Source: an uncultured Paracoccaceae bacterium
Lineage (GTDB): Bacteria; Pseudomonadota; Alphaproteobacteria; Rhodobacterales; Rhodobacteraceae
NCBI GenBank assembly: GCA_913061275.1
Contig: CAJXSR010000011.1
Span: forward strand, 1 to 64,000
Direction: 5' to 3'
Length of the DNA: 64,000 nucleotides
The translations under genes were made by a program, and so were the position numbers. Positions 1 through 64,000 of this stretch are shown piece by piece (within the stretch, counting starts at the first letter, position 1; every line of letters begins with the position of its first letter). The notes under the pieces were generated by a model. That model saw only the letters and a list, made by a program, of their open reading frames with translations, made no database searches and was not told where the DNA came from.

Positions 1-46
1 AGATTTCTGCCTGTCTCGTGGGCTCGGAGATGTGTATAAGAGACAG
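1..46 (+). other. Nextera adapter contamination (contig end artefact)
   Basis: Bases 13-46 match the complete 34-base Nextera read-2 adapter: the i7 linker at 13-27, then the 19-base Tn5 mosaic end at 28-46. Bases 5-12 (TTCTGCCT) match the published i7 index N703 and bases 1-4 (AGAT) match the end of the P7 flow-cell primer, so the order P7-index-adapter-mosaic end is exactly that of a library molecule. This is recalled from the published oligo sequences, not searched. It is synthetic sequence carried into the assembly, and genomic DNA begins at or near base 47. Confidence 0.96.
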
Positions 47-299
47 GGTTTAGGGGGTGGGAATCCCAATGCCCCAGTTGGGACAGGGGGTTAATCTATT
101 GAATTTATTATATTTATGCGAAAAACTTGAGACTTAATGGAACCCCTCAAGAAGGCGTAGTGTGCATTCTATTAAACCTTTGCAACGCGTGGGCTGAAGT
201 CCACTCTACGCTTGCTAATGACCGCTATGTGGATAAAGTGACGAGATTGACCCTGCCCACTAGATTGTCGAATATCGACGGGCTGAGCGAGAAAATAAC
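47..299. other. Gene-free stretch at contig edge
   Basis: Between the adapter and the first plausible start codon I see no recognisable gene, tRNA or repeat. A TTG-initiated open frame (127-378) runs through it but lacks a ribosome binding site, overlaps the next gene out of frame and resembles nothing I know. An AT-rich run at about 92-125 could hold a promoter for the gene at 300. Because the contig starts here, the stretch may also be the truncated end of something larger. Confidence 0.5.
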
Positions 300-845
300 A
301 TGTCTGATGATTGGATCACCTTCGTTCTCTGCAAAACTGGATATGTACCACGGAAAGAAGACCAAGAAGCGGCGCTAAGGGCTTTTCATTCTTTTGCGCC
401 TGACGCGGACGAAATCTCAATTATTCATCACGATAATATCGAATTCTTCGATTGTGGTTCTAACTTCGAAGCCGTGAAATACCCAAACTGTGGAACTGAG
501 ATTGATGCCACGTGGTGGAGTGATACAATGTCAGAAGATTATGTTTCCAATGACAATTCTCCATTAAAGGTGCCTGTTCTCCAAAGCCTTTCTAGATGGA
601 TAATTGGCAAACCCGCCAATCTTACAGGCGACTTTGAGGGAGGCTTTCAACTCCTAAAGTATACACTTCCTTGCTGCCAGCATCACGCGAGCCTAGATTC
701 GCTAGACTATCAGTGGCCGCAAGCCTTCGGACGCATTGGTCTGAGCGGAATGAATTGTAATATTGGGGGGATTACAGGTGATCAGATCGCTGCTATAGAG
801 GCCTCGTTAAAATGCTGCACGACAGTGATCTATCAACATATTTGA
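300..845 (+). CDS. Uncharacterised conserved-type protein, possible zinc site
   Basis: I do not recognise a named function. The 181-residue product has no signal peptide or membrane segment. An N-terminal stretch (about residues 1-45) is followed by an FFDCGSNFE motif (49-57), a YPNCG motif (61-65), TWW (71-73), PCC (124-126) and a conserved-looking C-terminus ending VIYQHI. I recall a widely scattered uncharacterised family with the same order of DCGSN-CPxCG-WW-PCC and a C-terminal QHL-like end. Its cysteines look like a structural zinc site, although here the usual first Cys of the CPxCG pair is Tyr61. Start choice: ATG at 300, with only a weak purine-rich stretch ahead. It stands alone next to the contig end, so context gives no help. 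Confidence 0.6.
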   Translation: MSDDWITFVLCKTGYVPRKEDQEAALRAFHSFAPDADEISIIHHDNIEFFDCGSNFEAVKYPNCGTEIDATWWSDTMSEDYVSNDNSPLKVPVLQSLSRWIIGKPANLTGDFEGGFQLLKYTLPCCQHHASLDSLDYQWPQAFGRIGLSGMNCNIGGITGDQIAAIEASLKCCTTVIYQHI

Positions 846-900
846 CCACTTTGCATAACCAGTCTGGGGTTACTTTGGGCTCACTCATAACATCCAAAAC

Positions 901-2397
901 TTAAATCGTCTGATCATACTCCCCAACAGATGGCTCTGTACGTACAACGGCATCGATATCCGCGAATATCGCGCGCATCTCGGCATCTGATGCGGGGCTT
1001 TCGCAGACGACGACCAAGTTAGGTGTATTGGATGAGGCGCGTACCAATCCCCATGCGCCGTTGTCTAGAATGACGCGTGCGCCGTTTACGGTGACAACTT
1101 GCGCAATGCTGCGGCCTGCGATTTTTGTGCCTGCTTCATGCATATCCACCAAGCGTTTCACCAGCCGTTCCAGTACATCGTATTTTTCCAGATCGGGGCA
1201 GCACGGTGACATGGTGGGGGTGGCGTAGGTGACAGGTAAGGCGCGGCGCAAATCAGCCATTGTCATGTCGGGGTTGCGGTCTAATAGTTTGCACATTTCA
1301 ACTGCTACACGCATACCGCAATCATAGCCCCGCCCAATAGGTTCGGCCAAAAAGTAGTGGCCTGATTTTTCAAAGCCTGCTAATGCGCCCAATTCTTTGA
1401 CGCGGCGTTTCATGTGGCTGTGGCCAGTTTTCCAGTAATCCGCTTTGGCACCATGTTTTAGCAATTCAGGGTCGCTGGCGAAAAGCCCTGTGGATTTCAC
1501 GTCTGCCACGAATGTGGAGTTTGGGTAGATTTTGGATAGGTCACGGGCCATAATGACACCGACCTTATCGGCAAAAATTTCTTCGCCTTCATTGTCAACC
1601 ACACCGCAACGGTCACCGTCGCCGTCAAAACCAAGGGCAAGGTCTGCACCGCTTTCTTTGACAGAGGCTGACATATCGTGCAGCATTTCCATCGCTTCGG
1701 GGTTGGGGTTGTAATGCGGGAATGTGTAATCCAGACCGTTGTGCGACGGGACCACTTCAACGCCGATACGTTCCAGAACTTCGGGCGCAAAGGCTGATGC
1801 GGTGCCGTTGCCAGTGGCACAAACCACACGCAGTTTGCGCGACATTTTAAAGTCACCCACAAGGTCATCAATATAGGCTTCTTTGACGCCTTCAACGAAT
1901 TCATATTTGCCACCCTCGCGGGCAACGGTTTCACCGTTTAGCACAATATCGCGCAAACGGCCCATCTCGTCAGGCCCGTGGGTTAGCGGGCGTTCAAAGC
2001 CCATTTTAACCCCTGTCCAGCCGTTTGGATTGTGTGAAGCCGTGACCATCGCCACCGCAGGGGCATCTAAGTGAAACTGGCTGAAATAGGCCATTGGGGA
2101 CAGGGCAGGGCCGATGTCTTTGACATGGATACCTGCCTGCATCAGCCCCAACATCAGGGCGTTTTTGATGGTCAGTGAATAGTCGCGGTAATCATTACCC
2201 ACAGCTATTACAGGCTCAATCCCGTTTTCAAACATCTGCGTGCCAAGGCCCATGCCCAGTGCGGTAATGCCGGGCAGGTTAATGTCATCTGGATATTTCC
2301 AGCGCGCGTCATATTCGCGAAAGCCTGTGGGCGTAATCATGGCGTCGCGCAAGAATGCCCATGTATTCGGCGTGCAATTTGGGATCGGTTTTGACAT
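901..2397 (-). CDS. Phosphomannomutase/phosphoglucomutase
   Basis: Alpha-D-phosphohexomutase that interconverts hexose 6-phosphate and 1-phosphate, supplying mannose-1-P or glucose-1-P for nucleotide sugars used in surface polysaccharides. All family landmarks are visible in 498 residues: the TASHNP phosphoserine loop (Ser121), the DGDGDR metal loop (258-263), the GFEKSGHYF sugar-binding loop (about 341-349) and a C-terminal phosphate-binding domain. Length is normal for the bacterial AlgC/PMM-PGM group. The ATG at 2397 is preceded by AAGGA. It lies downstream of kpsT-kpsE on the same strand with a 137-base gap, consistent with a role in capsule precursor supply (inference). Substrate preference (mannose or glucose) cannot be read from the sequence. 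Confidence 0.93.
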   Translation of the reverse strand: MSKPIPNCTPNTWAFLRDAMITPTGFREYDARWKYPDDINLPGITALGMGLGTQMFENGIEPVIAVGNDYRDYSLTIKNALMLGLMQAGIHVKDIGPALSPMAYFSQFHLDAPAVAMVTASHNPNGWTGVKMGFERPLTHGPDEMGRLRDIVLNGETVAREGGKYEFVEGVKEAYIDDLVGDFKMSRKLRVVCATGNGTASAFAPEVLERIGVEVVPSHNGLDYTFPHYNPNPEAMEMLHDMSASVKESGADLALGFDGDGDRCGVVDNEGEEIFADKVGVIMARDLSKIYPNSTFVADVKSTGLFASDPELLKHGAKADYWKTGHSHMKRRVKELGALAGFEKSGHYFLAEPIGRGYDCGMRVAVEMCKLLDRNPDMTMADLRRALPVTYATPTMSPCCPDLEKYDVLERLVKRLVDMHEAGTKIAGRSIAQVVTVNGARVILDNGAWGLVRASSNTPNLVVVCESPASDAEMRAIFADIDAVVRTEPSVGEYDQTI

Positions 2398-2534
2398 TTT
2401 TATTCCTTATTATTTGGCTGGCTTTGCGGGGTAGCCAATAGCTTTACGGATGCAAACACGTTTTTTCAATGTGATCCGGTTGATACGGTATATAGCCCCA
2501 TTTGGTTTTGGTATATTTATGGGGCTATAGATTT

Positions 2535-4109
2535 TTAACTTGTCAGTTGTTCGCGCAGAATGGATGCGGTTAACGAGACCATTAAAAACAACCCGGCAAA
2601 TATCAAAGTCGCAAGCAGGGTGTTTTCAAAAGATTTGGGGTAGCTGGCTTCATCAGGGGCTACGGGTGCCACAGCCATAGATAAATATCTGGTTTGACGG
2701 TTGGCTTCAACGCGCGCGGTTTCCAGTTGCAATAAAGAACCTGATAGTAATTCTTGGCGTAAAAGCAGTTGTGATTGTGCCGATTGTAATTCGGCGGTTA
2801 CTTTAGCCAAAGATGTCGTGGCATCAGTGCCTTGTGTCAGTTGCCCACGCAGTTTTTTAATCATTCCCTCACGGCTTTTGATCGAGCTTTCAAGAACCTT
2901 TAGTTTGGTTTTGTTGGGGCGCGGATTATCCTGCAGCTCTATCATTTCCAGCTCTCTTTGTTGAAGATCGGTTTCCAATTGCTGGATTAATGCCATTTGC
3001 GCGGCAATTTCGCTTTCTGGGCTTAGAACCCCCAGTTTTTCCTGTAACTCAACAACACGGTCTTGGGCTTCTGTGAATTTAGTTTCTGCCTTCTCATAGC
3101 TATCACGCGCACCCTTCATCTGATCTTCGCGCAGGCGTTGGGTTAATTGGTCAACTTTTTGCTCGGCATATCCGATTAGTGCTCTGGAAAACTCAAATGA
3201 CATTTCAGGGGAAGGGGTGACAACTTCCATCTTGATAATGCCCTCGGTCGGGTCAAAACCGATTTGAACACGCTTTTTATAGGTTTTATAAGCAGTTTCG
3301 TTGGTTACAGTGCTATCCAAACGTTGCAAAGCATCCACATCATCGCCTTGGAAGATATGCTTAAACCCAAGGTCATCATCTAGTCGTGCCATCGCATCAC
3401 GCGAAGACAAATAGCCCTGAACTGCGATTGAATCTTGTGCAGTAGCCAGCAATGAGCTGCTTAAAAAACCACCAGCCCCAGCACCTGGAAGTGAAGGGTT
3501 ATCGGCCTTTTGGATGACAAATTCAGTGAATGACGCATACATTGGGGTTGCGACGCGGTAAAAGTAGTAACCAGCCAACATTGATGGGATAAGTACAAAA
3601 CAGATCAATTTCGTAATCATTGCAGCAATGCGCTTACGGCGACGCTTAACCAAATCTTTTTGGATTTGGTCAACTTCTAGCATTCTTTGGTCGTTATCAA
3701 TTTGGCGTGGCTCGGTAACCTCTGTTCTGCGCACAGTCACAGGTAAGTTCGCCATTGGTGCAGGTGTATCAGCGTTTGCTGCGTTTTTCAGCATGTTGGT
3801 TGACGGCTGAAACGGGTCAATACCGTTTTTCCGTAAAACCCTGACTGCATCTAAATCGGATGTTACCTGAAAGCCGTGTTTTTGGGCAACGCGCCTTGCG
3901 ATACGCAAATCGCGCCCTGTCAGGTTTTCTTTTTTGATAAGGTCAATTTCTTGGCGTGCTGATAAATTCGGACCTGCTTGCGGGGCAGAGGCGGCTTGTT
4001 CATTTGCAGGGGGTGCGCGTCTGACTGTTGGGCGCGGTGATGCAGGCTGGCCTTGGTTGGCAGGCTCTGGCCTGCGCATAATACGGGGTTTGTTTTCATT
4101 ATTAGGCAT
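2535..4109 (-). CDS. kpsE: Capsule polysaccharide export inner-membrane protein (KpsE/CtrB/BexC type)
   Basis: Polysaccharide co-polymerase-type protein that links the capsule ABC exporter to the periplasmic and outer-membrane conduit. The 524 residues show a long Pro/Gln-rich cytoplasmic N-terminus (about 1-155, with a basic patch KRRRKR near 155-160), one membrane helix at about 163-184, a large periplasmic part with extensive coiled coil (about 325-470) and a second helix near the C-terminus (about 492-515). That is the PCP architecture. The N-terminal extension is longer than in E. coli KpsE. It overlaps the upstream kpsT by 8 bases, so the two are translationally coupled. No kpsM permease accompanies them in this window. 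Confidence 0.86.
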   Translation of the reverse strand: MPNNENKPRIMRRPEPANQGQPASPRPTVRRAPPANEQAASAPQAGPNLSARQEIDLIKKENLTGRDLRIARRVAQKHGFQVTSDLDAVRVLRKNGIDPFQPSTNMLKNAANADTPAPMANLPVTVRRTEVTEPRQIDNDQRMLEVDQIQKDLVKRRRKRIAAMITKLICFVLIPSMLAGYYFYRVATPMYASFTEFVIQKADNPSLPGAGAGGFLSSSLLATAQDSIAVQGYLSSRDAMARLDDDLGFKHIFQGDDVDALQRLDSTVTNETAYKTYKKRVQIGFDPTEGIIKMEVVTPSPEMSFEFSRALIGYAEQKVDQLTQRLREDQMKGARDSYEKAETKFTEAQDRVVELQEKLGVLSPESEIAAQMALIQQLETDLQQRELEMIELQDNPRPNKTKLKVLESSIKSREGMIKKLRGQLTQGTDATTSLAKVTAELQSAQSQLLLRQELLSGSLLQLETARVEANRQTRYLSMAVAPVAPDEASYPKSFENTLLATLIFAGLFLMVSLTASILREQLTS

Positions 4110-4752
4110 AATTATAAACCTGCTTCGCCTCTTCTAATGTGTCATAGAATGATAGCCGTCCATCGCGCAACACGGCGGCCGTATCGCAAAATGCTTCCAG
4201 TATATCGGCCTGATGAGATACAATTACCACGGTGGATTTTTGCAACCGATCACGCAGAACAGAGCCTGCTTTTTTGTTGAACTCTACATCTGTTGATTGC
4301 GGCATGCCTTCATCAATCAGATAAATATCAAATTCAAGGGCAAGCAACAAAGCTAACATAAAACGCGCCCGCATACCTTTTGAATAGGTTGCGATGGGCA
4401 TGTCAAAATACTCTTCCAAATTACATAAGTACCGACAAAACGCTTCTACATAATCGGGTTCTAACTTGTATAGTCTGGCAATGTAGCGGCAATTTTCTGT
4501 GGCAGTATGTTTGTTGTTCAAGCCGCCCATAAACCCCAATGGAAAGGATATTTTTGAAGAGCGCATGATTTCGCCTTCATCAGGTTTTTCCAAGCCGCAC
4601 ATCATATTTATCAATGTGGTCTTGCCAGTGCCGTTGGGCGCAAGAATGCCGATACTTTTGCCTAGTTCCACACGAAACGACGCCTGATCTAAAATGACCT
4701 TGCGCTGTTGCCCCGTCCAAAAGGACTTACTCACGTTTCTGAATTCAATCAC
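4102..4752 (-). CDS. kpsT: Capsule polysaccharide ABC transporter ATP-binding protein (KpsT type)
   Basis: ATPase of a group-2 type capsule exporter. The 216-residue protein has a P-loop APNGTGKT (38-45), a divergent signature YSKGMRARFMLAL and a Walker B FDIYLIDEG, typical of the short KpsT/CtrD/BexA branch. Translation most likely starts at the GTG at 4752, preceded at good distance by GAGG. It is first in a pair with kpsE (8-base overlap). A TATAAT hexamer on the minus strand (positions 4802-4807) could be the -10 of its promoter. The partner permease KpsM, usually adjacent, is not present here. Confidence 0.9.
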   Translation of the reverse strand: MIEFRNVSKSFWTGQQRKVILDQASFRVELGKSIGILAPNGTGKTTLINMMCGLEKPDEGEIMRSSKISFPLGFMGGLNNKHTATENCRYIARLYKLEPDYVEAFCRYLCNLEEYFDMPIATYSKGMRARFMLALLLALEFDIYLIDEGMPQSTDVEFNKKAGSVLRDRLQKSTVVIVSHQADILEAFCDTAAVLRDGRLSFYDTLEEAKQVYNYA

Positions 4753-5109
4753 TCAGATGCCTCAACCCGTTTATGCCCGTGCTACTTTGTAGCCTTTTTT
4801 TATTATACCCGTCATTTATGAAGGGTTTATTATTATGTGTATATGGCCCTTATGGGCGATGAAATGCAATGTATTTGTCTTAAACAGACCTGAATTTGCA
4901 AATAATGAACCAAAAATATCGATAAACTGTGCTAATCCGCTGGAATGTGGCAGAAATATGCGCGGATGTTATTTTTGCAAAGGCAGTGGGCTCAAATAAA
5001 AATGTCGTTTTTGTAATATCAGGGGTTAAACTTTATAATCAATCTTGTTATTGATTACGCATCGGCCATATCAACTGCATGGCTTAGAAGATCGCTAGGT
5101 GGGGGATTG
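4753..5109. other. Divergent intergenic region between kpsT and the mrp operon
   Basis: This 357-base AT-rich gap separates two divergent operons and contains no open frame I would call. The kpsT side holds a TATAAT on the minus strand (4802-4807) and a 5-bp hairpin (4781-4793) followed by a T-run in the + direction. That hairpin has no + strand gene in front of it, so it is more likely part of the kpsT 5' UTR than a terminator. The mrp side holds the promoter and inverted repeat described separately. The middle (about 4850-5005) shows nothing I can name. Confidence 0.6.
5011..5057 (+). promoter_or_regulatory. Candidate mrp promoter with overlapping inverted repeat
   Basis: TTGTAA (5011-5016), a 17-base spacer and TATAAT (5034-5039) form a good sigma-70-like promoter 70 bases ahead of mrpE. 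A perfect inverted repeat with 8-base arms and a 6-base spacer (TAATCAAT at 5036-5043, ATTGATTA at 5050-5057) overlaps the -10 and the expected start point. That is where a repressor would bind. The regulator is unknown. Confidence 0.55.
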
Positions 5110-5595
5110 ATGCTTCGTACGATATTAACTGCACTGACACTTTTTGCACTTTGGTTGTTAATGTCGGGTATCTACAAACCGTTGATCGTTTGGATGGGCG
5201 TTGGATCATCCGTGATTGCAGTTTATGTGGTGCGCCGCATGGATAATGCAGCCGACACAGAACGTCTTGCCGTTCGGTTAAGGCCGCTGACGACAATCGG
5301 ATATTGGTTTTGGTTGCTGATTGAAATTGCCAAGGCAAATTGGGCAGTTACAAAGCTTATCCTATCGCCAAAAATGAACTTAAACCGTCATCTGTTCAAA
5401 GTGCCCTACACGCAGAAAACCGATTTGGGTCAAACCATTTTCGCGAACTCTATAACACTTACACCTGGTACAATTTCGGTTGAAGTTGAAGAAGGTGATT
5501 TTTTAGTACACGCGGTTTCATATTCAGGCGATGACATGGATGCCCTATCTGATATGGATCGCCGTGTTGCCGCAATAGAAAGCGCAGGTGCCTGA
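5110..5595 (+). CDS. mrpE: Mrp cation/proton antiporter subunit E
   Basis: Small subunit of the multi-subunit Mrp (Mnh/Pha) Na+ or K+/H+ antiporter in the cytoplasmic membrane. The roughly 161-residue protein has hydrophobic helices at the N-terminus, then a soluble C-terminal part with TPGTISVEV, the hallmark of the MnhE family. The ATG at 5110 is chosen over an in-frame TTG directly before it, because AGGTGG sits about eight bases upstream. It is the first gene of the operon, with a promoter/operator just ahead, and its stop overlaps the next start by one base. Confidence 0.93.
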   Translation: MLRTILTALTLFALWLLMSGIYKPLIVWMGVGSSVIAVYVVRRMDNAADTERLAVRLRPLTTIGYWFWLLIEIAKANWAVTKLILSPKMNLNRHLFKVPYTQKTDLGQTIFANSITLTPGTISVEVEEGDFLVHAVSYSGDDMDALSDMDRRVAAIESAGA

Positions 5596-5885
5596 TGTTT
5601 TTAGTCGCGGCAATAGCACTGTTTATATCAATGGCACTGGTTTTGGTGCGGCTTTATGCGGGGCCAACCTTGTACGACCGCGTTTTGGCAGTGAACAGTT
5701 TTGGCACGCTAACCGTGTTGTTTATCGCGGTTCTTGGCTTTTTAAATGGGCGCCCTGATTTTCTGGATATTGCCTTGCTTTATGCGCTTATTAACTTTGT
5801 GGGAACCATCGCAATCTTGAAATTCTTCCGCTACCGCGCATTGGGCGATGTTTCGCAAATGCCTGATACAAAAGGGCGCAAATGA
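5595..5885 (+). CDS. mrpF: Mrp cation/proton antiporter subunit F
   Basis: Three-helix membrane subunit of the Mrp antiporter (96 residues). The RLYAGPTLYDRVLAVN stretch and a following buried Asp (DIALLYALINFVGT) are characteristic of MnhF. The start codon shares a base with the mrpE stop, and its own stop overlaps mrpG by four bases, so it is translated as part of the operon. Confidence 0.93.
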   Translation: MFLVAAIALFISMALVLVRLYAGPTLYDRVLAVNSFGTLTVLFIAVLGFLNGRPDFLDIALLYALINFVGTIAILKFFRYRALGDVSQMPDTKGRK

Positions 5886-6220
5886 TGGGTTTGATTGTTG
5901 AAATCCTAAGTTGGATATTAATTGTTTCAGGTGGGGCATTCACTTTGATCGGTGCTATCGGCACATTGCGGTTCCCAGATTTCTGGTCACGTCTTCATGC
6001 GGCATCTGTCAGTGAAAGTGCGGGCATGATATTGTTGATATTTGGTATGTGTTTGCAGGCGGGCCCGACGTTGATAACCGTAAAGTTGCTGATTATTGGC
6101 GCGTTTATTATCATCACTGGCCCCACTTCAACCCATGCGGTTGCCAGTGCTGCTTTAACTTCAGGTGAAACCCCTGAAAGCGATGAAGATACGCGCAAAT
6201 CACAAGAAGGAAAATCTTGA
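5882..6220 (+). CDS. mrpG: Mrp cation/proton antiporter subunit G
   Basis: Membrane subunit of the Mrp complex, 112 residues with about three helices. It carries the family pattern GxIGxLRFPDFWSRLHAAS followed by a hydrophobic helix and a GPTSTHAVASAA motif. Two ATG codons in a row (5882, 5885) make the exact start ambiguous by one residue; the first overlaps the mrpF stop as ATGA. The C-terminus is hydrophilic and charged (about 93-112). Confidence 0.93.
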   Translation: MMGLIVEILSWILIVSGGAFTLIGAIGTLRFPDFWSRLHAASVSESAGMILLIFGMCLQAGPTLITVKLLIIGAFIIITGPTSTHAVASAALTSGETPESDEDTRKSQEGKS

Positions 6221-6221
6221 T

Positions 6222-6782
6222 ATGATTGAAACATTTATCAATATCATCCTTTTTGCAATGTTGGTTCTAACTGCCCTTGCAATCGTTCGTATAGACCAAC
6301 TGTTTGGCGTGGTGATGTTATCAGGCGTGTTCAGCCTGTTATCAGCCTTGTTGTTTGTCACGTTAGATGCGGTTGATGTGGCCTTTACCGAGGCTGCCGT
6401 GGGTGCGGGTATTTCAACCGTGTTAATGCTGGGTACGATTGCGCTGACGGCGCGTACGCAAAAGAAAGCCACCCGTTCCGGCTTTGTGCCATTTATCGTT
6501 GTTGCGGTAACGGGGGCAGCACTTGTTTACGGCACGTTGGACATGCCCAGTTTTGGTGATCCGAATGCGCCTGCGCAACTGCATGTAGGCCCAGAATATT
6601 TGGCTGGCAGTATAACAGACATCGATGTGCCCAATGTGGTTACATCCATTTTGGCCAGCTATCGTGGGTACGACACGCTTGGCGAAACCGCTGTGGTGTT
6701 TACCGCAGGTATCGGGGTGCTTGTGTTGCTTAGTGGCCTTGCGCGTCGACGCCGTGAAGATGAAGAAGAGGAGGACGCGTAA
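6222..6782 (+). CDS. DUF4040/MnhB-like Mrp subunit (equivalent to the C-terminal part of MrpA)
   Basis: This protein of about 186 residues has a DUF4040-type module (DQLFGVVMLSGVFSLLSALL then DAVDVAFTEAAVGAG, with the buried acidic residues expected there), followed by further helices and an Arg/Glu-rich tail. In many bacteria this module is fused to the C-terminus of MrpA; here it is a separate gene, as in group-2 Mrp operons. Start choice: ATG at 6222, after a GAAGGA box at 6205-6210, rather than an upstream in-frame ATG inside mrpG. The stop overlaps the next ATG by one base. Confidence 0.87.
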   Translation: MIETFINIILFAMLVLTALAIVRIDQLFGVVMLSGVFSLLSALLFVTLDAVDVAFTEAAVGAGISTVLMLGTIALTARTQKKATRSGFVPFIVVAVTGAALVYGTLDMPSFGDPNAPAQLHVGPEYLAGSITDIDVPNVVTSILASYRGYDTLGETAVVFTAGIGVLVLLSGLARRRREDEEEEDA

Positions 6783-7225
6783 TGCACCACCACCACATCA
6801 TTCTGCGCGTTGTCACAAAAATGCTGGTCGGCACCATCATATTGTTTGCCTTCTATGTGCAATTCCACGGTGACTTTTCCCCCGGCGGCGGCTTTCAGGC
6901 GGGCGTAATTATGGCTGTGGCCTTTATTCTTTACGGGATTGTCTTTGGGTTGAATAAAGCCAAACAGGTTTTCCCCGCTTGGGTAGTGCATAAATTGGTG
7001 GCGCTGGGTGTTTTGGTCTATGCAGGCACGGGCGTTGCCAGCATGTTGTTGGGGTATAATTACCTTGATTACGGCGCATTTAACCCACACCACCCAAGCC
7101 ACGGGCAACACTGGGGCATTTTGGCGGTAGAGCTTGGGGTAGGCATTACAGTGACAGGTGTAATGGTTGCGATTTATTATGCTTTTGCGGGTCGTCCGCC
7201 ACCGATGAAAGATGAGGATTGGTGA
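6782..7225 (+). CDS. mrpB: Mrp cation/proton antiporter subunit B
   Basis: Four-helix subunit (147 residues) with the diagnostic HGDFSPGGGFQAGVI motif of the MnhB domain, a His-rich start (MHHHHI) and a histidine-containing loop (FNPHHPSHG) before the last helices. It overlaps its neighbours by one base on each side. It acts within the assembled Mrp complex; no independent activity is expected. Confidence 0.93.
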   Translation: MHHHHIILRVVTKMLVGTIILFAFYVQFHGDFSPGGGFQAGVIMAVAFILYGIVFGLNKAKQVFPAWVVHKLVALGVLVYAGTGVASMLLGYNYLDYGAFNPHHPSHGQHWGILAVELGVGITVTGVMVAIYYAFAGRPPPMKDEDW

Positions 7226-7665
7226 TGATTAACGTGGATTTCATTATCGGTCATATGAATTATTGGTTGTTCATCGTTTTGATGATGACAGGGCTATATA
7301 TCGTTGTGGCACGCGGCAATCTGGTAAAGAAAATCGTCGGGCTGAACATCTTTCAGACCTCTGTTTTTATGTTCTATATATCTATTGGTAAAGTTACAGG
7401 CGGCACTGCCCCGATTTACCCTGTAGACAGTCAGGGCCATATACAGGTTGATCCGTCGCTTACCTATTCTAACCCGCTGCCGCATGTGCTGATCCTGACC
7501 GCGATTGTTGTGGGTATTGCCACCACATCGTTGGCGTTGGCATTGATTATCCGCATTCGCGAAGAATATGACACCATCGAAGAAGATGATATTTTGAAGA
7601 TAGAGCGCGAACTAAGTGCGCAAGATAGCAAAGCCCACGGCTCTGCAATGGGTGGACGCGCGTAA
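7225..7665 (+). CDS. mrpC: Mrp cation/proton antiporter subunit C (NuoK-like)
   Basis: This NuoK homologue of about 146 residues has three helices. The GLYIVVARGNLVKKIVGLNIFQTSVFM region and a second helix pair (LPHVLILTAIVVGIATTSLALALIIRI) are typical of MrpC. The ATG at 7225 is used because GATGAGGA lies just upstream and the codon overlaps the mrpB stop. TTG and GTG codons three and six bases earlier are in frame but less likely. The C-terminus is acidic (IEEDDILKIERE). Confidence 0.93.
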   Translation: MINVDFIIGHMNYWLFIVLMMTGLYIVVARGNLVKKIVGLNIFQTSVFMFYISIGKVTGGTAPIYPVDSQGHIQVDPSLTYSNPLPHVLILTAIVVGIATTSLALALIIRIREEYDTIEEDDILKIERELSAQDSKAHGSAMGGRA

Positions 7666-9197
7666 TGTCAGCTACAGAAGTTCACCACGTTGCAAAAACA
7701 CTCATGGATCATCTGCCTATATTGCAGGTTGTTATTCCGTTGATGTCAGCGCCTTTGATTGTTATGATCGGTAACCGCAATTTGGCGTGGCTTATTGCTT
7801 TTGCTGCCAGTGCTGCCAGCTTTGTCATCGCATGTCTTCTATTATCAGACGTCATAGATGGCAGTGTTATATCCTACCACATCGGTGGTTGGGCCCCGCC
7901 TTTGGGCATCGAATACCGAATTGATGCGCTAAACGCCCTTGTTCTGCTGCTGATATCTGGCATTGGTACCATCGTTTTACCTTATGCATATACAAGCGTG
8001 AAAGCCGAAATTCCGCAACGCTTGCACACATTGTTTTATGCGCTTTACATGCTGTGCCTGACAGGTCTGTTGGGTATGGTCGCCACAGGGGACGCGTTTA
8101 ACGTCTTTGTTTTCTTGGAAATATCATCGCTGTCTACCTATGTGCTTGTGTCACTTGGGGCCAACAAAGATACCCGCGCCCTGACAGCGGCCTATGATTA
8201 TCTAATTATGGGCACCATCGGGGCCACATTCTTTGTTATCGGTCTGGGTATGCTTTATATGGCCACTGGTACATTGAATATGGCCGATCTGGCTGACCGT
8301 ATTGCAGAACAAGGTGCCAACCGCACCGTGCAGGCGGCGTTTACATTTATTGTAGTTGGCATGGGCCTGAAAGCGGCGATGTACCCGTTGCACCATTGGT
8401 TGCCCAACGCCTACACTTATGCGCCCTCTGCGGTGACAACCTTCTTGGCCGCCACGGCCACCAAAGCCGCGATCTATGTGTTGCTACGTTTCATGTTCTC
8501 GGTCTTTAATCCTGGGTTTCATTTTGAAGACTGGACGCTTTATCTGATCTTCATCCCGTTTGCTTTGCTGGCGATGTTCGCAGCCTCTTTTGTGGCGGTA
8601 TTTCAAACCAATCTTAAACGGATGTTGGCGTTTTCTTCTATCGCGCAAATCGGATATATGCTGCTTGGTATCGCTATGTTGAATGCGACAGGGTTATCTG
8701 CCTCTATCGTGCATTTGGTCAATCACGGCATAACAAAAGCTGCCCTGTTTATGGGGGCGGGTGCTTTGATACTTTATTCGGGCAGTGCGTTTTTTGACAA
8801 TCTGAACGGTCTGGGCCGCAAAATGCCCCTAACAGGGGCTACGATGGTTGCGGGCGGTCTTAGTCTGATCGGTGTGCCAGGAACTGCGGGTTTCATTTCT
8901 AAATGGGTTTTGGTGCAAGCTGCGTTTGAAAACGGCTGGTGGATTATTGCTGTGGCCATCATGTTGTCGTCGCTTCTTGCCGTGATCTATGTTTGGCGCA
9001 TGTTCGAGGTGCTGTATTTAACCGCCCCTGATGAAGGTTGCACAGCAACTGATCCGCCGCTTCCGATGTTGATCCCGATGCTGATCTTGGCGGTTTCATG
9101 TATCTGGTTCGGGTTTGATACTGAACTTACACTTGGTTCGGCGCAGGTTGCAGCCGACGGTCTGCTGGCAGGTTCTGCTGGTATGATGGCGCATTAG
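7665..9197 (+). CDS. mrpD: Mrp cation/proton antiporter subunit D
   Basis: NuoL/M/N-type proton-channel subunit of 510 residues. The residues that carry protons in this superfamily are in place: Glu152 in FLEISSLSTY, Lys236 in GLKAAMYPLHHWLPNAY and Lys267 in ATATKAA, plus a broken-helix region further on. It is the first of three antiporter-like subunits in the operon and the one closest to classical MrpD. A 12-base gap separates it from the next subunit. Confidence 0.93.
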   Translation: MSATEVHHVAKTLMDHLPILQVVIPLMSAPLIVMIGNRNLAWLIAFAASAASFVIACLLLSDVIDGSVISYHIGGWAPPLGIEYRIDALNALVLLLISGIGTIVLPYAYTSVKAEIPQRLHTLFYALYMLCLTGLLGMVATGDAFNVFVFLEISSLSTYVLVSLGANKDTRALTAAYDYLIMGTIGATFFVIGLGMLYMATGTLNMADLADRIAEQGANRTVQAAFTFIVVGMGLKAAMYPLHHWLPNAYTYAPSAVTTFLAATATKAAIYVLLRFMFSVFNPGFHFEDWTLYLIFIPFALLAMFAASFVAVFQTNLKRMLAFSSIAQIGYMLLGIAMLNATGLSASIVHLVNHGITKAALFMGAGALILYSGSAFFDNLNGLGRKMPLTGATMVAGGLSLIGVPGTAGFISKWVLVQAAFENGWWIIAVAIMLSSLLAVIYVWRMFEVLYLTAPDEGCTATDPPLPMLIPMLILAVSCIWFGFDTELTLGSAQVAADGLLAGSAGMMAH

Positions 9198-9209
9198 GGG
9201 TTACGGATT

Positions 9210-10679
9210 ATGGATACATCAACAGCCCTATACCTGACCATGCTGATCCCAACGGTTGCTATGGCTGGCAACATGGTTTGGAAAAATCAGGAAAACTTGC
9301 GCGATGGTATAACGTTTATCTGCGCCTTACTAACCTTCGCCTGCGTTCTGGTGATCCTATGTAATGTTGGAAACGCCACCACAGGCCCCTATGAACTTTT
9401 CGAGGTTGTTTCTGGCCTAAGCATATCGTTTCATGTTGAGCCGCTTGGCTTGATGTTTGCCATCATCGGTTCTGGCCTGTGGATTATCACCCACATTTAC
9501 GGTGTGGGGTATATGCGCGGTAATAACGAGCAACATCACGCAAGATTTTTTGCCTGTTTCAGCATTGCTATCGCGGCTGTTATGGGCATCGCGTTTGCAT
9601 CAAACATGTTTACGCTGTTTGTGTTCTACGAAATTTTAACGTTGTCCACATATCCGCTGGTTGCCCACAAAGGCACGCCAGAAGCGGTCAAGGGTGCGCG
9701 CACTTATCTAAGCATACTGATCGGCACCTCTATTGCGTTACTACTGACAGGCGTGATTTGGACGTTCACCATCGCAGGTACATTGGATTTTACCAAAGGC
9801 GGTATATTAGAGGGCAAAATAGCCCCCACATTACTACCAGTTCTGTTGGGCCTATACGCTTTTGGCATTGGTAAAGCGGCATTGATGCCGTTCCACCGCT
9901 GGTTGCCTGCCGCAATGGTTGCCCCAACACCTGTGTCGGCTTTACTGCACGCGGTTGCTGTTGTGAAAGCGGGTGTGTTTTCTATGCTTAAGGTCGGTAT
10001 TTATATCTTCGGCATTGATTTTCTGGCCTCTACGGGCGCATCTGAATGGTTGATGTGGTTGGCAGCCTACACCATTATTGCCGCATCCGTTGTCGCTATG
10101 ACCAAAGACAACCTGAAAGCACGGCTTGCCTATTCCACCGTGTCGCAACTATCCTACATCACGCTTGGCATGGCACTGGCCACATCTATGGGTGCGCTGG
10201 GCGGTGGTATGCACATCGCAATGCACGCGATGGGTAAAATCACGCTGTTTATGTGCGCAGGTTCTATTTATGTCGCCTACCACAAAACAGAAATTAGCCA
10301 GATGCAAGGGCTGGGTCGTATCATGCCGATTACATTTGGCGCCTTCCTAATCGGTGCCTTGTCGATCATCGGATTGCCGCCATTGGGTGGCTCATGGCCG
10401 AAGTTTTTGTTGATGGTGGGTGCTGTTGATGCGGGCCACCAGATTATTATCGCAGTGTTGATGATTAGTTCATTGTTGAACATCGCCTATCTGTTACCGC
10501 TTGTAGGGCGCGGTTTCTTTCGCCCTGCGACCGATAGTAAATTACCCAAATCATTTGCAGAGGCCCCACTTTTGGTCTGGCTACCACCCGCAATCACGGC
10601 CACAGGCTGTATTATACTGTTTTTCTACGCAGGAAGTATTCAAGATTTCCTAGCACCCATAGTGGAGAATTCACCATGA
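9210..10679 (+). CDS. Second NuoM/MrpD-like proton-channel subunit
   Basis: A 489-residue paralogue of MrpD with the same core: Glu141 (FYEILTLSTYPL), Lys222 (GIGKAALMPFHRWLPAAM) and Lys253 (HAVAVVKAG). It takes the place that MrpA holds in classical operons but lacks the long MrpA C-terminus, which is instead supplied by the separate DUF4040 and MnhB genes. The stop overlaps the start of the next small gene as ATGA, so the operon continues. Confidence 0.9.
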   Translation: MDTSTALYLTMLIPTVAMAGNMVWKNQENLRDGITFICALLTFACVLVILCNVGNATTGPYELFEVVSGLSISFHVEPLGLMFAIIGSGLWIITHIYGVGYMRGNNEQHHARFFACFSIAIAAVMGIAFASNMFTLFVFYEILTLSTYPLVAHKGTPEAVKGARTYLSILIGTSIALLLTGVIWTFTIAGTLDFTKGGILEGKIAPTLLPVLLGLYAFGIGKAALMPFHRWLPAAMVAPTPVSALLHAVAVVKAGVFSMLKVGIYIFGIDFLASTGASEWLMWLAAYTIIAASVVAMTKDNLKARLAYSTVSQLSYITLGMALATSMGALGGGMHIAMHAMGKITLFMCAGSIYVAYHKTEISQMQGLGRIMPITFGAFLIGALSIIGLPPLGGSWPKFLLMVGAVDAGHQIIIAVLMISSLLNIAYLLPLVGRGFFRPATDSKLPKSFAEAPLLVWLPPAITATGCIILFFYAGSIQDFLAPIVENSP

Positions 10680-10996
10680 CCGATTATCAAACTGACATCC
10701 CCAAACAGGGTGAGACCCAAAAGGCTTATGCAAAACGGTTAGAAGCTGAAGGTCAGCGTGAAATATATATTCGCAAAGCCTTACGCGAACATTTAGGGCT
10801 AACAATAGAAGAGATAATTCTGGTTTGCTCTGAATTGCCTGAGGCGCGCAATCGCGAGTTGCAAGACCTGCGCAGCCGCTTTCCAACATTAAGCGAAAAC
10901 CGATTTGCTTGGAAAATCTCTAAATCTCTTACAATTTCCAAGGAAGACGCCCTTGTTTGGTCGCAAACAATCCTAGCAGCAGAAGGAAGCGCGTGA
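10676..10996 (+). CDS. Small soluble protein of unknown function in the mrp operon
   Basis: I recognise no domain in these 106 residues. The product is hydrophilic, has no signal or membrane segment, is charged and probably largely helical (QKAYAKRLEAEGQREIYIRKALREHLG). It is locked into the antiporter operon by a 4-base overlap with the preceding subunit and a short gap to the following gene. Its position between channel subunits suggests an accessory or assembly role, but this is inference. Confidence 0.75.
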   Translation: MTDYQTDIPKQGETQKAYAKRLEAEGQREIYIRKALREHLGLTIEEIILVCSELPEARNRELQDLRSRFPTLSENRFAWKISKSLTISKEDALVWSQTILAAEGSA

Positions 10997-10998
10997 TT

Positions 10999-11349
10999 AT
11001 GGCGCAAAAACCAAAAGACGATCCCGCTACATACCCTGCTTTGGGCCGTATGATGACTTGGGTTGATAAAAAAGGGTCTGACAAAAAAATTGTGCGGGCT
11101 TTGATCGTTGCCTGCATAATCGTTTTTTTACTGGAATTTACATACGAAAAACACCCTCACTTTGGTGTGGAAGGTGTCACAGGATTTTATGCCTTTTATG
11201 GTTTCATCATGTTCACAGGCCTTATTTATGTGGCCAAAGGTTTACGCGTTCTGATCAAACGCCCCGAAGATTATTACGGCGATAAAGCCGTAGACACTGA
11301 AGAATATCCCGAAGATCAACTTGATAAGCGGGAGCACAACGATGTTTGA
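10999..11349 (+). CDS. Small membrane protein of unknown function in the mrp operon
   Basis: A product of about 116 residues with two predicted helices (ALIVACIIVFLLEFTY and GFYAFYGFIMFTGLIYVAKGL) between charged ends; the C-terminus is acidic. I do not recognise a family. The ATG at 10999 is chosen because AGAAGGA precedes it; an upstream in-frame start would lie inside the previous gene. Its 3' end overlaps the next channel subunit by 8 bases, so it is very probably made together with the complex. Confidence 0.78.
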   Translation: MAQKPKDDPATYPALGRMMTWVDKKGSDKKIVRALIVACIIVFLLEFTYEKHPHFGVEGVTGFYAFYGFIMFTGLIYVAKGLRVLIKRPEDYYGDKAVDTEEYPEDQLDKREHNDV

Positions 11350-13042
11350 TGCACTCCCAACAGCGTTTATATTCTTCGCTGCCGCTGCAATTCTGTTGGC
11401 ACTGCCAAAAGGTAATATGCGTGGGCTACTCCTATTAGCCACCCCAATCCTTTCTGCCATCATGGCATGGAATGCAGGTCTAGGGAATTTCGCACAAATC
11501 GGGTTCTTCGGTTTTGAGCTGGAACTTATGCGACTTGATGGATTAAGCCGTATATTCACACTGGTATTTTGCCTAGCCGCCTTCTTGGGCAACCTATATG
11601 CATGGCATGTCCGCGATACGACCCAACAATTAGCAGCGCTATTATATGCTGGTTCCGCCATTGGTGCGGCCCAAGCAGGCGACATGATCACCCTGTTTTT
11701 CTATTGGGAAGGCACGGCCATAGCCTCCGTTTTCCTAATCTGGGCACGCGGTACTGAAGCGGCTTATTTTACAGGTATGCGCTACTTGATCATTCAGGTC
11801 GGGTCAGGCGTGATTTTAATCGCTGGTGTTGCGGTATTTTACCGTGAAACCGGGTCAATCTTGTTTGAAACCATGACACTAGGTTCCTTGGGGACATGGT
11901 TGATATTCATCTCCTTCGGGATGAAATGTGCGTTTCCACTCATGCATAACTGGTTGCAAGACAGCTACCCAGCTGCAACTGTTACAGGGACTGTAATCCT
12001 ATCAGCGTTTACCACAAAGCTTGCGGTTTACGCATTGGCACGTGGTTTCCAAGGTACGGAAATCCTGATCTACATCGGCACAGTTATGACGCTTTTCCCG
12101 ATATTCTTTGCAGAGATTGAAAATGATCTGCGCCGTGTGCTTGCGTACTCGCTGAATAACCAGCTTGGTTTTATGGTTGTGGGCATCGGCATCGGCACTG
12201 AAATGGCGATGAACGGTATGGCGTCCCATGCGTTTGCGCACATCTTATACAAAGCATTGCTGTTCATGTCCGTAGGGGCTGTTCTGTTCCGCACAGGGAC
12301 ATCAAAAGCGTCCGAGTTGGGCGGATTATATCGAACTATGCCGCTAACCGCGATTTTCTGTTTGGTGGGGGCTGCATCGATTTCTGCATTTCCACTCTTC
12401 TCTGGCTTTGTAACCAAATCCCTGACACTCACCGCCGTTGCCGAAGAGCACCGCCAAATCATCTGGCTCTGCCTTGTATTTGCTTCCGCTGGTGTGTTAT
12501 CCCATTCAGGCATCAAAATCCCGTTCTTTGCTTTCTTCGCTCATGACAGTGGTATGCGCCCGAAAGAGGCGCCGCGCCATATGTTACTGGCAATGGGAAT
12601 AACTTCATTCCTCTGTATCGCAATCGGTGTATACCCAGCACCGCTTTACGCGATCTTACCGTTCGAAGTGGTCGACGCGCACCCCTACACAATGGGTCAC
12701 GTAGCAGGGCAACTACAGTTGTTACTCTTCGCATTACTGGCGTTCGCATTCCTGTATCGCAAAGGCATTCACCCGCCTGAAATTCGGGCGGTTAATATTG
12801 ATACCGACTGGACATATCGCAAAGCAGGCCCCGCCGTGCTGTACTGGCTAAGATGGGCTGTTGGCTCGTGCTATTGCTGGATTGTTGGCTTGTTGGAAAA
12901 AACTACAACCCGCACCATTAGGCGCTTGTATAATTCCCATGGGCCAGAGGGCCGCATGGCGCGCAACTGGCCCACAGGGGCGATGGTAATGGCAATAGCG
13001 GTACTGTTAGGGGCGACGTTGCTGGTGAACTTTTTGGCTTAA
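11342..13042 (+). CDS. Third NuoL/MrpD-like Na+/H+ antiporter subunit
   Basis: About 566 residues, again a proton-channel subunit, with Glu123 (FYWEGTAIASV), Lys195 (SFGMKCAFPLMHNWLQDSYP) and Lys226 (FTTKLAVYAL) in the expected places. Sequence around the lysine differs from the other two subunits, so it is a distant paralogue rather than a recent copy. It carries a long C-terminal extension ending in a final helix. ATG at 11342 follows a GGGAG box and overlaps the preceding gene by 8 bases. It is the last gene of the operon, followed by palindromic DNA. Confidence 0.9.
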   Translation: MFDALPTAFIFFAAAAILLALPKGNMRGLLLLATPILSAIMAWNAGLGNFAQIGFFGFELELMRLDGLSRIFTLVFCLAAFLGNLYAWHVRDTTQQLAALLYAGSAIGAAQAGDMITLFFYWEGTAIASVFLIWARGTEAAYFTGMRYLIIQVGSGVILIAGVAVFYRETGSILFETMTLGSLGTWLIFISFGMKCAFPLMHNWLQDSYPAATVTGTVILSAFTTKLAVYALARGFQGTEILIYIGTVMTLFPIFFAEIENDLRRVLAYSLNNQLGFMVVGIGIGTEMAMNGMASHAFAHILYKALLFMSVGAVLFRTGTSKASELGGLYRTMPLTAIFCLVGAASISAFPLFSGFVTKSLTLTAVAEEHRQIIWLCLVFASAGVLSHSGIKIPFFAFFAHDSGMRPKEAPRHMLLAMGITSFLCIAIGVYPAPLYAILPFEVVDAHPYTMGHVAGQLQLLLFALLAFAFLYRKGIHPPEIRAVNIDTDWTYRKAGPAVLYWLRWAVGSCYCWIVGLLEKTTTRTIRRLYNSHGPEGRMARNWPTGAMVMAIAVLLGATLLVNFLA

Positions 13043-13044
13043 GG

Positions 13045-13141
13045 TGGGCTTTAGCCCATGCGTTCCCCGATCAAGTCGGGGATGACACCTGCTAATTGTC
13101 ACCTTCAGTTCGGGCGTTGCCACCCCCGATTTAATCGGGGG
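13045..13141. repeat. Cluster of three palindromes (REP-like), probable bidirectional terminator
   Basis: Three inverted repeats lie between the convergent mrp operon and the permease: TGGGCT-TT-AGCCCA (13045-13058), CCCCGA-TCAAG-TCGGGG (13065-13081) and CCCCCGATT-T-AATCGGGGG (13123-13141). The second and third share the CCCCGA...TCGGGG core that I recall as a common interspersed palindrome in alphaproteobacteria. There is no T-run, so termination would depend on the stems alone or on Rho. Confidence 0.6.
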
Positions 13142-13164
13142 CCCCATCCAACAATCAAAACACC

Positions 13165-14196
13165 TTACACATAAGCCGCCCAAGCCAACCCTGCGATAAC
13201 CGATCCGACTATACCGATGCTGATATAAGCCACAAATACCCGCGTCTTAACCAAAGCCCAGACTGCGATGGCCGCAGGAATACAGCTAACACCACCAGCC
13301 ATCATAAAGCTCATTGCGGCCCCTTGTGACATGCCTTGTTCAATCAGCCCTTGCACCAAGGGGGCGGCGGCATAGCCGTTCAGGTATGCTGGTGCGCCGA
13401 CAAGTGCGCCCAAGATAATCGTGCCGATACCGTCACCACCCAAAAATCCTGCAATCCAATCTGCTGGCACATAGCGGATCATCAAGCTTTCTAGCATATA
13501 GGCCAGTGTTAACCATTTCAGCAGGAACAGACCGTTTTCGAACACCACATCGCGAAAGGTTTTTACCCGTTCGCTATCGCCCCATAACTTCCAGACAGGC
13601 TTGCCTGATAGTGGGTCTGAGCCGCAAGAATTACAGCTTGAACCGCTGACAACCTTTAGCGGGTCAGCAAATACGGATGTTTTACTGAATACTTTCACAG
13701 TGAACCCCCCCAGCAAGCCAAAGCCAACGGCGGCAATGGTTTTTGCAATGGCAAACTCAAACCCTAAAGTCCCAGATGTTATCAAAAACATCGGTGGATC
13801 CATAATTGGCGATGCCAACCAAAATGCCATAACGGCAGACAAAGGCGTGCCCAAGGCCAGCAAAGCGGCAACAAACGGGATTACTTCACAAGAACAAAAC
13901 GGCAGCAAACCGCCAACCATAGACGCCATTACGATCATGCGTATTTCATTACCCTTAAAGGCTTCCGATACAATGGTTTCGGCCCCAGTAGCGCGCAAAT
14001 ATGCAACTGTTAACACGGCAAAAGTTATAAATACCCCCGTGCTTAGAATGCTTTTAGCGGTAAATTGCAGGGTAGGGATCAGGTCATTTGGCGCAAATAC
14101 TGCGACAAGCGCAAGAATTATCACCATCGTCAGCCAGACTTTATCAAGTTTCAACCAAGTGCGCCGCCCCTGTGAATGTGTGGATATATCAGCCAT
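13165..14196 (-). CDS. DUF318/UPF0718-type permease (metal or metalloid efflux candidate)
   Basis: A polytopic membrane protein of about 343 residues from the permease family that includes ArsP-like and related exporters. Visible marks are PFCSCEVIPF (CSC at 101-103) in a membrane region, the ASPIMDPPM loop, and a cytoplasmic SSCNSCG segment (187-192) that could bind a thiophilic metal. A second half repeats the helix-loop pattern (GAPAYLNGYAA, GGVSCIPAA). Start choice: ATG at 14196 with GAAGGA ahead, overlapping the arsR-type gene by 8 bases. An ArsR-family regulator as operon partner suggests metal or metalloid control; the substrate is unknown. Confidence 0.82.
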   Translation of the reverse strand: MADISTHSQGRRTWLKLDKVWLTMVIILALVAVFAPNDLIPTLQFTAKSILSTGVFITFAVLTVAYLRATGAETIVSEAFKGNEIRMIVMASMVGGLLPFCSCEVIPFVAALLALGTPLSAVMAFWLASPIMDPPMFLITSGTLGFEFAIAKTIAAVGFGLLGGFTVKVFSKTSVFADPLKVVSGSSCNSCGSDPLSGKPVWKLWGDSERVKTFRDVVFENGLFLLKWLTLAYMLESLMIRYVPADWIAGFLGGDGIGTIILGALVGAPAYLNGYAAAPLVQGLIEQGMSQGAAMSFMMAGGVSCIPAAIAVWALVKTRVFVAYISIGIVGSVIAGLAWAAYV

Positions 14197-14533
14197 GAGT
14201 ATGTCCTTCGTGTGCGCCATCCGCATCGGCACAACAGTTCTGTAGCAGGAAGTGCGACAGGGCTTCTGCCATGTCATAGGAAACTGCCGCGCAAATAATT
14301 GAACGGCCTTGTTTTGCCTGCACAACTAGACCTGCGGCAGTTAAAAACTTTAAATGATGCGTCAGGGTTGATCCCGTCACCCCTGTACGTGTGCCCAATT
14401 CACCCATTGATAAACCATCAGGCCCCGCACGCACTAAGGACTGTAAAACGCCTAAGCGTTGTTCAGACCCCAATGCAGCAAAGGCGGTGGCGGCTTGCTC
14501 TAAGGATAGGGATGTGTTTTCGAATCTTTTCAT
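14189..14533 (-). CDS. ArsR-family metalloregulatory repressor
   Basis: A winged-helix regulator of about 114 residues. LGSEQRLGVLQSLVRAGPDGLSMGELGTRTGVTGSTLTHHLKFLTAAGLV is the ArsR-type HTH region (about 21-70). The C-terminus is rich in potential ligands (NCC near 99-101, then HEGHTHG), which suggests metal sensing; the classical ELCVC motif in the recognition helix is absent. The ATG at 14533 has no clear ribosome binding site; the upstream TTG in the same frame (14563) looks worse. An imperfect inverted repeat (ATTTC...GAAAT, about 14534-14553) just ahead of the start may be its operator. It is co-transcribed with the permease. Confidence 0.85.
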   Translation of the reverse strand: MKRFENTSLSLEQAATAFAALGSEQRLGVLQSLVRAGPDGLSMGELGTRTGVTGSTLTHHLKFLTAAGLVVQAKQGRSIICAAVSYDMAEALSHFLLQNCCADADGAHEGHTHG

Positions 14534-14735
14534 ATTTCGATATTTATAGAAATATAGAAACAATGCAATAATTATATTTCAATAAAGTTCGAAATGAATA
14601 TCACAAACGACATAGGCACACCTTAGGCATGTCGTTTTCAGGCAACGGGTTTGCGGCAAGTGATTGTCGAAAATACTACAGACCATAGGGTCTATTGGCG
14701 CAACAATAGGGGCAATATAATCAGAGTACTTACTT

Positions 14736-16004
14736 ATGCTTCAACGCCGCATCCCAGAATGGCTTCGCCATGCACCCGCCCCAAGTATTCGGGGATTTTC
14801 TATGCTTGCAGGGATAGAAGCGGTTGCGCGCGGCATCCTTGTTTCGGTGTTTCCGTTGGCAATGTATCAAGCGTTAAAGGATGCAAGTGTTATATCCGAG
14901 ATCTATTTCATAGTCGGAATTGTGTCTCTTATCAGTGGCTTGATGGTGCCGTGGCTAACCAGTTTCATCCCCAGACGTTGGATATATTCCATTGGGGCTA
15001 CATTTTTTATGCTTGGATCTTTGCTGGCAAGTTTTGGTGGCCCCACAGCACTTATTATCGGCCTGTTCCTGAATACCATTGCCACAGTTATTCTATTCGT
15101 TTGTTTCAATGCCTATGTTCTGGATTATATCCGCAAAATCGAATTGGGGCATTATGAAACATCACGGATGTTTTACAGCGCTGCTGGTTGGACATTAGGG
15201 CCTATTGTTGGTGTCATGCTGATGAAGTGGTGGGCACCTGCGCCTTTTCTGATTGCCGCAATTTGTGCCTTTTCCATGCTTTTTGTTTTTCTGTACATGC
15301 GTCTTGGAAATGGCAAACTTATCACCCGCAGCAGGAAAAAACAGCCTAACTCCATAGCATTTCTTAACAGGTTTGCTGCCCAACCACGCTTAATCGCAGG
15401 ATGGTTATTTGCGGTTGTTCGATCCTGTGGTTGGTGGGTTTATGTGGTTTATCTGCCGATATTTGCAATAGAAAACGGTCTGGGCGAAGAACTAGGCGGC
15501 ATCACTTTGTCATTGTCCAATGCGGCGCTTTTCCTAACACCCTACATGCTGAAATGGATGCAAAGCAAATCTGTACGGTACGCGATTAGGGTCGGATTTA
15601 TGTGTAGTGCGATACTGTTTTGTACCGCTAGTTTTACAGCCTTCCTGCCGATGCTTACGGTAGGGTTGTTAATATTGGGTTCATTTTATCTTATCCTGTT
15701 GGATGTCTGTGCTGGTCTGCCGTTTTTGATGGCGGTAAAACCGTCTGAACGCACAGAAATGTCCGCTGTCTATGCAAGCTTTCGGGATGTGTCAGGGATA
15801 CTAACACCGGGGGCCGCTTGGCTTGTTTTATTAGTGGCGCCCGTGTCTGGTATATTTGCCGCAGCTGGTGCTGCTTTATTTGGCGCGTGGCTGGTCTCGG
15901 CCAAATTACATCCGCGCCTTGGCAAAGAACGGTTGAAATTTATTCAAAAACAACCAGATGTGAACGAAGATTACCCACCAGTACCTTTACCTGCGGCAGA
16001 GTGA
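14736..16004 (+). CDS. MFS transporter
   Basis: A 422-residue protein with about twelve hydrophobic helices and a central basic loop (RLGNGKLITRSRKKQPNS), the outline of a major facilitator. Helix content is clear; substrate motifs are not. It is divergent from the arsR-type gene, with a 202-base gap that contains an 8-bp inverted repeat (14606-14613 with 14629-14636) and a 5-bp one at 14680-14693. The start ATG has a weak ribosome binding site. I cannot assign a substrate. Confidence 0.82.
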   Translation: MLQRRIPEWLRHAPAPSIRGFSMLAGIEAVARGILVSVFPLAMYQALKDASVISEIYFIVGIVSLISGLMVPWLTSFIPRRWIYSIGATFFMLGSLLASFGGPTALIIGLFLNTIATVILFVCFNAYVLDYIRKIELGHYETSRMFYSAAGWTLGPIVGVMLMKWWAPAPFLIAAICAFSMLFVFLYMRLGNGKLITRSRKKQPNSIAFLNRFAAQPRLIAGWLFAVVRSCGWWVYVVYLPIFAIENGLGEELGGITLSLSNAALFLTPYMLKWMQSKSVRYAIRVGFMCSAILFCTASFTAFLPMLTVGLLILGSFYLILLDVCAGLPFLMAVKPSERTEMSAVYASFRDVSGILTPGAAWLVLLVAPVSGIFAAAGAALFGAWLVSAKLHPRLGKERLKFIQKQPDVNEDYPPVPLPAAE

Positions 16005-16058
16005 TTAAATTACTGTATAAGTTGATTTAGTATCGCAGTTAACGAAACGGAAAAGAAA

Positions 16059-16667
16059 ATGGGCGAACTTCTTGCGGCACTTGATGCCCAGATCACTGGT
16101 TGCACGCTTTGTGCCGCGCGGTTTGCTGCGACCAAAACCGCGCATAAACCACGCCCTGTTGCATGGTTATCACCCAACGCACCTATATTGATAGCAGGCC
16201 AAGCACCGGGGGCACGTGTACAGATCAGTGGCCGTCCGTTTACAGACCCGTCAGGTGATCGGTTGCGCGATTGGTTGGGGGTGGATGAAACTGTCTTTTA
16301 TGACCGCAGCAAGTTCACAATCTTATCAATGGCGTTTTGTTTTCCGGGGTATGACGCCAAAGGCTCTGATCTGCCGCCGCCAAAAATTTGCGCTGATACG
16401 TGGCGCAAACCCGTAATGAAAGCGATGCCACAAGTAAAACTAACGTTGTTGATCGGCGGGTATGCACAAAAATGGCACTTGCCAGAAACCAAAAAACTGT
16501 CTGTTACTGCAAGGGTAGAAAGCTGGCGCGACCATGCGCCCGACATATTTTCATTGCCTCACCCGTCTTGGCGCAATATTGGATGGATCAAGAAAAACCC
16601 GTGGTTTGAAACTGATCTGTTGCCTGTCTTACGCGCCCAAGTTGCAAGCCTGTTGAAAGAATTCTGA
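16059..16667 (+). CDS. Uracil-DNA glycosylase family protein
   Basis: A 202-residue protein of the UDG superfamily fold. The motif GQAPGARVQISGRPFTDPSGDRL corresponds to the active-site GxxPG region, and PHPSWRN near 165-171 is the second catalytic loop. A CTLC pair sits near the N-terminus (about 15-18), but there are not enough cysteines for the iron-sulfur cluster of family 4/5 enzymes. It belongs to a small alphaproteobacterial branch whose repair activity I do not know. Its stop overlaps the next start by one base. Confidence 0.8.
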   Translation: MGELLAALDAQITGCTLCAARFAATKTAHKPRPVAWLSPNAPILIAGQAPGARVQISGRPFTDPSGDRLRDWLGVDETVFYDRSKFTILSMAFCFPGYDAKGSDLPPPKICADTWRKPVMKAMPQVKLTLLIGGYAQKWHLPETKKLSVTARVESWRDHAPDIFSLPHPSWRNIGWIKKNPWFETDLLPVLRAQVASLLKEF

Positions 16668-17449
16668 TGACACCGCTTGATCTTGCCCATGCAAAAATGG
16701 ATGCCCAACCAGACATAGACGCATTACGCTTGCAGTTTTATGAACGCCTTGCCGATAGCGAGCTGTTTTTGCTGTTAGAGGCTGAACCCATTGGCGATAT
16801 AGCCAAACCGATAATTTTCCCTGTCGAGGATCAGAAATTTGCGTTGGTGTTTGACAGCCAAGAAAGGCTGGTGGCGTTTTCACAAACAACAACCCCGTTT
16901 ATCAGCCTAAGCGGGCGCATGATTGCGGGCATGTTAAACGGGCAGGGTATTGGCCTTGGTGTGAACTTGTCAGTAGCCCCATCCTCTATGCTATTGCCAG
17001 ATACGGCAGTTACGTGGTTGGCAGAAACTTTGGCTGTAAAGCCAAAACAAGCGCAAGCGCAACCGATTGCGGTTAATGCGCCCCATTCCATTCCAGAGGT
17101 GCTGATCCAGTCGCTTGACACAAAACTTGCGGCAATGGCAGGCGTGGCAAAAGCGGCATATCTGGCCGAGTTTTCGTACAAAGATACCCCTAGTTCTCAT
17201 GTGGTTGTGTTTGTTGAAGCTATTGAGCAGGCACAAGATGCAATCGTATCGGCAGTGTCCGAAGCATTGACATTCAGCGGTATTGAAGCAGGCATGTTGG
17301 ACGTGATGTTCCTACGTGCATCCGACCCAGTTACTGCACAACTGGCCAAAGTAGCCCTACGTTTTGACTTGCCAGAATTGCTGGAACCGAAAGCACAAGT
17401 GATGGAAGCACCAGGATCAAACCCAGACAAGCCGCCTAAACTGCGTTAA
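16667..17449 (+). CDS. SseB-like N-terminal domain protein
   Basis: A 260-residue soluble protein with an SseB-type N-terminal domain: LFLLLEAEP, FALVFDSQERLVAFS, FISLSGRMIAGML and GLGVNLSVAPS follow the order seen in that family. The second half (about 135-250) looks like a separate alpha/beta domain. Function in this group is unknown; SseB-domain proteins occur in secretion and enhanced-serine-sensitivity contexts. It is coupled to the UDG-family gene by a one-base overlap. The stop codon overlaps that of the convergent neighbour by four bases. Confidence 0.72.
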   Translation: MTPLDLAHAKMDAQPDIDALRLQFYERLADSELFLLLEAEPIGDIAKPIIFPVEDQKFALVFDSQERLVAFSQTTTPFISLSGRMIAGMLNGQGIGLGVNLSVAPSSMLLPDTAVTWLAETLAVKPKQAQAQPIAVNAPHSIPEVLIQSLDTKLAAMAGVAKAAYLAEFSYKDTPSSHVVVFVEAIEQAQDAIVSAVSEALTFSGIEAGMLDVMFLRASDPVTAQLAKVALRFDLPELLEPKAQVMEAPGSNPDKPPKLR

Positions 17450-18474
17450 TCGGCTAAAGTTATCCCGCGAAAGTAAACGTTTTCATGCAAAGCGTGCTGT
17501 GGGTTCTTTTTTCGAATTTTATCACACGTGCGGTTTCCATCTTTTGCATTGTTATCCGCCCGTTTTTGTTTGCCGTCGTCACTTATAATAAGCCAGCCAT
17601 CGTCAAGCTTTACTAGGGCTTCTGGATTTAGCTTTTTGATACCGTCAACTGGTAGGTTCTGCAAAAAACCAGCACCATCCCATTTATAAAATGCTGGTGT
17701 ACCACCATTAGAAACTGCACCTGCCAGAATGGAATAGGTATTGCCGTGCCTGACAATATCACGAATACCGCGACCGTTTAAATTTAGCTCTACGGCAGAT
17801 GCAACTGACATGTTAAAGTCACCCATTGCCAAATCCATTCGCACAATCAACGCATTGCCCGACAGGCCACCCGCATTAGTTAAGGGTGAGCGAAAGCCAA
17901 TAATAAGCTGCCCATCGGGGCTAACAGCCAACCCTTCGATACTGACACCGCCCTCTTTGGGGCTACGTTTTAGGACATCTTGGGTGAAATATGCAGAAGT
18001 TACTTTGGACGTTGCCAAAATTCCAAGCACATCAACTGGGGCTACAACAACTTTTAAATCGGTTAATGTTCTGTTCGGCAAGTTCGTTGCAAAAAGCATC
18101 CGGCGGTTTGGTGCCTCTTTACCTTTTTTAGTGCGCCCGTGCGAGCCAATCCACCAAACAACGTTGTTTGAAACTGCGACCGCTTCTATATCAATCTCAA
18201 CATCACTTATGCCTAGCAGCCCAGAGATGGTTTTTTCTGCAACAGGCCGTCCGCCTGATATGTCAAACGCGAACAGGGTGTTTACTTCGTCATAGGCTAC
18301 CAGAAGGGTTTTATTATCCAACCGTATGGCCGCAGATCCATCGCATATACCCATGTAACGGGTTTCAACCGACCTTTTTGATTTCTGTAAGGGGCTTGCT
18401 AGCTGAACTGTATTGAAACGCACAAAAAGAATAGCAGCACTGATAAGAACGAAAATAGCTAAGGCATACTTCAT
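17446..18474 (-). CDS. Exported beta-propeller-like protein (DUF3616 type)
   Basis: A 342-residue protein with one N-terminal hydrophobic helix (about 3-17) that is a signal anchor or signal peptide. The rest has the repeated strand pattern of a beta-propeller: SAAIRLDNKTLLVAYDE, DIEAVAVSNNVVWWIGSHGR, SIEGLAVSPDGQLIIGFRSP and NPEALVKLDDGWLIISDDG. The recurring ExEGLA / DGxL segments match my recollection of DUF3616. No enzymatic function is known. It lies 81 bases downstream of the ghrA-like gene on the same strand and may be a distal part of that transcript. Confidence 0.7.
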   Translation of the reverse strand: MKYALAIFVLISAAILFVRFNTVQLASPLQKSKRSVETRYMGICDGSAAIRLDNKTLLVAYDEVNTLFAFDISGGRPVAEKTISGLLGISDVEIDIEAVAVSNNVVWWIGSHGRTKKGKEAPNRRMLFATNLPNRTLTDLKVVVAPVDVLGILATSKVTSAYFTQDVLKRSPKEGGVSIEGLAVSPDGQLIIGFRSPLTNAGGLSGNALIVRMDLAMGDFNMSVASAVELNLNGRGIRDIVRHGNTYSILAGAVSNGGTPAFYKWDGAGFLQNLPVDGIKKLNPEALVKLDDGWLIISDDGKQKRADNNAKDGNRTCDKIRKKNPQHALHENVYFRGITLAD

Positions 18475-18555
18475 TATTCAGCACCTGTAATTTGGGTTTG
18501 TTGGGTTTCACCATATCACATTCACAGGCTTTGATGTAACTCTTCGGGGTACAGG

Positions 18556-19494
18556 TTAATATCCAGCGTCACGGTCAACCAGATGCAAAAACGGTAAACC
18601 CGCCTCACCGCGCACGATATTTTCCACCACAACGGCTGCCGAAGTTTCCAGACGGGTTTCGGATGCAATATGCGGTGTCACCAATACTTTGGGATGCGTC
18701 CAATAGGGATCGTTCGCAGGTAACGGCTCGATGCGAAACACATCCAATGTTGCCCCAGATAGTTTACCGCTGTCCAACCCTGCCAATAAAGCTGCATCCT
18801 CAATCAACGGCCCGCGACCAGGGTTGATAATTGCCACACCATCTTTCATCTGTGCAATGGTATCTGCGTTAATCATGTTTTCGGTTTCGGGCGTATCGGG
18901 CATCAGTAAAACCAGAATATCGGATTGTGCCAAGACATTGCTTAACCCGTCGTCACCTGCGTAACATGTCACCACATCATCTGACTTCAAAGAGCGCGAC
19001 CAACCGACAACATTAAACCCCTGCTTTGCAACAGCATGGGCGCAATGCATACCTAATGCACCAACCCCCAGAAACCCAACGGTGCGGGTGTGCGCTAAAG
19101 GGGGTGCCCAGTGCTCCAGCCATTCACCAGGCTTTGCCATTGTATGTGAAGCCGTGCCCAAATGGTGCCGCATAACATGACCGACAACATAATCGGCCAT
19201 ACCTTCACTCATGCCGGGGTCAATCATTCGGGCCAATGGTTGGGTCAGGGTTTTGTTTTTCAGAGCAGTCTCAACACCTGCCCACAAGCTTTGTACCAGC
19301 GTCACATTTTTGAAAACTGAAAAATCCTGTACTGGCCCGCTTGGTGCATAAACTATATATGTTACATCTTGCGGTTCGTCCGTTTCATTCACCAGATTAA
19401 TATCTAGCCCAGCCTTGTTAAACAGGTCGCCTAAATAAGGCTTATATGCCTGCCAACTTTCTTGGGGGGCCGTAAATAATACTGTTTTTTTCAT
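18556..19494 (-). CDS. ghrA: Glyoxylate/hydroxypyruvate reductase A-like D-2-hydroxyacid dehydrogenase
   Basis: NAD(P)H-dependent reductase that would reduce glyoxylate to glycolate and hydroxypyruvate to glycerate. The 312-residue protein has the Rossmann motif GFLGVGALGMHCA (about 139-151), the NPGRGPLIEDAALLAGLDSG segment with the substrate-binding Arg, a DVFRIEPLP segment and the catalytic His of TPHIAS. Length matches E. coli GhrA (312). It begins 6 bases after rodA, so it is read as the tail of the cell-shape operon. Substrate identity is a family-level inference. Confidence 0.85.
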   Translation of the reverse strand: MKKTVLFTAPQESWQAYKPYLGDLFNKAGLDINLVNETDEPQDVTYIVYAPSGPVQDFSVFKNVTLVQSLWAGVETALKNKTLTQPLARMIDPGMSEGMADYVVGHVMRHHLGTASHTMAKPGEWLEHWAPPLAHTRTVGFLGVGALGMHCAHAVAKQGFNVVGWSRSLKSDDVVTCYAGDDGLSNVLAQSDILVLLMPDTPETENMINADTIAQMKDGVAIINPGRGPLIEDAALLAGLDSGKLSGATLDVFRIEPLPANDPYWTHPKVLVTPHIASETRLETSAAVVVENIVRGEAGLPFLHLVDRDAGY

Positions 19495-19500
19495 CGAAGA

Positions 19501-20640
19501 TCACCTTGGTCTGTGTACATGTGCGCTTTGTACCAATCCAAAGCCCACCATAAGCACCAACATAGCCGAGCCGCCATAGCTGACAAGGGGTAATGGCACG
19601 CCCACAACAGGGGCCAACCCCATGACCATCGACATGTTTACCGCAAAGTAGAAAAAGAAAGTCGCAGAAATTCCCAAGGTTAATAATGCGCCAAAACGAT
19701 TGCTGTTTGACAGGGCAGATGCCACGCAAAACATAACAATCAATGCATATATCACCAATAAAGCCATGCCGCCGACAAAACCGAATTCCTCTGCCAATGT
19801 GGTGAAGATAAAGTCGGTATGTTTTTCAGGTAAGAAATTCAGATGGCTTTGTGTGCCTTGCATAAACCCGCGCCCAGATATGCCACCCGACCCCAAAGCA
19901 ATTTTGGATTGTGTGATGTGATAGCCTGACCCTAAAGGATCAAGTGAGGGGTCTAAAAATGTATCAATTCGCCTGTATTGGTAATCTTTCAACAGTTGCC
20001 AAGATTGGCCTTTTGATTGGAATACAGCATAAACCAGACTAGCCGCCGCGACTGCCCCTGTAGAAAAATACCACAAGCTTACACCAGCGACAAACATCAT
20101 TACCGTAGCCCCTGCAAACAACAACATTGCGGTACCCAAATCTGGTTGGCGCAGCACCAGTGCCATTGGTATTAACGTTAAAATCAACGGGGGTAATACC
20201 CATTGCGGCTTTGAAACACGGTTGCGATCTAGCCAGGAATAATAAAGTGCCAAAACCATAACGAGGGCGATTTTCATCAGCTCTGAGGGTTGCAAACGCA
20301 TAAAACCCAGATCAATCCAGCGCTGCGCGCCTTTGCCAATATCGCCGAAAAACTCTACAACTACCAGTAATGCCAAAGCAAAAAGATAGGTAAATAAAGA
20401 CAGGCTGCGGTATGCACTTATTGGGATAAATGCCATAACAGCCATCATTGTAAGGCCCAGTGCAAACCGCACCATTTGCGGGCGTGCCCAGCGGTTTATG
20501 TCACCGTCTGCCACCGAGAACAGCATTAAAAAACCTACTGAACTTGCCGCAATAATTAAAAGGGTCAAGGCCCAGTTAAAGGCAAGAACCTTACTAAATC
20601 CGGACGGCAGATTGTCGTGTTGATTGGCGTAATAACTCAT
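19501..20640 (-). CDS. rodA: Rod-shape SEDS peptidoglycan polymerase RodA
   Basis: SEDS-family glycosyltransferase that polymerises lipid II glycan strands during elongation, together with PBP2. The 379-residue protein has about ten membrane helices and the SEDS signatures RWIDLGFMRLQPSELMKIALV, the large periplasmic loop with HITQSKIALGSGGISGRGF and SHLNFLPEKHTDFIFTTLAEEFGFVGG. The start overlaps the mrdA stop by four bases. Confidence 0.96.
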   Translation of the reverse strand: MSYYANQHDNLPSGFSKVLAFNWALTLLIIAASSVGFLMLFSVADGDINRWARPQMVRFALGLTMMAVMAFIPISAYRSLSLFTYLFALALLVVVEFFGDIGKGAQRWIDLGFMRLQPSELMKIALVMVLALYYSWLDRNRVSKPQWVLPPLILTLIPMALVLRQPDLGTAMLLFAGATVMMFVAGVSLWYFSTGAVAAASLVYAVFQSKGQSWQLLKDYQYRRIDTFLDPSLDPLGSGYHITQSKIALGSGGISGRGFMQGTQSHLNFLPEKHTDFIFTTLAEEFGFVGGMALLVIYALIVMFCVASALSNSNRFGALLTLGISATFFFYFAVNMSMVMGLAPVVGVPLPLVSYGGSAMLVLMVGFGLVQSAHVHRPR

Positions 20641-22562
20641 GCCCGATCCTTTGCTTTTACGGGTGCATCCGAGGGCTGTTCATCAGGATCATCGGTGCGC
20701 CGTTTTTGCGAAGGTAATTTGCCATAGCCAGCTTTAGTGCGCTCTAATGTTGCTAGCATTATGTCGTGCGCGATAGGTGCGGCTGCTTTTGAGCCGCCGC
20801 CGCCGTGTTCAACAACAACTGAAATTGCATATTTAGGGTCGTCATAAGGGGCAAATGCCACAAACAGTGCATGGTCACGCCGTTCCCATGGCAAATCTTC
20901 ATTACGAATAACACCACTTGCCCGTTCTTTTTTGGTAATAAAACGCACTTGACTGGTGCCGGTTTTCCCCGCCATCTCTAGGCCCTGAATGGCTATTCTA
21001 GAACCGCGTGCAGTGCCGCGCCCACTGTTAACAACCTCATACATTCCAAGACGTACAAGGGCTAAATGTTCAGGGTCAACATCCAGCGGTGTAGTACCAC
21101 TTACGGGCATTAACGCGTCACCTGTTGTGTTAATCAGACGTGGTGAAATAGCTGTACCAGAGGCAATTCGCGCAGACATAACGGCAAGTTGCATGGGGGA
21201 CGCCAGTGTAAACCCTTGCCCAATGCCCGCATTTAGCGTGTCACCAATAAACCAGTCTTTGCCCTTAACACGGCGTTTCCAATCTTTAGTGGGTGCAAGA
21301 CCGCGCCGAATAGCTGGCAGGGGTAGATCATGGCGTATTCCCAACCCAAGCCTGCGGGCCATATTAGATATTTTTTCAATCCCCACACGTTGGGCTATGT
21401 CGTAAAAATATACATCACAAGATTCGCGCAACGAGCGCACCAAATCTACACGCCCATGCCCACCCCTGCGCCAACAATGAAACTTTCTGCCTGAAACCTC
21501 TACGCTGCCAGAACATCTGACTTTTTCTTTAGGCCCAATGACGCCCGCCTCTAGGGCAGCAAGTGCCACCACCATTTTATAGGTTGATCCGGGTGGGTAT
21601 GTGCCTGAAACTGTTTTATTGGCCAGTGGGCGATACTTGTTTTCGTTTAACGCTTTCCAGTCAGGGACAGAAATACCTGTCACGAATTTATTGGGATCAT
21701 AGGTAGGGGCTGATGCCAATGTCAGAATATCCCCGTTTCGAACATCCATAACAACCACGGCCGCACTTTCGTCTTTGATGCGGTTCAGGGTCGTATGTTG
21801 TAATTCATTATCAATGGTTAGTTGCAGGTTTTTGCCCGCTATGCCTGCCTCACTATCAATTTCACGCATGACACGGCCAACGGAATTAACCTCGATACGT
21901 TTAATTTCAGCTTTGCCACGTAAATCATGCTCTGCACGGGCTTCGACGCCGTTTTTACCGATTTGAAAACGCGGTATGCGCAACAATGGATCATCATCTT
22001 CTATGCGGCTTAAGTCGTAATCACTAACTGGCCCGACATAGCCAACGATATGGCAAAACGCGTGCGGCTGGGGGTATTTTCGGTATGCCCCAACAATCGG
22101 TGAAATCCCCGGTAAAGAAGGTGCATTGGCTGCCACAACAGCCACATGTTCCCATTCCAAGTTTTCTGTAACTGTAACAGGCACCCAAGGTTTGCGGTTT
22201 GATATGGTTTCTAGAACTTGTGCAATCGTATCCTCTGAAAGCGGGATTAGTTTTGATAACCGCCTTAATACTTGTTCGGGGTTCTGGGCCTGCTCACGTA
22301 TGATTTGAATGCGGTAAAGGGGTATGTTAATGGCAATCGGGCTGCCCAAACGATCATAAATCAAACCACGCGAAGGTGGTATAAGTTGTAAATTGATACG
22401 ATTTTCTTCTGCAAGTAAGCGAAATTGCTCTGCTTGTTTAACGCCTAAATCGCGCATCCGTAAACCAAGGACGCTCATGAAGCCCAGCTGTCCGCCAAGT
22501 AAAAGAAGCGCACGGCGCGACATTTTCCCAGACTGCTGCTTTTCCACCTTTGGCAATCTCAT
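20637..22562 (-). CDS. mrdA: Penicillin-binding protein 2 (elongasome transpeptidase)
   Basis: Monofunctional class-B PBP of 641 residues that cross-links peptidoglycan in the elongasome. It shows an N-terminal membrane anchor (about 16-34), a dimerisation/pedestal domain and a C-terminal transpeptidase domain: the active-site serine lies in PPGSTYK (about residue 325), the SCD-type motif in LRESCDVYFYD, and KTGTS near 532. The C-terminal tail (about 610-641) is charged. It overlaps mreD and rodA by four bases on either side. Confidence 0.96.
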   Translation of the reverse strand: MRLPKVEKQQSGKMSRRALLLLGGQLGFMSVLGLRMRDLGVKQAEQFRLLAEENRINLQLIPPSRGLIYDRLGSPIAINIPLYRIQIIREQAQNPEQVLRRLSKLIPLSEDTIAQVLETISNRKPWVPVTVTENLEWEHVAVVAANAPSLPGISPIVGAYRKYPQPHAFCHIVGYVGPVSDYDLSRIEDDDPLLRIPRFQIGKNGVEARAEHDLRGKAEIKRIEVNSVGRVMREIDSEAGIAGKNLQLTIDNELQHTTLNRIKDESAAVVVMDVRNGDILTLASAPTYDPNKFVTGISVPDWKALNENKYRPLANKTVSGTYPPGSTYKMVVALAALEAGVIGPKEKVRCSGSVEVSGRKFHCWRRGGHGRVDLVRSLRESCDVYFYDIAQRVGIEKISNMARRLGLGIRHDLPLPAIRRGLAPTKDWKRRVKGKDWFIGDTLNAGIGQGFTLASPMQLAVMSARIASGTAISPRLINTTGDALMPVSGTTPLDVDPEHLALVRLGMYEVVNSGRGTARGSRIAIQGLEMAGKTGTSQVRFITKKERASGVIRNEDLPWERRDHALFVAFAPYDDPKYAISVVVEHGGGGSKAAAPIAHDIMLATLERTKAGYGKLPSQKRRTDDPDEQPSDAPVKAKDRA

Positions 22563-23098
22563 AACCGCTGACCTTTAAGACCAAATTCACCCAATGCTGG
22601 TTTTCCGATGCGTAAGATATACGTGATGATAAATAAGACAATCGGGTAGGCTAGGGTGGTAAAGATGTATTCCCATAACAGCGTTGTAAATGCAGGTGTT
22701 GCAACGATGGAGACGGCTAAAATGATATGGTTTGCAATGAGTGTTAATAAAAACAGCACTGACACAGAAAACCATTCAACAGGAAAGCGGTTCTCACGGA
22801 AAAAATACATATTTGCCCGCCAAATTTCTGTGGCACCCAGCATGCAGGCTGTCCAAACCCCCAAGGGTTTCATTAAAAACAGATCAAACCCGAAATAAAT
22901 CAGGGCAATGACCCAGAACGGCACAATTTCTGGCCGCCGTATTAACAAGGCGCAAATTACGCAGAATACAATATCTGGTGCAGGGCGCATTGTGGGGGCA
23001 AGGGTGAATGGGATTAGGTGAAAAAATATCACAGCGCAGGCAAATAAAACTAATATTACCTGTCGTATCCAGTTAAGATTTAACTTGAAATCATTCAT
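22559..23098 (-). CDS. mreD: Rod-shape-determining protein MreD
   Basis: Integral membrane component of the elongasome, 179 residues, mostly hydrophobic with about five helices. MreD is poorly conserved; the assignment rests on size, on hydrophobicity and above all on position between mreC and mrdA with 4-base overlaps to both. Confidence 0.88.
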   Translation of the reverse strand: MNDFKLNLNWIRQVILVLFACAVIFFHLIPFTLAPTMRPAPDIVFCVICALLIRRPEIVPFWVIALIYFGFDLFLMKPLGVWTACMLGATEIWRANMYFFRENRFPVEWFSVSVLFLLTLIANHIILAVSIVATPAFTTLLWEYIFTTLAYPIVLFIITYILRIGKPALGEFGLKGQRL

Positions 23099-24003
23099 CC
23101 ATCGGGTTCCGTAACAGGTTCTGTTGACGGGTCGTCGGTGGAAAGCAAATCACCAATTAACAATTCAGACGCAGCAATCGCAGTGCCAGATGAATGCCGT
23201 ATGATACGCATAAATTCCAGGCGGTTATAATCTGCGGCCAGACGGGTTCTAAACTTGTTGTCGGATGTAAAAACGGCTTGCCCGACCAAAATATCAGGCG
23301 GGAATACACCCCCATCACCAGAGGTTACAATGCGGTCGCCAGGTTGAATTAAATCTGTATTATCAATGAAATCCAATATCGGCAGCAACGTATTGTCGCC
23401 ACTTAAAATCGCTTTTTGATCGGATGGTTTTATGGTCACGGGAATGCGGCTGTTGTTATCGGTTAAGAAAATTACTCTTGCGGAATTTTCACCCACACCT
23501 GAAATGCGCCCCAGCAAACCTAGCCCGTCCATTGCGGCCCATCCGTCTATAACGCCGTCACGTTTGCCTAAATTAATTAAGGCAGATTGCCTGAAAGGGC
23601 TGCCTGAATCGGTTAAAACCACGCCTGAAATAAACGAAAGCTTTGGGGGTAGTTTCACTTTGTTCAAATCCAGCAACTGGGCTTTTTCCTGTTCAAGTTG
23701 AATTGCAGCTTCTCGCCAAGCTTTCATGCGTTGCAATTCGCGGCGCAACTCTTGGTTTTGCTCATAAATCCGCCCGTAGGATTGGAAATCATTCACAATA
23801 CGCGAAACGCGGGCAATCGGCACCATGGCCCATTCAATATTGGGGATGACCCTATCCAGTAAAGCGATGCGAAATTGTTCAGCGCGTGGGTTATCAATAC
23901 GCCAGAATAAAAAGATCAAGAACAGGAAAAAAAGCGTCAAACCTAGCATGACCCTGCGGATGGATCGCCCAAATTCTAGATCGTGATCTTTATTCCCTGC
24001 CAT
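23095..24003 (-). CDS. mreC: Rod-shape-determining protein MreC
   Basis: Membrane-anchored periplasmic scaffold that activates the PBP2-RodA pair. The 302-residue protein has one N-terminal helix (about 16-33), a coiled coil (about 72-110, QNQELRRELQRMKAWREAAIQ) and the two beta domains of MreC, with GKRDGVIDGWAAMDGLGLLGRISGVGENSARV and GDRIVTSGDGGVFPPDILVG. Overlap with mreD is four bases; the gap to mreB is about 30 bases. Confidence 0.95.
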   Translation of the reverse strand: MAGNKDHDLEFGRSIRRVMLGLTLFFLFLIFLFWRIDNPRAEQFRIALLDRVIPNIEWAMVPIARVSRIVNDFQSYGRIYEQNQELRRELQRMKAWREAAIQLEQEKAQLLDLNKVKLPPKLSFISGVVLTDSGSPFRQSALINLGKRDGVIDGWAAMDGLGLLGRISGVGENSARVIFLTDNNSRIPVTIKPSDQKAILSGDNTLLPILDFIDNTDLIQPGDRIVTSGDGGVFPPDILVGQAVFTSDNKFRTRLAADYNRLEFMRIIRHSSGTAIAASELLIGDLLSTDDPSTEPVTEPDG

Positions 24004-24032
24004 TTCCTACTCTCTAGCAACGTCGATTGGCC

Positions 24033-25220
<1,188 letters not shown>

Positions 25221-25242
25221 CTAGAGCATAGGAATTTGTTCA

Positions 25243-25270
25243 TCAAACGCTGGCAGTCACCAGCGTTTGA
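25243..25270 (-). terminator. Strong hairpin after leuA
   Basis: A perfect 11-bp stem (TCAAACGCTGG at 25243-25253, CCAGCGTTTGA at 25260-25270) with a 6-base loop sits 12 bases beyond the leuA stop. A T-rich tract follows only in the + direction, so in the leuA direction this is a terminator without a U-tract or a 3'-end stabilising hairpin. Confidence 0.6.
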
Positions 25271-25282
25271 CTTTTCAAATAG

Positions 25283-26830
25283 TTATTCTGCTTCAGGCGC
25301 TGTTTTTTCACGCCGTACTATCAGTTTGTTCAATGCATTCACATAAGCCTTGGCCGAGGCCACAACTGTGTCTGTATCGGCCGACTGTCCGTTCACGATT
25401 TTGCCGTTCTCTTCCATGCGCACACTGACGGTTGCTTGTGCGTCTGTCCCTTCGGTGACCGCATGCACCTGATACACGGCTAAGCGCGCGTCATGTGGGA
25501 ACAGTTGGTTAACTGCGTTAAACACCGCATCCACCGGCCCGTCGCCTGTCGATGTAATCTGATGGTCAACACCGTCAATCGTCAGCGTCAAATCGGCTGA
25601 TTGTGGGGCTTCGGTGCCGCATATTACCCGCAAAAACTTTACTTGCAGATAATCATAGGCCTGATGTGTGCCTTCATCCGAGACCAAGGCAATTAGGTCG
25701 TCGTCATAGACTTCTTTCTTGCGATCCGCCAAAGCTTTAAAACGCACAAACACGTCCTTTAGCTGGTTGTCACCCAAATCATAGCCCAAATCGGCTAGTT
25801 TTGACCGCAATGCCGCACGGCCCGAATGTTTGCCCATCACCAAATTGGTTTCTTTTAGGCCAATATCCTGTGGGCGCATGATCTCAAACGTATCAGCAGA
25901 TTTCAGCATGCCGTCTTGGTGAATACCACTTTCATGGGCAAATGCGTTCTTGCCGACAATCGCTTTGTTGTTTTGCACTGCAAAGCCTGAAACCGTCGCT
26001 ACACGGCGGCTGATATTCATGATTTTGGTCGTGTCGATGTCAGTGCGGTACGGCATGATGTCGTTACGAACCCGTAAAGCCATCACCACTTCTTCCAGTG
26101 CTGTGTTGCCCGCACGTTCGCCTAAACCATTGATTGTACATTCAATTTGACGCGCACCGCCGTCTACTGCGGCCAGCGCATTGGCTGTCGCCATGCCTAG
26201 GTCATTGTGACAATGCGTGGCAAAAACCACGGCGTCAGCACCTGGGACTTTATTGATTAACATGGTGATAAGATCGGCACTTTCGCGTGGTGCGGTAAAG
26301 CCCACGGTGTCGGGGATGTTGATTGTTGTTGCCCCTGCCTTAATCGCGGTTTCCACAGTGCGACACAAATAATCTTCTTCTGTGCGGGTGGCGTCCATCG
26401 CTGACCATTGCACATTGTCACATAAGTTACGCGCGTGTGTGACCGTGTCGTGGATACGCACGATCATTTCGTCCTTGGTTAGATCAGGGATCGCACGATG
26501 TTGCGGTGACGTGCCGATGAAGGTGTGAATGCGCGGAAGTGGTGCATATTTCACTGCTTCCCAGCACCGGTCAATATCTTTAAATATCGCACGGCTTAAA
26601 CCACAAATTACGGATGTTTTACTGTTTTCCGCTATCGCTTTGACAGCGGCAAAATCACCTTGAGATGCAATGGGAAAGCCTGCTTCAATAATATCGACGC
26701 CCATTGCTTCTAGCATCTCTGCGATTTCAAGCTTTTCATTATGGCTCATGGTCGCGCCAGGGCTTTGTTCGCCATCACGTAAAGTGGTGTCAAAAATCAA
26801 GACGCGGTCTTGTTTATTAGTATCGGTCAT
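25283..26830 (-). CDS. leuA: 2-isopropylmalate synthase
   Basis: Catalyses the first committed step of leucine synthesis, acetyl-CoA plus 2-ketoisovalerate to 2-isopropylmalate. The 515-residue protein has the TIM-barrel motif DTTLRDGEQSPG (14-25, metal-binding Asp14), the metal-binding HCHND (His206, His208) and the flexible GxxSGIHQDGML region. The C-terminal LeuA dimer domain that binds leucine for feedback inhibition starts near 390. The ATG at 26830 follows AAAGAGAT. A short open frame and a long hairpin lie just upstream in the presumed leader (see below). Confidence 0.96.
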   Translation of the reverse strand: MTDTNKQDRVLIFDTTLRDGEQSPGATMSHNEKLEIAEMLEAMGVDIIEAGFPIASQGDFAAVKAIAENSKTSVICGLSRAIFKDIDRCWEAVKYAPLPRIHTFIGTSPQHRAIPDLTKDEMIVRIHDTVTHARNLCDNVQWSAMDATRTEEDYLCRTVETAIKAGATTINIPDTVGFTAPRESADLITMLINKVPGADAVVFATHCHNDLGMATANALAAVDGGARQIECTINGLGERAGNTALEEVVMALRVRNDIMPYRTDIDTTKIMNISRRVATVSGFAVQNNKAIVGKNAFAHESGIHQDGMLKSADTFEIMRPQDIGLKETNLVMGKHSGRAALRSKLADLGYDLGDNQLKDVFVRFKALADRKKEVYDDDLIALVSDEGTHQAYDYLQVKFLRVICGTEAPQSADLTLTIDGVDHQITSTGDGPVDAVFNAVNQLFPHDARLAVYQVHAVTEGTDAQATVSVRMEENGKIVNGQSADTDTVVASAKAYVNALNKLIVRREKTAPEAE

Positions 26831-26890
26831 ATCGGTATCTCTTTTGTTTACTTAGCATTTTTGTATCAGTATCAGCGCGAAATTTAATAC

Positions 26891-26928
26891 CCTCTGAGCG
26901 CACGCGCCGTTTAAGGCACGCTCAGAGG
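26891..26928 (-). promoter_or_regulatory. Hairpin in the leuA leader
   Basis: CCTCTGAGCG (minus strand, 26928-26919) pairs perfectly with CGCTCAGAGG (26900-26891), a 10-bp stem with an 18-base loop, about 60 bases before the leuA start. It begins three bases after the stop codon of a 26-codon open frame. No U-tract follows, so it is not a simple terminator. Its place in the leader suggests a translation-dependent control element (inference). Confidence 0.45.
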
Positions 26929-26931
26929 CAG

Positions 26932-27012
26932 CTAAGTAGAAGAAGCGCACGCAGATGCAGGCCCATAGGGGCCGATCCAGAAACGGTATGTGCGCTTTTC
27001 GTCATGGGACAT
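26932..27012 (-). CDS. Possible leader peptide upstream of leuA
   Basis: A 26-codon open frame beginning ATG at 27012 and ending TAG at 26932. It encodes MSHDEKRTYRFW followed by IGPYGPASACASST. It has no run of leucine codons, so it does not fit classical leucine attenuation, and no good ribosome binding site. Its interest comes from lying directly ahead of a 10-bp hairpin in front of leuA. It could equally be a chance frame. Confidence 0.3.
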   Translation of the reverse strand: MSHDEKRTYRFWIGPYGPASACASST

Positions 27013-27077
27013 GTTATAACTGGATTCGAAAAGAATGGAAGGGAAGAATGCCAAAGAGTTTTACAGCAGGGTGAAGT

Positions 27078-28745
27078 TTAAGCCTCGTCAGTTTCTGCGA
27101 TAAGACGTGTTTCCAGTAACTGCCCGTTTCGAATTAATATCGGATAAGCGATAGACCCGATCTGAGAGTTCAAATCTTTTAGCGCCCGCAAAGTTTCCAA
27201 ATGCAAATCACTGCTTTCCAGGCTGATCTCTTCGTTGTTGCGAATGCGTTTTAGGTGTTTCTTACGGCTGTTTCTTTCAGCTTTTGCCATGTCATTCTTT
27301 TCGGCCATCAGCAAACGCGCGGCTTCTAAATCTTCTGAGATAAGAACATCAAAAGCCAAGGTCATATTGGCCACAACTTTTTCGTGCATCCGTTGCAATT
27401 CATTCCAACCCGCATCTGAAAATTGCATGGATTTTTTTGATTTATCCATTGCCAAAGACATCAGACGTTTGGCTACAATATCACCAGCGGTTTCAAGATT
27501 AATCGCATATTCTGCCAGTTCACGAACCCGCCTGCTTTCGTTTTTGCTCATGTCGGATGTTGGCATATCAGCTACATAATGGCGGATATCATCAAGGGCT
27601 TCATTGACATATTTGTCATCTTCGCAGGTGGCTTTTATCAAATCCAGATTACCATCATCATATCGATCCATTACCGGGCGCATCATATGTTCAATCAACT
27701 GGCTCATCCGCAAAACTTCACGGCGCAAGCAGGCCAGTGACAGACGGGGTGACGCAAGGGCGGTTTCGTCCAGTGCGGATCTTAAATGGGTGTCTTCAAC
27801 TTGTAGCTCACTTGTATGTTGGTCAGGGACAAGCTGTTCAAAGGGGCGTGTAAGTAAATGTGTGAAAGGCACGAAAACCAATAACAGGCCATTGAAAATA
27901 AGATGCGCTGAAATAACGGATTGTGCAGGTGCCATGTCTTGAAACAATGTTTTCAGGTCAAGTTGATTGGCAATAAATAAAACCAATACAGCAAAAGCCC
28001 CGCGCAATACCAGATTGGCAACAGGGATGCGCCGCGCCAATGGCGCCATATCCCGCGTTAACCATACGGGAATAAAGGCACTGCCAAGATTAGCCCCAAG
28101 AACCAGTGAAACGCCAGCGGTAAGAGGAATTGCCTGTATGGCCACCAACGTGACGCACATCAAAACCACCGCAACGCTTGAATGCATCAAGACTGCGATT
28201 AAGGCACCAACGATGAATGCGGTTATATAATCTTTTTCAAGGTAGGACGCGATATAAGGCAAGAAAGAGCTGTCTCTGATTGGATCCATTGTTTCGCGCA
28301 AAAACCGCAGTGCAATTAAAATAAAAGCGATGCCAAGTAATACGCGCCCAGCTTGTTTAAAATTACGTCGGTCGGATTTTACAAACAACCAGCCGCCAAC
28401 GGCTAATAGAACAGGTACCAACCAATCCAGTCGGAAGGATAAAAGTTGCACAACGATAGCACTTCCAAGGTCTGCCCCAAGCACCACCGCCAGCCCCGCT
28501 GCAAAGCTTAATGTGCGTGTGCTGGCGAAGCTGGATGCAAGCAAGGCAACAGCGGCCGAACTTTGCAAAACAATAGCAAGTATTGCCCCCATCAAGGTTG
28601 CACGCATTGGGTTTTCATTTTTTGCAACCATACGTTTGAATGAAGGGCCAAAGGCGCGTTCAATACCTGTTTGCACCATTCGCACGGCATAAAGCAGCAA
28701 CATGGTTGCACCCAATAAGGATATTATGAACTGGATAATTATCAT
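27078..28745 (-). CDS. Na/Pi cotransporter family protein with PhoU-like domain
   Basis: A 555-residue membrane protein. The N-terminal part (about 1-310) has two inverted halves with the QSSAA (ILQSSAAVALL-like) and HSSVAVVLM motifs of the NptA/type II Na+/phosphate cotransporters. A hydrophilic helical C-terminal half (about 340-540) resembles PhoU-type domains. Probable role is sodium-coupled phosphate movement across the inner membrane. It is followed on the same strand by the leuA leader region after about 65 bases and preceded by the MORN gene. Confidence 0.88.
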   Translation of the reverse strand: MIIIQFIISLLGATMLLLYAVRMVQTGIERAFGPSFKRMVAKNENPMRATLMGAILAIVLQSSAAVALLASSFASTRTLSFAAGLAVVLGADLGSAIVVQLLSFRLDWLVPVLLAVGGWLFVKSDRRNFKQAGRVLLGIAFILIALRFLRETMDPIRDSSFLPYIASYLEKDYITAFIVGALIAVLMHSSVAVVLMCVTLVAIQAIPLTAGVSLVLGANLGSAFIPVWLTRDMAPLARRIPVANLVLRGAFAVLVLFIANQLDLKTLFQDMAPAQSVISAHLIFNGLLLVFVPFTHLLTRPFEQLVPDQHTSELQVEDTHLRSALDETALASPRLSLACLRREVLRMSQLIEHMMRPVMDRYDDGNLDLIKATCEDDKYVNEALDDIRHYVADMPTSDMSKNESRRVRELAEYAINLETAGDIVAKRLMSLAMDKSKKSMQFSDAGWNELQRMHEKVVANMTLAFDVLISEDLEAARLLMAEKNDMAKAERNSRKKHLKRIRNNEEISLESSDLHLETLRALKDLNSQIGSIAYPILIRNGQLLETRLIAETDEA

Positions 28746-28822
28746 GAATGCGGCATCTTTCGTTTACCAGAAAGCTGACGTTAGCTTAGAATTGACGGTA
28801 CTACCGCTATGTTGACCGATGG

Positions 28823-30274
28823 TCAATCAGATGGTTGTTGTGTGTCTGAAACTGCATCAGGTGTAGGCTCAATAACGGGTTCACCATCTTTCCACATGCC
28901 GTCAAAAACCTCACCACCAGCAAAGGTTATTGTGCCACTCCCGCTGCGTTTACCGTTTTCAAACGACCCGATATAAACATCGCCATTGGCATAACTTGCT
29001 TGCCCCGTTCCGTGCATTTGCCCCGCAAGCCATGTTCCTGCATAGACAAACCCGTCATTGGTCATCAATCGGCCTTCACCGCTGCGTTTGCCTGTTTTAA
29101 ACATGCCATCATAAATACTGCCGTCTGCAAATGTAGCAATGCCCTGACCGTCGCGGATGCCGTTCACCCAAGTGCCAGTGTAGCTATAACCCTCGGGGTA
29201 TACGATTTTACCTTGTCCATGATTACGGGCTTGAACGAAGTCACCTTCATAAACCGTGCCATTTGGGAACTTGGCTAAGCCTTTGCCCTCTACAACACCC
29301 TTAACCCAATCACCTTCATATGTTCCGCCGTCTTCATAGGTGATTTTGCCTGTTCCATCTGGCAGATCATTTTTTAGATCCCCTACATAAAGTGCCCCAT
29401 TTGGGTACGTGATTTTACCCGCACCTTGTAACTTTCCTGCGACCCAAAGACCAGAATATTGATAGCCGTCTTTGCGTGTTAATACGCCATTGCCATCACG
29501 TAATCCGTTGCTGAAATCACCTTCATATACATCGCCATTGGCCAATGTCTGTTTGCCATGCCCGTGTTTTTGGCCCTTGACCATCGTACCTTGGTAACTG
29601 TCACCGTTGGACAGAACTAACTGACCTGTACCTGTGATGTCGCCACTTACCCAATCGCCTTCATATATGACGCCATCTGCCAATACCACGTGGCCAGCGC
29701 CGTGGCGCAATCCGTTTACAACGTCACCGATATAGGTTGCGCCATCGGGGTAGGTGATTGCCGCTTTGCCGGTTTTTTCACCCGCAGCCCAACTGCCATC
29801 GTAGCGATACCCGTTTTCGCTGGTTAATACACCGATCCCGTGGTGGTTTGCGTTCTCAAAACCACCATCATAAACTTCGCCGTTGGCATAACGCGCAATG
29901 CCTTGCCCGCTGATTGTGCCATTTTTCCAGGTGCCGATATAAGTGCCACCATCGGCAAAGGTAATCTTACCCAAACCTTGCGGTTTTCCTGCCGTAAACT
30001 GACCTTCATAAAGTGAGCCATTTGGAAACTTGGCAATGCCTTCGCCCTGAATTTTCCCGTCTTCCCATTCGCCGTCGTATTCATACCCGTTTGGTAAAAC
30101 ATATACGCCCTGCCCATGTTGCAGCCCATCTTTAAACGTGCCTGTATAGACACCACCCGTATCGTATTGTTTTGTTAGAACTTGCGAAGATTGCGCATTT
30201 GCAGCGGGGGATAGGGCCAATGCAAATGATACTGCTAGGATGTGTAGCCCTGTAGACGACTTTATTAATTTCAC
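28823..30274 (-). CDS. Exported MORN-repeat protein (19 repeats)
   Basis: A 483-residue protein with a signal peptide (1-27, cleavage after ANA) and then 19 tandem MORN repeats, all exactly 23 residues with no insertions, of the form GxxYxGxWxxGxxxGxGxxxxxx; the last is incomplete. A short acidic tail ends the protein. MORN repeats are binding or scaffold modules and may contact membranes or other proteins. The exported location and the repeat number suggest a surface or periplasmic scaffold, without known partner. Repeat n resembles repeat n+9, which points to block duplication. Confidence 0.88.
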   Translation of the reverse strand: MKLIKSSTGLHILAVSFALALSPAANAQSSQVLTKQYDTGGVYTGTFKDGLQHGQGVYVLPNGYEYDGEWEDGKIQGEGIAKFPNGSLYEGQFTAGKPQGLGKITFADGGTYIGTWKNGTISGQGIARYANGEVYDGGFENANHHGIGVLTSENGYRYDGSWAAGEKTGKAAITYPDGATYIGDVVNGLRHGAGHVVLADGVIYEGDWVSGDITGTGQLVLSNGDSYQGTMVKGQKHGHGKQTLANGDVYEGDFSNGLRDGNGVLTRKDGYQYSGLWVAGKLQGAGKITYPNGALYVGDLKNDLPDGTGKITYEDGGTYEGDWVKGVVEGKGLAKFPNGTVYEGDFVQARNHGQGKIVYPEGYSYTGTWVNGIRDGQGIATFADGSIYDGMFKTGKRSGEGRLMTNDGFVYAGTWLAGQMHGTGQASYANGDVYIGSFENGKRSGSGTITFAGGEVFDGMWKDGEPVIEPTPDAVSDTQQPSD

Positions 30275-30438
30275 GCGCCAATTTCCTTTTGCAATCTAAA
30301 TGTCTGTGCTTCAAAGCAAACACTACGATGTGACTTACAATCTGACAAGGCATCATGCGGCTTTCGCTTTTAATGCCGACCCGATCTGTTAAAACTCACC
30401 TATGCCCCAAACAGGGGATTTAAGCTATAGGATGCAAA

Positions 30439-32097
30439 ATGACCGATAAATTAAGGTTAACACTGGCGCAATTAAATCCAACACTTGGGGATTTTAAGGG
30501 AAATCTGTCCAAAGCGCAGGATGCATGGGGGCAAGCCAAAGCAGCGGATGCGGATATGTTGGTGCTGCCAGAGATGTTTTTATCGGGCTATCAAGCGCAG
30601 GATTTGGTGCAAAAACCGGCCTTTACAGCGGATGCATTGGCCAAATTGGAAACGTTTGCGGTTGAATGTAAAGACGGCCCCGCCATTGGCATTGGTCTGC
30701 CCATGCGTGACGGTGACAAGGTTTACAACTGTTACGCCATTCTGAAGAACGGCAAGGTTGCAACCATTATTCGCAAGCATCATTTGCCGAATTACAAGGT
30801 ATTTGATGAACCGCGAACCTTTGATACGGGCGATATGAGCGGCCCATATGTGATTGCAGACGCGCGTATTGGCACACCTATTTGTGAAGATGCGTGGTAT
30901 GAAGATGTTTGTGAGATGTTGCAGGAAACGGGCGCGGAAATTTTGGTATCCCCCAATGCCTCACCTTACTATCGTGGTAAGTTCGAAAAACGGATCAATA
31001 CAATGGTTGCCCGTGTGATAGAGACAGGCTTGCCGATGGTTTACCTGAATTTGATCGGCGGCCAAGACGATCAGGTGTTTGATGGCGGCTCGTTTGTGCT
31101 GAACCCCGGTGGTGAGCTGGCTTTGCAAATGCCGCTGTTTGAAGAGGCGATTGAGCACGTTGATTTTACGCGGCACTCGGATGGCTGGCGTGCTGAACAT
31201 GGGGCCAAGGCGCATTTCCCCGATGAGTGGGAACAGGATTATCATGTGATGGTCACGGCGTTGCGCGATTATATGGCTAAAACGGGGTTCAAGAAGGTTT
31301 TGCTAGGTTTATCTGGTGGGATTGATAGCGCGATTGTCGCCACCATTGCAGTGGATGCGCTGGGTGCTGAAAATGTGCGTTGCGTGATGATGCCGTCTGA
31401 ATATACCAGCCAAGAAAGTCTGGATGATGCAGTGGCTGTTGCTGATGCGCTGGGTTGTCAGTATCATAACGTGCCGATTTCACAGGGACGTGATGCGATC
31501 ACCAACACGCTGGCCCCGATGTTTGAAGGGTTGGAGGCGGATGTAACGGAAGAAAACATCCAGTCGCGTCTGCGAGGATTGTTGTTGATGGCAATGTCCA
31601 ACAAGTTCGGGGAAATGCTGCTGACCACGGGTAATAAATCTGAAGTGGCAGTGGGTTATGCCACCATTTATGGCGATATGGCGGGTGGGTACAACCCGAT
31701 CAAAGATGTCTATAAAATGCGTGTGTTTGAAAGCTGCCGTTGGCGTAATAAAAACCACCGCGATTGGATGATGGGGCCTAGCGGTGTGGTGATCCCCGTG
31801 AACGTGATCGACAAACCGCCCACGGCCGAGTTGCGTGAAGATCAAAAAGACAGTGACAGCCTGCCCGAATATGAAGTGCTGGACGGTATTCTGGAAATGC
31901 TGATGGATCAGGATGCATCCGTGGCAGAGTGTGTTGCCGCTGGGTATTCTCGTGAAGATGTGAAGCGTGTGGAACACCTGCTTTACATCTCGGAATACAA
32001 ACGATTTCAGTCGGCACCGGGCGCACGGCTTAGCCTGAAAGCGTTTTGGCTGGATAGGCGGTATCCGATTGTGAACAGGTGGCGGGATGAGGGGTAG
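30439..32097 (+). CDS. nadE: Glutamine-dependent NAD+ synthetase
   Basis: Converts nicotinate adenine dinucleotide to NAD+ using glutamine as ammonia source. The 552-residue protein is two-domain. The N-terminal nitrilase-type glutaminase (about 1-265) has the catalytic triad Glu45 (LPEMFLSGY), Lys113 (RKHHLPNY) and Cys149 (PICEDAW). The C-terminal synthetase has the PP-loop SGGIDS (292-297) and TGNKSE further on. Length is typical for the two-domain enzyme. Confidence 0.96.
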   Translation: MTDKLRLTLAQLNPTLGDFKGNLSKAQDAWGQAKAADADMLVLPEMFLSGYQAQDLVQKPAFTADALAKLETFAVECKDGPAIGIGLPMRDGDKVYNCYAILKNGKVATIIRKHHLPNYKVFDEPRTFDTGDMSGPYVIADARIGTPICEDAWYEDVCEMLQETGAEILVSPNASPYYRGKFEKRINTMVARVIETGLPMVYLNLIGGQDDQVFDGGSFVLNPGGELALQMPLFEEAIEHVDFTRHSDGWRAEHGAKAHFPDEWEQDYHVMVTALRDYMAKTGFKKVLLGLSGGIDSAIVATIAVDALGAENVRCVMMPSEYTSQESLDDAVAVADALGCQYHNVPISQGRDAITNTLAPMFEGLEADVTEENIQSRLRGLLLMAMSNKFGEMLLTTGNKSEVAVGYATIYGDMAGGYNPIKDVYKMRVFESCRWRNKNHRDWMMGPSGVVIPVNVIDKPPTAELREDQKDSDSLPEYEVLDGILEMLMDQDASVAECVAAGYSREDVKRVEHLLYISEYKRFQSAPGARLSLKAFWLDRRYPIVNRWRDEG

Positions 32098-32099
32098 AA

Positions 32100-32408
32100 A
32101 TGAACTCTTGTGAGGAAATCATAATTAAATACGAAATTACTATTCGTGGTCGGGTATATGTACCAAAAGACGCATTTAATTTAACACCAGATTACAAATC
32201 GGGGATTAGGCCTAATGCGATGACGCAAGATGGACTCGTTGCAAGTGTGTTAATTCTTGATGACCCAACTTTAGGAATTTCCGAAGAGCCCATAGATGCA
32301 ACACTGTGTTTTTTTTACCCAGTTGTAATTGATTTATCCGCAAATGAAATAGGGCTTTATGCGGGCTCAAGCCTGTTGATGCGGTTCATGCTCAACAAAT
32401 TAAAATAG
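32100..32408 (+). CDS. Small protein of unknown function after nadE
   Basis: 102 residues, no recognised domain. It is a soluble, probably beta-rich product (KYEITIRGRVYVPKDAFNLTP, LVASVLILDDPTLGI) with a short hydrophobic segment near the C-terminus. The ATG begins two bases after the nadE stop and GAGGGG lies ahead, which supports translation. Codon use looks more AT-rich than in nadE, so it may be a later arrival. Confidence 0.55.
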   Translation: MNSCEEIIIKYEITIRGRVYVPKDAFNLTPDYKSGIRPNAMTQDGLVASVLILDDPTLGISEEPIDATLCFFYPVVIDLSANEIGLYAGSSLLMRFMLNKLK

Positions 32409-32720
32409 AACGCGCATTCAATATACGGCAAAAAATTATGCTTGAGTTGTACGCACACCACACCTTTTGCCCCGTCGCCACAATCTGGCTGGCGGGGTTT
32501 TCGGTTTATATGGGATGTATCTATAAGAAGGCAGGCCTGCCGTTTGTAGCTATATGGCCGAACAAGGGTTGATGACCCTTGCACCTGTTCTTAACTGTTA
32601 AGTTTCGATGGTTTCCTCATTTGATGCTGTCACACACCCTTTGAAAACCCGTTAACTACTTTTGCTAGCAGGGGTGTTATACACGGATTAAGGTTTAGGG
32701 TTTGTTAGGGGTGCGTTCGC
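32409..32720. other. Intergenic region after nadE cluster
   Basis: A 312-base gap between the small gene after nadE (+) and the EamA transporter (-). It contains the terminator-like hairpin at 32470-32501 and otherwise only AT-rich sequence. I see no gene, tRNA or repeat in it. Confidence 0.6.
32470..32501 (+). terminator. Rho-independent terminator-like hairpin
   Basis: CCCCG (32470-32474) pairs with CGGGG (32493-32497), with a further GCCA/TGGC pairing inside after a small internal loop, and TTTT follows at 32498-32501. It would end the nadE transcript. Confidence 0.6.
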
Positions 32721-33593
32721 TCAATCCCGCACAACAAGTGCCACACCCAGAACTACTACAAGACAGCCTAGCAAAGACATCACACTCAGGGTTTCATCAA
32801 ACAGCAACCACGTTTGTAAAACCGCTACAGGTGGTACAAGATACAGATAGCTGGTGACTTTCGCCAACTCGCCTTCACGGATCATGTACATCAGCAGCAA
32901 AACCGCACCGATGGACAGGATCAGCGCAGACCAGATTAGAGCTGCGTGAAATTGCCATTGATGATCGACGGCATGAGTTTCACCAAACAGCAGGGACGCA
33001 ATCACCACAACTGTGATCGAACCGATATATTGCCAAAGCGATCCTGTCAGAAGCGGTGTTCCGGCAGCGTAGCGTTTTTGGATGATCGTGCTGGCGGTTA
33101 TTGCGCAAAGCGAAAACAAACAGAACGCCAATCCGATCAACCCCACACTTGATCCGCTGATTTCAGTGCTGCCTAAAATCACCGCCAAAAGCCCTGCAAA
33201 ACCCAAAAATAACCCCAATATTTGTCGCCGTGTTACGGATTGCCTGAACAGCACCCGATTGACCATTGCGGACAGGATGGGTTGGATGCCGACAATGATC
33301 GCTGCAATTCCCGCAGGGGTGCCAATGCTGATCGCATAAAAAACCCCGCCCAAATACCCCCCGTGTAAAAGGGCACCTACTAGAAACTGTACCCCGATCT
33401 GATCGCGGCGCAGCCACTTGGCTTTGACTATCCAGATCAGAATCAAAAAGGCTGGGATAGCGATTGCAAACCGGACGCTAAGAAAAAAGAACGGCTCGAT
33501 ATAGGGTAGGCCAAAACGTGCGCTGACAAAACCCGTAGACCAAAGCCAGACGAACAGGAACGGGATTAGGGTGGTGACGGTTTTCGATTTCAT
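32721..33593 (-). CDS. EamA/DMT-family transporter
   Basis: A 290-residue membrane protein with about ten helices arranged as two EamA repeats (each about 130 residues), as in drug/metabolite transporters. The N-terminus LWSTGFVSARFGLPYIEPFFFLSVRFAIA and GTPAGIAAIIVGIQPILSAMVNRVLF are typical. Substrates of this family range from amino acids to vitamins and cannot be told from the sequence. It stands alone and divergent from gltX. Confidence 0.88.
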   Translation of the reverse strand: MKSKTVTTLIPFLFVWLWSTGFVSARFGLPYIEPFFFLSVRFAIAIPAFLILIWIVKAKWLRRDQIGVQFLVGALLHGGYLGGVFYAISIGTPAGIAAIIVGIQPILSAMVNRVLFRQSVTRRQILGLFLGFAGLLAVILGSTEISGSSVGLIGLAFCLFSLCAITASTIIQKRYAAGTPLLTGSLWQYIGSITVVVIASLLFGETHAVDHQWQFHAALIWSALILSIGAVLLLMYMIREGELAKVTSYLYLVPPVAVLQTWLLFDETLSVMSLLGCLVVVLGVALVVRD

Positions 33594-33768
33594 GCGCTTG
33601 TGCCTAATTTGTTAACCATCGAGGTGTGATAATTGTTATATGTAAGTCTTACGCCGATCATACGTAAATCATACCCTTAAATTGTACCCATCGGTAAAAC
33701 CGAATGTCCCCTTGGCGTTTCGGTATATGCGGGTTATATCAGCCCAAATTCAAACGGAATCTTACCTC

Positions 33769-35085
33769 ATGACCATCACACGTTTCGCCCCCAGCCCCAC
33801 AGGTTACATCCACGTCGGAAATCTGCGCACGGCACTTTTTAACTATATGATTGCCCGTAAATCTGGCGGTGAATTTATCTTGCGCCTGGACGATACAGAC
33901 CCAGTACGTTCCAAGCAGGAATATATCGATGGCATCATGGAAGATCTGGAATGGCTTGGTCTGACATGGGATCGGGTTGAAAAGCAATCTGACCGTTTGG
34001 AACGCTATGAAGAAGCGGCGCAAAACCTACGCGATATGGACAGGTTTTATGAGTGTTTTGAAACACCTGTTGAGTTGGATTTGAAGCGTAAAAAGCAGCT
34101 GAACATGGGCAAGCCACCGGTTTATGATCGGGCGGCTTTGGCACTGTCTGACGCAGAAAAAGCAGAGCTGCGCAAAACCCGTGATGGCCATTGGCGTTTT
34201 AAGCTGAACCTTGAACCGATTGAATGGACAGACGGCATTCTGGGCAACCGTTCCATTGACGGCTCCGCCGTGTCTGACCCAGTGTTGATTAAGGCGGATG
34301 GGCAGTTTTTATATACATTGGCCAGCGTTTGCGACGACATTGATTACGGTATCACAAACGTGGTGCGCGGTGCCGACCACGTGACCAATACCGCCACACA
34401 AATTCAAATAATTCAAGCACTTGGTGGTAAGGTTCCTGATTTTGCCCATCACTCACTTTTAACTGGCCCGCAAGGTGAAGCACTGTCAAAACGTCTGGGT
34501 ACTTTGGCCCTGCGTGATCTGCGTGCCCAAGGCATTGAACCGATGGCGGTTTTATCGCATATGGCGCGACTTGGTTCATCCGAGCCGATCGAGTTGTGCA
34601 GCTCTTTGGACGAATTGATCGCTGGGTTTGATATTGCAAAATTCGGCGCGGCACCGACCAAGTTTGATGTAGCCGACCTAGGGCCGTTAACGTCAAGATA
34701 TGTGGCCAACCTGTCGGTTGACGATATGGCAGCACAGTTAACGGATATGGGGGTGCCAAGTGTCATGCAACCTGATTTCTGGGATGTTGCACGTGAAAAT
34801 ATCGCCACCCGTGCAGAGGTGGCAAAATGGTGGGAACTTTGCGCACAAGGCGCAACACCGTTGATTGCCGATGAAGATAAAGAGTTTATCGCAACTGCCA
34901 AAACATTGCTGCCTGAACAGCCTTGGGCAGCGGATACATGGAAAGCTTGGACGGGTGCGGTGAAGGATGCCACAGGTCGCAAGGGTAAGGGCCTGTTTAT
35001 GCCGTTGCGCAAAGCCATGACAGGTATGGAACACGGGCCAGATATGTCAAAACTGATGCCGTTGCTGCAAAAGGTGAATTTCTAA
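33769..35085 (+). CDS. gltX: Glutamyl-tRNA synthetase
   Basis: Class I aminoacyl-tRNA synthetase charging tRNA-Glu (and, in bacteria lacking GlnRS, tRNA-Gln). The product from the ATG at 33769 is 438 residues and starts MTITRFAPSPTGYIHVGN with the HIGH-type motif YIHVG at 13-17. The KMSKS-type loop is EALSKRLG near residue 240. It is somewhat shorter than typical GltX (about 470) and resembles the second GltX paralogue common in alphaproteobacteria. A longer frame begins at 33682, but those residues precede the conserved start. Confidence 0.93.
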   Translation: MTITRFAPSPTGYIHVGNLRTALFNYMIARKSGGEFILRLDDTDPVRSKQEYIDGIMEDLEWLGLTWDRVEKQSDRLERYEEAAQNLRDMDRFYECFETPVELDLKRKKQLNMGKPPVYDRAALALSDAEKAELRKTRDGHWRFKLNLEPIEWTDGILGNRSIDGSAVSDPVLIKADGQFLYTLASVCDDIDYGITNVVRGADHVTNTATQIQIIQALGGKVPDFAHHSLLTGPQGEALSKRLGTLALRDLRAQGIEPMAVLSHMARLGSSEPIELCSSLDELIAGFDIAKFGAAPTKFDVADLGPLTSRYVANLSVDDMAAQLTDMGVPSVMQPDFWDVARENIATRAEVAKWWELCAQGATPLIADEDKEFIATAKTLLPEQPWAADTWKAWTGAVKDATGRKGKGLFMPLRKAMTGMEHGPDMSKLMPLLQKVNF

Positions 35086-35636
35086 GGCACGATCTTCGCT
35101 GATAACTGTTCAAGGTGGCCATCAACCAACTGTAGTTCATTATTGGTCAAGACCTGCGCACGCGGGTATATCGGGTTATTACGGTCATCCTTTATCGGGC
35201 GATCCCAGCCTGATGTACTTTCGAAAAAAGCGGTAACACCCTGTTCACCAAATTGTTCTAAAAAACCTTGTACTACACAATCCAGATAGCTTAGCAGTAT
35301 GGGTTTGTCTTGGCTTTTGGGGCCAATATGTAGTGGGTCAGCCACATAGATTTGCACGCCTTGCAATCCGTCGGTTTTGGCCAGTTCAAAACGGGTATAG
35401 GACGTCTCACGTATATCTAAGGCATCCCACCCTATATCAGTTACATCTGCGATTAACCCCTGAATACTTGCGTCGGGGTCTTTGACGACACTTAAAAAAG
35501 ATACGTCGCGTTTGGCAGAGTAAAACCATTCACGCCGCCAGCCTTGTACCGTTGCTTTGCGCGGGCTTTTATATCCGTGGGTGGCAAGATTAACCAGTGA
35601 CCCGTAGCCAAAGAAATGCGTACCGGTTATTTCCAT
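35082..35636 (-). CDS. Gamma-glutamylcyclotransferase-like protein
   Basis: A 184-residue protein with the N-terminal FGYGSLVN motif that forms the substrate pocket of the GGCT fold, followed by the strands and the charged ETSYTRFEL segment expected to contain the catalytic Glu. Family members cyclise gamma-glutamyl groups, for example in glutathione turnover; activity here is a fold-level inference. Its stop overlaps that of gltX by four bases (convergent), and its start overlaps the end of the M48 gene by ten bases. Confidence 0.75.
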   Translation of the reverse strand: MEITGTHFFGYGSLVNLATHGYKSPRKATVQGWRREWFYSAKRDVSFLSVVKDPDASIQGLIADVTDIGWDALDIRETSYTRFELAKTDGLQGVQIYVADPLHIGPKSQDKPILLSYLDCVVQGFLEQFGEQGVTAFFESTSGWDRPIKDDRNNPIYPRAQVLTNNELQLVDGHLEQLSAKIVP

Positions 35637-36376
35637 GTGATTGGCGGTTTACGTTGGCCTTTGGCTTTGGCCGCTTTGATTTCTGCTGCCGTTTTGTTTA
35701 CTGTATTTATCCGATCCTGCGAAGGTGGGTGGGTGGATAATAAGGCGCTAGACCCTTTCGTGCGATTAAAGGATCTTGCGCCGACTACAGGGCTATATCC
35801 TGCGCGCGATGCAATATGTGTTCCAATGCGGTCGGCCTGTAACTCAAACCCTTTAGAATAACTGCGCGCCCCTACAAGACTGCCCAAATCCGCCCCTGTT
35901 TGTATATTTCCGCCTAGTGCCGCTGCAAGAATGCCGCCAAGTACGGCCCCAGCCACTTGATTTTGACGGCTTTTACTTAGGTGTTGTGCAATCTGATGGC
36001 CAGCTTCATGGCCCAAAATAAACGCAATTTCGTGGTCGTTTTGGATAGACCGTATCATGTTTATATTGAAAGTAATAACAGGGCGACCATCGCGGCCGAT
36101 GGATTGAAAAGCATTTGCAGGTTGTTTAGGGTCATTATGAACTTTAATGACAAAGTCACAAAACTGTGTTTTGGCGTTTTTGTGAAGTTCTTTGCATGAT
36201 CGTTCTGCAATAGGTTCAACGCGGCGCGATACGCGGCTAAACGCGGCCAGACCAGATTGGGCACTTCTTGTGACGGTTTGTTGCGGTGGTTTCTTTTTTT
36301 CAGTTGGGGTTTGTGTGGGTTCCACACATGCCACCAAAAACGGTAAAACAGCTATAGCATATAATTTAGAAGTCAT
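35627..36376 (-). CDS. M48-family metallopeptidase, lipoprotein
   Basis: A 249-residue zinc peptidase with a lipoprotein signal (lipobox LVAC, Cys17) and the HEAGH zinc motif in FILGHEAGHQIAQHLS, with a later Glu in FELQADRIGTHIA completing the metal site. This is the soluble BepA/LoiP-type layout, so it would sit at the outer or inner membrane facing the periplasm and act in envelope quality control. It overlaps the downstream GGCT-like gene by ten bases. Confidence 0.88.
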   Translation of the reverse strand: MTSKLYAIAVLPFLVACVEPTQTPTEKKKPPQQTVTRSAQSGLAAFSRVSRRVEPIAERSCKELHKNAKTQFCDFVIKVHNDPKQPANAFQSIGRDGRPVITFNINMIRSIQNDHEIAFILGHEAGHQIAQHLSKSRQNQVAGAVLGGILAAALGGNIQTGADLGSLVGARSYSKGFELQADRIGTHIASRAGYSPVVGARSFNRTKGSSALLSTHPPSQDRINTVNKTAAEIKAAKAKGQRKPPITWK

Positions 36377-36510
36377 AATGCATCCGATACAAATTGTTTT
36401 TACAAAGATTATAGTAAGTCATATCAACTGTGAAGTAGACATTGCAGATAAATAATACTAGGGCCTATGCAGGAAATGTTGAATAAACCATATGCCTATG
36501 GGGGGTCATA

Positions 36511-37764
36511 ATGTCAGTTAAGCCAAGCCATTTAGTACGGCTATGTTTTGACGCGGGTGTACGTGCTGCAAACCCTGCAAGCGCGCTTAAATCTGCGTTG
36601 CAAACTTACCCAGATGCTTTGAATGTGAAGGGGAAACTGCATGTGGTTGCAGCCGGCAAGGCGTCAATTTCAATGATGGCGCAAATGTTGAAAATGTGTA
36701 TTCCTGACAGTGCTTTAGCCGTTACGAATTATGAAAATTTTCAAGAATTGGATAATTGCATTGTGTTGCCTGCCAATCATCCGACACCTGATGTAAAGGG
36801 TGTAAAAGCCGCACACGCTATTATTTCACGGCTTCAGGCAACGGAACAGGATGATACGGTTATTTTACTGCTAAGTGGGGGTGCATCGGCCTTGTTACCA
36901 GCACCTGTGCCGCAGATTAGTTTTGACAGTAAAATCAAAGTGAATGACTTGCTTTTGGGGTCTGGACTGGCGATTGGGCAGATGAATATTGTGCGCAAAG
37001 CTTTATCGCAACTGAAAGGCGGGGGATTTGCTGCATTGGCTGCACCTTCACGGGTGTTTGCATTTATCTTATCTGATGTTCCAGATGATAACCTTGCAGA
37101 TATTGCAAGTGGGCCGACCGTTGCTGCACCTGATGCAGTGGCAGAGGCGCGGGATGTTTTGAATGGCGCAGGCATATGGGATGATTTGCCTGCTGATGTT
37201 CAAAGTTATCTAAGTAAGCCGCGCAAACGAAAAGTGGCACCTGCCGATAACACGCTAATTGCTGGAAATACAGTGAGTGTTCAGGCGATGACTTCTGCTG
37301 TGCCAGATAACATGAAAATTGTTATGCCCAAATCGCCATTGACCGGGGATGTTGAAGATGCAGCCAAAGCTGTTGCACAAACGATTGCGCAAACCGAGCA
37401 GGGGATTGATACGGTTTTTCTTTGGGGCGGTGAAACCACAGTAAAATTGCGCGGCAAAGGTGTGGGGGGGCGCAATCAAGAGCTGGCTTTACGCGTGGCA
37501 CAATGTCTTGAAGGTAAGATGCAAGATCGCCAATGGGCGTTTCTTAGCGGCGGGACAGATGGGATTGACGGGCCAACGGATGCCGCAGGTGCGGTTGTGA
37601 CCCAAACCACCTTGGCGGATATAAAACAGGCAGGGTTGGATTTAAATCACACGCTTTCCCAAAACAATTCGTATCCAGTTTTGGAACGCATTAACGCTTT
37701 GATAAAAATAGGTGCGACGGGCACGAATGTGGCTGATTTGCAGGTGGCTGTGATTCGGGCATAG
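36511..37764 (+). CDS. Glycerate 2-kinase (GckA/TtuD, DUF4147-MOFRL)
   Basis: Phosphorylates D-glycerate to 2-phosphoglycerate; older annotations call the family hydroxypyruvate reductase (TtuD). The 417-residue protein has the N-terminal DUF4147 domain with VVAAGKASISMM, LLLSGGASALLPAP and a LKGGGFAALA segment, and the C-terminal MOFRL domain with GGETTVKLRGKGVGGRNQELAL and GTDGIDGPTDAAGA. A GGGGGG tract a few bases before ATG 36511 serves as ribosome binding site. With the ghrA-like reductase it could take glyoxylate-derived carbon into glycolysis (inference). Confidence 0.9.
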   Translation: MSVKPSHLVRLCFDAGVRAANPASALKSALQTYPDALNVKGKLHVVAAGKASISMMAQMLKMCIPDSALAVTNYENFQELDNCIVLPANHPTPDVKGVKAAHAIISRLQATEQDDTVILLLSGGASALLPAPVPQISFDSKIKVNDLLLGSGLAIGQMNIVRKALSQLKGGGFAALAAPSRVFAFILSDVPDDNLADIASGPTVAAPDAVAEARDVLNGAGIWDDLPADVQSYLSKPRKRKVAPADNTLIAGNTVSVQAMTSAVPDNMKIVMPKSPLTGDVEDAAKAVAQTIAQTEQGIDTVFLWGGETTVKLRGKGVGGRNQELALRVAQCLEGKMQDRQWAFLSGGTDGIDGPTDAAGAVVTQTTLADIKQAGLDLNHTLSQNNSYPVLERINALIKIGATGTNVADLQVAVIRA

Positions 37765-37793
37765 GGCCAAACGGTTATGGGTTTTAATGTGTG

Positions 37794-38690
37794 TTACCTA
37801 ACCCTGTAAGGTTCTAAACTATCTATGAAAGTTTGGATGAATTCCAAAGTGATCATTGATGGTGGAATGTGGGTTGGGCGTACTATTGCCAAGCGATGCA
37901 CTATTTGCGGTCCAAAGGGGCGCAAAACCAGACCATCTGCCTCATGTTGACGTGCATCCATTTCACTTACAATAGAGACGCCCGCACCTTGTGCCACCAA
38001 ACAGCAGGCGGCGGTAAATTGGCGGGTTTCTATCCACGGCTGGATGTGGACGCCTTGTTTTAGAAAGCAAGCTTCTAAGTCTCGGAAAAAATCACTGTCT
38101 TTGCGTGTATGAACCATGCGCTCTTTTGCTAAATCCTCTGGCCATATTTCTGTCTTTGAGGCCAGTGGATGATGTGGTGGTAGGATGCAAACTGTCCGCA
38201 TATGGACTGTTTCGTTTTCTATGGCGGGGTGCGCGTTAAAGCCATCTGTAATGCCACAATCATATTGCTCTCCGATGATCCATTCCAAGATGCGTTCGGG
38301 TCGGTCAGGTTCTAATGTAACTGTGATGCCAGGGCGTTTTTCTAAGAAGCGCATCAGGATTTTTGGTAAGTGGCTGGTTGCAAAACCGGGCAGGCAAGCG
38401 ATCCGTAAATGCCCTGCTTTTCGGGCGGTTAAGTCATGAGTAAGCTGTTCAATATGCTCTAAATTATCAAGCAACCTACCAACCTCGCCTAACAGGTAAC
38501 GTGCTTCTTGTGTTGGTACTAGTCGCCCACCGCGCCGATCAAAAACATCAAAGCCAACTGAGTCGGAAAAGCTGGATAATAAACGGCTAACGGCGGGTTG
38601 AGAGATGTTTAAATGGTTCGCAGCACGGGTGACACTGCCTAATTGGGCCACGGCCTTAAATGCTTCAAGCTGTCGTAATCGTATTGCCAA
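37794..38690 (-). CDS. LysR-family regulator divergent from ugp
   Basis: A 298-residue LTTR: HTH at about 1-60 (VTRAANHLNISQPAVSRLLSSFSDSVGFDVFDRRG), then the periplasmic-binding-like effector domain (about 90-290). It is transcribed away from ugpBAEC, and a perfect 19-bp palindrome lies between them. It is therefore a strong candidate for regulator of that operon (inference), instead of or besides phosphate control. Confidence 0.9.
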   Translation of the reverse strand: MAIRLRQLEAFKAVAQLGSVTRAANHLNISQPAVSRLLSSFSDSVGFDVFDRRGGRLVPTQEARYLLGEVGRLLDNLEHIEQLTHDLTARKAGHLRIACLPGFATSHLPKILMRFLEKRPGITVTLEPDRPERILEWIIGEQYDCGITDGFNAHPAIENETVHMRTVCILPPHHPLASKTEIWPEDLAKERMVHTRKDSDFFRDLEACFLKQGVHIQPWIETRQFTAACCLVAQGAGVSIVSEMDARQHEADGLVLRPFGPQIVHRLAIVRPTHIPPSMITLEFIQTFIDSLEPYRVR

Positions 38691-38747
38691 TTTGATTAAA
38701 CCCCTTAGTTCGTTGGGTAATCCGAGTTGTCTCGACCCTGAACATGG

Positions 38748-38766
38748 TTATAACATAATGTTATAA
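38748..38766. promoter_or_regulatory. Palindromic operator candidate (LysR/ugp)
   Basis: TTATAACATAATGTTATAA is a perfect palindrome with 9-base arms around one central base. It contains the ATAAC-N5-GTTAT form and the T-N11-A spacing of LysR-type sites. Its centre lies 67 bases upstream of the LysR start and about 145 bases upstream of ugpB. Confidence 0.65.
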
Positions 38767-38901
38767 AAACTGTTACAAAAATTTCATTTGAATTATGGTT
38801 CTGCCTATGGTGTCCTAATAAGAAGTCGGGCGTAGTTGTTGGCAAACAACAAGGCGTGCGCATAATAATATCGAAGTTAACACATGCTTGGGAGGCATCT
38901 T

Positions 38902-40206
38902 ATGAAGCTTAATTTTTATGGCACCGCAATTGCGGCGGCCCTTACAATGGTCACTTCTGCTGCGGTTGCAGAGGTAGAAGTTCAATGGTGGCACGCTATG
39001 GGTGGTGCAAACGGTGAACGGGTAAATAAAATTGCCGCAGATTTCAATGCAACCCAGTCAGAGTATAAAGTCGTACCAACCTACAAAGGTAACTATACAG
39101 AAACAATGACGGCTGCGATTGCTGCGTTTCGTGCAAAAGAGCACCCACATCTGGTGCAGGTGTTTGAAGTTGGTACAGCAACAATGATGTCTGCCAAAGG
39201 TGCGATTTACCCAATAGAGCAACTGATGGTTGATGCAGGTGAGCCGTTTGATAAATCTGATTTTCTGCCTGCGGTTATTTCATATTATCAAACCCCGACA
39301 GGTGAATTACTGTCGATGCCATTTAACAGCTCTACCCCTGTTTTGTGGTATAACAAAGACGCGCTTGATGCGGCAGGTGCTACGGCCCCAACAACATGGG
39401 CTGACGTGAAATCTGTTTCGCAAAAACTTGTTGATAACGGCATGAAATGTGGTGTGTCATTTGGTTGGCAATCATGGGTGATGCTGGAAAACTATTCAGC
39501 TTGGCACAATCTTGAAATGGGAACGAAAGAAAACGGTTTCGCTGGTTTTGATACCGAGTTTACTTTCAACACGCCCAAAGTAGCGGCGCGTCTAGACGAT
39601 ATTGCGTCTATGTCTGAAGGTAGTTTGTTTGTTTACGGCGGCCGTCGTGGCGACAGTCTACCATTGTTTACCAATGGCGAATGCGGCATGTGGATGAACT
39701 CATCAGCTTATTATGGTTCTATTAAGAAACAGGCGGCATTTAACTTTGGGCAAACCATGTTGCCATTGGATACCGATGTGGCATCTGCCCCGCAAAACTC
39801 TATCATTGGTGGTGCTACTCTTTGGGCATTGGCAGGTCATGAAGATGCGGAGTATAAAGGTCTTGCACAATTCATGACTTATCTTGCATCCGCTGAAGTG
39901 CAAGCGTGGTGGCATCAAGAAACAGGCTATGTGCCAATTACAACAGCGGCATATGAGTTGTCTAAAACCCAAGGTTTTTATGATAGCAACCCAGGTACTG
40001 ATACAGCCATTCAACAGCTAAGCCTGAATCAACCTACTGCAAATTCACGCGGTATTCGGTTTGGTAATTTCGTGCAAATCCGCGACATTATCAACGAAGA
40101 AATGGAAGCTTTGTGGGGTGGTTCTAAAAACGCAACTGATGCGCTTAATGATGCGGCAAGCCGTGGCAATGAGTTGCTGCGTAAGTTTGAACGTTCAGCA
40201 AAATAA
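38902..40206 (+). CDS. ugpB: sn-glycerol-3-phosphate ABC transporter substrate-binding protein
   Basis: Periplasmic binding protein for glycerol-3-phosphate or its diesters. The 434-residue protein has a signal peptide (about 1-23, VAEVEVQWWHAMGG follows) and the UgpB features LSMPFNSSTPVLWYNKDA and GECGMWMNSSAYYGSI. The ATG at 38902 is preceded by GGGAGG, better than the ATG 18 bases upstream. First gene of ugpB-ugpA-ugpE-ugpC. A 14-bp hairpin with a T-run right after the gene should leave most transcripts ending here, giving binding protein in excess. Confidence 0.93.
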   Translation: MKLNFYGTAIAAALTMVTSAAVAEVEVQWWHAMGGANGERVNKIAADFNATQSEYKVVPTYKGNYTETMTAAIAAFRAKEHPHLVQVFEVGTATMMSAKGAIYPIEQLMVDAGEPFDKSDFLPAVISYYQTPTGELLSMPFNSSTPVLWYNKDALDAAGATAPTTWADVKSVSQKLVDNGMKCGVSFGWQSWVMLENYSAWHNLEMGTKENGFAGFDTEFTFNTPKVAARLDDIASMSEGSLFVYGGRRGDSLPLFTNGECGMWMNSSAYYGSIKKQAAFNFGQTMLPLDTDVASAPQNSIIGGATLWALAGHEDAEYKGLAQFMTYLASAEVQAWWHQETGYVPITTAAYELSKTQGFYDSNPGTDTAIQQLSLNQPTANSRGIRFGNFVQIRDIINEEMEALWGGSKNATDALNDAASRGNELLRKFERSAK

Positions 40207-40220
40207 AACCTAAACTTTTA

Positions 40221-40259
40221 TCATCCAGCAAAGACTTGTTCTTTGCTGGATGATTTTTT
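40221..40259 (+). terminator. Partial terminator between ugpB and ugpA
   Basis: A perfect 14-bp stem (TCATCCAGCAAAGA at 40221-40234, TCTTTGCTGGATGA at 40240-40253), a 5-base loop and TTTTTT at 40254-40259. This is a textbook Rho-independent terminator placed inside the operon. Confidence 0.85.
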
Positions 40260-40275
40260 CTAAGCGGAGATTATT

Positions 40276-41157
40276 ATGCTCAAGCGTGTGCATTTTCCAT
40301 CGTCACCTTTGCCTTACCTTTTGGTGGCGCCGCAAATTATTATCACGCTGGTATTTTTCATGTGGCCTGCCAGCCAAGCATTGTATCAATCTTTGCTTGT
40401 TGAAGACGCGTTTGGCTTGTCGACAGAGTTTGTCTGGTTTGAAAACTTTACATATCTGGCATCGGACAGTCATTATCTGGATGCTTTCTGGCGCACCGCG
40501 ATATTTTCGTTTCTTGTCGCCTTTATGTCGATGTCGGTGGCACTTATTCTGGCAGGTTTTGCAGATCGCGTAATTAAAGGTGCCACAGTTTACCGCACAC
40601 TTCTAATATGGCCCTATGCCGTTGCCCCTGTTTTGGCTGGCGCATTATGGGTGTTTATGTTCAATCCGACCTTGGGCATATTTCCGTATTTGCTTGATAT
40701 GATCGGTGTGAATTGGAACCATTATTTGAATGGCACACAAGCCATGGGGCTGGTCATTGCCGCAGCGGCTTGGAAACAGGTTGCCTATAATTTTTTATTC
40801 TATCTGGCCGCAATGCAGTCCATTCCACGCGGTGTGATTGAGGCGGCGGCAATAGATGGGGCAGGGCCTGTTAAGCGATTTACGACGATTATTATACCAC
40901 TGGTTTCGCCCACAACATTTTTCTTGTTGGTGATTAACCTGGTTTACGCATTCTTTGAAACGTTTGGGATTATCCATGTGGTCACCCAAGGCGGCCCTGC
41001 AGCTTCCACCACAATTCTGGTTTATAAAGTGTTTAACGATGGCTTTGTAGGGTTGGATCTGGGCGGATCTGCTGCGCAATCGGTTGTTTTGATGGTGATC
41101 GTAATTGTGATGACAATGGTACAGTTCAAGTATGTTGAGAAGAAGGTAGAATACTGA
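40276..41157 (+). CDS. ugpA: sn-glycerol-3-phosphate ABC transporter permease UgpA
   Basis: Inner-membrane permease, 293 residues, about six helices, with the EAA loop [24 protein letters not shown] that contacts the ATPase. Start ATG 40276 follows GCGGAGA. The stop overlaps the ugpE start by one base. Confidence 0.94.
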
Positions 41158-42005
41158 TGATAGAAAACAGACCTATTCTAACTGTGTTTACGCATATTAT
41201 TATGATTTTGGGCGTTGCCTTGATAGCACTACCGATCTGGATCACTTTTGTCGCGGCAAGCCATGATGAAATACGGATGCTACAAGCACCAATCCCGATG
41301 TTGCCGGGCAGTCATTTTGTAGAAAATTTCAAACAGGCCCTGTTTGGCGCAGGCTTGTCAGGCGACCAAACACCGGTTTGGCGCATGTTATTGAACTCTT
41401 TAGCAATGGCGTTGATGATCTCTTTTGGCAAAATCTCAATCTCTTTAATCTCGGCATTTGCGATCGTTTACTTTAAATTTCCGTTTCGCATGGGCTTTTT
41501 CTGGATGATTTTCATCACACTGATGTTGCCTGTAGAGGTACGTATTTTGCCAACCTTTGAAGTGGTGGCAAACCTTGGCATGCTAAACAGCTATTGGGGG
41601 CTTTCTATTCCGTTGATTGCGTCAGCTACTGCAACCTTTATGTTTCGCCAAGTGTTTCTGACCATCCCTGATGAGATGCTGGAAAGTGCGCGTATTGACG
41701 GGGCGGGGCCGATGCGATTTTTTTGGGATATATTACTGCCACTTAGCCGCACAAACATTGCCGCGTTATTTGTGATTTTGTTTATTTTTGGCTGGAACCA
41801 GTATTTATGGCCACTGCTGATAACGACTGACACTGATATGACGACGATTGTGATGAGCATCAAGCAAATGCTAGAGTCGGCGGAACAATCGCCGCAATGG
41901 AATATCATAATGATGACTGCACTACTTGCAATGTTACCGCCCATTCTGGTTGTGGTTGGAATGCAAAAACTGTTTGTGCAGGGTTTGACTGAAACTGATA
42001 AATAG
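41157..42005 (+). CDS. ugpE: sn-glycerol-3-phosphate ABC transporter permease UgpE
   Basis: Second permease of the importer, 282 residues, about six helices. The EAA-type loop [23 protein letters not shown] is clear, and the late [11 protein letters not shown] segment is typical of UgpE/MalG-class permeases. The start overlaps ugpA by one base. Confidence 0.94.
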
Positions 42006-42016
42006 GACGCCCAACT

Positions 42017-43072
42017 ATGGCTGAAATTAAACTAGACAACCTGATTAAAGCTTACGGCAAAGTCGAAGTTCTGCATCATATTGAAGGTGATATTCATGAT
42101 GGTGAATTCATCGTAATTGTCGGGCCGTCGGGTTGTGGCAAGTCAACACTTCTGCGCATGGTTGCAGGTCTTGAAACCATAACCTCAGGGACGATTTCGA
42201 TCGGCGGGAAGGTGGTTAATAAACTGGAACCAGCTGACCGTGATATTGCAATGGTTTTTCAAAACTACGCGCTATATCCACATATGACGGTCTATGAAAA
42301 TATGGCGTATGGGTTGAAAATCCGCAAAATTCCCAAGGATGAGATTAAACGACGTGTGGAAGAAGCCGCTGACATTCTGGAAATCCGTGAGTATCTGGAC
42401 CGCCGCCCACGTCAGTTGTCAGGCGGGCAACGCCAACGGGTTGCTATGGGGCGTGCTATTGTGCGTGAACCATCGGTGTTTCTGTTTGATGAACCGTTGT
42501 CTAATCTGGATGCAAAGCTGCGTGTGCAAATGCGCCTTGAAATCCGCAAGTTGCAAAAACGGCTGGGGGTTACATCAATTTACGTTACCCACGATCAGGT
42601 GGAAGCGATGACATTGGGCGACCGTTTGATGGTACTGAACGGCGGTTATGTTGAGCAGTTTGGAACACCTATTGAGCTGTATCAAAAACCTGCAAGCCTG
42701 TTTGTAGCAGGCTTTATCGGAAGCCCGTCGATGAACTTTATGGATGCGGATATATCAAACGGGGTTGCAACGCTTGCGAACGGGGCAAAGCTGAAACTAT
42801 CGTCAAAATTCAATGGGCCAGCGACGTTGGGCATTCGGCCCGAACATTTGGTTGCCGATGATAAAGGGGCCATAAAAGTGACTGTTGATATGCTAGAACA
42901 GCTGGGCGCTAACACTTTGGTTCATGGTATATTGGACGGCACACAAACCTCGTTTGTTGTTAGCCTAGACGGCATTCAAGTTGCTGAAACAGGGTCAAAC
43001 CAGACATTTTACGCCGAAAAAGACAGCTTTCACTTGTTTGACAAAGAAACTGGCAAACGCATAGTTGAATAA
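42017..43072 (+). CDS. ugpC: sn-glycerol-3-phosphate ABC transporter ATP-binding protein
   Basis: ATPase of the importer, 351 residues. Walker [10 protein letters not shown] (about 36-44), signature [19 protein letters not shown], Walker [13 protein letters not shown] and switch His in THDQVEAM are all present. A C-terminal TOBE-type domain (about 240-351) follows, as in MalK/UgpC proteins. Last gene of the operon; its stop codon lies inside a hairpin shared with the convergent helicase gene. Confidence 0.93.
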
Positions 43073-43087
43073 GCCCTAAGGCTTATT
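43068..43087. terminator. Hairpin at the convergent ugpC/helicase ends
   Basis: AATAAGCC (43068-43075), loop CTAA, GGCTTATT (43080-43087): an 8-bp perfect stem. The stop codons of both convergent genes fall within it. No long T-run follows on either side, so termination strength is uncertain. Confidence 0.5.
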
Positions 43088-45022
43088 ACGCTTGGTGTGG
43101 TTTTTAGCACGGTTCGTGGAACTTGGACTTTTTGAGGCTTTGCCTTTGGCCTTTGGGCCGCGCTTTTTGTCAGAGCCTTTGGCATTATCGGCGGGTCGTT
43201 TTGGTTTTAATTCCGTAACAGCCCCTTCAAGACGTTTTAACTCTTCGGCCCATTTTTCACGGGAATGCGGAATGCCTTTTGCTTTTTTAGGCTTTGGCTT
43301 TTTGTCAAACCCTTGCCCACTATCCTTGCCATAATGTTCGGCTTGTTTTTTGGATGAGTGCCGTTTTGGCCCCTTAGCATTGCGGTCACCTGACTTATTT
43401 TCACGTTGCCGATCTGAAAAACTTTGGGGTGGGTTTTTGGCCGCCGCAGGGGGCTTTTCTAATTGGGTTAGTTTTTCATCATTTTCACCCCTAAGGGTTT
43501 TGCCCATCGCATTCGCAAAACTTGTTGCAGCTGATGTGCGAATTTCAATGAAAGACACGTTTTTTTGTATACGGATTGCACCAATATCTTCGGCGGTGAT
43601 TTTCCCTGCTTTACATATCATCGGTATCAAACGGCGCGGCTCGGCACCTTTTTCACGTCCGCCTGTCAAGGCAAACCATGTGCCTTTGCCAAAGGTATCT
43701 TGTCGCTTTGGCTCGCGTCCACCCGCACTGACGGCTGACAATTCTTCTGGTGCGGATTGACCAGATTTGTATAAGCGTAAATAGGCGGCGGCTATTTTTT
43801 CTGGGCTGTGCAGTTCAACTAACTTTTGTGCCGATAGTGTTTCATTTGCATCTAATTCTTGGTGCCACGTTGGATCTGCTAATAAGCGTTCTTCGTCGCG
43901 TTCAATGACGGATTTTGCAGAAGGGGCTTCACACCATTCGGCGGTTACTTTTGCGCCTTGCATCAGGCGTTCCGCTTTTCTGCGGGCCTTTGCGGGTACG
44001 ATCAAAGCACTTACGCCTTTGCGACCAGCGCGGCCTGTGCGGCCTGAGCGGTGCAATAAAGTTTCGTGGCTTTGCGGAAGGTCGGCGTGAATGACCAGAT
44101 CAAGGTTTGGTAAATCAATACCACGTGCAGCGACATCTGTTGCAACACATACCCGCGCGCGTCCGTCGCGCATTGCTTGCAAAGCATGGCTGCGTTCATT
44201 TTGGGATAATTCACCAGATAATGCGACCACTGAAAACCCCCGGTTTGACAGGCGCGATGTCAGGCGGTTTACCATCATACGGGTATTGCAAAATACCAAC
44301 GTATTTGGTGCTTCATAATAGCGCAAAACATTAATGATCGCATTTTCGCCATCGCGCTGTGCGACGTTCATTGCGCGATACTCAATATCTGAATGCTGTT
44401 TAGCTTCGGATTTTGTCACCACACGTACGGCGTCTTTTTGGTATTTTTTCGCTAGGGATGCGATTGAATTCGGGACGGTCGCAGAAAACATCAGAGTGCG
44501 GCGGTCGTCAGGGGATTCGCCTAGAATAAATTCTAGATCTTCCCTAAATCCCAGATCAAGCATTTCATCGGCTTCATCCAAAACGACAGCACGAAGTCCG
44601 TCCATTTTCAAAGAGCCGCGCATGATGTGATCGCGCAAACGGCCCGGTGTTGCAACAACGACATGGGCGCCCTTATCAAGTGCGCGGCGTTCATCGCGCA
44701 TGTCCATGCCACCTACACAAGAGGCCACAACAGCGCCTGCTTTTGCATAAAGCCAGATGAATTCGCGTTTTACCTGCATTGCCAATTCACGTGTTGGCGC
44801 GATGATTAGTGCAAGAGGTTTGCGTGCAGGTTCAAACCTTGTAGCATCACCCAACAATGTCGGCGCGATTGCCAGACCAAAACCTACAGTTTTGCCAGAA
44901 CCTGTTTGTGCAGAGACAAGCAAATCTGAGTTTACAAGTTCTGCATCGGTCACGGCTTCTTGCACGGGCGTCAGAGTTGTATAACCTTGTTGTTCTAAGG
45001 CATCGGAAAGAGTTTTGATCAC
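43076..45022 (-). CDS. DEAD-box RNA helicase with DbpA-type RNA-binding domain and basic tail
   Basis: A 648-residue ATP-dependent RNA helicase of the CsdA/DeaD group. Motifs are in order: Q-motif region (TLTPVQEAV), SAQTGSGKT, PTRELAMQ, TPGRL, DEAD, SAT, the RecA-2 motifs with ARGIDLP and HRSGRTGRAG. After the core comes a DbpA/CsdA-like RNA-binding domain (about 455-525), then a long Lys/Ser/Pro-rich basic tail (about 540-648) likely to bind RNA nonspecifically. Role in cold adaptation, ribosome assembly or RNA decay is a family-level inference. Confidence 0.92.
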   Translation of the reverse strand: MIKTLSDALEQQGYTTLTPVQEAVTDAELVNSDLLVSAQTGSGKTVGFGLAIAPTLLGDATRFEPARKPLALIIAPTRELAMQVKREFIWLYAKAGAVVASCVGGMDMRDERRALDKGAHVVVATPGRLRDHIMRGSLKMDGLRAVVLDEADEMLDLGFREDLEFILGESPDDRRTLMFSATVPNSIASLAKKYQKDAVRVVTKSEAKQHSDIEYRAMNVAQRDGENAIINVLRYYEAPNTLVFCNTRMMVNRLTSRLSNRGFSVVALSGELSQNERSHALQAMRDGRARVCVATDVAARGIDLPNLDLVIHADLPQSHETLLHRSGRTGRAGRKGVSALIVPAKARRKAERLMQGAKVTAEWCEAPSAKSVIERDEERLLADPTWHQELDANETLSAQKLVELHSPEKIAAAYLRLYKSGQSAPEELSAVSAGGREPKRQDTFGKGTWFALTGGREKGAEPRRLIPMICKAGKITAEDIGAIRIQKNVSFIEIRTSAATSFANAMGKTLRGENDEKLTQLEKPPAAAKNPPQSFSDRQRENKSGDRNAKGPKRHSSKKQAEHYGKDSGQGFDKKPKPKKAKGIPHSREKWAEELKRLEGAVTELKPKRPADNAKGSDKKRGPKAKGKASKSPSSTNRAKNHTKRNKP

Positions 45023-45162
45023 GGCAGCATTTTTCTGTTAAATTGCAAATAGGGTATTTGACTTGGATGCGGCTTACGGTAAGCAAACGGTCAAAATAGG
45101 CCCTTATGGTACTTATCAGATGAAGGCAACCTTTGCATTAGTCGCAAGGGATAGATCGGGGC

Positions 45163-46128
45163 CTAAAAATCGACCTCAAGTGCAATACCTTTCTTAACTG
45201 CCAATTCAACAACGGCAGAGGCTACTGCCAAATCTTGCAGGCCAACACCTGTGCCGTCAAACAATGTTACTTCATCGTCTGAACTGCGCCCTTTGTGGTC
45301 GCCATTTATCACCATGCCCAGTTCAATAATGTCAGCTTGCTGAAGTGAGCCGTCCGCAATCGCATGCTGGCACTCGCCGATTGTGATCGATTGGGCAATC
45401 TCATCGGTAAAGGTGGTGGCCTGCGCAACTAAAGCTGCCTCAACCTCTTGTTTGCCTTTGGTGTCGGTGCCCATACAGGCGATATGGGTTCCTGCCTTGA
45501 CTTGCGCGTCTTTTAGGATTGCATCAAAGCTGGATGTGATTGTGACAATAACATCTGCCTGTGCGCCCAATTCATCTAAACTAACGACCTGAAAAGGCAG
45601 GCCGATCTCGGCGGCTTTATTTGCAAGGGATGTTAGTTTTTCGGGTGTTCTGTTCCATGCCACGACACGGTCGAAATCACGTTGTTCTGCCACTGCCTGC
45701 AACTGAAACGTTGCCTGATGGCCAGCCCCCACAATACCCAGTACCTTAGCATCTTTTCGCGCCAGATGCGCAACAGAAACCGCAGCAGCAGCCGCAGTGC
45801 GCAGGGCAGTTAGTAAATTACCACCAACAACTGCGCGAATTTTACCAGTATCTGCATCAAACAACATTATCGCGGACTGGTGGTTGGTCAGTCCCTTGGC
45901 TGCGTTGCCTGGCCAATAGCCACCAGATTTCAAACCAAGATTAAGGGCGTCGCGGTCAAAGCCGGATTTAAAGCCGTATAAAGCATCTGCATGCCCAATG
46001 GCCTCTCTTATAACTGGGAAATTATAAGCGGTTCGTTTTGACATAGAGGCAAATACCTCTTCGACGGCTGTAAATGCACTTTCGCGTGTCATAAGGGCGG
46101 CGATTTCTTTTTCAGGAACTATAATCAT
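45163..46128 (-). CDS. bhcD: Iminosuccinate reductase BhcD
   Basis: Last enzyme of the beta-hydroxyaspartate cycle: reduces iminosuccinate to L-aspartate with NAD(P)H, regenerating the amino donor for BhcA. The roughly 321-residue protein is of the ornithine cyclodeaminase/mu-crystallin family, with GLKSGGYWPGNAAKGLTNHQ and the Rossmann motif GIVGAGHQATFQ. On fold alone it could be an ornithine cyclodeaminase; the bhcA-bhcB-bhcC neighbours decide the call. The ATG at 46128 follows AGAGG; a longer frame to 46185 would overlap bhcC and is unlikely. Confidence 0.92.
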   Translation of the reverse strand: MIIVPEKEIAALMTRESAFTAVEEVFASMSKRTAYNFPVIREAIGHADALYGFKSGFDRDALNLGLKSGGYWPGNAAKGLTNHQSAIMLFDADTGKIRAVVGGNLLTALRTAAAAAVSVAHLARKDAKVLGIVGAGHQATFQLQAVAEQRDFDRVVAWNRTPEKLTSLANKAAEIGLPFQVVSLDELGAQADVIVTITSSFDAILKDAQVKAGTHIACMGTDTKGKQEVEAALVAQATTFTDEIAQSITIGECQHAIADGSLQQADIIELGMVINGDHKGRSSDDEVTLFDGTGVGLQDLAVASAVVELAVKKGIALEVDF

Positions 46129-46151
46129 TATATGCCTCTTTTTATAACTGG

Positions 46152-47318
46152 TTAGTATGCTTTTCCGCGTGCAGATACAGGCCACAGGCTTTCGACTTTG
46201 CCACCCCGAACACCCACATACCAGTCGTGTACATTACAGGTTGGATCACAATGGCCCGGTACCAATCTTAATTTATCGTTTACCTTTAAAACGTGGTCTG
46301 GATCGCTAACAACACCGTGTTCATCAGAACACTTCATGTATTCAACGTTATCATTGCGTCCGAAAACTGTTGGCAGGCCACTGTCCACTGATTGCGCTTT
46401 CAAGCCTGCATCAACAACCGCTATATCGTTTTTTGCATGGCTCATAACGGAAGTCAGAATAAACAATGCGTTTTCCCATTCACCGTCATCTATGCGCTTG
46501 CCATCTTTATCTAAAATACGGCCATAATCTGCATCCATGAAAGCATATGAACCGCACTGCAATTCGTTGAACACGCCTGATGTACCCTCAAAGTAATACG
46601 AACCTGTGCCGCCTCCACCAACAATATCACACTCTAAACCAAGTGATTTCAATGCGTTGACCGCATGTTCGACCTGTTCAACGGCAATGTCTATTTTCGC
46701 TTTGCGATCATTGTATAGGTCAAGATGTTGCATAGCACCTTGGTAAGCTTGAATGCCTGCAAATTTCAAACCATCTGCGGCATCAATCAGTTTTGCGATA
46801 TTCACCACCTCTTGTGAGGTCGTCACACCGCAGCGACCAGCACCGCAATCTATTTCCACAAGACATTCCAATTCGGTTCCGTGTTTTTGGGCAGCAGCCG
46901 CAAGATCGGCCACGTTTCCAGGATCATCAACACAAACCAAAATCCGCGCACCTAATTTTGGCATACGTGCAAGGCGGTCGATTTTGGCAGGATCACGCAC
47001 CTGATTAGATACCATCACATCCTTGATGCCGCCACGCGCAAAAACTTCGGCTTCGGATACTTTTTGACAGCAAATACCAACCGAATGGCCCAAGGTTTCT
47101 TGTAACTTTGCTACATCTACGGATTTGTGCATTTTTCCGTGCGCACGGTGCCGTACACCCATATCACGTGCAAGATCACCCATTTTTTTGACGTTGCGTT
47201 CCAGTGCGTCCAGATCAAGGACTAAGCAAGGCGTTTGAATGTCGACTGCGTTCATGCCTGGTAAAGCAGGCACATCAAAACCTACTTCTAGGCCGTCTAA
47301 GTTTGTTTGTGTGCTCAT
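46152..47318 (-). CDS. bhcC: beta-Hydroxyaspartate aldolase BhcC
   Basis: Condenses glycine with glyoxylate to (2R,3S)-beta-hydroxyaspartate. The 388-residue protein is a fold-III PLP enzyme of the D-threonine aldolase/DSD1 family. The PLP-lysine region is RHRAHGKMHKS (about 56-66), GGGGTGSYYFEGTSG binds phosphate, and the C-terminal metal motif is VPGHCDPTCN. An isolated sequence would be called D-threonine or D-serine metabolism enzyme; the cluster context supports BhcC. Start ATG 47318 follows GGAGAAA. Confidence 0.93.
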   Translation of the reverse strand: MSTQTNLDGLEVGFDVPALPGMNAVDIQTPCLVLDLDALERNVKKMGDLARDMGVRHRAHGKMHKSVDVAKLQETLGHSVGICCQKVSEAEVFARGGIKDVMVSNQVRDPAKIDRLARMPKLGARILVCVDDPGNVADLAAAAQKHGTELECLVEIDCGAGRCGVTTSQEVVNIAKLIDAADGLKFAGIQAYQGAMQHLDLYNDRKAKIDIAVEQVEHAVNALKSLGLECDIVGGGGTGSYYFEGTSGVFNELQCGSYAFMDADYGRILDKDGKRIDDGEWENALFILTSVMSHAKNDIAVVDAGLKAQSVDSGLPTVFGRNDNVEYMKCSDEHGVVSDPDHVLKVNDKLRLVPGHCDPTCNVHDWYVGVRGGKVESLWPVSARGKAY

Positions 47319-47328
47319 TGGGTTTCTC

Positions 47329-48285
47329 CTATTTATGGTTCATCCACGGCAGCGTATCTAGGTCAACATTACCGCCGGTAATGATAACCCCAACCCGCTT
47401 GCCCGCGAAAGTTTCTTTGTTCTTCAAAATTGCTGCCAAGGGTACTGCACTGCTTGGCTCCATTACAATTTTCATCCGCTTCCAGATTAGCTTCATCGCC
47501 TCAATAATCTCATCCTCACTGGTGGTCAGAATATCCGTGACGTGATTGCTGACAAAATGCCATGTCAGTTCTTTTAGGGGTACTTTTAGACCATCGGCGA
47601 CGGTTACGGGTGCATCATCTGCAATGATATGGCCCGCTTTGAAACTGCGTGCGGCATCGTCGGCCTGTTCTGGCTCGGCTGCATATATTTTTATGTTTGG
47701 TGCAAGGTTGGATAGGGTCAGGCAGGTGCCGGAAATCATTCCGCCACCACCGATAGGGGCAATCACAGCATCTAACCCGTCAACCTGTCCGATCAATTCA
47801 TGTGAACAGGTACCTTGGCCAGCGATTACACGAGGATCGTTGTATGGATGTACAAATTCGGCACCGGTTTCCTTAATCACATCTGCAAAAACCGCTTCGC
47901 GGCTGGATGTGGATGGCTCACATTCAATAATTTTACCGCCATACCCTATTACCGCATCTTTTTTTGCTTGTGGTGCTGTGCGGGGCATTACGACTGTACA
48001 GGGGATACCGCGCCGCCCTGCCGCATAGGACAAGCTAAGCGCATGGTTGCCACTGGAATGGGTCGCAACACCTTTTTCCAGCATATCGTCAGGCAGGCCA
48101 AACACTGCGTTTGAGGCACCGCGCACTTTAAATGCGCCTGCCTTTTGGAAGTTCTCACATTTAAAAAACAGCTTTGCCCCTGTCAATTCATTCAGGAATG
48201 CTGACGTTAAAACGGGTGTGCGATGGATGTAGGGTTTGACCCGTACATGTGCTGTCAGCATATCGTCAATGGTGGGTATATACAT
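47329..48285 (-). CDS. bhcB: beta-Hydroxyaspartate dehydratase BhcB
   Basis: Removes water from beta-hydroxyaspartate to give iminosuccinate. The 318-residue protein is a fold-II PLP enzyme of the threonine/serine dehydratase family, with PLP-lysine Lys53 in KAGAFKVRGASNA, SSGNHA (77-82) and the GGGGM phosphate loop. It lacks a C-terminal ACT domain, as expected for a catabolic enzyme. ATG 48285 follows AAGGAA; the gap to bhcC is 10 bases. Confidence 0.93.
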   Translation of the reverse strand: MYIPTIDDMLTAHVRVKPYIHRTPVLTSAFLNELTGAKLFFKCENFQKAGAFKVRGASNAVFGLPDDMLEKGVATHSSGNHALSLSYAAGRRGIPCTVVMPRTAPQAKKDAVIGYGGKIIECEPSTSSREAVFADVIKETGAEFVHPYNDPRVIAGQGTCSHELIGQVDGLDAVIAPIGGGGMISGTCLTLSNLAPNIKIYAAEPEQADDAARSFKAGHIIADDAPVTVADGLKVPLKELTWHFVSNHVTDILTTSEDEIIEAMKLIWKRMKIVMEPSSAVPLAAILKNKETFAGKRVGVIITGGNVDLDTLPWMNHK

Positions 48286-48310
48286 AACATATTCCTTCTA
48301 TGATGTGCGG

Positions 48311-49474
48311 CTAAGATGTACGGTAGTGTTCTTGTGCTGCGGCAACACCTGAACCAAGCTGAACATCCAGCCCTAAATCAACCATGCACATTTCCGCCGT
48401 GGCGATACCTGATAGTGCCATCACATCCGTTAGACTGCCCAAGTGGCCGATGCGAAACACTTTACCTGCAACTTCACCTAAGCCAACCCCAAAGGCGACA
48501 TCATATTTATCGGCTGCATGGGTTACAATATCGGTGGCGTTAAAACCATCAGGTGTGCAAATAGCACTGACCGTATCGGAATATAAATCAGGTGATACAG
48601 CGCAAAGTTTTAGCCCCCACGCATCAACCGCTGCACGCACGCCACCCGCAATTCGATTGTGACGCGCAAAGACGTTTTCCAATCCTTCATTCAATAACAT
48701 CTCTGATGCCATTTTTAAACCGTTCAACAAACCAACCGCAGGCGTGTAAGGGTAGACGTTATTTGCATAGCCTTTGCCCATATCGCGGATGTCAAAGAAA
48801 GTGCGCGGCAAGGAAGCTGTTTCAAGTGTTGCCATTGCTTTGGGGCTAAAGCCCACGATCGCCAGACCGGCAGGCAGCATAAAGCCCTTTTGCGACCCAG
48901 TGATCGCAATATCAACGCCCCAGTCATCCATGCGAAAATCCATTGATCCGATAGAACTTACACCATCTACATATAACAACGCAGGGTGGTTTGCCGCATC
49001 CATTGCTTTGCGCACTGCTGCAATATTAGATAAAACACCCGTCGCGGTTTCATTATGAGTAGCCAAAACCACCTTGATTTGGTGGGATTTGTCTGCCGTT
49101 AGAATTTCTTCATAACGATCCGCTGGCACACCTTGACCCCAAGGGGTTTCAACGATTGTCATATCCAACCCATGTCGGGTGCACATATCAATCCAGCGGT
49201 GACTGAACATGCCATTACGGGCCGCCAAAACTTTGTCGCCTGCTGAAAGCGTGTTGGTCAGCGCGGTTTCCCAACCACCTGTACCTGTTGACGGAAACAC
49301 AAATATTTCTGCTGTTTTACTTTTCAGAACCTTCTTCACGCCATTCAGCGCGGGGTGCAAAATTTCGCCAAACAATGAGGATCGGTGATCCAATGTTGGC
49401 ATATCAACAGCTTTACGCAATATTTCGGGCATATTAGTCGGGCCTGGTATAAATACAGGATTTTGAAAGTACAT
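48311..49474 (-). CDS. bhcA: L-Aspartate-glyoxylate aminotransferase BhcA
   Basis: Opens the beta-hydroxyaspartate cycle: L-aspartate plus glyoxylate to oxaloacetate plus glycine. The 387-residue protein is a class V aminotransferase with IPGPTNMP at the start, TGTGGWE (64-70) and the PLP-lysine Lys196 in GSQKGFMLPAGL. This layout is shared with serine-glyoxylate aminotransferase, and the cluster decides the call. It is the first gene of bhcABCD, preceded by AAAGG and by the shared control region with bhcR. Confidence 0.93.
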   Translation of the reverse strand: MYFQNPVFIPGPTNMPEILRKAVDMPTLDHRSSLFGEILHPALNGVKKVLKSKTAEIFVFPSTGTGGWETALTNTLSAGDKVLAARNGMFSHRWIDMCTRHGLDMTIVETPWGQGVPADRYEEILTADKSHQIKVVLATHNETATGVLSNIAAVRKAMDAANHPALLYVDGVSSIGSMDFRMDDWGVDIAITGSQKGFMLPAGLAIVGFSPKAMATLETASLPRTFFDIRDMGKGYANNVYPYTPAVGLLNGLKMASEMLLNEGLENVFARHNRIAGGVRAAVDAWGLKLCAVSPDLYSDTVSAICTPDGFNATDIVTHAADKYDVAFGVGLGEVAGKVFRIGHLGSLTDVMALSGIATAEMCMVDLGLDVQLGSGVAAAQEHYRTS

Positions 49475-49561
49475 TTTATGAAACCTTTATAACGCTTAAT
49501 GTAACTTTATACCGTGCATCAGAAGGCGGCAATTTTTTCGAAATTTTAACTGACATTGGGG

Positions 49562-49634
49562 ATTTTATGGTAAAATTCTGCATTAACAATGCCTTATATT
49601 TTTTCACTAGATAAAATCATTTTTCACTATATAA
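49562..49634. promoter_or_regulatory. Candidate bhcA promoter and BhcR operators
   Basis: On the minus strand TTGTTA (49589-49584) and TAAAAT (49567-49562) with a 16-base spacer form a possible bhcA promoter. The inverted repeat ATTTTA-TGG-TAAAAT (49562-49576) covers its -10. Two near-identical 15-mers, TTTTTCACTAGATAA (49600-49614) and TTTTTCACTATATAA (49620-49634), repeat with a period of exactly 20 bases, about two helical turns. Both are plausible binding sites for BhcR. Confidence 0.45.
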
Positions 49635-49666
49635 TATATTTATGCGAGTAATGTGAGAAATATTTG

Positions 49667-50485
49667 ATGTCCGAGAAAATCAAAGCCCGTGGGCGCCCTA
49701 AGAATTTTTATGATACATCTGCCAAGAATACCATTCAATCGGTTGATCGGGCCTTTAATGTGTTGGAATTATTGGCTGCAAAAGGCGGGATGACCTTATC
49801 TGAAATTGCCACAGAGTTAGGCCAATCTGCGGCTACAATTTACCGCGTATTGACCACTCTTCAGGCCCGCGAGGCAGTTGAAACCGATGCGCATTCGCAA
49901 GTATGGAATATTGGCCCAGCGGCTTTTCAAATTGGTTATGCCTTTTTGCGTAGAAGCAGCGTTGTGGAACGCAGCCGCCCTATTATGCGTGAATTGATGG
50001 CGCAAACGGGCGAAACTGCCAATCTTGGGATCGAAAAATCTGGAATGGTTATGTTTGTCAGTCAAGTGGAAACTCATGAAACAATTCGTGCTTTTTTTCC
50101 ACCTGGCACACAATCACCACTTCATGCTTCTGGTATTGGTAAAGCATTGCTGGCACATTTTCCCCCTGCCAAAATGGCAGGTTTTTTGAAAGCGGGTGAG
50201 CTAGAGAAATTCACCGAAAACACCATTACAGACCCGCAAAAATTGCAACATGAAATGGAAACCATTCGCGCCCAAGGGTTTGCTTATGATGATGAGGAAA
50301 AGAATTTTGGAATGCGCTGTATTGCGGCACCAGTGCTGAATTATTTTGGCGAAGCTATTGCCGGTATTTCTGTTTCGGGGCCAACCCATCGAATGGCGCA
50401 AACCCGCATAGATGCGATCAGTGAATTGGTTAAAGATGCCGCTAAAACATTATCCTATAATCTGGGGGCGGTGCCAGAAAGTTAA
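49667..50485 (+). CDS. bhcR: IclR-family regulator BhcR
   Basis: Regulator of the beta-hydroxyaspartate cycle, divergent from bhcABCD. The roughly 272-residue protein has a winged HTH (about 20-80, MTLSEIATELGQSAATIYRVLTTLQ) and the IclR effector domain (about 90-265), where glyoxylate is the reported ligand of the characterised homologue. Start ATG 49667; an in-frame TTG lies just before. It is convergent with the 8-oxoguanine deaminase gene. Confidence 0.92.
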   Translation: MSEKIKARGRPKNFYDTSAKNTIQSVDRAFNVLELLAAKGGMTLSEIATELGQSAATIYRVLTTLQAREAVETDAHSQVWNIGPAAFQIGYAFLRRSSVVERSRPIMRELMAQTGETANLGIEKSGMVMFVSQVETHETIRAFFPPGTQSPLHASGIGKALLAHFPPAKMAGFLKAGELEKFTENTITDPQKLQHEMETIRAQGFAYDDEEKNFGMRCIAAPVLNYFGEAIAGISVSGPTHRMAQTRIDAISELVKDAAKTLSYNLGAVPES

Positions 50486-50500
50486 TGTGGTGCATAGGAA

Positions 50501-51838
50501 TTATGCCATAAATTTACGCACCAACCTGTTTTGATGTTCAATTACTTTACCCAGTTCTACACCTGTCAAATGACCAGCTGACACAACCGCTTTGCCTTCT
50601 ACATAAAGATCACGCACAGAATGCGGGCCAGTTAAAACGAGGGCTGCAACAGGGTCCCATGACCCAGCGGTTGCTATATGACTAGTCATATCCCAAACCG
50701 CAAAATCAGCCCGTTTACCCACTTCAAGTGATCCGCAATCATGGCGACCCAACACTTGCGCCCCCCCCAAAGTGGCAATTTCCAACGCTTCACGCGCGCT
50801 CATCGCATCTGCCCCGTTTTGCACGCGTTGCAATAGCAGCATTTGGCGGGCTTCATCCAATAAATGACCTGCATCATTTGATGCTGAACCATCTACACCA
50901 AGCCCGACTTTTACGCCTTCATCACGCATCTGGCGAACAGGGGCGATGCCAGAGCCAAGTCTGCAATTTGAGCAAGGACAATGGGCAACACCCGTGCCAG
51001 TGCTAGAGAAAAGCTTTATTTCTTTATCATCCAGTTTTACACAATGGGCATGCCATACATCTTCGCCGACCCAACCCAAATCTTCGGCATATTGGCCTGG
51101 AAGACATCCGAAATTTTCAAGTGAATAAGCAATATCTTCGTCATTTTCTGCTAGATGCGTGTGTAGCATAACACCTTTGTCGCGGGCCAGAATAGCACTG
51201 TCGCGCATCAGCTCACGGCTAACTGAAAAAGGTGAACATGGGGCAATCCCGATACGGATCATCGCACCCTCATTCGCATCATGATGGGCATCCACAACCC
51301 TGATACAATCGTTCAGTATATCAGCTTCATCTTCGCACATACTGTCTGGTGGTAGACCGCCATCACTTTCCCCAATGCTCATTGAGCCGCGTGTTGCGTG
51401 AAACCGTATACCGATGGTTTTGGCTGCATCAATGGTATCTTCTAACCGCACACCTTTTGGAAAATGATATAAGTGATCTGATGAAAGGGTGCACCCAGAC
51501 AAAGCCAGTTCAGCAAGGCCAACTTGGGCAGAGACAAACATCTCCTCTGGGCCGAAATTTTTCCAGATCGGATATAACGACTGCAACCAGCCAAACAATA
51601 AGGCATCTTGTCCACCTGGTACTGCGCGGGTCAGGGTTTGTGATAAATGGTGGTGAGTGTTCACCATACCTGGTGTCACAACACAGCCTGCGGCATTCAG
51701 TATTTCATCGCCACTTAGCCCATGCCCGATTGCCTGTATAACCCCATCTTCTACAAGAATATCGGCATGTGACAATTCACGGCGTGCCGTATCCATTGTT
51801 ACAATTACATTTGCATTTTTCACAACAATCGAAGTCAT
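50501..51838 (-). CDS. 8-Oxoguanine deaminase (amidohydrolase superfamily)
   Basis: Deaminates 8-oxoguanine to urate. The 445-residue protein has the amidohydrolase metal residues THHH (61-64), HTHLAENDED and DGSASND. It shows the group traits VPGGQDALLFGWLQSLYPIW and HCPCSNCRLGSG, which I recall from characterised 8-oxoguanine deaminases of the atrazine-chlorohydrolase-like branch. Guanine or another aminopurine is an alternative substrate. It is the last gene of a minus-strand run puuE/uraD-allE-allA, which fits a product that is urate. Confidence 0.82.
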   Translation of the reverse strand: MTSIVVKNANVIVTMDTARRELSHADILVEDGVIQAIGHGLSGDEILNAAGCVVTPGMVNTHHHLSQTLTRAVPGGQDALLFGWLQSLYPIWKNFGPEEMFVSAQVGLAELALSGCTLSSDHLYHFPKGVRLEDTIDAAKTIGIRFHATRGSMSIGESDGGLPPDSMCEDEADILNDCIRVVDAHHDANEGAMIRIGIAPCSPFSVSRELMRDSAILARDKGVMLHTHLAENDEDIAYSLENFGCLPGQYAEDLGWVGEDVWHAHCVKLDDKEIKLFSSTGTGVAHCPCSNCRLGSGIAPVRQMRDEGVKVGLGVDGSASNDAGHLLDEARQMLLLQRVQNGADAMSAREALEIATLGGAQVLGRHDCGSLEVGKRADFAVWDMTSHIATAGSWDPVAALVLTGPHSVRDLYVEGKAVVSAGHLTGVELGKVIEHQNRLVRKFMA

Positions 51839-51870
51839 GGCGTTTCCAGTTCATATAAAGCAAAAGGCAG

Positions 51871-52359
51871 TTAGCCCTGTTGAATTTGATAAGCGTTTTT
51901 AAAGGGGTGTTCTTGTAAATTATCACCAGTACCGATCCTGTCGACAACTGCGAAAAGCCCAGGCTCATGCAAAGGCGTCAGCACACCGTGCCATGTGCCT
52001 TTGTGCAAATTAACCGCCTGACCTGCCTTACTGATAAAGGCTTGCGGGTTAACTGGTACACCGTTTTGATCGTCTGCTACCACAATCATAAAAGAATGAT
52101 GACTCATCGGGATAAATGCCTGACTGCCCAAGGGATGGCGTTCAACCAGTTTCAGGTCATATGGAAAGTTGCAAGTTTTTGACTTAAATACACTGATACC
52201 AGCGCGACCATCGGTAAAATCCAAATCTGCCAGATCATCAAAGCGATTGCAGTCACCTTGGTTAATCGCAATCGGGGAATTGCCTGAGCAATCTAATACA
52301 TTCCCGTAGGGGGCAAAATCAGTGGCTGTCAGGGGGCGTGTGATGATAATATTGCTCAC
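51871..52359 (-). CDS. allA: Ureidoglycolate lyase
   Basis: Splits (S)-ureidoglycolate into glyoxylate and urea, the last step of ureide breakdown. The roughly 162-residue cupin-like protein has ITRPLTATDFAPYGNVLD at the start, VERHPLGSQAFIPM and LHKGTWHGVLTPL, all AllA signatures. The likely start is GTG at 52359, which overlaps the allE stop as GTGA. A longer frame reaches back to 52473 but would run through allE. Its product glyoxylate is the substrate of the adjacent bhc cluster. Confidence 0.92.
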   Translation of the reverse strand: MSNIIITRPLTATDFAPYGNVLDCSGNSPIAINQGDCNRFDDLADLDFTDGRAGISVFKSKTCNFPYDLKLVERHPLGSQAFIPMSHHSFMIVVADDQNGVPVNPQAFISKAGQAVNLHKGTWHGVLTPLHEPGLFAVVDRIGTGDNLQEHPFKNAYQIQQG

Positions 52360-53207
52360 TTGGCGCCACCCAAATCGAATGACATGTGGCGGTTTACATC
52401 TTTGTACAACAGGTAACGAAACGGTTCTGGCCCTGCGGCTACACATGCTTGTGGGCAAAAGGCGCGTAGCCACATATAATCACCAGCTTCAACTTCAACC
52501 CAGTCTTGGTTTAGGTGGTAAACCGCTTTGCCCTGCAATACATATAGCCCGTGTTCCATCACGTGGGTTTCAGCAAACGGAATAGATCCGCCCGGTTGAA
52601 AAGTCACGATTGTAACGTGCATATCGTGACGTAAATCCGTAGGGTCTACAAACCTTGTGGTGGCCCATGTGCCATTGGTATCTGGCATTTCAGTTGGGGG
52701 AACATCTTGATCTGAAGTCACAAATGCGCTTGGCGCATCTACCCCGTCTACAGCTTGATACCGTTTTCTGATCCAGTGAAAACTTACATTTTGGTCTGTT
52801 GTATTTCGTAATTTCCACTGACATTTGGGGGGTAGATATGCATAGCCGCCAGAGCTTAATGTATGGGTTTCACCCCCAAATGTTAATTCTAACACCCCAT
52901 CCACTACAAACAGTACAGTTTGGGCAGTTGGGTCTGTATCAGGGGTTTCGCTGCCACCATTTGGTGCAACTTCGGCGATGTAATGTGAAAATGTCTCGGC
53001 AAATCCGGTTAAAGGCCGTGCAATAACCCAAAATCGCGCACCAACCCAGTTAGGCAAGTAACTGGTAACAATATCGGTCATTACCCCTTTGGGAATGACC
53101 GCATAAGCGTCTTTAAGAACTGCCCGATCGGTCATAATCTGGCTTTGTGCTGGCAAGCCGCCAGTGGGTGTATAATATTTTGCGCTCTTATGGGGCAGGT
53201 CTTTCAT
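52356..53207 (-). CDS. allE: (S)-Ureidoglycine aminohydrolase
   Basis: Manganese-dependent bicupin that converts (S)-ureidoglycine to (S)-ureidoglycolate and ammonia. About 283 residues, two cupin domains (first around VLFVVDGVLELTFGGETHTLSSGGYAYLPP, second around ETHVMEHGLYVLQGKAVYHL with metal ligands Glu/His). The ATG at 53207 is chosen because AAGGAA stands 8 bases ahead. The ATG at 53222 overlaps the puuE stop as ATGA but has no ribosome binding site, so either could be used. Confidence 0.92.
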   Translation of the reverse strand: MKDLPHKSAKYYTPTGGLPAQSQIMTDRAVLKDAYAVIPKGVMTDIVTSYLPNWVGARFWVIARPLTGFAETFSHYIAEVAPNGGSETPDTDPTAQTVLFVVDGVLELTFGGETHTLSSGGYAYLPPKCQWKLRNTTDQNVSFHWIRKRYQAVDGVDAPSAFVTSDQDVPPTEMPDTNGTWATTRFVDPTDLRHDMHVTIVTFQPGGSIPFAETHVMEHGLYVLQGKAVYHLNQDWVEVEAGDYMWLRAFCPQACVAAGPEPFRYLLYKDVNRHMSFDLGGAK

Positions 53208-53218
53208 GGGTATTTCCT

Positions 53219-54637
53219 TCATGGCAAAATCTGTGTCAGCCGCAGCAATGCAATACGTTCAACTTGCTGGCATGCAGTGGTAAATTCCGTGTTTGGATCA
53301 TTATCAATACGGGTTATGAACGCTTGCAAAATCTGATCTTTGGTCAACCCTTTCACTGCAATGATAAAGGGAAATCCGAATTTTTCTGTGTAGCGTGTGT
53401 TCAATTCCTGAAATTCGCGACGTTGTGCATCGGTTAAGGCGTCTAATCCTGCGCCGGCTTGCTCGGATGTGGAACTGTTAGTTAATTGCTTTGCATCTGC
53501 TAGCTTGCCTGCCAGATCGGGATGCGCGCGTAAAACTGCTAACCTTTGTGCGTCTGTTGCACGCCTAAAGATTCGGCAAAGGGCGGAATGTAGGCCAATG
53601 GCAGTATCATGTGCAGCCCCCAATTCACCTTCCCAAGCGGCCTGCGGTATCCATGTGGAATGCTCAAAAATATCACCATAAGTTTGTACAAACTCTTGTT
53701 GAGGCATTTCAGATGGTATTGCTGAACTGGCAGGTGCCGCGTGGTGTTCATGCCAATGTTGCGCAATTTCTATGCGTTTCGCGAACCAGACATCCGCATG
53801 GCTTTGCGCATATTTCATGAAACGCTTGAGTGATTGAATGCGACCGGGCCGACCTATTAGGCGGCAATGCAGGCCGATTGACAGCATCTTGGGCGCACCC
53901 TCAACGCCTTCTTCATATAAAGCGTCAAAGCTGTCTTTTAGGTAGTTATAAAACTGGTCGCCTGCATTAAACCCCTGAGGCGATGCAAAGCGCATGTCAT
54001 TTGTATCAAGTGTATAGGGGATAACCAGTTGGTTTTTTCCATCATGGTGATGCCAATAGGGTAGGTCATCGGCGTAACTGTCAGAAACATAGGTAAAGTT
54101 ACCTTGTTCTGTGACCAAATCAACTGTGTTGGCTGAACAACGCCCCGTGTACCAACCTGTTGGTGGCGTTCCTGTTACTTCTGTATGAATGCGTATGGCA
54201 TCTTCCATATCGCGGCGTTCATCCGTTTTTGTATGGTCTTTATAGTCAATCCATTTAAGCCCGTGACTGGCAATTTCCCAGTCTGAATCTTGCATTGCAG
54301 CAACTTGGGCGGGTGAGCGTTCAAGGGCTGTGGCCACACCGTAAACGGTTGCAGGTATCGCCATTTTTGTGAACAATCTGTGCAGCCGCCAAAAGCCAGC
54401 GCGCGCACCATATTCATATATCGATTCCATATTCCAATGGCGCTGCTCAGGCCAAGGTGCGGCCCCAACGATTTCAGATAAGAACGCCTCTGAACTTGCA
54501 TCACCATGTAAAACGCAGTTTTCACCACCTTCTTCATAGTTGATTACAAATTGCACAGCAATTTTAGCCCCGTTTGGCCAAATTACTTTCGGGGTGTTTT
54601 CACCGTGGCCATGCATATCTCTTGGGTAGCGGTTCAC
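53219..54637 (-). CDS. puuE: Fused allantoinase (PuuE) and OHCU decarboxylase (UraD)
   Basis: Two consecutive steps in one 472-residue protein. Residues about 1-300 are a polysaccharide-deacetylase-fold allantoinase (PuuE): MNRYPRDMHGHGENTPKVIWPNGA, ASHGLKWIDY and HCRLIGRPGRIQ. Residues about 308-472 are a UraD domain with the segments FEHSTWIPQAAWE, LRAHPDLAGKLA, TSEQAGAGLDAL and KFGFPFIIAVKG, which hold the catalytic His and the substrate-binding Glu/Arg. Together they would take OHCU to allantoin to allantoate. First gene of the minus-strand ureide operon; a 142-base gap with no strong promoter match separates it from divergent uraH. Confidence 0.93.
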   Translation of the reverse strand: MNRYPRDMHGHGENTPKVIWPNGAKIAVQFVINYEEGGENCVLHGDASSEAFLSEIVGAAPWPEQRHWNMESIYEYGARAGFWRLHRLFTKMAIPATVYGVATALERSPAQVAAMQDSDWEIASHGLKWIDYKDHTKTDERRDMEDAIRIHTEVTGTPPTGWYTGRCSANTVDLVTEQGNFTYVSDSYADDLPYWHHHDGKNQLVIPYTLDTNDMRFASPQGFNAGDQFYNYLKDSFDALYEEGVEGAPKMLSIGLHCRLIGRPGRIQSLKRFMKYAQSHADVWFAKRIEIAQHWHEHHAAPASSAIPSEMPQQEFVQTYGDIFEHSTWIPQAAWEGELGAAHDTAIGLHSALCRIFRRATDAQRLAVLRAHPDLAGKLADAKQLTNSSTSEQAGAGLDALTDAQRREFQELNTRYTEKFGFPFIIAVKGLTKDQILQAFITRIDNDPNTEFTTACQQVERIALLRLTQILP

Positions 54638-54779
54638 GAAAACGTTCCTTTCTCATTGATTTATCTAAATATCAGAATATTAAGCATTGATTATCCTATA
54701 ATATTTGAAAGTCTTTTTTGTATTCTTAGATATAATGTAACTCTTTATTGCGCGAAACAATGGGCAAAAGGAATGTAGT

Positions 54780-55145
54780 ATGACAACGACTAAAGGTTAT
54801 TTAACAACACATGTACTGGATACGGCACTGGGCTTGCCTGCAAGTGGCATGCATATTGATTTGTTTTATCTAGACGGTGACAGACATATATTCATCAGAA
54901 GCTTGGTGACAAATGATGATGGGCGCACGGATAGCCCGATTTTGCCAAGTGATGAGTTTAGGCAGGGCGTTTATGAGCTTGTGTTTAAGGCGGGCGATTA
55001 TTTGCAAGAAAATGCCCCTGCGCAAGATACGCCATTGTTTCTGTCTGATATTCCAATCCGCTTTGGCATGAATGATTTGGATGCTCATTATCACGTGCCC
55101 CTTTTGTTATCGCCATTTGGCTACTCTACATATCGGGGAAGCTAG
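54780..55145 (+). CDS. uraH: 5-Hydroxyisourate hydrolase
   Basis: Transthyretin-like enzyme that opens 5-hydroxyisourate to OHCU. The 121-residue protein carries the family ends: LTTHVLDTALGLPA with catalytic His11, and the C-terminal YRGS. ATG 54780 is preceded by AAAAGGAA. A TATAAT at 54731-54736 may be its -10; there is no good -35, as is common for LysR-dependent promoters. It is convergent with a LysR gene that ends 8 bases beyond. Confidence 0.95.
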   Translation: MTTTKGYLTTHVLDTALGLPASGMHIDLFYLDGDRHIFIRSLVTNDDGRTDSPILPSDEFRQGVYELVFKAGDYLQENAPAQDTPLFLSDIPIRFGMNDLDAHYHVPLLLSPFGYSTYRGS

Positions 55146-55153
55146 GAAACACG

Positions 55154-56068
55154 TTATCTTGCGCGTTCTTCTAAGGCTGTTTTGCAATGCGCCACCATAT
55201 AATCAATAAATAGGCGCACCTTTGGGTCTTGGTGTTTTTTATGGGGATATAAACAGCCCAGAAAAACAGGGCTGGGTGGGGTTTCTTCAGATACAACGAT
55301 CAAAGCACCAGATTTTATATGCTTAGACACCTCAAATACTGGTTTATTTACAATGCCATGCCCATTTAAGGCCCAATCGGTTAATACCCCACCATCATCA
55401 GATTCAAAAGGGCCAGTAACGGCAAATCTTTTGGGTCCATCGGGTGTTGTTAAATGCCATTGATATTCTTTAGTTCCCGGGAAACGCAACGTCAGGCAAT
55501 CGTGTTTGTCATTTATTAAATCCTGCCCTGATTTCGGTAATCCTTTGCGTTCCAAGTATTCTGGGGCTGCACATAAAACGCGCGGGCATTCTGCCACAGT
55601 GCGAATACGGTGGTTTGAATCCTCTGGCACACCCAGAAAAAAAGCGATGTCTAACCCTTCTTCGGTCAGATCAATGCGGCGATCTGACAGGCGCAAGCGC
55701 ACGTCAATTTCTGGATATTGCCGTTTAAAATCTGGCACTGCGGGCGCTATAAACCTTCGGCCCACACCTAATGGGGCAGCCACAAAAATTGACCCACGTG
55801 GGTTTTGTGTATTCTCGGCTACTGTTGCTTCGGCTTCATCGATAGCGCGCAGTATTTTATTAGCGCCTTCATAAAACAACCGCCCTTGTTCGGTTGCTTG
55901 CAAACTTCGGGTTGTTCGGTTGAACAAACGCACCCCCAAATGATTTTCCAATTCAGCGATTCTACTGGAGGCCACTGCAGGTGATACTCTTTGATCGCGC
56001 GCAGCCGCAGACATATTGCCCAATTCATATATGCGCACAAAAACTTTCAGCTGATTGACATAGGACAT
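55154..56068 (-). CDS. LysR-family regulator in the urate cluster
   Basis: A 304-residue LTTR of the AaeR/CrgA-like branch: HTH about 1-60 (GNMSAAARDQRVSPAVASSRIAELENHLG), then the effector domain with FVAAPLGVGRRFIAPAVPDFKRQYPEI. It is flanked by uraH and puuD and divergent from puuD with a 150-base gap, so control of urate catabolism is likely (inference). I found no perfect palindrome in that gap. Confidence 0.88.
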   Translation of the reverse strand: MSYVNQLKVFVRIYELGNMSAAARDQRVSPAVASSRIAELENHLGVRLFNRTTRSLQATEQGRLFYEGANKILRAIDEAEATVAENTQNPRGSIFVAAPLGVGRRFIAPAVPDFKRQYPEIDVRLRLSDRRIDLTEEGLDIAFFLGVPEDSNHRIRTVAECPRVLCAAPEYLERKGLPKSGQDLINDKHDCLTLRFPGTKEYQWHLTTPDGPKRFAVTGPFESDDGGVLTDWALNGHGIVNKPVFEVSKHIKSGALIVVSEETPPSPVFLGCLYPHKKHQDPKVRLFIDYMVAHCKTALEERAR

Positions 56069-56218
56069 GTTGGGAATCCTTACTTCTTACCGTACTACTT
56101 CTTTACCTCATTAACGTACAATCCTATTATCACATTAATTTTGAAAGTGTTCTGCAATTATTTAAATTTACCATTGAAAAAAATTAACGCACTATACGCT
56201 AAACTAAGGGGAAAACTC

Positions 56219-57454
56219 ATGTATGATATGGCTGTACTGTTCGAATGGCTGGAATTTGCAGTGCGTTGGCTGCATGTGATTACCGCCATTGCATGGATTG
56301 GGTCGTCGTTTTATTTTATCGCCCTTGATTTGGGCCTGCGCAAAACGCCAAACCTTCCCAAGGGGGCGCATGGTGAAGAATGGCAAGTGCATGGTGGCGG
56401 GTTTTACCATATTCAGAAATATCTGGTGGCACCTGCAGCGCTACCAGAACACCTGACGTGGTTTAAATGGGAAAGCTATGTAACATGGCTATCGGGTTTT
56501 GCCATGATGTTTGTGGTCTATTACTTAGGGGCTGATTTGTATCTGATTGACCCCGATGTTGCCGATATTTCACCTGTGCAAGCCGTGATGATTTCTATTG
56601 CATCTTTAGGCGCGGTTTGGGTGATTTATGACCAAATTTGTAAATCAAAGTTTGGCGATGACAATACCCGCCTGATGATCTTTTTGTACATTTTACTTGT
56701 GGCTTTGGCATATGGTTATACGCAAGTATTCAGTGGGCGTGCTACAATGCTGCACTTAGGGGCAATCACGGCTACGGTTATGTCGGGGAATGTGTTTTTT
56801 ATTATCATGCCAAACCAACGCATTGTTGTGGCAGATTTACAGGCTGGGCGCACGCCTGACCCTAAGTACGGTAAAATTGCAAAACAGCGTTCGACACATA
56901 ATAATTATCTGACATTACCAGTTATCTTTTTGATGCTGTCCACGCATTACCCTCTTGCCTTTGCAACGCAATACAACTGGGTGATTGCCAGCCTTGTATT
57001 TTTGATGGGCGTAACCATTAGGCATTATTTTAACAGCATTCATGCACGTTCAGGCAACCCGCACTGGACATGGATTGTGACCACCTTATTGTTTATTGCT
57101 GCAATGTGGTTGTCATCAATTCAGCCTGAACCCACAGAAGAGGCGCGCGCAGAGAGTTTAACACTAACACAACAGAAGTTCGCAAATGCGGATGGGTTTG
57201 CGCAAGTACATGATATTGTATTGGGGCGGTGTTCGATGTGCCATGCACAAGAGCCGTTTTATGAAGGTATCCGTTGGGCACCAAAAGGCGTGTTGCTGGA
57301 AACAGAAAAACAGATAGCAAGCCGCGCAAAACAGATATTCCTACATTCGGGTATCACCCGTGCCATGCCGCCTGCGAATGTCAGTTTCATGGAAGAAGCT
57401 GAACGGCGCATTATTGCAAAGTGGTATCGCTCTGTCGAAAAACCATTGTTTTAG
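56219..57454 (+). CDS. puuD: Membrane urate hydroxylase PuuD with cytochrome c domain
   Basis: Membrane-bound urate oxidising enzyme that makes 5-hydroxyisourate, passing electrons to the respiratory chain. The roughly 411-residue protein has about eight helices (residues about 10-300) with PuuD marks WLEFAVRWLHVITAIAWIGSSFYF and GGGFYHIQKYLVAP. A C-terminal cytochrome c domain follows with CSMCH (about 338-342) and Met ligand candidates in AMPPANVSFM. ATG 56219 follows AGGGG. A soluble uricase (UOX/HpxO) is not present here, so PuuD is the entry enzyme. Confidence 0.93.
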   Translation: MYDMAVLFEWLEFAVRWLHVITAIAWIGSSFYFIALDLGLRKTPNLPKGAHGEEWQVHGGGFYHIQKYLVAPAALPEHLTWFKWESYVTWLSGFAMMFVVYYLGADLYLIDPDVADISPVQAVMISIASLGAVWVIYDQICKSKFGDDNTRLMIFLYILLVALAYGYTQVFSGRATMLHLGAITATVMSGNVFFIIMPNQRIVVADLQAGRTPDPKYGKIAKQRSTHNNYLTLPVIFLMLSTHYPLAFATQYNWVIASLVFLMGVTIRHYFNSIHARSGNPHWTWIVTTLLFIAAMWLSSIQPEPTEEARAESLTLTQQKFANADGFAQVHDIVLGRCSMCHAQEPFYEGIRWAPKGVLLETEKQIASRAKQIFLHSGITRAMPPANVSFMEEAERRIIAKWYRSVEKPLF

Positions 57455-57456
57455 GG

Positions 57457-58371
57457 TTAGGTAGAAGGGGCTTGGCTAGCAGCTATAATCCAGTCACGAA
57501 CCGACTTAGCATCTTGTGACAACTCGGCATTCTCTGACCAGACAAGATAGAACTCTTTGCCACTGTTCCATTCCCATGGACCGACTTGCGTCAGTAGATT
57601 TGCATCAATCATACGTCTTGTCACGTGTTCCCATCCTAACGAAATACCTTGCCCGGCCATGACTGCATGCAACACAAGTGCGTAGTCATTTAGGCGCAAG
57701 CCCTGGCCGTTTTCATGGTACTTAAAGCCAAAATTCTGAAAGAAATCGGCCCAAGTGGGACTGTAACGATGGGGTTCTTCCAGATTTATTAATTGGGCTG
57801 ACATCAAGTCCTCTATTTTGTCGATGGCGGGATGGGAATTCTTCCATGCAGGGCTGGCAACTGCCATAACTGATTCTTTGGCAATGGATGTTGTTTCATA
57901 CCCATCCCATTTACCATCGCCACGCCAAACGGCGAGGCTTATATCCTCTTGGACTAGATCGAGATATTTGTCGGTAGTCTGAACCCGAAGGTCAATATTG
58001 GGATGTTGATCGTGAAAGTCCTGCAAGCGGGGGATCATCCAATAATTGGCGAAAGCGGTTGTGACAGATAGGGTAACATGACGGCCCTTATGTTGCCCTT
58101 GCAGATATTTTACAGTTCGTAATATACGGTCAAACCCTTGATATACATCATGTCTTAACATTTCACCCGCGCTAGTCAGTGTTATAATACGGTGGCGACG
58201 GTGAAACAGCTTTGTGCCGATCGCATGTTCTAGTTTGCGCACAGATTGGCTGATGGCGGGTTGGCTTACACCCATTTCTTTGGCTGCATTTGTGAAAGAC
58301 CCAAGACGTGCGGAAGCTTCAAAGGCTGAAAGGTGGTTAAGGGATTCTATGGATTTCAGAAGTTCTAGCAT
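57457..58371 (-). CDS. LysR-family regulator (GcvA-like) divergent from mttB
   Basis: A 304-residue LTTR of the GcvA type: HLSAFEASARLGSFTNAAKEMGVSQPAISQSVRKLEHAIG is the HTH, and WADFFQNFGF with a GQGISLGWE loop marks the effector domain. It ends 2 bases from puuD (convergent) and is divergent from the methyltransferase gene. A CTAAC-N5-GTTAG inverted repeat between the two starts may be its site. GcvA-like regulators often respond to amino acids such as glycine; the ligand here is unknown. Confidence 0.88.
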   Translation of the reverse strand: MLELLKSIESLNHLSAFEASARLGSFTNAAKEMGVSQPAISQSVRKLEHAIGTKLFHRRHRIITLTSAGEMLRHDVYQGFDRILRTVKYLQGQHKGRHVTLSVTTAFANYWMIPRLQDFHDQHPNIDLRVQTTDKYLDLVQEDISLAVWRGDGKWDGYETTSIAKESVMAVASPAWKNSHPAIDKIEDLMSAQLINLEEPHRYSPTWADFFQNFGFKYHENGQGLRLNDYALVLHAVMAGQGISLGWEHVTRRMIDANLLTQVGPWEWNSGKEFYLVWSENAELSQDAKSVRDWIIAASQAPST

Positions 58372-58434
58372 AACTACAGTTTATGCAAAACGATAGAATT
58401 TACCAGCGTTACAAGCGAATATTTTTTACTTACT

Positions 58435-58449
58435 CTAACTTAATGTTAG
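58435..58449. promoter_or_regulatory. Inverted repeat between LysR and mttB
   Basis: CTAAC-TTAAT-GTTAG, a 5-bp inverted repeat with 5-base spacer and LysR-type T-N11-A spacing. Its right arm runs into the AGGAGGGGG ribosome binding site of mttB, so binding there would block transcription or initiation of mttB. Its centre is 71 bases ahead of the LysR start. Confidence 0.45.
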
Positions 58450-58459
58450 GAGGGGGTTT

Positions 58460-60000
58460 ATGAACGATGCAGTGAAATCAGCTCGGAGAAAGCGGACTCC
58501 ACGGAGTGAGCGTGGGCAGCGGGCCCAATCACCGACTGCCCCATATATCAAACGCGTGTTGCCCTTTTATGATATTTTAGACGAAGAGCAGATCGTTAAG
58601 ATCGAAGATCAGGCAGATTGGCTGATCCAAGAGGTTGGAATTGCGTTCAAGGATGATCCCGTGGCCCTTGATATTTGGCGTAAGGCAGGTGCAAGCGTGG
58701 ATGACGATGACCGTGTTCGGTTGCCAAAAGGGATGGCACGGGAATTGTGCAAAACTATTCCATCTGAGTTTACTCAAGTTGCCCTAAACCCTGCACGTTC
58801 CGTGCGCATTGGTGGTAATAATCAGGTTTTTGCATCGGTTTATGGCCCGCCATTTGTACGGTGCCTTGATAAGGGACGTCGTTACGGCTCGATTGAGGAT
58901 TTTGAGAAACTATTGAAGCTGGTTTACATGCTTCCTAATATTCATCACAGCGGATTTGTTGTGTGTGAACCTACTGATGTACCTGTAAGCACGCGGCATT
59001 TGGACATGCTTTATTTACACATGACTGCCAGTGATAAACCGCATCTGGGTGCGATTGTGGAAAAAGAACGTGCCGAAGATAGCGTCGCAATGGCCCGCAT
59101 TTTGCATGGAAGTGAAGTGTTCGACAATAATTGTACGATAATGGGTAATACTAACACCAACTCGCCGCTTTTGGTAGACCGCGTGGTGAGCGAAGCCATT
59201 CAGGTGTATAACGGATCTGGACAGGGTATTATGGTTTCGCCCTTTATTTTACAAGGTGCTATGGGCCCTGTCAGTACCGCCGCCTGCATTGCACAAGCTT
59301 TGGCAGAGGCAATGATCTGCGGGGCGTTTAGCCAGTTGGTTCGTCCTGGTTCGCCGTTTATATTGGGTAATTTTTGTCCTCTATGAGCCTTAAGTCTGGG
59401 GCGCCAACGTTTGGCATGCCAGAGCCGGTGATTAGCAATTATGTCATTGGACAACTGGCACGTCGATTGAATGTACCGATGCGCTGTGGCGGCTCGTTGA
59501 CGGCATCTAAAGTGGCAGACGCACAAGCGATGGCTGAGTCTGTGGACAGTATGCATTCAACGATGATGGCAGGGTCTCAGTTTATTTTACAATCGGCAGG
59601 TTGGTTGGAAGGTGGGCTTTCTACGGGGTATGAAAAACTGGTATTAGATGCAGACCGCTTGGGTGGTTACCAGAAAATCTTGGGTGAAGGTTTGGACTTA
59701 TCGGAAGAAGGTCTGGCAAGAGATGCGCTGGCTGCGGTTGAGCCAGGTGGGCATTTCTTAGGCTCAGATCATACAATGCGTAATTATGAACATGCGTTTT
59801 ATGATGCGCCATTGTCAGATAGCGAAAGCTGCGAGCAATGGGAAGAAAACGGATCAAAAGATGCATTGGTTCGCGCGAATGAACGCTGGAAAAAGTTACT
59901 GAATGAGTATGAAGAACCGCCTATCGATCAGGCTGTGAAAGAGGAATTACAGGCCTATGTGACCAAGCGCAAAGAAGAATTGCCTGAGGCGTGGTATTAA
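58460..60000 (+). pseudogene. MttB-family methyltransferase, interrupted by a one-base frameshift
   Basis: Non-pyrrolysine member of the trimethylamine/glycine-betaine methyltransferase (MttB/MtgB) family. Frame 1 (58460-59386) gives residues 1-308, ending ...PFILGNFCPL at a TGA. The conserved continuation (LSSMSLKSGAPTFGMPEP...) is in the -1 frame from 59374 and runs to 60000. One extra T in the T5 tract at 59371-59375 restores a single reading of about 513 residues, the normal length. It may be an assembly error, a true mutation or slippage at the T-run. The stop is TGA, not the amber codon used for pyrrolysine. The ATG at 58460 follows AGGAGGGGG. Confidence 0.9.
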
Positions 60001-60040
60001 CCTCTCGTATGCATGTGGGTATTACACCGCGAAATATAAG

Positions 60041-60059
60041 GTTTACTTTACAGGTAAAC
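60041..60059. promoter_or_regulatory. Small inverted repeat upstream of kbl
   Basis: GTTTAC-N7-GTAAAC in the 115-130 base gap between mttB and kbl. It has 6-base perfect arms and could be an operator. The regulator is unknown; the nearby GbdR-like and LysR genes are candidates. Confidence 0.3.
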
Positions 60060-60130
60060 GATGTGTTCTCATTAACAATGCGTTAGGGATGACGTTACGT
60101 ATACCAGTTTAAGTAATGAAAGTTTACAAA

Positions 60131-61327
60131 ATGACTGCACATGAAAAATTTGAAGATGATTTAGCGACCCGACTGCAAGAGGTTCGCGATGCAGGATTGT
60201 ATAAATCCGAGCGTGTGATTACCAGCCCGCAAGGGGGATCGGTGTTGCTGGCAGATGGCAGTGAAGTTATTAACCTTTGCGCGAATAACTACCTTGGGCT
60301 TGCGGATAACCCAGTTCTGGTTGCAACTGCCAAAGATGCATTGGATCGTTATGGTTACGGCATGGCGTCAGTGCGTTTTATTTGTGGAACGCAGGAAGAG
60401 CATCACCAGTTAGAAGCGCGTATAGCGAAGTTTTTGGGTTTTGAAGATGCAATTTTATATGCGTCATGTTTTGACGCGAATGCAGGACTGTTCGAAACTT
60501 TATTGGGGCCTGATGACGCGATTATTTCAGATGCATTGAACCATGCGTCGATCATTGACGGAGTGCGCTTATGCAAAGCACAAAGGTATCGCTATGCGAA
60601 CTCGGATATGGCAGATTTGGAAGCGAAGCTGATTGAGGCGCAAGGCGCCAAGCATCGATTAATTGCGACAGATGGTGTATTTTCGATGGATGGGTATATC
60701 GCAAAATTGGGCGAGATTTGTGATCTTGCAGAAAAATACGATGCGATGGTTATGGTAGATGACAGCCATGCGGTTGGTTTCGTCGGCGCACATGGGCGCG
60801 GCAGTATTGAACATTGTAATGTGATGGGCCGCGTTGATATTGTTACGGGTACATTGGGCAAAGCACTTGGCGGCGCGTTGGGTGGATATACGGCGGGCTC
60901 TGCACGTGCAGTGGATTGGCTGCGGCAACGCTCGCGCCCTTACCTGTTTTCAAATACTCTAGCGCCTGTAATTGCCGCTACATCATTGAAAGTATTCGAT
61001 ATGTTAGATGATGGTGACGAATTGCGCGCAGTGTTGTGGCGCAATGCTGGGCATTTTCGTACTAAAATGGGTGCGCTGGGCTTTGAGTTATTGCCAGGTG
61101 AACATGCGATTATTCCAGTGATGGTACGGGATCCGAAACTGGCGCAAAAAATGGCGGCGCGGTTGAATGACAAAGGGGTGTTTGTAACAGCGTTTTCCTA
61201 CCCAGTAGTGCCGTTGAAACAAGACCGTATTCGAACGCAAATGTCGGCGGCGCATACGATTGAACAGTTGGATGAAGCGATTGGTGCTTTTGCCGAAGTG
61301 GGCCGTGAGTTGGGAGTGATAAAATGA
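60131..61327 (+). CDS. kbl: 2-Amino-3-ketobutyrate CoA ligase (glycine C-acetyltransferase)
   Basis: PLP enzyme that splits 2-amino-3-ketobutyrate with CoA into glycine and acetyl-CoA. About 398 residues, exactly the E. coli length if translation starts at ATG 60131; another ATG five codons earlier (60116) is possible and neither has a strong ribosome binding site. Key parts are [20 protein letters not shown] and GTLGKALGG with the PLP-lysine. It overlaps tdh by four bases, forming the threonine-to-glycine operon. Confidence 0.95.
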
Positions 61328-62361
61328 GCAACCAAATGAAAGCCCTTGTAAAGGCGAAAGCAGAAGTTGGATTATGGATGGAAACAGTGCCTGTGCCAGA
61401 GATTGGCCGCAGGGAAGTTTTGGTTAAGGTCAAGAAATCCGCGATTTGTGGCACGGATGTACACATTTGGAACTGGGATGAATGGAGCCAAAAGGCGGTT
61501 CCTGTACCCTTGGTGACAGGGCACGAATTTGTCGGCGAAATTGTGGAACTTGGCGAAGTGGTTACGGGTTTGACATTAGGTCAACGTGTTTCGGGCGAGG
61601 GGCATATTGTGTGTGGGCACTGCCGAAATTGCCGCGCTGGGCGCGGGCATTTGTGCCGTAATACCAAAGGTGTGGGGGTGAACCATCCTGGCAGCTTTGC
61701 TGAATACATTGCGTTACCACATGAAAATATCATTCCCATTCCAGATGATATACCCGACGAGGTTGCCGCGATTTTTGACCCGTTTGGAAATGCGGTGCAT
61801 ACGGCCCTGTCATTTGATCTGGTCGGTGAAGATGTGCTGGTAACGGGTGCAGGGCCCATTGGCATTATGGGGGCTTTGGTTGCGCAAAAGGCAGGCGCTC
61901 GCAAAGTCGTAATCACGGATATTAATCCTGTGCGCTTGCAACTGGCCCGCGATTTGGGTGTGCAATATGTGATGAACGCAGCGGATGAAAAAATTCGTGA
62001 TGTAATGGCTGAAATAGGCATGACCGAAGGCTTTGATGTGGGGCTAGAGATGTCAGGTGCACCGGCCGCCTTTCGCGATATGATCGACACGATGAACAAC
62101 GGCGGCAAAATGGCTGTGCTGGGAATAGCACCCGTTGGGTTTGCAATCGATTGGAACAAGGTGATTTTCAAGATGCTGCATATCAAGGGCATCTATGGAC
62201 GTGAGATGTTTGAAACCTGGTACAAGATGATTGCCCTTGTACAGGGCGGTTTGGATGTATCGGGGTTAATCACGCACCGCATTGGAGTTGATGATTTCGA
62301 GGCGGGTTTTGAGGCGATGATCGATGGATCTGCGGGCAAAGTTGTTATGGATTGGGAATAA
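61324..62361 (+). CDS. tdh: L-Threonine 3-dehydrogenase
   Basis: Zinc-dependent medium-chain dehydrogenase oxidising threonine to 2-amino-3-ketobutyrate with NAD+. The 345-residue protein has the catalytic zinc region [27 protein letters not shown], the structural zinc cysteines in [15 protein letters not shown] and the NAD-binding [15 protein letters not shown]. It is coupled to kbl through an ATGA overlap. Confidence 0.96.
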
Positions 62362-62376
62362 AGGGGTACTGAATGA

Positions 62377-62481
62377 CTAAGAAGACATTACCAAGCTAAC
62401 AAATTTGTAGGCCAGATGTATGATGCCGAAATTCAAGGGGCACCGCTTTATGATGCGAACGGGGCTAATATGCGGGCTTAA
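62377..62481 (+). pseudogene. Possible 3' remnant of a GcvT-like or dimethylglycine dehydrogenase gene
   Basis: In the gap after tdh an open stretch of 34 codons follows a TGA without a usable start of its own. It ends ...YDAEIQGAPLYDANGANMRA and then TAA. The final xPLYDxxGxxMRA pattern resembles, in my recollection, the extreme C-terminus of GcvT-domain demethylases and dimethylglycine or sarcosine dehydrogenases. A remnant of such a gene would fit the mttB and GbdR-like neighbours. It could also be chance; the stretch is short. Confidence 0.4.
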
Positions 62482-63494
62482 TTGGTATCAGAATTCCAAC
62501 CTTTTCTAAAAGACTGAGGAGAGGCTCCGAACTTGGCTTTAAACCGTTTTCCCAACTGTGAAGTGCTGTTAAAACCTGTTGCCATCGCAATTTCTGTGAC
62601 AGATAAATTGGTTTCGTTTAGTAGTGCATGGGCGCGTGATACACGCAAATCAAAATAGAACTGGCTTGGTGTCATTAAAACATATTTTTTAAACAGCCGT
62701 TCAAGTTGCCTGCGTGAGGTTTGCACATGTTCAGCTAGTTCGGATATATCAACTGGCTCTTCTAGGTTTTCTTCCATATACTGCATGGCATTGATTAATC
62801 GTTGATTTCGGCTACCCAATGCAACGGAATAGGCTGATTTTTGCGGGGTGCCTTGGTTATGGCTGCGCGAATGGATACACATATCTGCCACGATAATTGC
62901 AAGATCCTTACCGTGGTCAGCTTCTATAATATCTAGCATCATGTCCGTTGCTGCATTTCCGCCTCCGCAGGTCATCAACCCGTCATCGTTTTCGTATAAA
63001 TTTGGGGTAGGCTCTAACCCAGGAAAATATTCTGAAAAGGAAGGCTGGTTTTCCCAATGTAGTGTGAACCGTCTATCCGTTAACAACCCAGCCTTGGCCA
63101 ATGCAAACGTGCCAGTACAAATGCCGCCGACAACACTGCCGAATGCACGTTGGCGGTTTAACCAGTGAATTGTTTTTTGACTGGCTGCTGAGATTGGTTC
63201 TATGCCTGAACAGACAAAAGAAAGCGCCTCTTTTGGAAGCGGCTCTAATGCCATATCGGGGATGATCTTTACGTAATTGGAGCATGTGACAGGGTCTCCG
63301 TGTTCAGACATCGTAAACCAACGATAAAGCTCTTTTTTGCTGATTTGATTTGCAATACGAAGCGGCTCAACAGCCGCGCTAAATGCGAGCATGGTCAGTT
63401 TGGGAAGCAGTAAAAAGTAAAAATCTTTTGGCGCGCCGTCAAAGTTTATTTTGAAACTGGCCGCGCCTTTAGGGATGAAATTTTCAGGTATCAT
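62478..63494 (-). CDS. GlxA/GbdR-type AraC-family regulator
   Basis: A 338-residue regulator with an N-terminal DJ-1/PfpI-like ligand domain (about 20-200, FYFLLLPKLTMLAFSAAVEPLRIAN and GGICTGTFALAKAGLL) and a C-terminal AraC double HTH (about 230-330, DISELAEHVQTSRRQLERLFKKYV and SVTEIAMATGFNSTSQLGKRFKAKFG). The group includes GbdR and CdhR, which sense dimethylglycine, betaine or carnitine. Its position behind mttB-kbl-tdh suggests control of betaine or glycine catabolism (inference). Confidence 0.88.
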   Translation of the reverse strand: MIPENFIPKGAASFKINFDGAPKDFYFLLLPKLTMLAFSAAVEPLRIANQISKKELYRWFTMSEHGDPVTCSNYVKIIPDMALEPLPKEALSFVCSGIEPISAASQKTIHWLNRQRAFGSVVGGICTGTFALAKAGLLTDRRFTLHWENQPSFSEYFPGLEPTPNLYENDDGLMTCGGGNAATDMMLDIIEADHGKDLAIIVADMCIHSRSHNQGTPQKSAYSVALGSRNQRLINAMQYMEENLEEPVDISELAEHVQTSRRQLERLFKKYVLMTPSQFYFDLRVSRAHALLNETNLSVTEIAMATGFNSTSQLGKRFKAKFGASPQSFRKGWNSDTN

Positions 63495-63617
63495 TGCCAG
63501 CTCCTAACACAAATTAGTACAAGATACATTTGAAAACAATGAACCAAAATGTGTGATCCTTTTGATTAATGTTTTATATAACCTTATTATTCCTCAACCA
63601 AGTGTCGTGTGACAGAA

Positions 63618-64000
63618 TTAATCTGTGTATTCTGAAGTATCCCCCATTAAATACCTAGGCCCGCTGCCTTTAGTGCGCGCCACATCTTCAGGGTTGTACA
63701 ATTTACATTTTTGCAGCGATAAACAACCGCAACCGATACACCCATCCAGATCATCGCGCAGTTTTGTCAGTGTCTCAATCCGTGCATCTAGTTCTTTGCG
63801 AAACTTTACTGCAATACGGCCCCAATCAGCTTTGTTTGGTGTACGTGCCTTTGGTAACATTCGTAGCTGCTCGGCAATCTGATCAATGGTGAAACCGAAT
63901 TGCTGAGCAATGCGCACAAAACTGAGGCGGCGAATGTCAGCACGGCGAAACTGTCTTTGCCCGCCAGTATTTCGATCTGGGTGTATCAGCCCTTGGGTTT
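63618..64000 (-). CDS. soxR: Redox-sensitive transcriptional activator SoxR (5' end outside window)
   Basis: The visible 127 codons run open to the window edge, beginning mid-gene with ...TQGLIHPDRNTGGQRQFRRADIRRLSFVRIAQQFGF, part of the MerR-type HTH and dimerisation region. The [2Fe-2S] cluster motif CIGCGCLSLQKC (C-x2-C-x-C-x5-C) is intact near the C-terminus, which identifies SoxR. The initiation codon lies beyond base 64000. In this group SoxR usually controls redox-cycling drug responses rather than soxS. Confidence 0.93.
   Translation of the reverse strand, partial: TQGLIHPDRNTGGQRQFRRADIRRLSFVRIAQQFGFTIDQIAEQLRMLPKARTPNKADWGRIAVKFRKELDARIETLTKLRDDLDGCIGCGCLSLQKCKLYNPEDVARTKGSGPRYLMGDTSEYTD

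What the first reader, a model, noticed from the sequence alone, without database searches (positions are those of the whole stretch)
45163..57454. Purine-to-glyoxylate pathway next to the complete beta-hydroxyaspartate cycle
bhcABCD with bhcR lies beside allA, allE, fused puuE-uraD, uraH, puuD and an 8-oxoguanine deaminase. AllA releases glyoxylate, which is the input of the cycle. The 12-kb block could therefore recover nitrogen from purines and turn both glyoxylate carbons into oxaloacetate without CO2 loss. I know the two modules separately; I do not recall their physical linkage being described as one unit.
Basis: partly seen in the sequence, partly recalled or inferred. Interest (0 to 1): 0.85.

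Follow-up and report, generated by a model that had tools for sequence, protein, structure and literature searches.

The report
Purine breakdown linked to glyoxylate assimilation
In many marine Rhodobacteraceae, the genes that break purines down to glyoxylate sit beside the genes of a carbon-saving cycle that turns glyoxylate into oxaloacetate, which suggests that purines, and not only algal glycolate, feed that cycle.

Summary
In detail: bhcABCD and bhcR (all over NCBIfam cut-offs) abut a puuE-uraD/allE/allA/8-oxoguanine-deaminase operon, with uraH and puuD beyond.

The linkage is not peculiar to this genome. Of 123 bhc clusters fetched from the same GTDB family, 48 carry at least one purine gene within about 10 kb (47 of 115 with all four bhc genes); about 0.6 is expected by chance. 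Glycolate oxidase genes occur in 1 of 123. Several gene orders occur, often with bhc inside the purine cluster. In other families BhcC and PuuE are within 5 kb in 2 of 10 genomes.

The "single unit" idea needs trimming. The bhcR-bhcA palindrome was not found upstream of the purine genes, so coupling is probably through glyoxylate. Xanthine dehydrogenase lies 34 kb away, no standard allantoate-cleaving enzyme was found, and no urease, so AllA's urea may be lost.

The logic is that of the E. coli all-gcl cluster with the beta-hydroxyaspartate cycle in place of the glycerate pathway; Gcl was not detected in 295 genomes. New variant of a known kind. Unexplained: a lone bhcC-like gene beside allE or allA where BhcA is missing.

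The parts
45163..46128 (-). bhcD, iminosuccinate reductase (ORF reaches 46185; likely start ATG 46128)
   Evidence: NF045643, 569.7 bits, cut-off 500; start
46152..47318 (-). bhcC, 3-hydroxy-D-aspartate aldolase
   Evidence: NF045642, 738.8 bits, cut-off 690; best solved relative 6qkb
47329..48285 (-). bhcB, beta-hydroxyaspartate dehydratase
   Evidence: NF045641, 599.6 bits, cut-off 550
48311..49474 (-). bhcA, L-aspartate--glyoxylate aminotransferase
   Evidence: NF045640, 749.2 bits, cut-off 650
49612..49626 (+). candidate BhcR site in the bhcR-bhcA intergenic region (TGAAA-N5-TTTCA type, 1 mismatch)
   Evidence: 7 such sites in the window, 4.63 expected by chance, so weak alone; motif conserved upstream of bhcA in other loci. 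Not proof of binding
49664..50485 (+). bhcR, IclR-family regulator, divergent from bhcA
   Evidence: NF045644, 408.8 bits, cut-off 350
50501..51838 (-). 8-oxoguanine deaminase (8-oxoguanine to urate); 15 bases lie between its end and that of bhcR
   Evidence: NF006055, 668 bits, cut-off 532; solved relatives 3hpa, 7ww2
51871..52359 (-). allA, ureidoglycolate lyase (glyoxylate + urea); ORF reaches 52473, likely start GTG 52359
   Evidence: PF04115 181.3 bits; below NCBIfam cut-offs; solved relatives 2bdr, 1xsq; start
52356..53222 (-). allE, (S)-ureidoglycine aminohydrolase; also passes the model named bifunctional allantoicase/(S)-ureidoglycine aminohydrolase
   Evidence: NF008376 501.9 (338), NF040771 492.4 (350)
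53219..54637 (-). puuE-uraD fusion: allantoinase plus OHCU decarboxylase
   Evidence: TIGR03212 522.3 (424.6), TIGR03164 203.2 (96.25)
54780..55145 (+). uraH, 5-hydroxyisourate hydrolase
   Evidence: TIGR02962 121.5 bits, cut-off 87.45
55154..56068 (-). LysR-family regulator found between uraH and puuD also in relatives
   Evidence: LysR models below specific cut-offs; synteny
55991..57454 (+). puuD, membrane urate hydroxylase (true start probably downstream of 55991)
   Evidence: PF06181 Urate_ox_N 452.4 bits at residues 82-375

Best explanation
The locus is a purine-to-oxaloacetate catabolic neighbourhood of two separately regulated modules joined by one metabolite. Module 1 turns urate (from 8-oxoguanine deaminase here, and from xanthine dehydrogenase elsewhere on the contig) into 5-hydroxyisourate (PuuD), OHCU (UraH), allantoin (UraD), allantoate (PuuE), ureidoglycolate (AllE plus an allantoate-cleaving step not assigned here) and then glyoxylate plus urea (AllA). 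Module 2, the beta-hydroxyaspartate cycle, turns two glyoxylate into one oxaloacetate: BhcA transaminates glyoxylate to glycine, BhcC condenses glycine with a second glyoxylate, BhcB forms iminosuccinate, and BhcD reduces it to aspartate, which re-enters BhcA and leaves oxaloacetate. The glyoxylate made by AllA would itself switch on bhcABCD through BhcR. Shown: gene content, linkage beyond chance, linkage in several gene orders, and a palindrome found at bhc but not at the purine genes. Inferred: that flux from purines really runs through the cycle, and that BhcR senses it.
For: Gene identities. Linkage: of 123 bhc clusters (bhcC plus at least two of bhcA, bhcB, bhcD), 48 have at least one of allA/allE/puuE-uraD/uraH/puuD in the fetched stretch, 39 of them one other than allE; 47 of 115 among clusters with all four bhc genes; 37 of 91 among stretches of 19 kb or more; about 0.6 expected if one purine cluster lay at random in a 3.8-Mb genome. 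Glycolate oxidase genes: 1 of 123. Commonest order (19 loci): allE> bhcR< bhcABCD> allA< puuE-uraD< uraH> lysR< puuD>, so bhc lies inside the purine cluster; a xanthine permease lies in 29 of 48 linked and 1 of 75 unlinked stretches. Several other orders, including the window's own and that of L270 from another family. On a BhcA-D tree the linked state needs at least 19 changes, against a shuffled mean of 32.2 (0 of 500 as low): inherited, but broken or remade repeatedly. In Paracoccus, glyoxylate weakens BhcR binding in vitro and raises bhc promoter activity through BhcR in vivo (PMC11323563, section 5 read). Gcl was not found in 295 genomes.
Against: 75 of 123 bhc clusters show no purine gene in the fetched stretch (54 of them at least 19 kb long), so linkage is not required. 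PuuE is nearly universal (268 of 295 over cut-off) while BhcC is over cut-off in 126 of 295, so purine degradation does not need the cycle; G120, of the same genus, has the purine cluster without bhc. A GlcD-like gene also occurs in this genome (458.1 bits, under the cut-off of 567.9), so glycolate is a possible input. The palindrome is not shared with purine promoters. Allantoate cleavage is unassigned and no urease was found. No expression or growth data.
Confidence: 0.72

Rival explanations
1. The cycle serves mainly glycolate (or ethylene glycol) in this lineage. Its place beside purine genes was inherited from an ancestor and kept by inertia; purine-derived glyoxylate is a minor input.
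For: Published physiology seen here concerns glycolate and ethylene glycol (PMC11323563, section 5 read; PMC11166783, passages). A GlcD-like gene, none over the curated cut-off, is in 262 of 295 genomes. Linkage is phylogenetically clustered (19 changes against 32.2 in shuffles). In one genome of another family glcDEF directly precede bhcC (L265).
Against: glcD/E/F lie in only 1 of 123 bhc clusters of the family, purine genes in 48. Linkage occurs in different gene orders and in other families; the window's order differs from those of its neighbours L198 and L208 on the joined tree and of the close BhcC relative L036.
Confidence: 0.2
2. The purine genes are a nitrogen-scavenging module, and the cycle is there to detoxify the glyoxylate by-product rather than to feed central carbon.
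For: Glyoxylate is reactive (general knowledge). Purine clusters without bhc are common (PuuE over cut-off in 268, BhcC in 126 of 295 genomes). A xanthine permease accompanies the linked loci (29 of 48).
Against: Urea made by AllA cannot be used through urease in this genome if the lack of a match is real, which lowers the nitrogen value of the route here. A four-enzyme assimilation cycle is an elaborate means of detoxification (inference).
Confidence: 0.15
3. The adjacency is chance.
For: No positive evidence; 75 of 123 clusters are unlinked in the stretches seen.
Against: 48 of 123 observed against about 0.6 expected; BhcC-PuuE linkage in three GTDB families.
Confidence: 0.02

Closest known systems
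Escherichia coli all-gcl (allantoin/glyoxylate) cluster: allA-allR-gcl-hyi-glxR...allB...glxK, allE-allC-allD
   Same: A ureide pathway ending in glyoxylate is clustered with a glyoxylate-assimilation pathway and an IclR-family regulator (gene order seen; BhcR is placed as sister to an IclR/AllR clade in PMC11323563).
   Different: Assimilation is by the CO2-releasing glycerate pathway (Gcl). [quoted passage not shown] Gcl was not found in 295 genomes of this family.
Beta-hydroxyaspartate cycle of Paracoccus denitrificans (bhcRABCD)
   Same: Same five genes, with bhcR divergent from bhcA; all five over NCBIfam cut-offs.
   Different: Described as a route for glycolate and ethylene glycol; purines are named only as one possible source of glyoxylate (PMC11323563 introduction, passage). 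Here bhc adjoins purine genes.
Rubrobacter xylanophilus purine cluster (Rxyl_2836-2854)
   Same: Purine degradation genes followed by a glyoxylate-to-glycerate unit (PMC4016543, passages).
   Different: Uses the glycerate route and another proposed allantoate step; no bhc genes in the passages seen.

Membership tests
Beta-hydroxyaspartate cycle | bhcA, bhcB, bhcC and bhcD all present and over curated cut-offs | tested here: met
Beta-hydroxyaspartate cycle | IclR-family BhcR divergent from bhcA, with a palindromic site between them | tested here: met
   (window site with 1 mismatch); motif with at most 1 mismatch in 40 of 47 linked and 52 of 69 unlinked loci
Beta-hydroxyaspartate cycle | glyoxylate-dependent induction and bhc-dependent growth | not testable with these tools
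   needs strains and growth tests
Urate-to-glyoxylate (ureide) pathway | urate oxidation to allantoate: PuuD, UraH, UraD, PuuE | tested here: met
Urate-to-glyoxylate (ureide) pathway | allantoate cleavage by AllC or allantoicase | tested here: inconclusive
   AllC best 214.5 of 597.75 bits, allantoicase none in this genome; AllE passes the model NF040771 named bifunctional allantoicase/(S)-ureidoglycine aminohydrolase
Urate-to-glyoxylate (ureide) pathway | glyoxylate release by AllA | tested here: inconclusive
   Pfam family and solved relatives met, NCBIfam cut-offs not reached
Urate-to-glyoxylate (ureide) pathway | urease to free the urea nitrogen | tested here: not met
   no PF00449 match in this draft genome; 5 of 5 other genomes tested have one. 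Urea carboxylase/allophanate hydrolase not tested
E. coli-type all-gcl cluster | glyoxylate carboligase (Gcl) | tested here: not met
   0 of 295 genomes at E <= 1e-150, E. coli control positive; at most four candidates were scored in the genomes shown
E. coli-type all-gcl cluster | one glyoxylate-sensing regulator with sites at both modules | tested here: not met
   palindrome with at most 1 mismatch in 0 of 36 upstream regions of allE, 0 of 32 puuE-uraD, 0 of 33 uraH, 0 of 26 lysR, 0 of 12 puuD, 0 of 33 allA, 0 of 24 xanthine permease, 0 of 4 guanine deaminase; only this one motif was tested

The most novel reading that the evidence does not exclude
The cycle was assembled inside a purine cluster, around a BhcC-type aldolase that already worked there on the glyoxylate from AllA. 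In five genomes that lack BhcA over cut-off, a lone bhcC-family gene sits where bhc sits elsewhere: directly behind allE (L240, L243, L249 with 8 to 29 bases between match ends; L239) or beside allA (L244), with the lysine and His-Cys-Asp motifs kept. Glycolate use would then be a later application. The alternative, loss of the other bhc genes with bhcC kept for a separate purine-linked task, would also be new.
Probability: 0.13. Interest if true: 0.82.

Novelty: new variant of a known kind. Interest (0 to 1): 0.62.

Why it matters
The beta-hydroxyaspartate cycle is discussed, in the papers seen here, as a route for algal glycolate and ethylene glycol. In this family its genomic neighbours are far more often purine genes (48 of 123) than glycolate oxidase genes (1 of 123). 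If flux follows, dissolved purines and their ureides would be a carbon source that enters central metabolism without carbon loss at the glyoxylate step, and the cycle would fill the slot that glyoxylate carboligase fills in E. coli. It can be tested in named relatives with the linked arrangement, for example Neptunicoccus sediminis CY02 (L111), Yoonia sediminilitoris DSM 29955 (L055) and Actibacterium sp. MT2.3-13A (L073).

Tried and rejected
Chance adjacency: rejected. A shared BhcR regulon: tested by footprinting of one motif and not supported. Glycolate oxidase as the usual neighbour of bhc: tested, 1 of 123. A complete pathway within the 12-kb block: rejected. Gcl as the alternative to bhc within the family: not the case, since Gcl was found in none of 295 genomes. 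A motif shared among purine promoters: a TTTC-N11-GAAA pair in 11 of 47 distinct sequences upstream of uraH was not tested against shuffles and is left as a remark. A BhcC tree to decide whether lone bhcC genes are ancestral or leftovers: unresolved, long branches and many open forks. Literature: ten searches gave listings in which I saw no paper on the linkage; four papers were opened, one section and passages of PMC11323563 and passages only of PMC12214560, PMC4016543 and PMC11166783. The 2019 Nature paper on the cycle is not held, so absence from print is not shown.

Limits of the counts. The 295 genomes are nearly one per genus of one GTDB family, 'drawn evenly' by the tool. The 128 fetched over-cut-off loci (from 125 genomes) are all that one search lists over the cut-off apart from the window's own; of the weaker matches only 11 were fetched. 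'bhc cluster' means bhcC plus at least two of bhcA, bhcB, bhcD; 8 of the 123 lack one of the four in the stretch seen, partly because contigs end. 32 of the 123 stretches are shorter than 19 kb. The 77 clusters among the 80 named loci (28 linked, 21 of them by a gene other than allE) partly repeat the same species and are not added to the 123. The joined tree used 112 rows with all four proteins, the window included; 96 had a state, and 16 unlinked loci under 19 kb were left without one. One search used 47 linked and 69 unlinked loci with a usable bhcA, and 40 first-order resamplings as control.

Full report
Check of the observation. ORFs on both strands were listed and scanned against NCBIfam and Pfam. 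The block holds bhcD, bhcC, bhcB and bhcA on the minus strand, bhcR divergent from bhcA, then on the minus strand a tight run puuE-uraD, allE, allA and 8-oxoguanine deaminase, then uraH (+), a LysR gene (-) and puuD (+). puuE-uraD and allE overlap by 4 bases, and allE and allA by 4 if allA starts at GTG 52359. 15 bases lie between the ends of bhcR and of the 8-oxoguanine deaminase gene, which face each other. All five bhc genes pass curated cut-offs; AllA is assigned by Pfam and by solved relatives only. The window is the first 64 kb of contig 11 of a 3.39-Mb draft, 99.99% complete. The nearest named BhcC relatives are Amylibacter metagenome bins at 90-94% identity (L035-L037); that the organism lies near Amylibacter is an inference.

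Is the linkage general? In 295 genomes of the same GTDB family (294 genera), BhcC passes its cut-off in 126 and PuuE in 268. I fetched all 128 other over-cut-off bhcC loci, up to 20 kb each, and mapped the window's genes onto them. 123 are bhc clusters (bhcC plus at least two of bhcA, bhcB, bhcD); 115 of these show all four. 39 of 123 carry at least one of allA, puuE-uraD, uraH, puuD; 9 more carry allE only; 75 show none, 54 of them in stretches of at least 19 kb. With all four bhc genes the count is 47 of 115; in stretches of 19 kb or more it is 37 of 91. If one purine cluster lay at random in a 3.8-Mb genome, about 0.6 of the 123 stretches would touch it. Beyond the fetched stretches, coordinates put PuuE about 10 kb (G244), 14 kb (G100) and 14 kb (G255) from BhcC; G100 had been counted as unlinked, the other two as linked by allE only. 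For most other unlinked genomes whose PuuE place was listed, PuuE lies on another contig or far away.

Which neighbour is typical? With E. coli GlcD, GlcE and GlcF as queries, glycolate oxidase genes are in 1 of 123 clusters, and that one has no purine gene. A xanthine permease lies in 29 of 48 linked and 1 of 75 unlinked stretches, guanine deaminase in 4 and 1, and xdhB in 2 and 2. In L077 (Candidatus Halocynthiibacter alkanivorans) ABC transporter genes and guanine deaminase lie upstream of allE, and a nucleobase permease of the xanthine type between bhcD and allA. The commonest order, in 19 of the fetched loci, is allE> bhcR< bhcABCD> allA< puuE-uraD< uraH> lysR< puuD>: bhc lies inside the purine cluster. 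Over all mapped loci, named ones included, 47 have allE> facing bhcR<, with 13 to 134 bases between the matches in 42 and 433 to 465 in five. The window's 8-oxoguanine deaminase beside bhcR is not typical: no match of 45% identity or more lies in the 128 loci.

Different arrangements. Other orders place the whole purine block downstream of bhcD with allE in it (for example L242), upstream of bhcR (L122, L162), or, as in the window, upstream of bhcR in the reverse order with 8-oxoguanine deaminase next to bhcR. On a FastTree tree of joined BhcA-D proteins (112 rows, 96 with a state) linkage needs at least 19 changes; 500 label shuffles gave a mean of 32.2 and a minimum of 22. So linkage is inherited in clades but has been lost or remade repeatedly; the tree cannot tell which. 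On that tree the window stands beside L198 and L208, which have the other orientation (branch support not examined). On BhcC alone, with 40 randomly drawn cluster rows that did not include L198 or L208, its nearest row was L227, a 16.9-kb stretch without purine genes. The close relative L036 (92% BhcC identity) is linked in yet another order, with the purine block behind bhcD. So the window's own order looks like a rearrangement that kept the linkage (inference). G120, of the same genus, has 8-oxoguanine deaminase, puuD, uraH, puuE-uraD, allE, allA, a xanthine permease and xdhAB in one cluster and no BhcC match.

Outside the family. Of 385 genomes sampled across the class, 13 have BhcC over the cut-off, 10 of them in other families, three of these ten from one genus. 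PuuE lies within about 5 kb of BhcC in 2 of these 10, G669 and G636, which belong to different families. Only three of the ten loci were fetched. In G669 the order is xdhB xdhA uraH puuE-uraD allE allA 8-oxoguanine-deaminase followed by convergent bhcD-C-B-A and bhcR (L270): the same purine operon end meets bhc in another family. G321 has a bhc cluster without purine genes in 16 kb (L264). In G671 glcDEF directly precede bhcC (L265), so the neighbour of bhc may tell which glyoxylate source matters (inference). A Rhizobiaceae metagenome bin (L039) also has bhcABCD with allE and puuE-uraD on one contig; binning errors are possible there.

Regulation. The bhcR-bhcA intergenic regions share a palindrome TGAAA-N5-TTTCA: at most one mismatch in 40 of 47 linked loci (resampled mean 1.4, maximum 5) and 52 of 69 unlinked loci (mean 2.5, maximum 7). 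Upstream of purine genes it was found in 0 of 36 (allE), 24 (xanthine permease), 32 (puuE-uraD), 33 (uraH), 26 (lysR), 12 (puuD), 33 (allA) and 4 (guanine deaminase), where resampling expects at most 0.6. In the window, 7 sites with one mismatch occur in 64 kb (4.63 expected; 15 of 100 shuffles reach 7); one at 49612 lies between bhcR and bhcA, one at 49464 overlaps the start of bhcA, and none lies in 49627-64000. That the palindrome is the BhcR site is an inference: the paper reports a potential palindromic site upstream of bhcA in Paracoccus, but its letters were not seen. In Paracoccus, glyoxylate weakens BhcR binding in vitro while BhcR acts as an activator in vivo, and BhcR is a sister group of an IclR/AllR clade (PMC11323563, section 5 read). 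The best reading is therefore two regulons coupled by glyoxylate, unlike E. coli, where AllR binds at both modules (same paper).

Completeness of the route in this genome. Xanthine dehydrogenase is present on the same contig at 91164-93422 (1193.2 bits, cut-off 849.5). AllC is not found over its cut-off (best 214.5 of 597.75), and allantoicase was not found here or in 13 of the 14 other genomes tested. AllE passes a model named bifunctional allantoicase/(S)-ureidoglycine aminohydrolase, which might fill the gap; I did not see the evidence behind that name. Urease alpha was not found in this genome but in 5 of 5 others, so the urea of AllA may be lost here; a draft of 56 contigs leaves some doubt, and the urea carboxylase route was not tested. 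A GlcD-like gene (458.1 bits, below cut-off) exists at C9, so glycolate remains a possible second source.

Lone bhcC genes. 14 fetched loci hold a BhcC-family gene without at least two of bhcA, bhcB, bhcD (15, less L121, where the contig ends at bhcC and bhcD is present; one of the 14, L248, has bhcB). Five have purine genes: L239, L240, L243, L249 (directly behind allE) and L244 (beside allA). Between the matches of allE and bhcC lie 29 bases in L240, 20 in L243, 8 in L249 and 153 in L239. Their genomes have no BhcA over the cut-off (best 253.5 to 276.7 bits of 650). The RxHxKxHK stretch and the His-Cys-Asp motif are conserved in all five; that these hold the PLP lysine and the metal site is recalled from D-threonine aldolases. 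Identity to the window's BhcC is 55 to 78%. Their place on the tree is not resolved. Nine lone genes have no purine gene in the stretch.

Novelty. Purines and allantoin are named in print as a general source of glyoxylate (PMC11323563 introduction, passage). None of the listings of ten full-text searches showed a paper on the physical linkage; most listed papers were not opened, and subscription papers, among them the founding 2019 paper, were not available. The logic, a ureide pathway clustered with a glyoxylate-assimilation pathway and an IclR-family regulator, is that of the E. coli all-gcl cluster. I therefore rate it a new variant of a known kind: the beta-hydroxyaspartate cycle in the place of the glycerate pathway, in a family where Gcl was not detected (0 of 295).

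Noticed in passing
58460-60000 (+): An MttB-superfamily methyltransferase gene is split over two overlapping frames (58460-59386 and 59374-60000; profile positions 4-297 and 299-500), a frameshift or an assembly error; kbl, tdh and a GbdR-like regulator follow.
   Followed up: partly
36511-37764 (+): A DUF4147/MOFRL protein (glycerate 2-kinase type by recall) beside a LysR gene, about 7 kb from bhcD, hints at a second route to phosphoglycerate.
   Followed up: no
L239, L240, L243, L244, L249: Lone bhcC-family genes in purine clusters of genomes without BhcA over cut-off, in three cases 8 to 29 bases behind the allE match.
   Followed up: partly
window genome G000 (whole): No urease alpha subunit found, although 5 of 5 other genomes tested, including the same genus (G120), have one.
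   Followed up: partly
L265:3508-9055: In a genome of another family glcD, glcE and glcF directly precede bhcC: a glycolate-side counterpart of the purine linkage.
   Followed up: no
L084:7108-12222, L096:825-5231: Two Octadecabacter loci have allE, bhcR, bhcB, bhcC and bhcD but no bhcA match between bhcR and bhcB.
   Followed up: no
puuE-uraH intergenic, window 54638-54779 and relatives: A TTTC-N11-GAAA inverted pair occurs in 11 of 47 distinct sequences upstream of uraH, perhaps a site of the neighbouring LysR regulator; not tested against shuffles.
   Followed up: no
28823-30274 (-): A 483-residue protein with many MORN repeats (PF02493, 290.6 bits).
   Followed up: no
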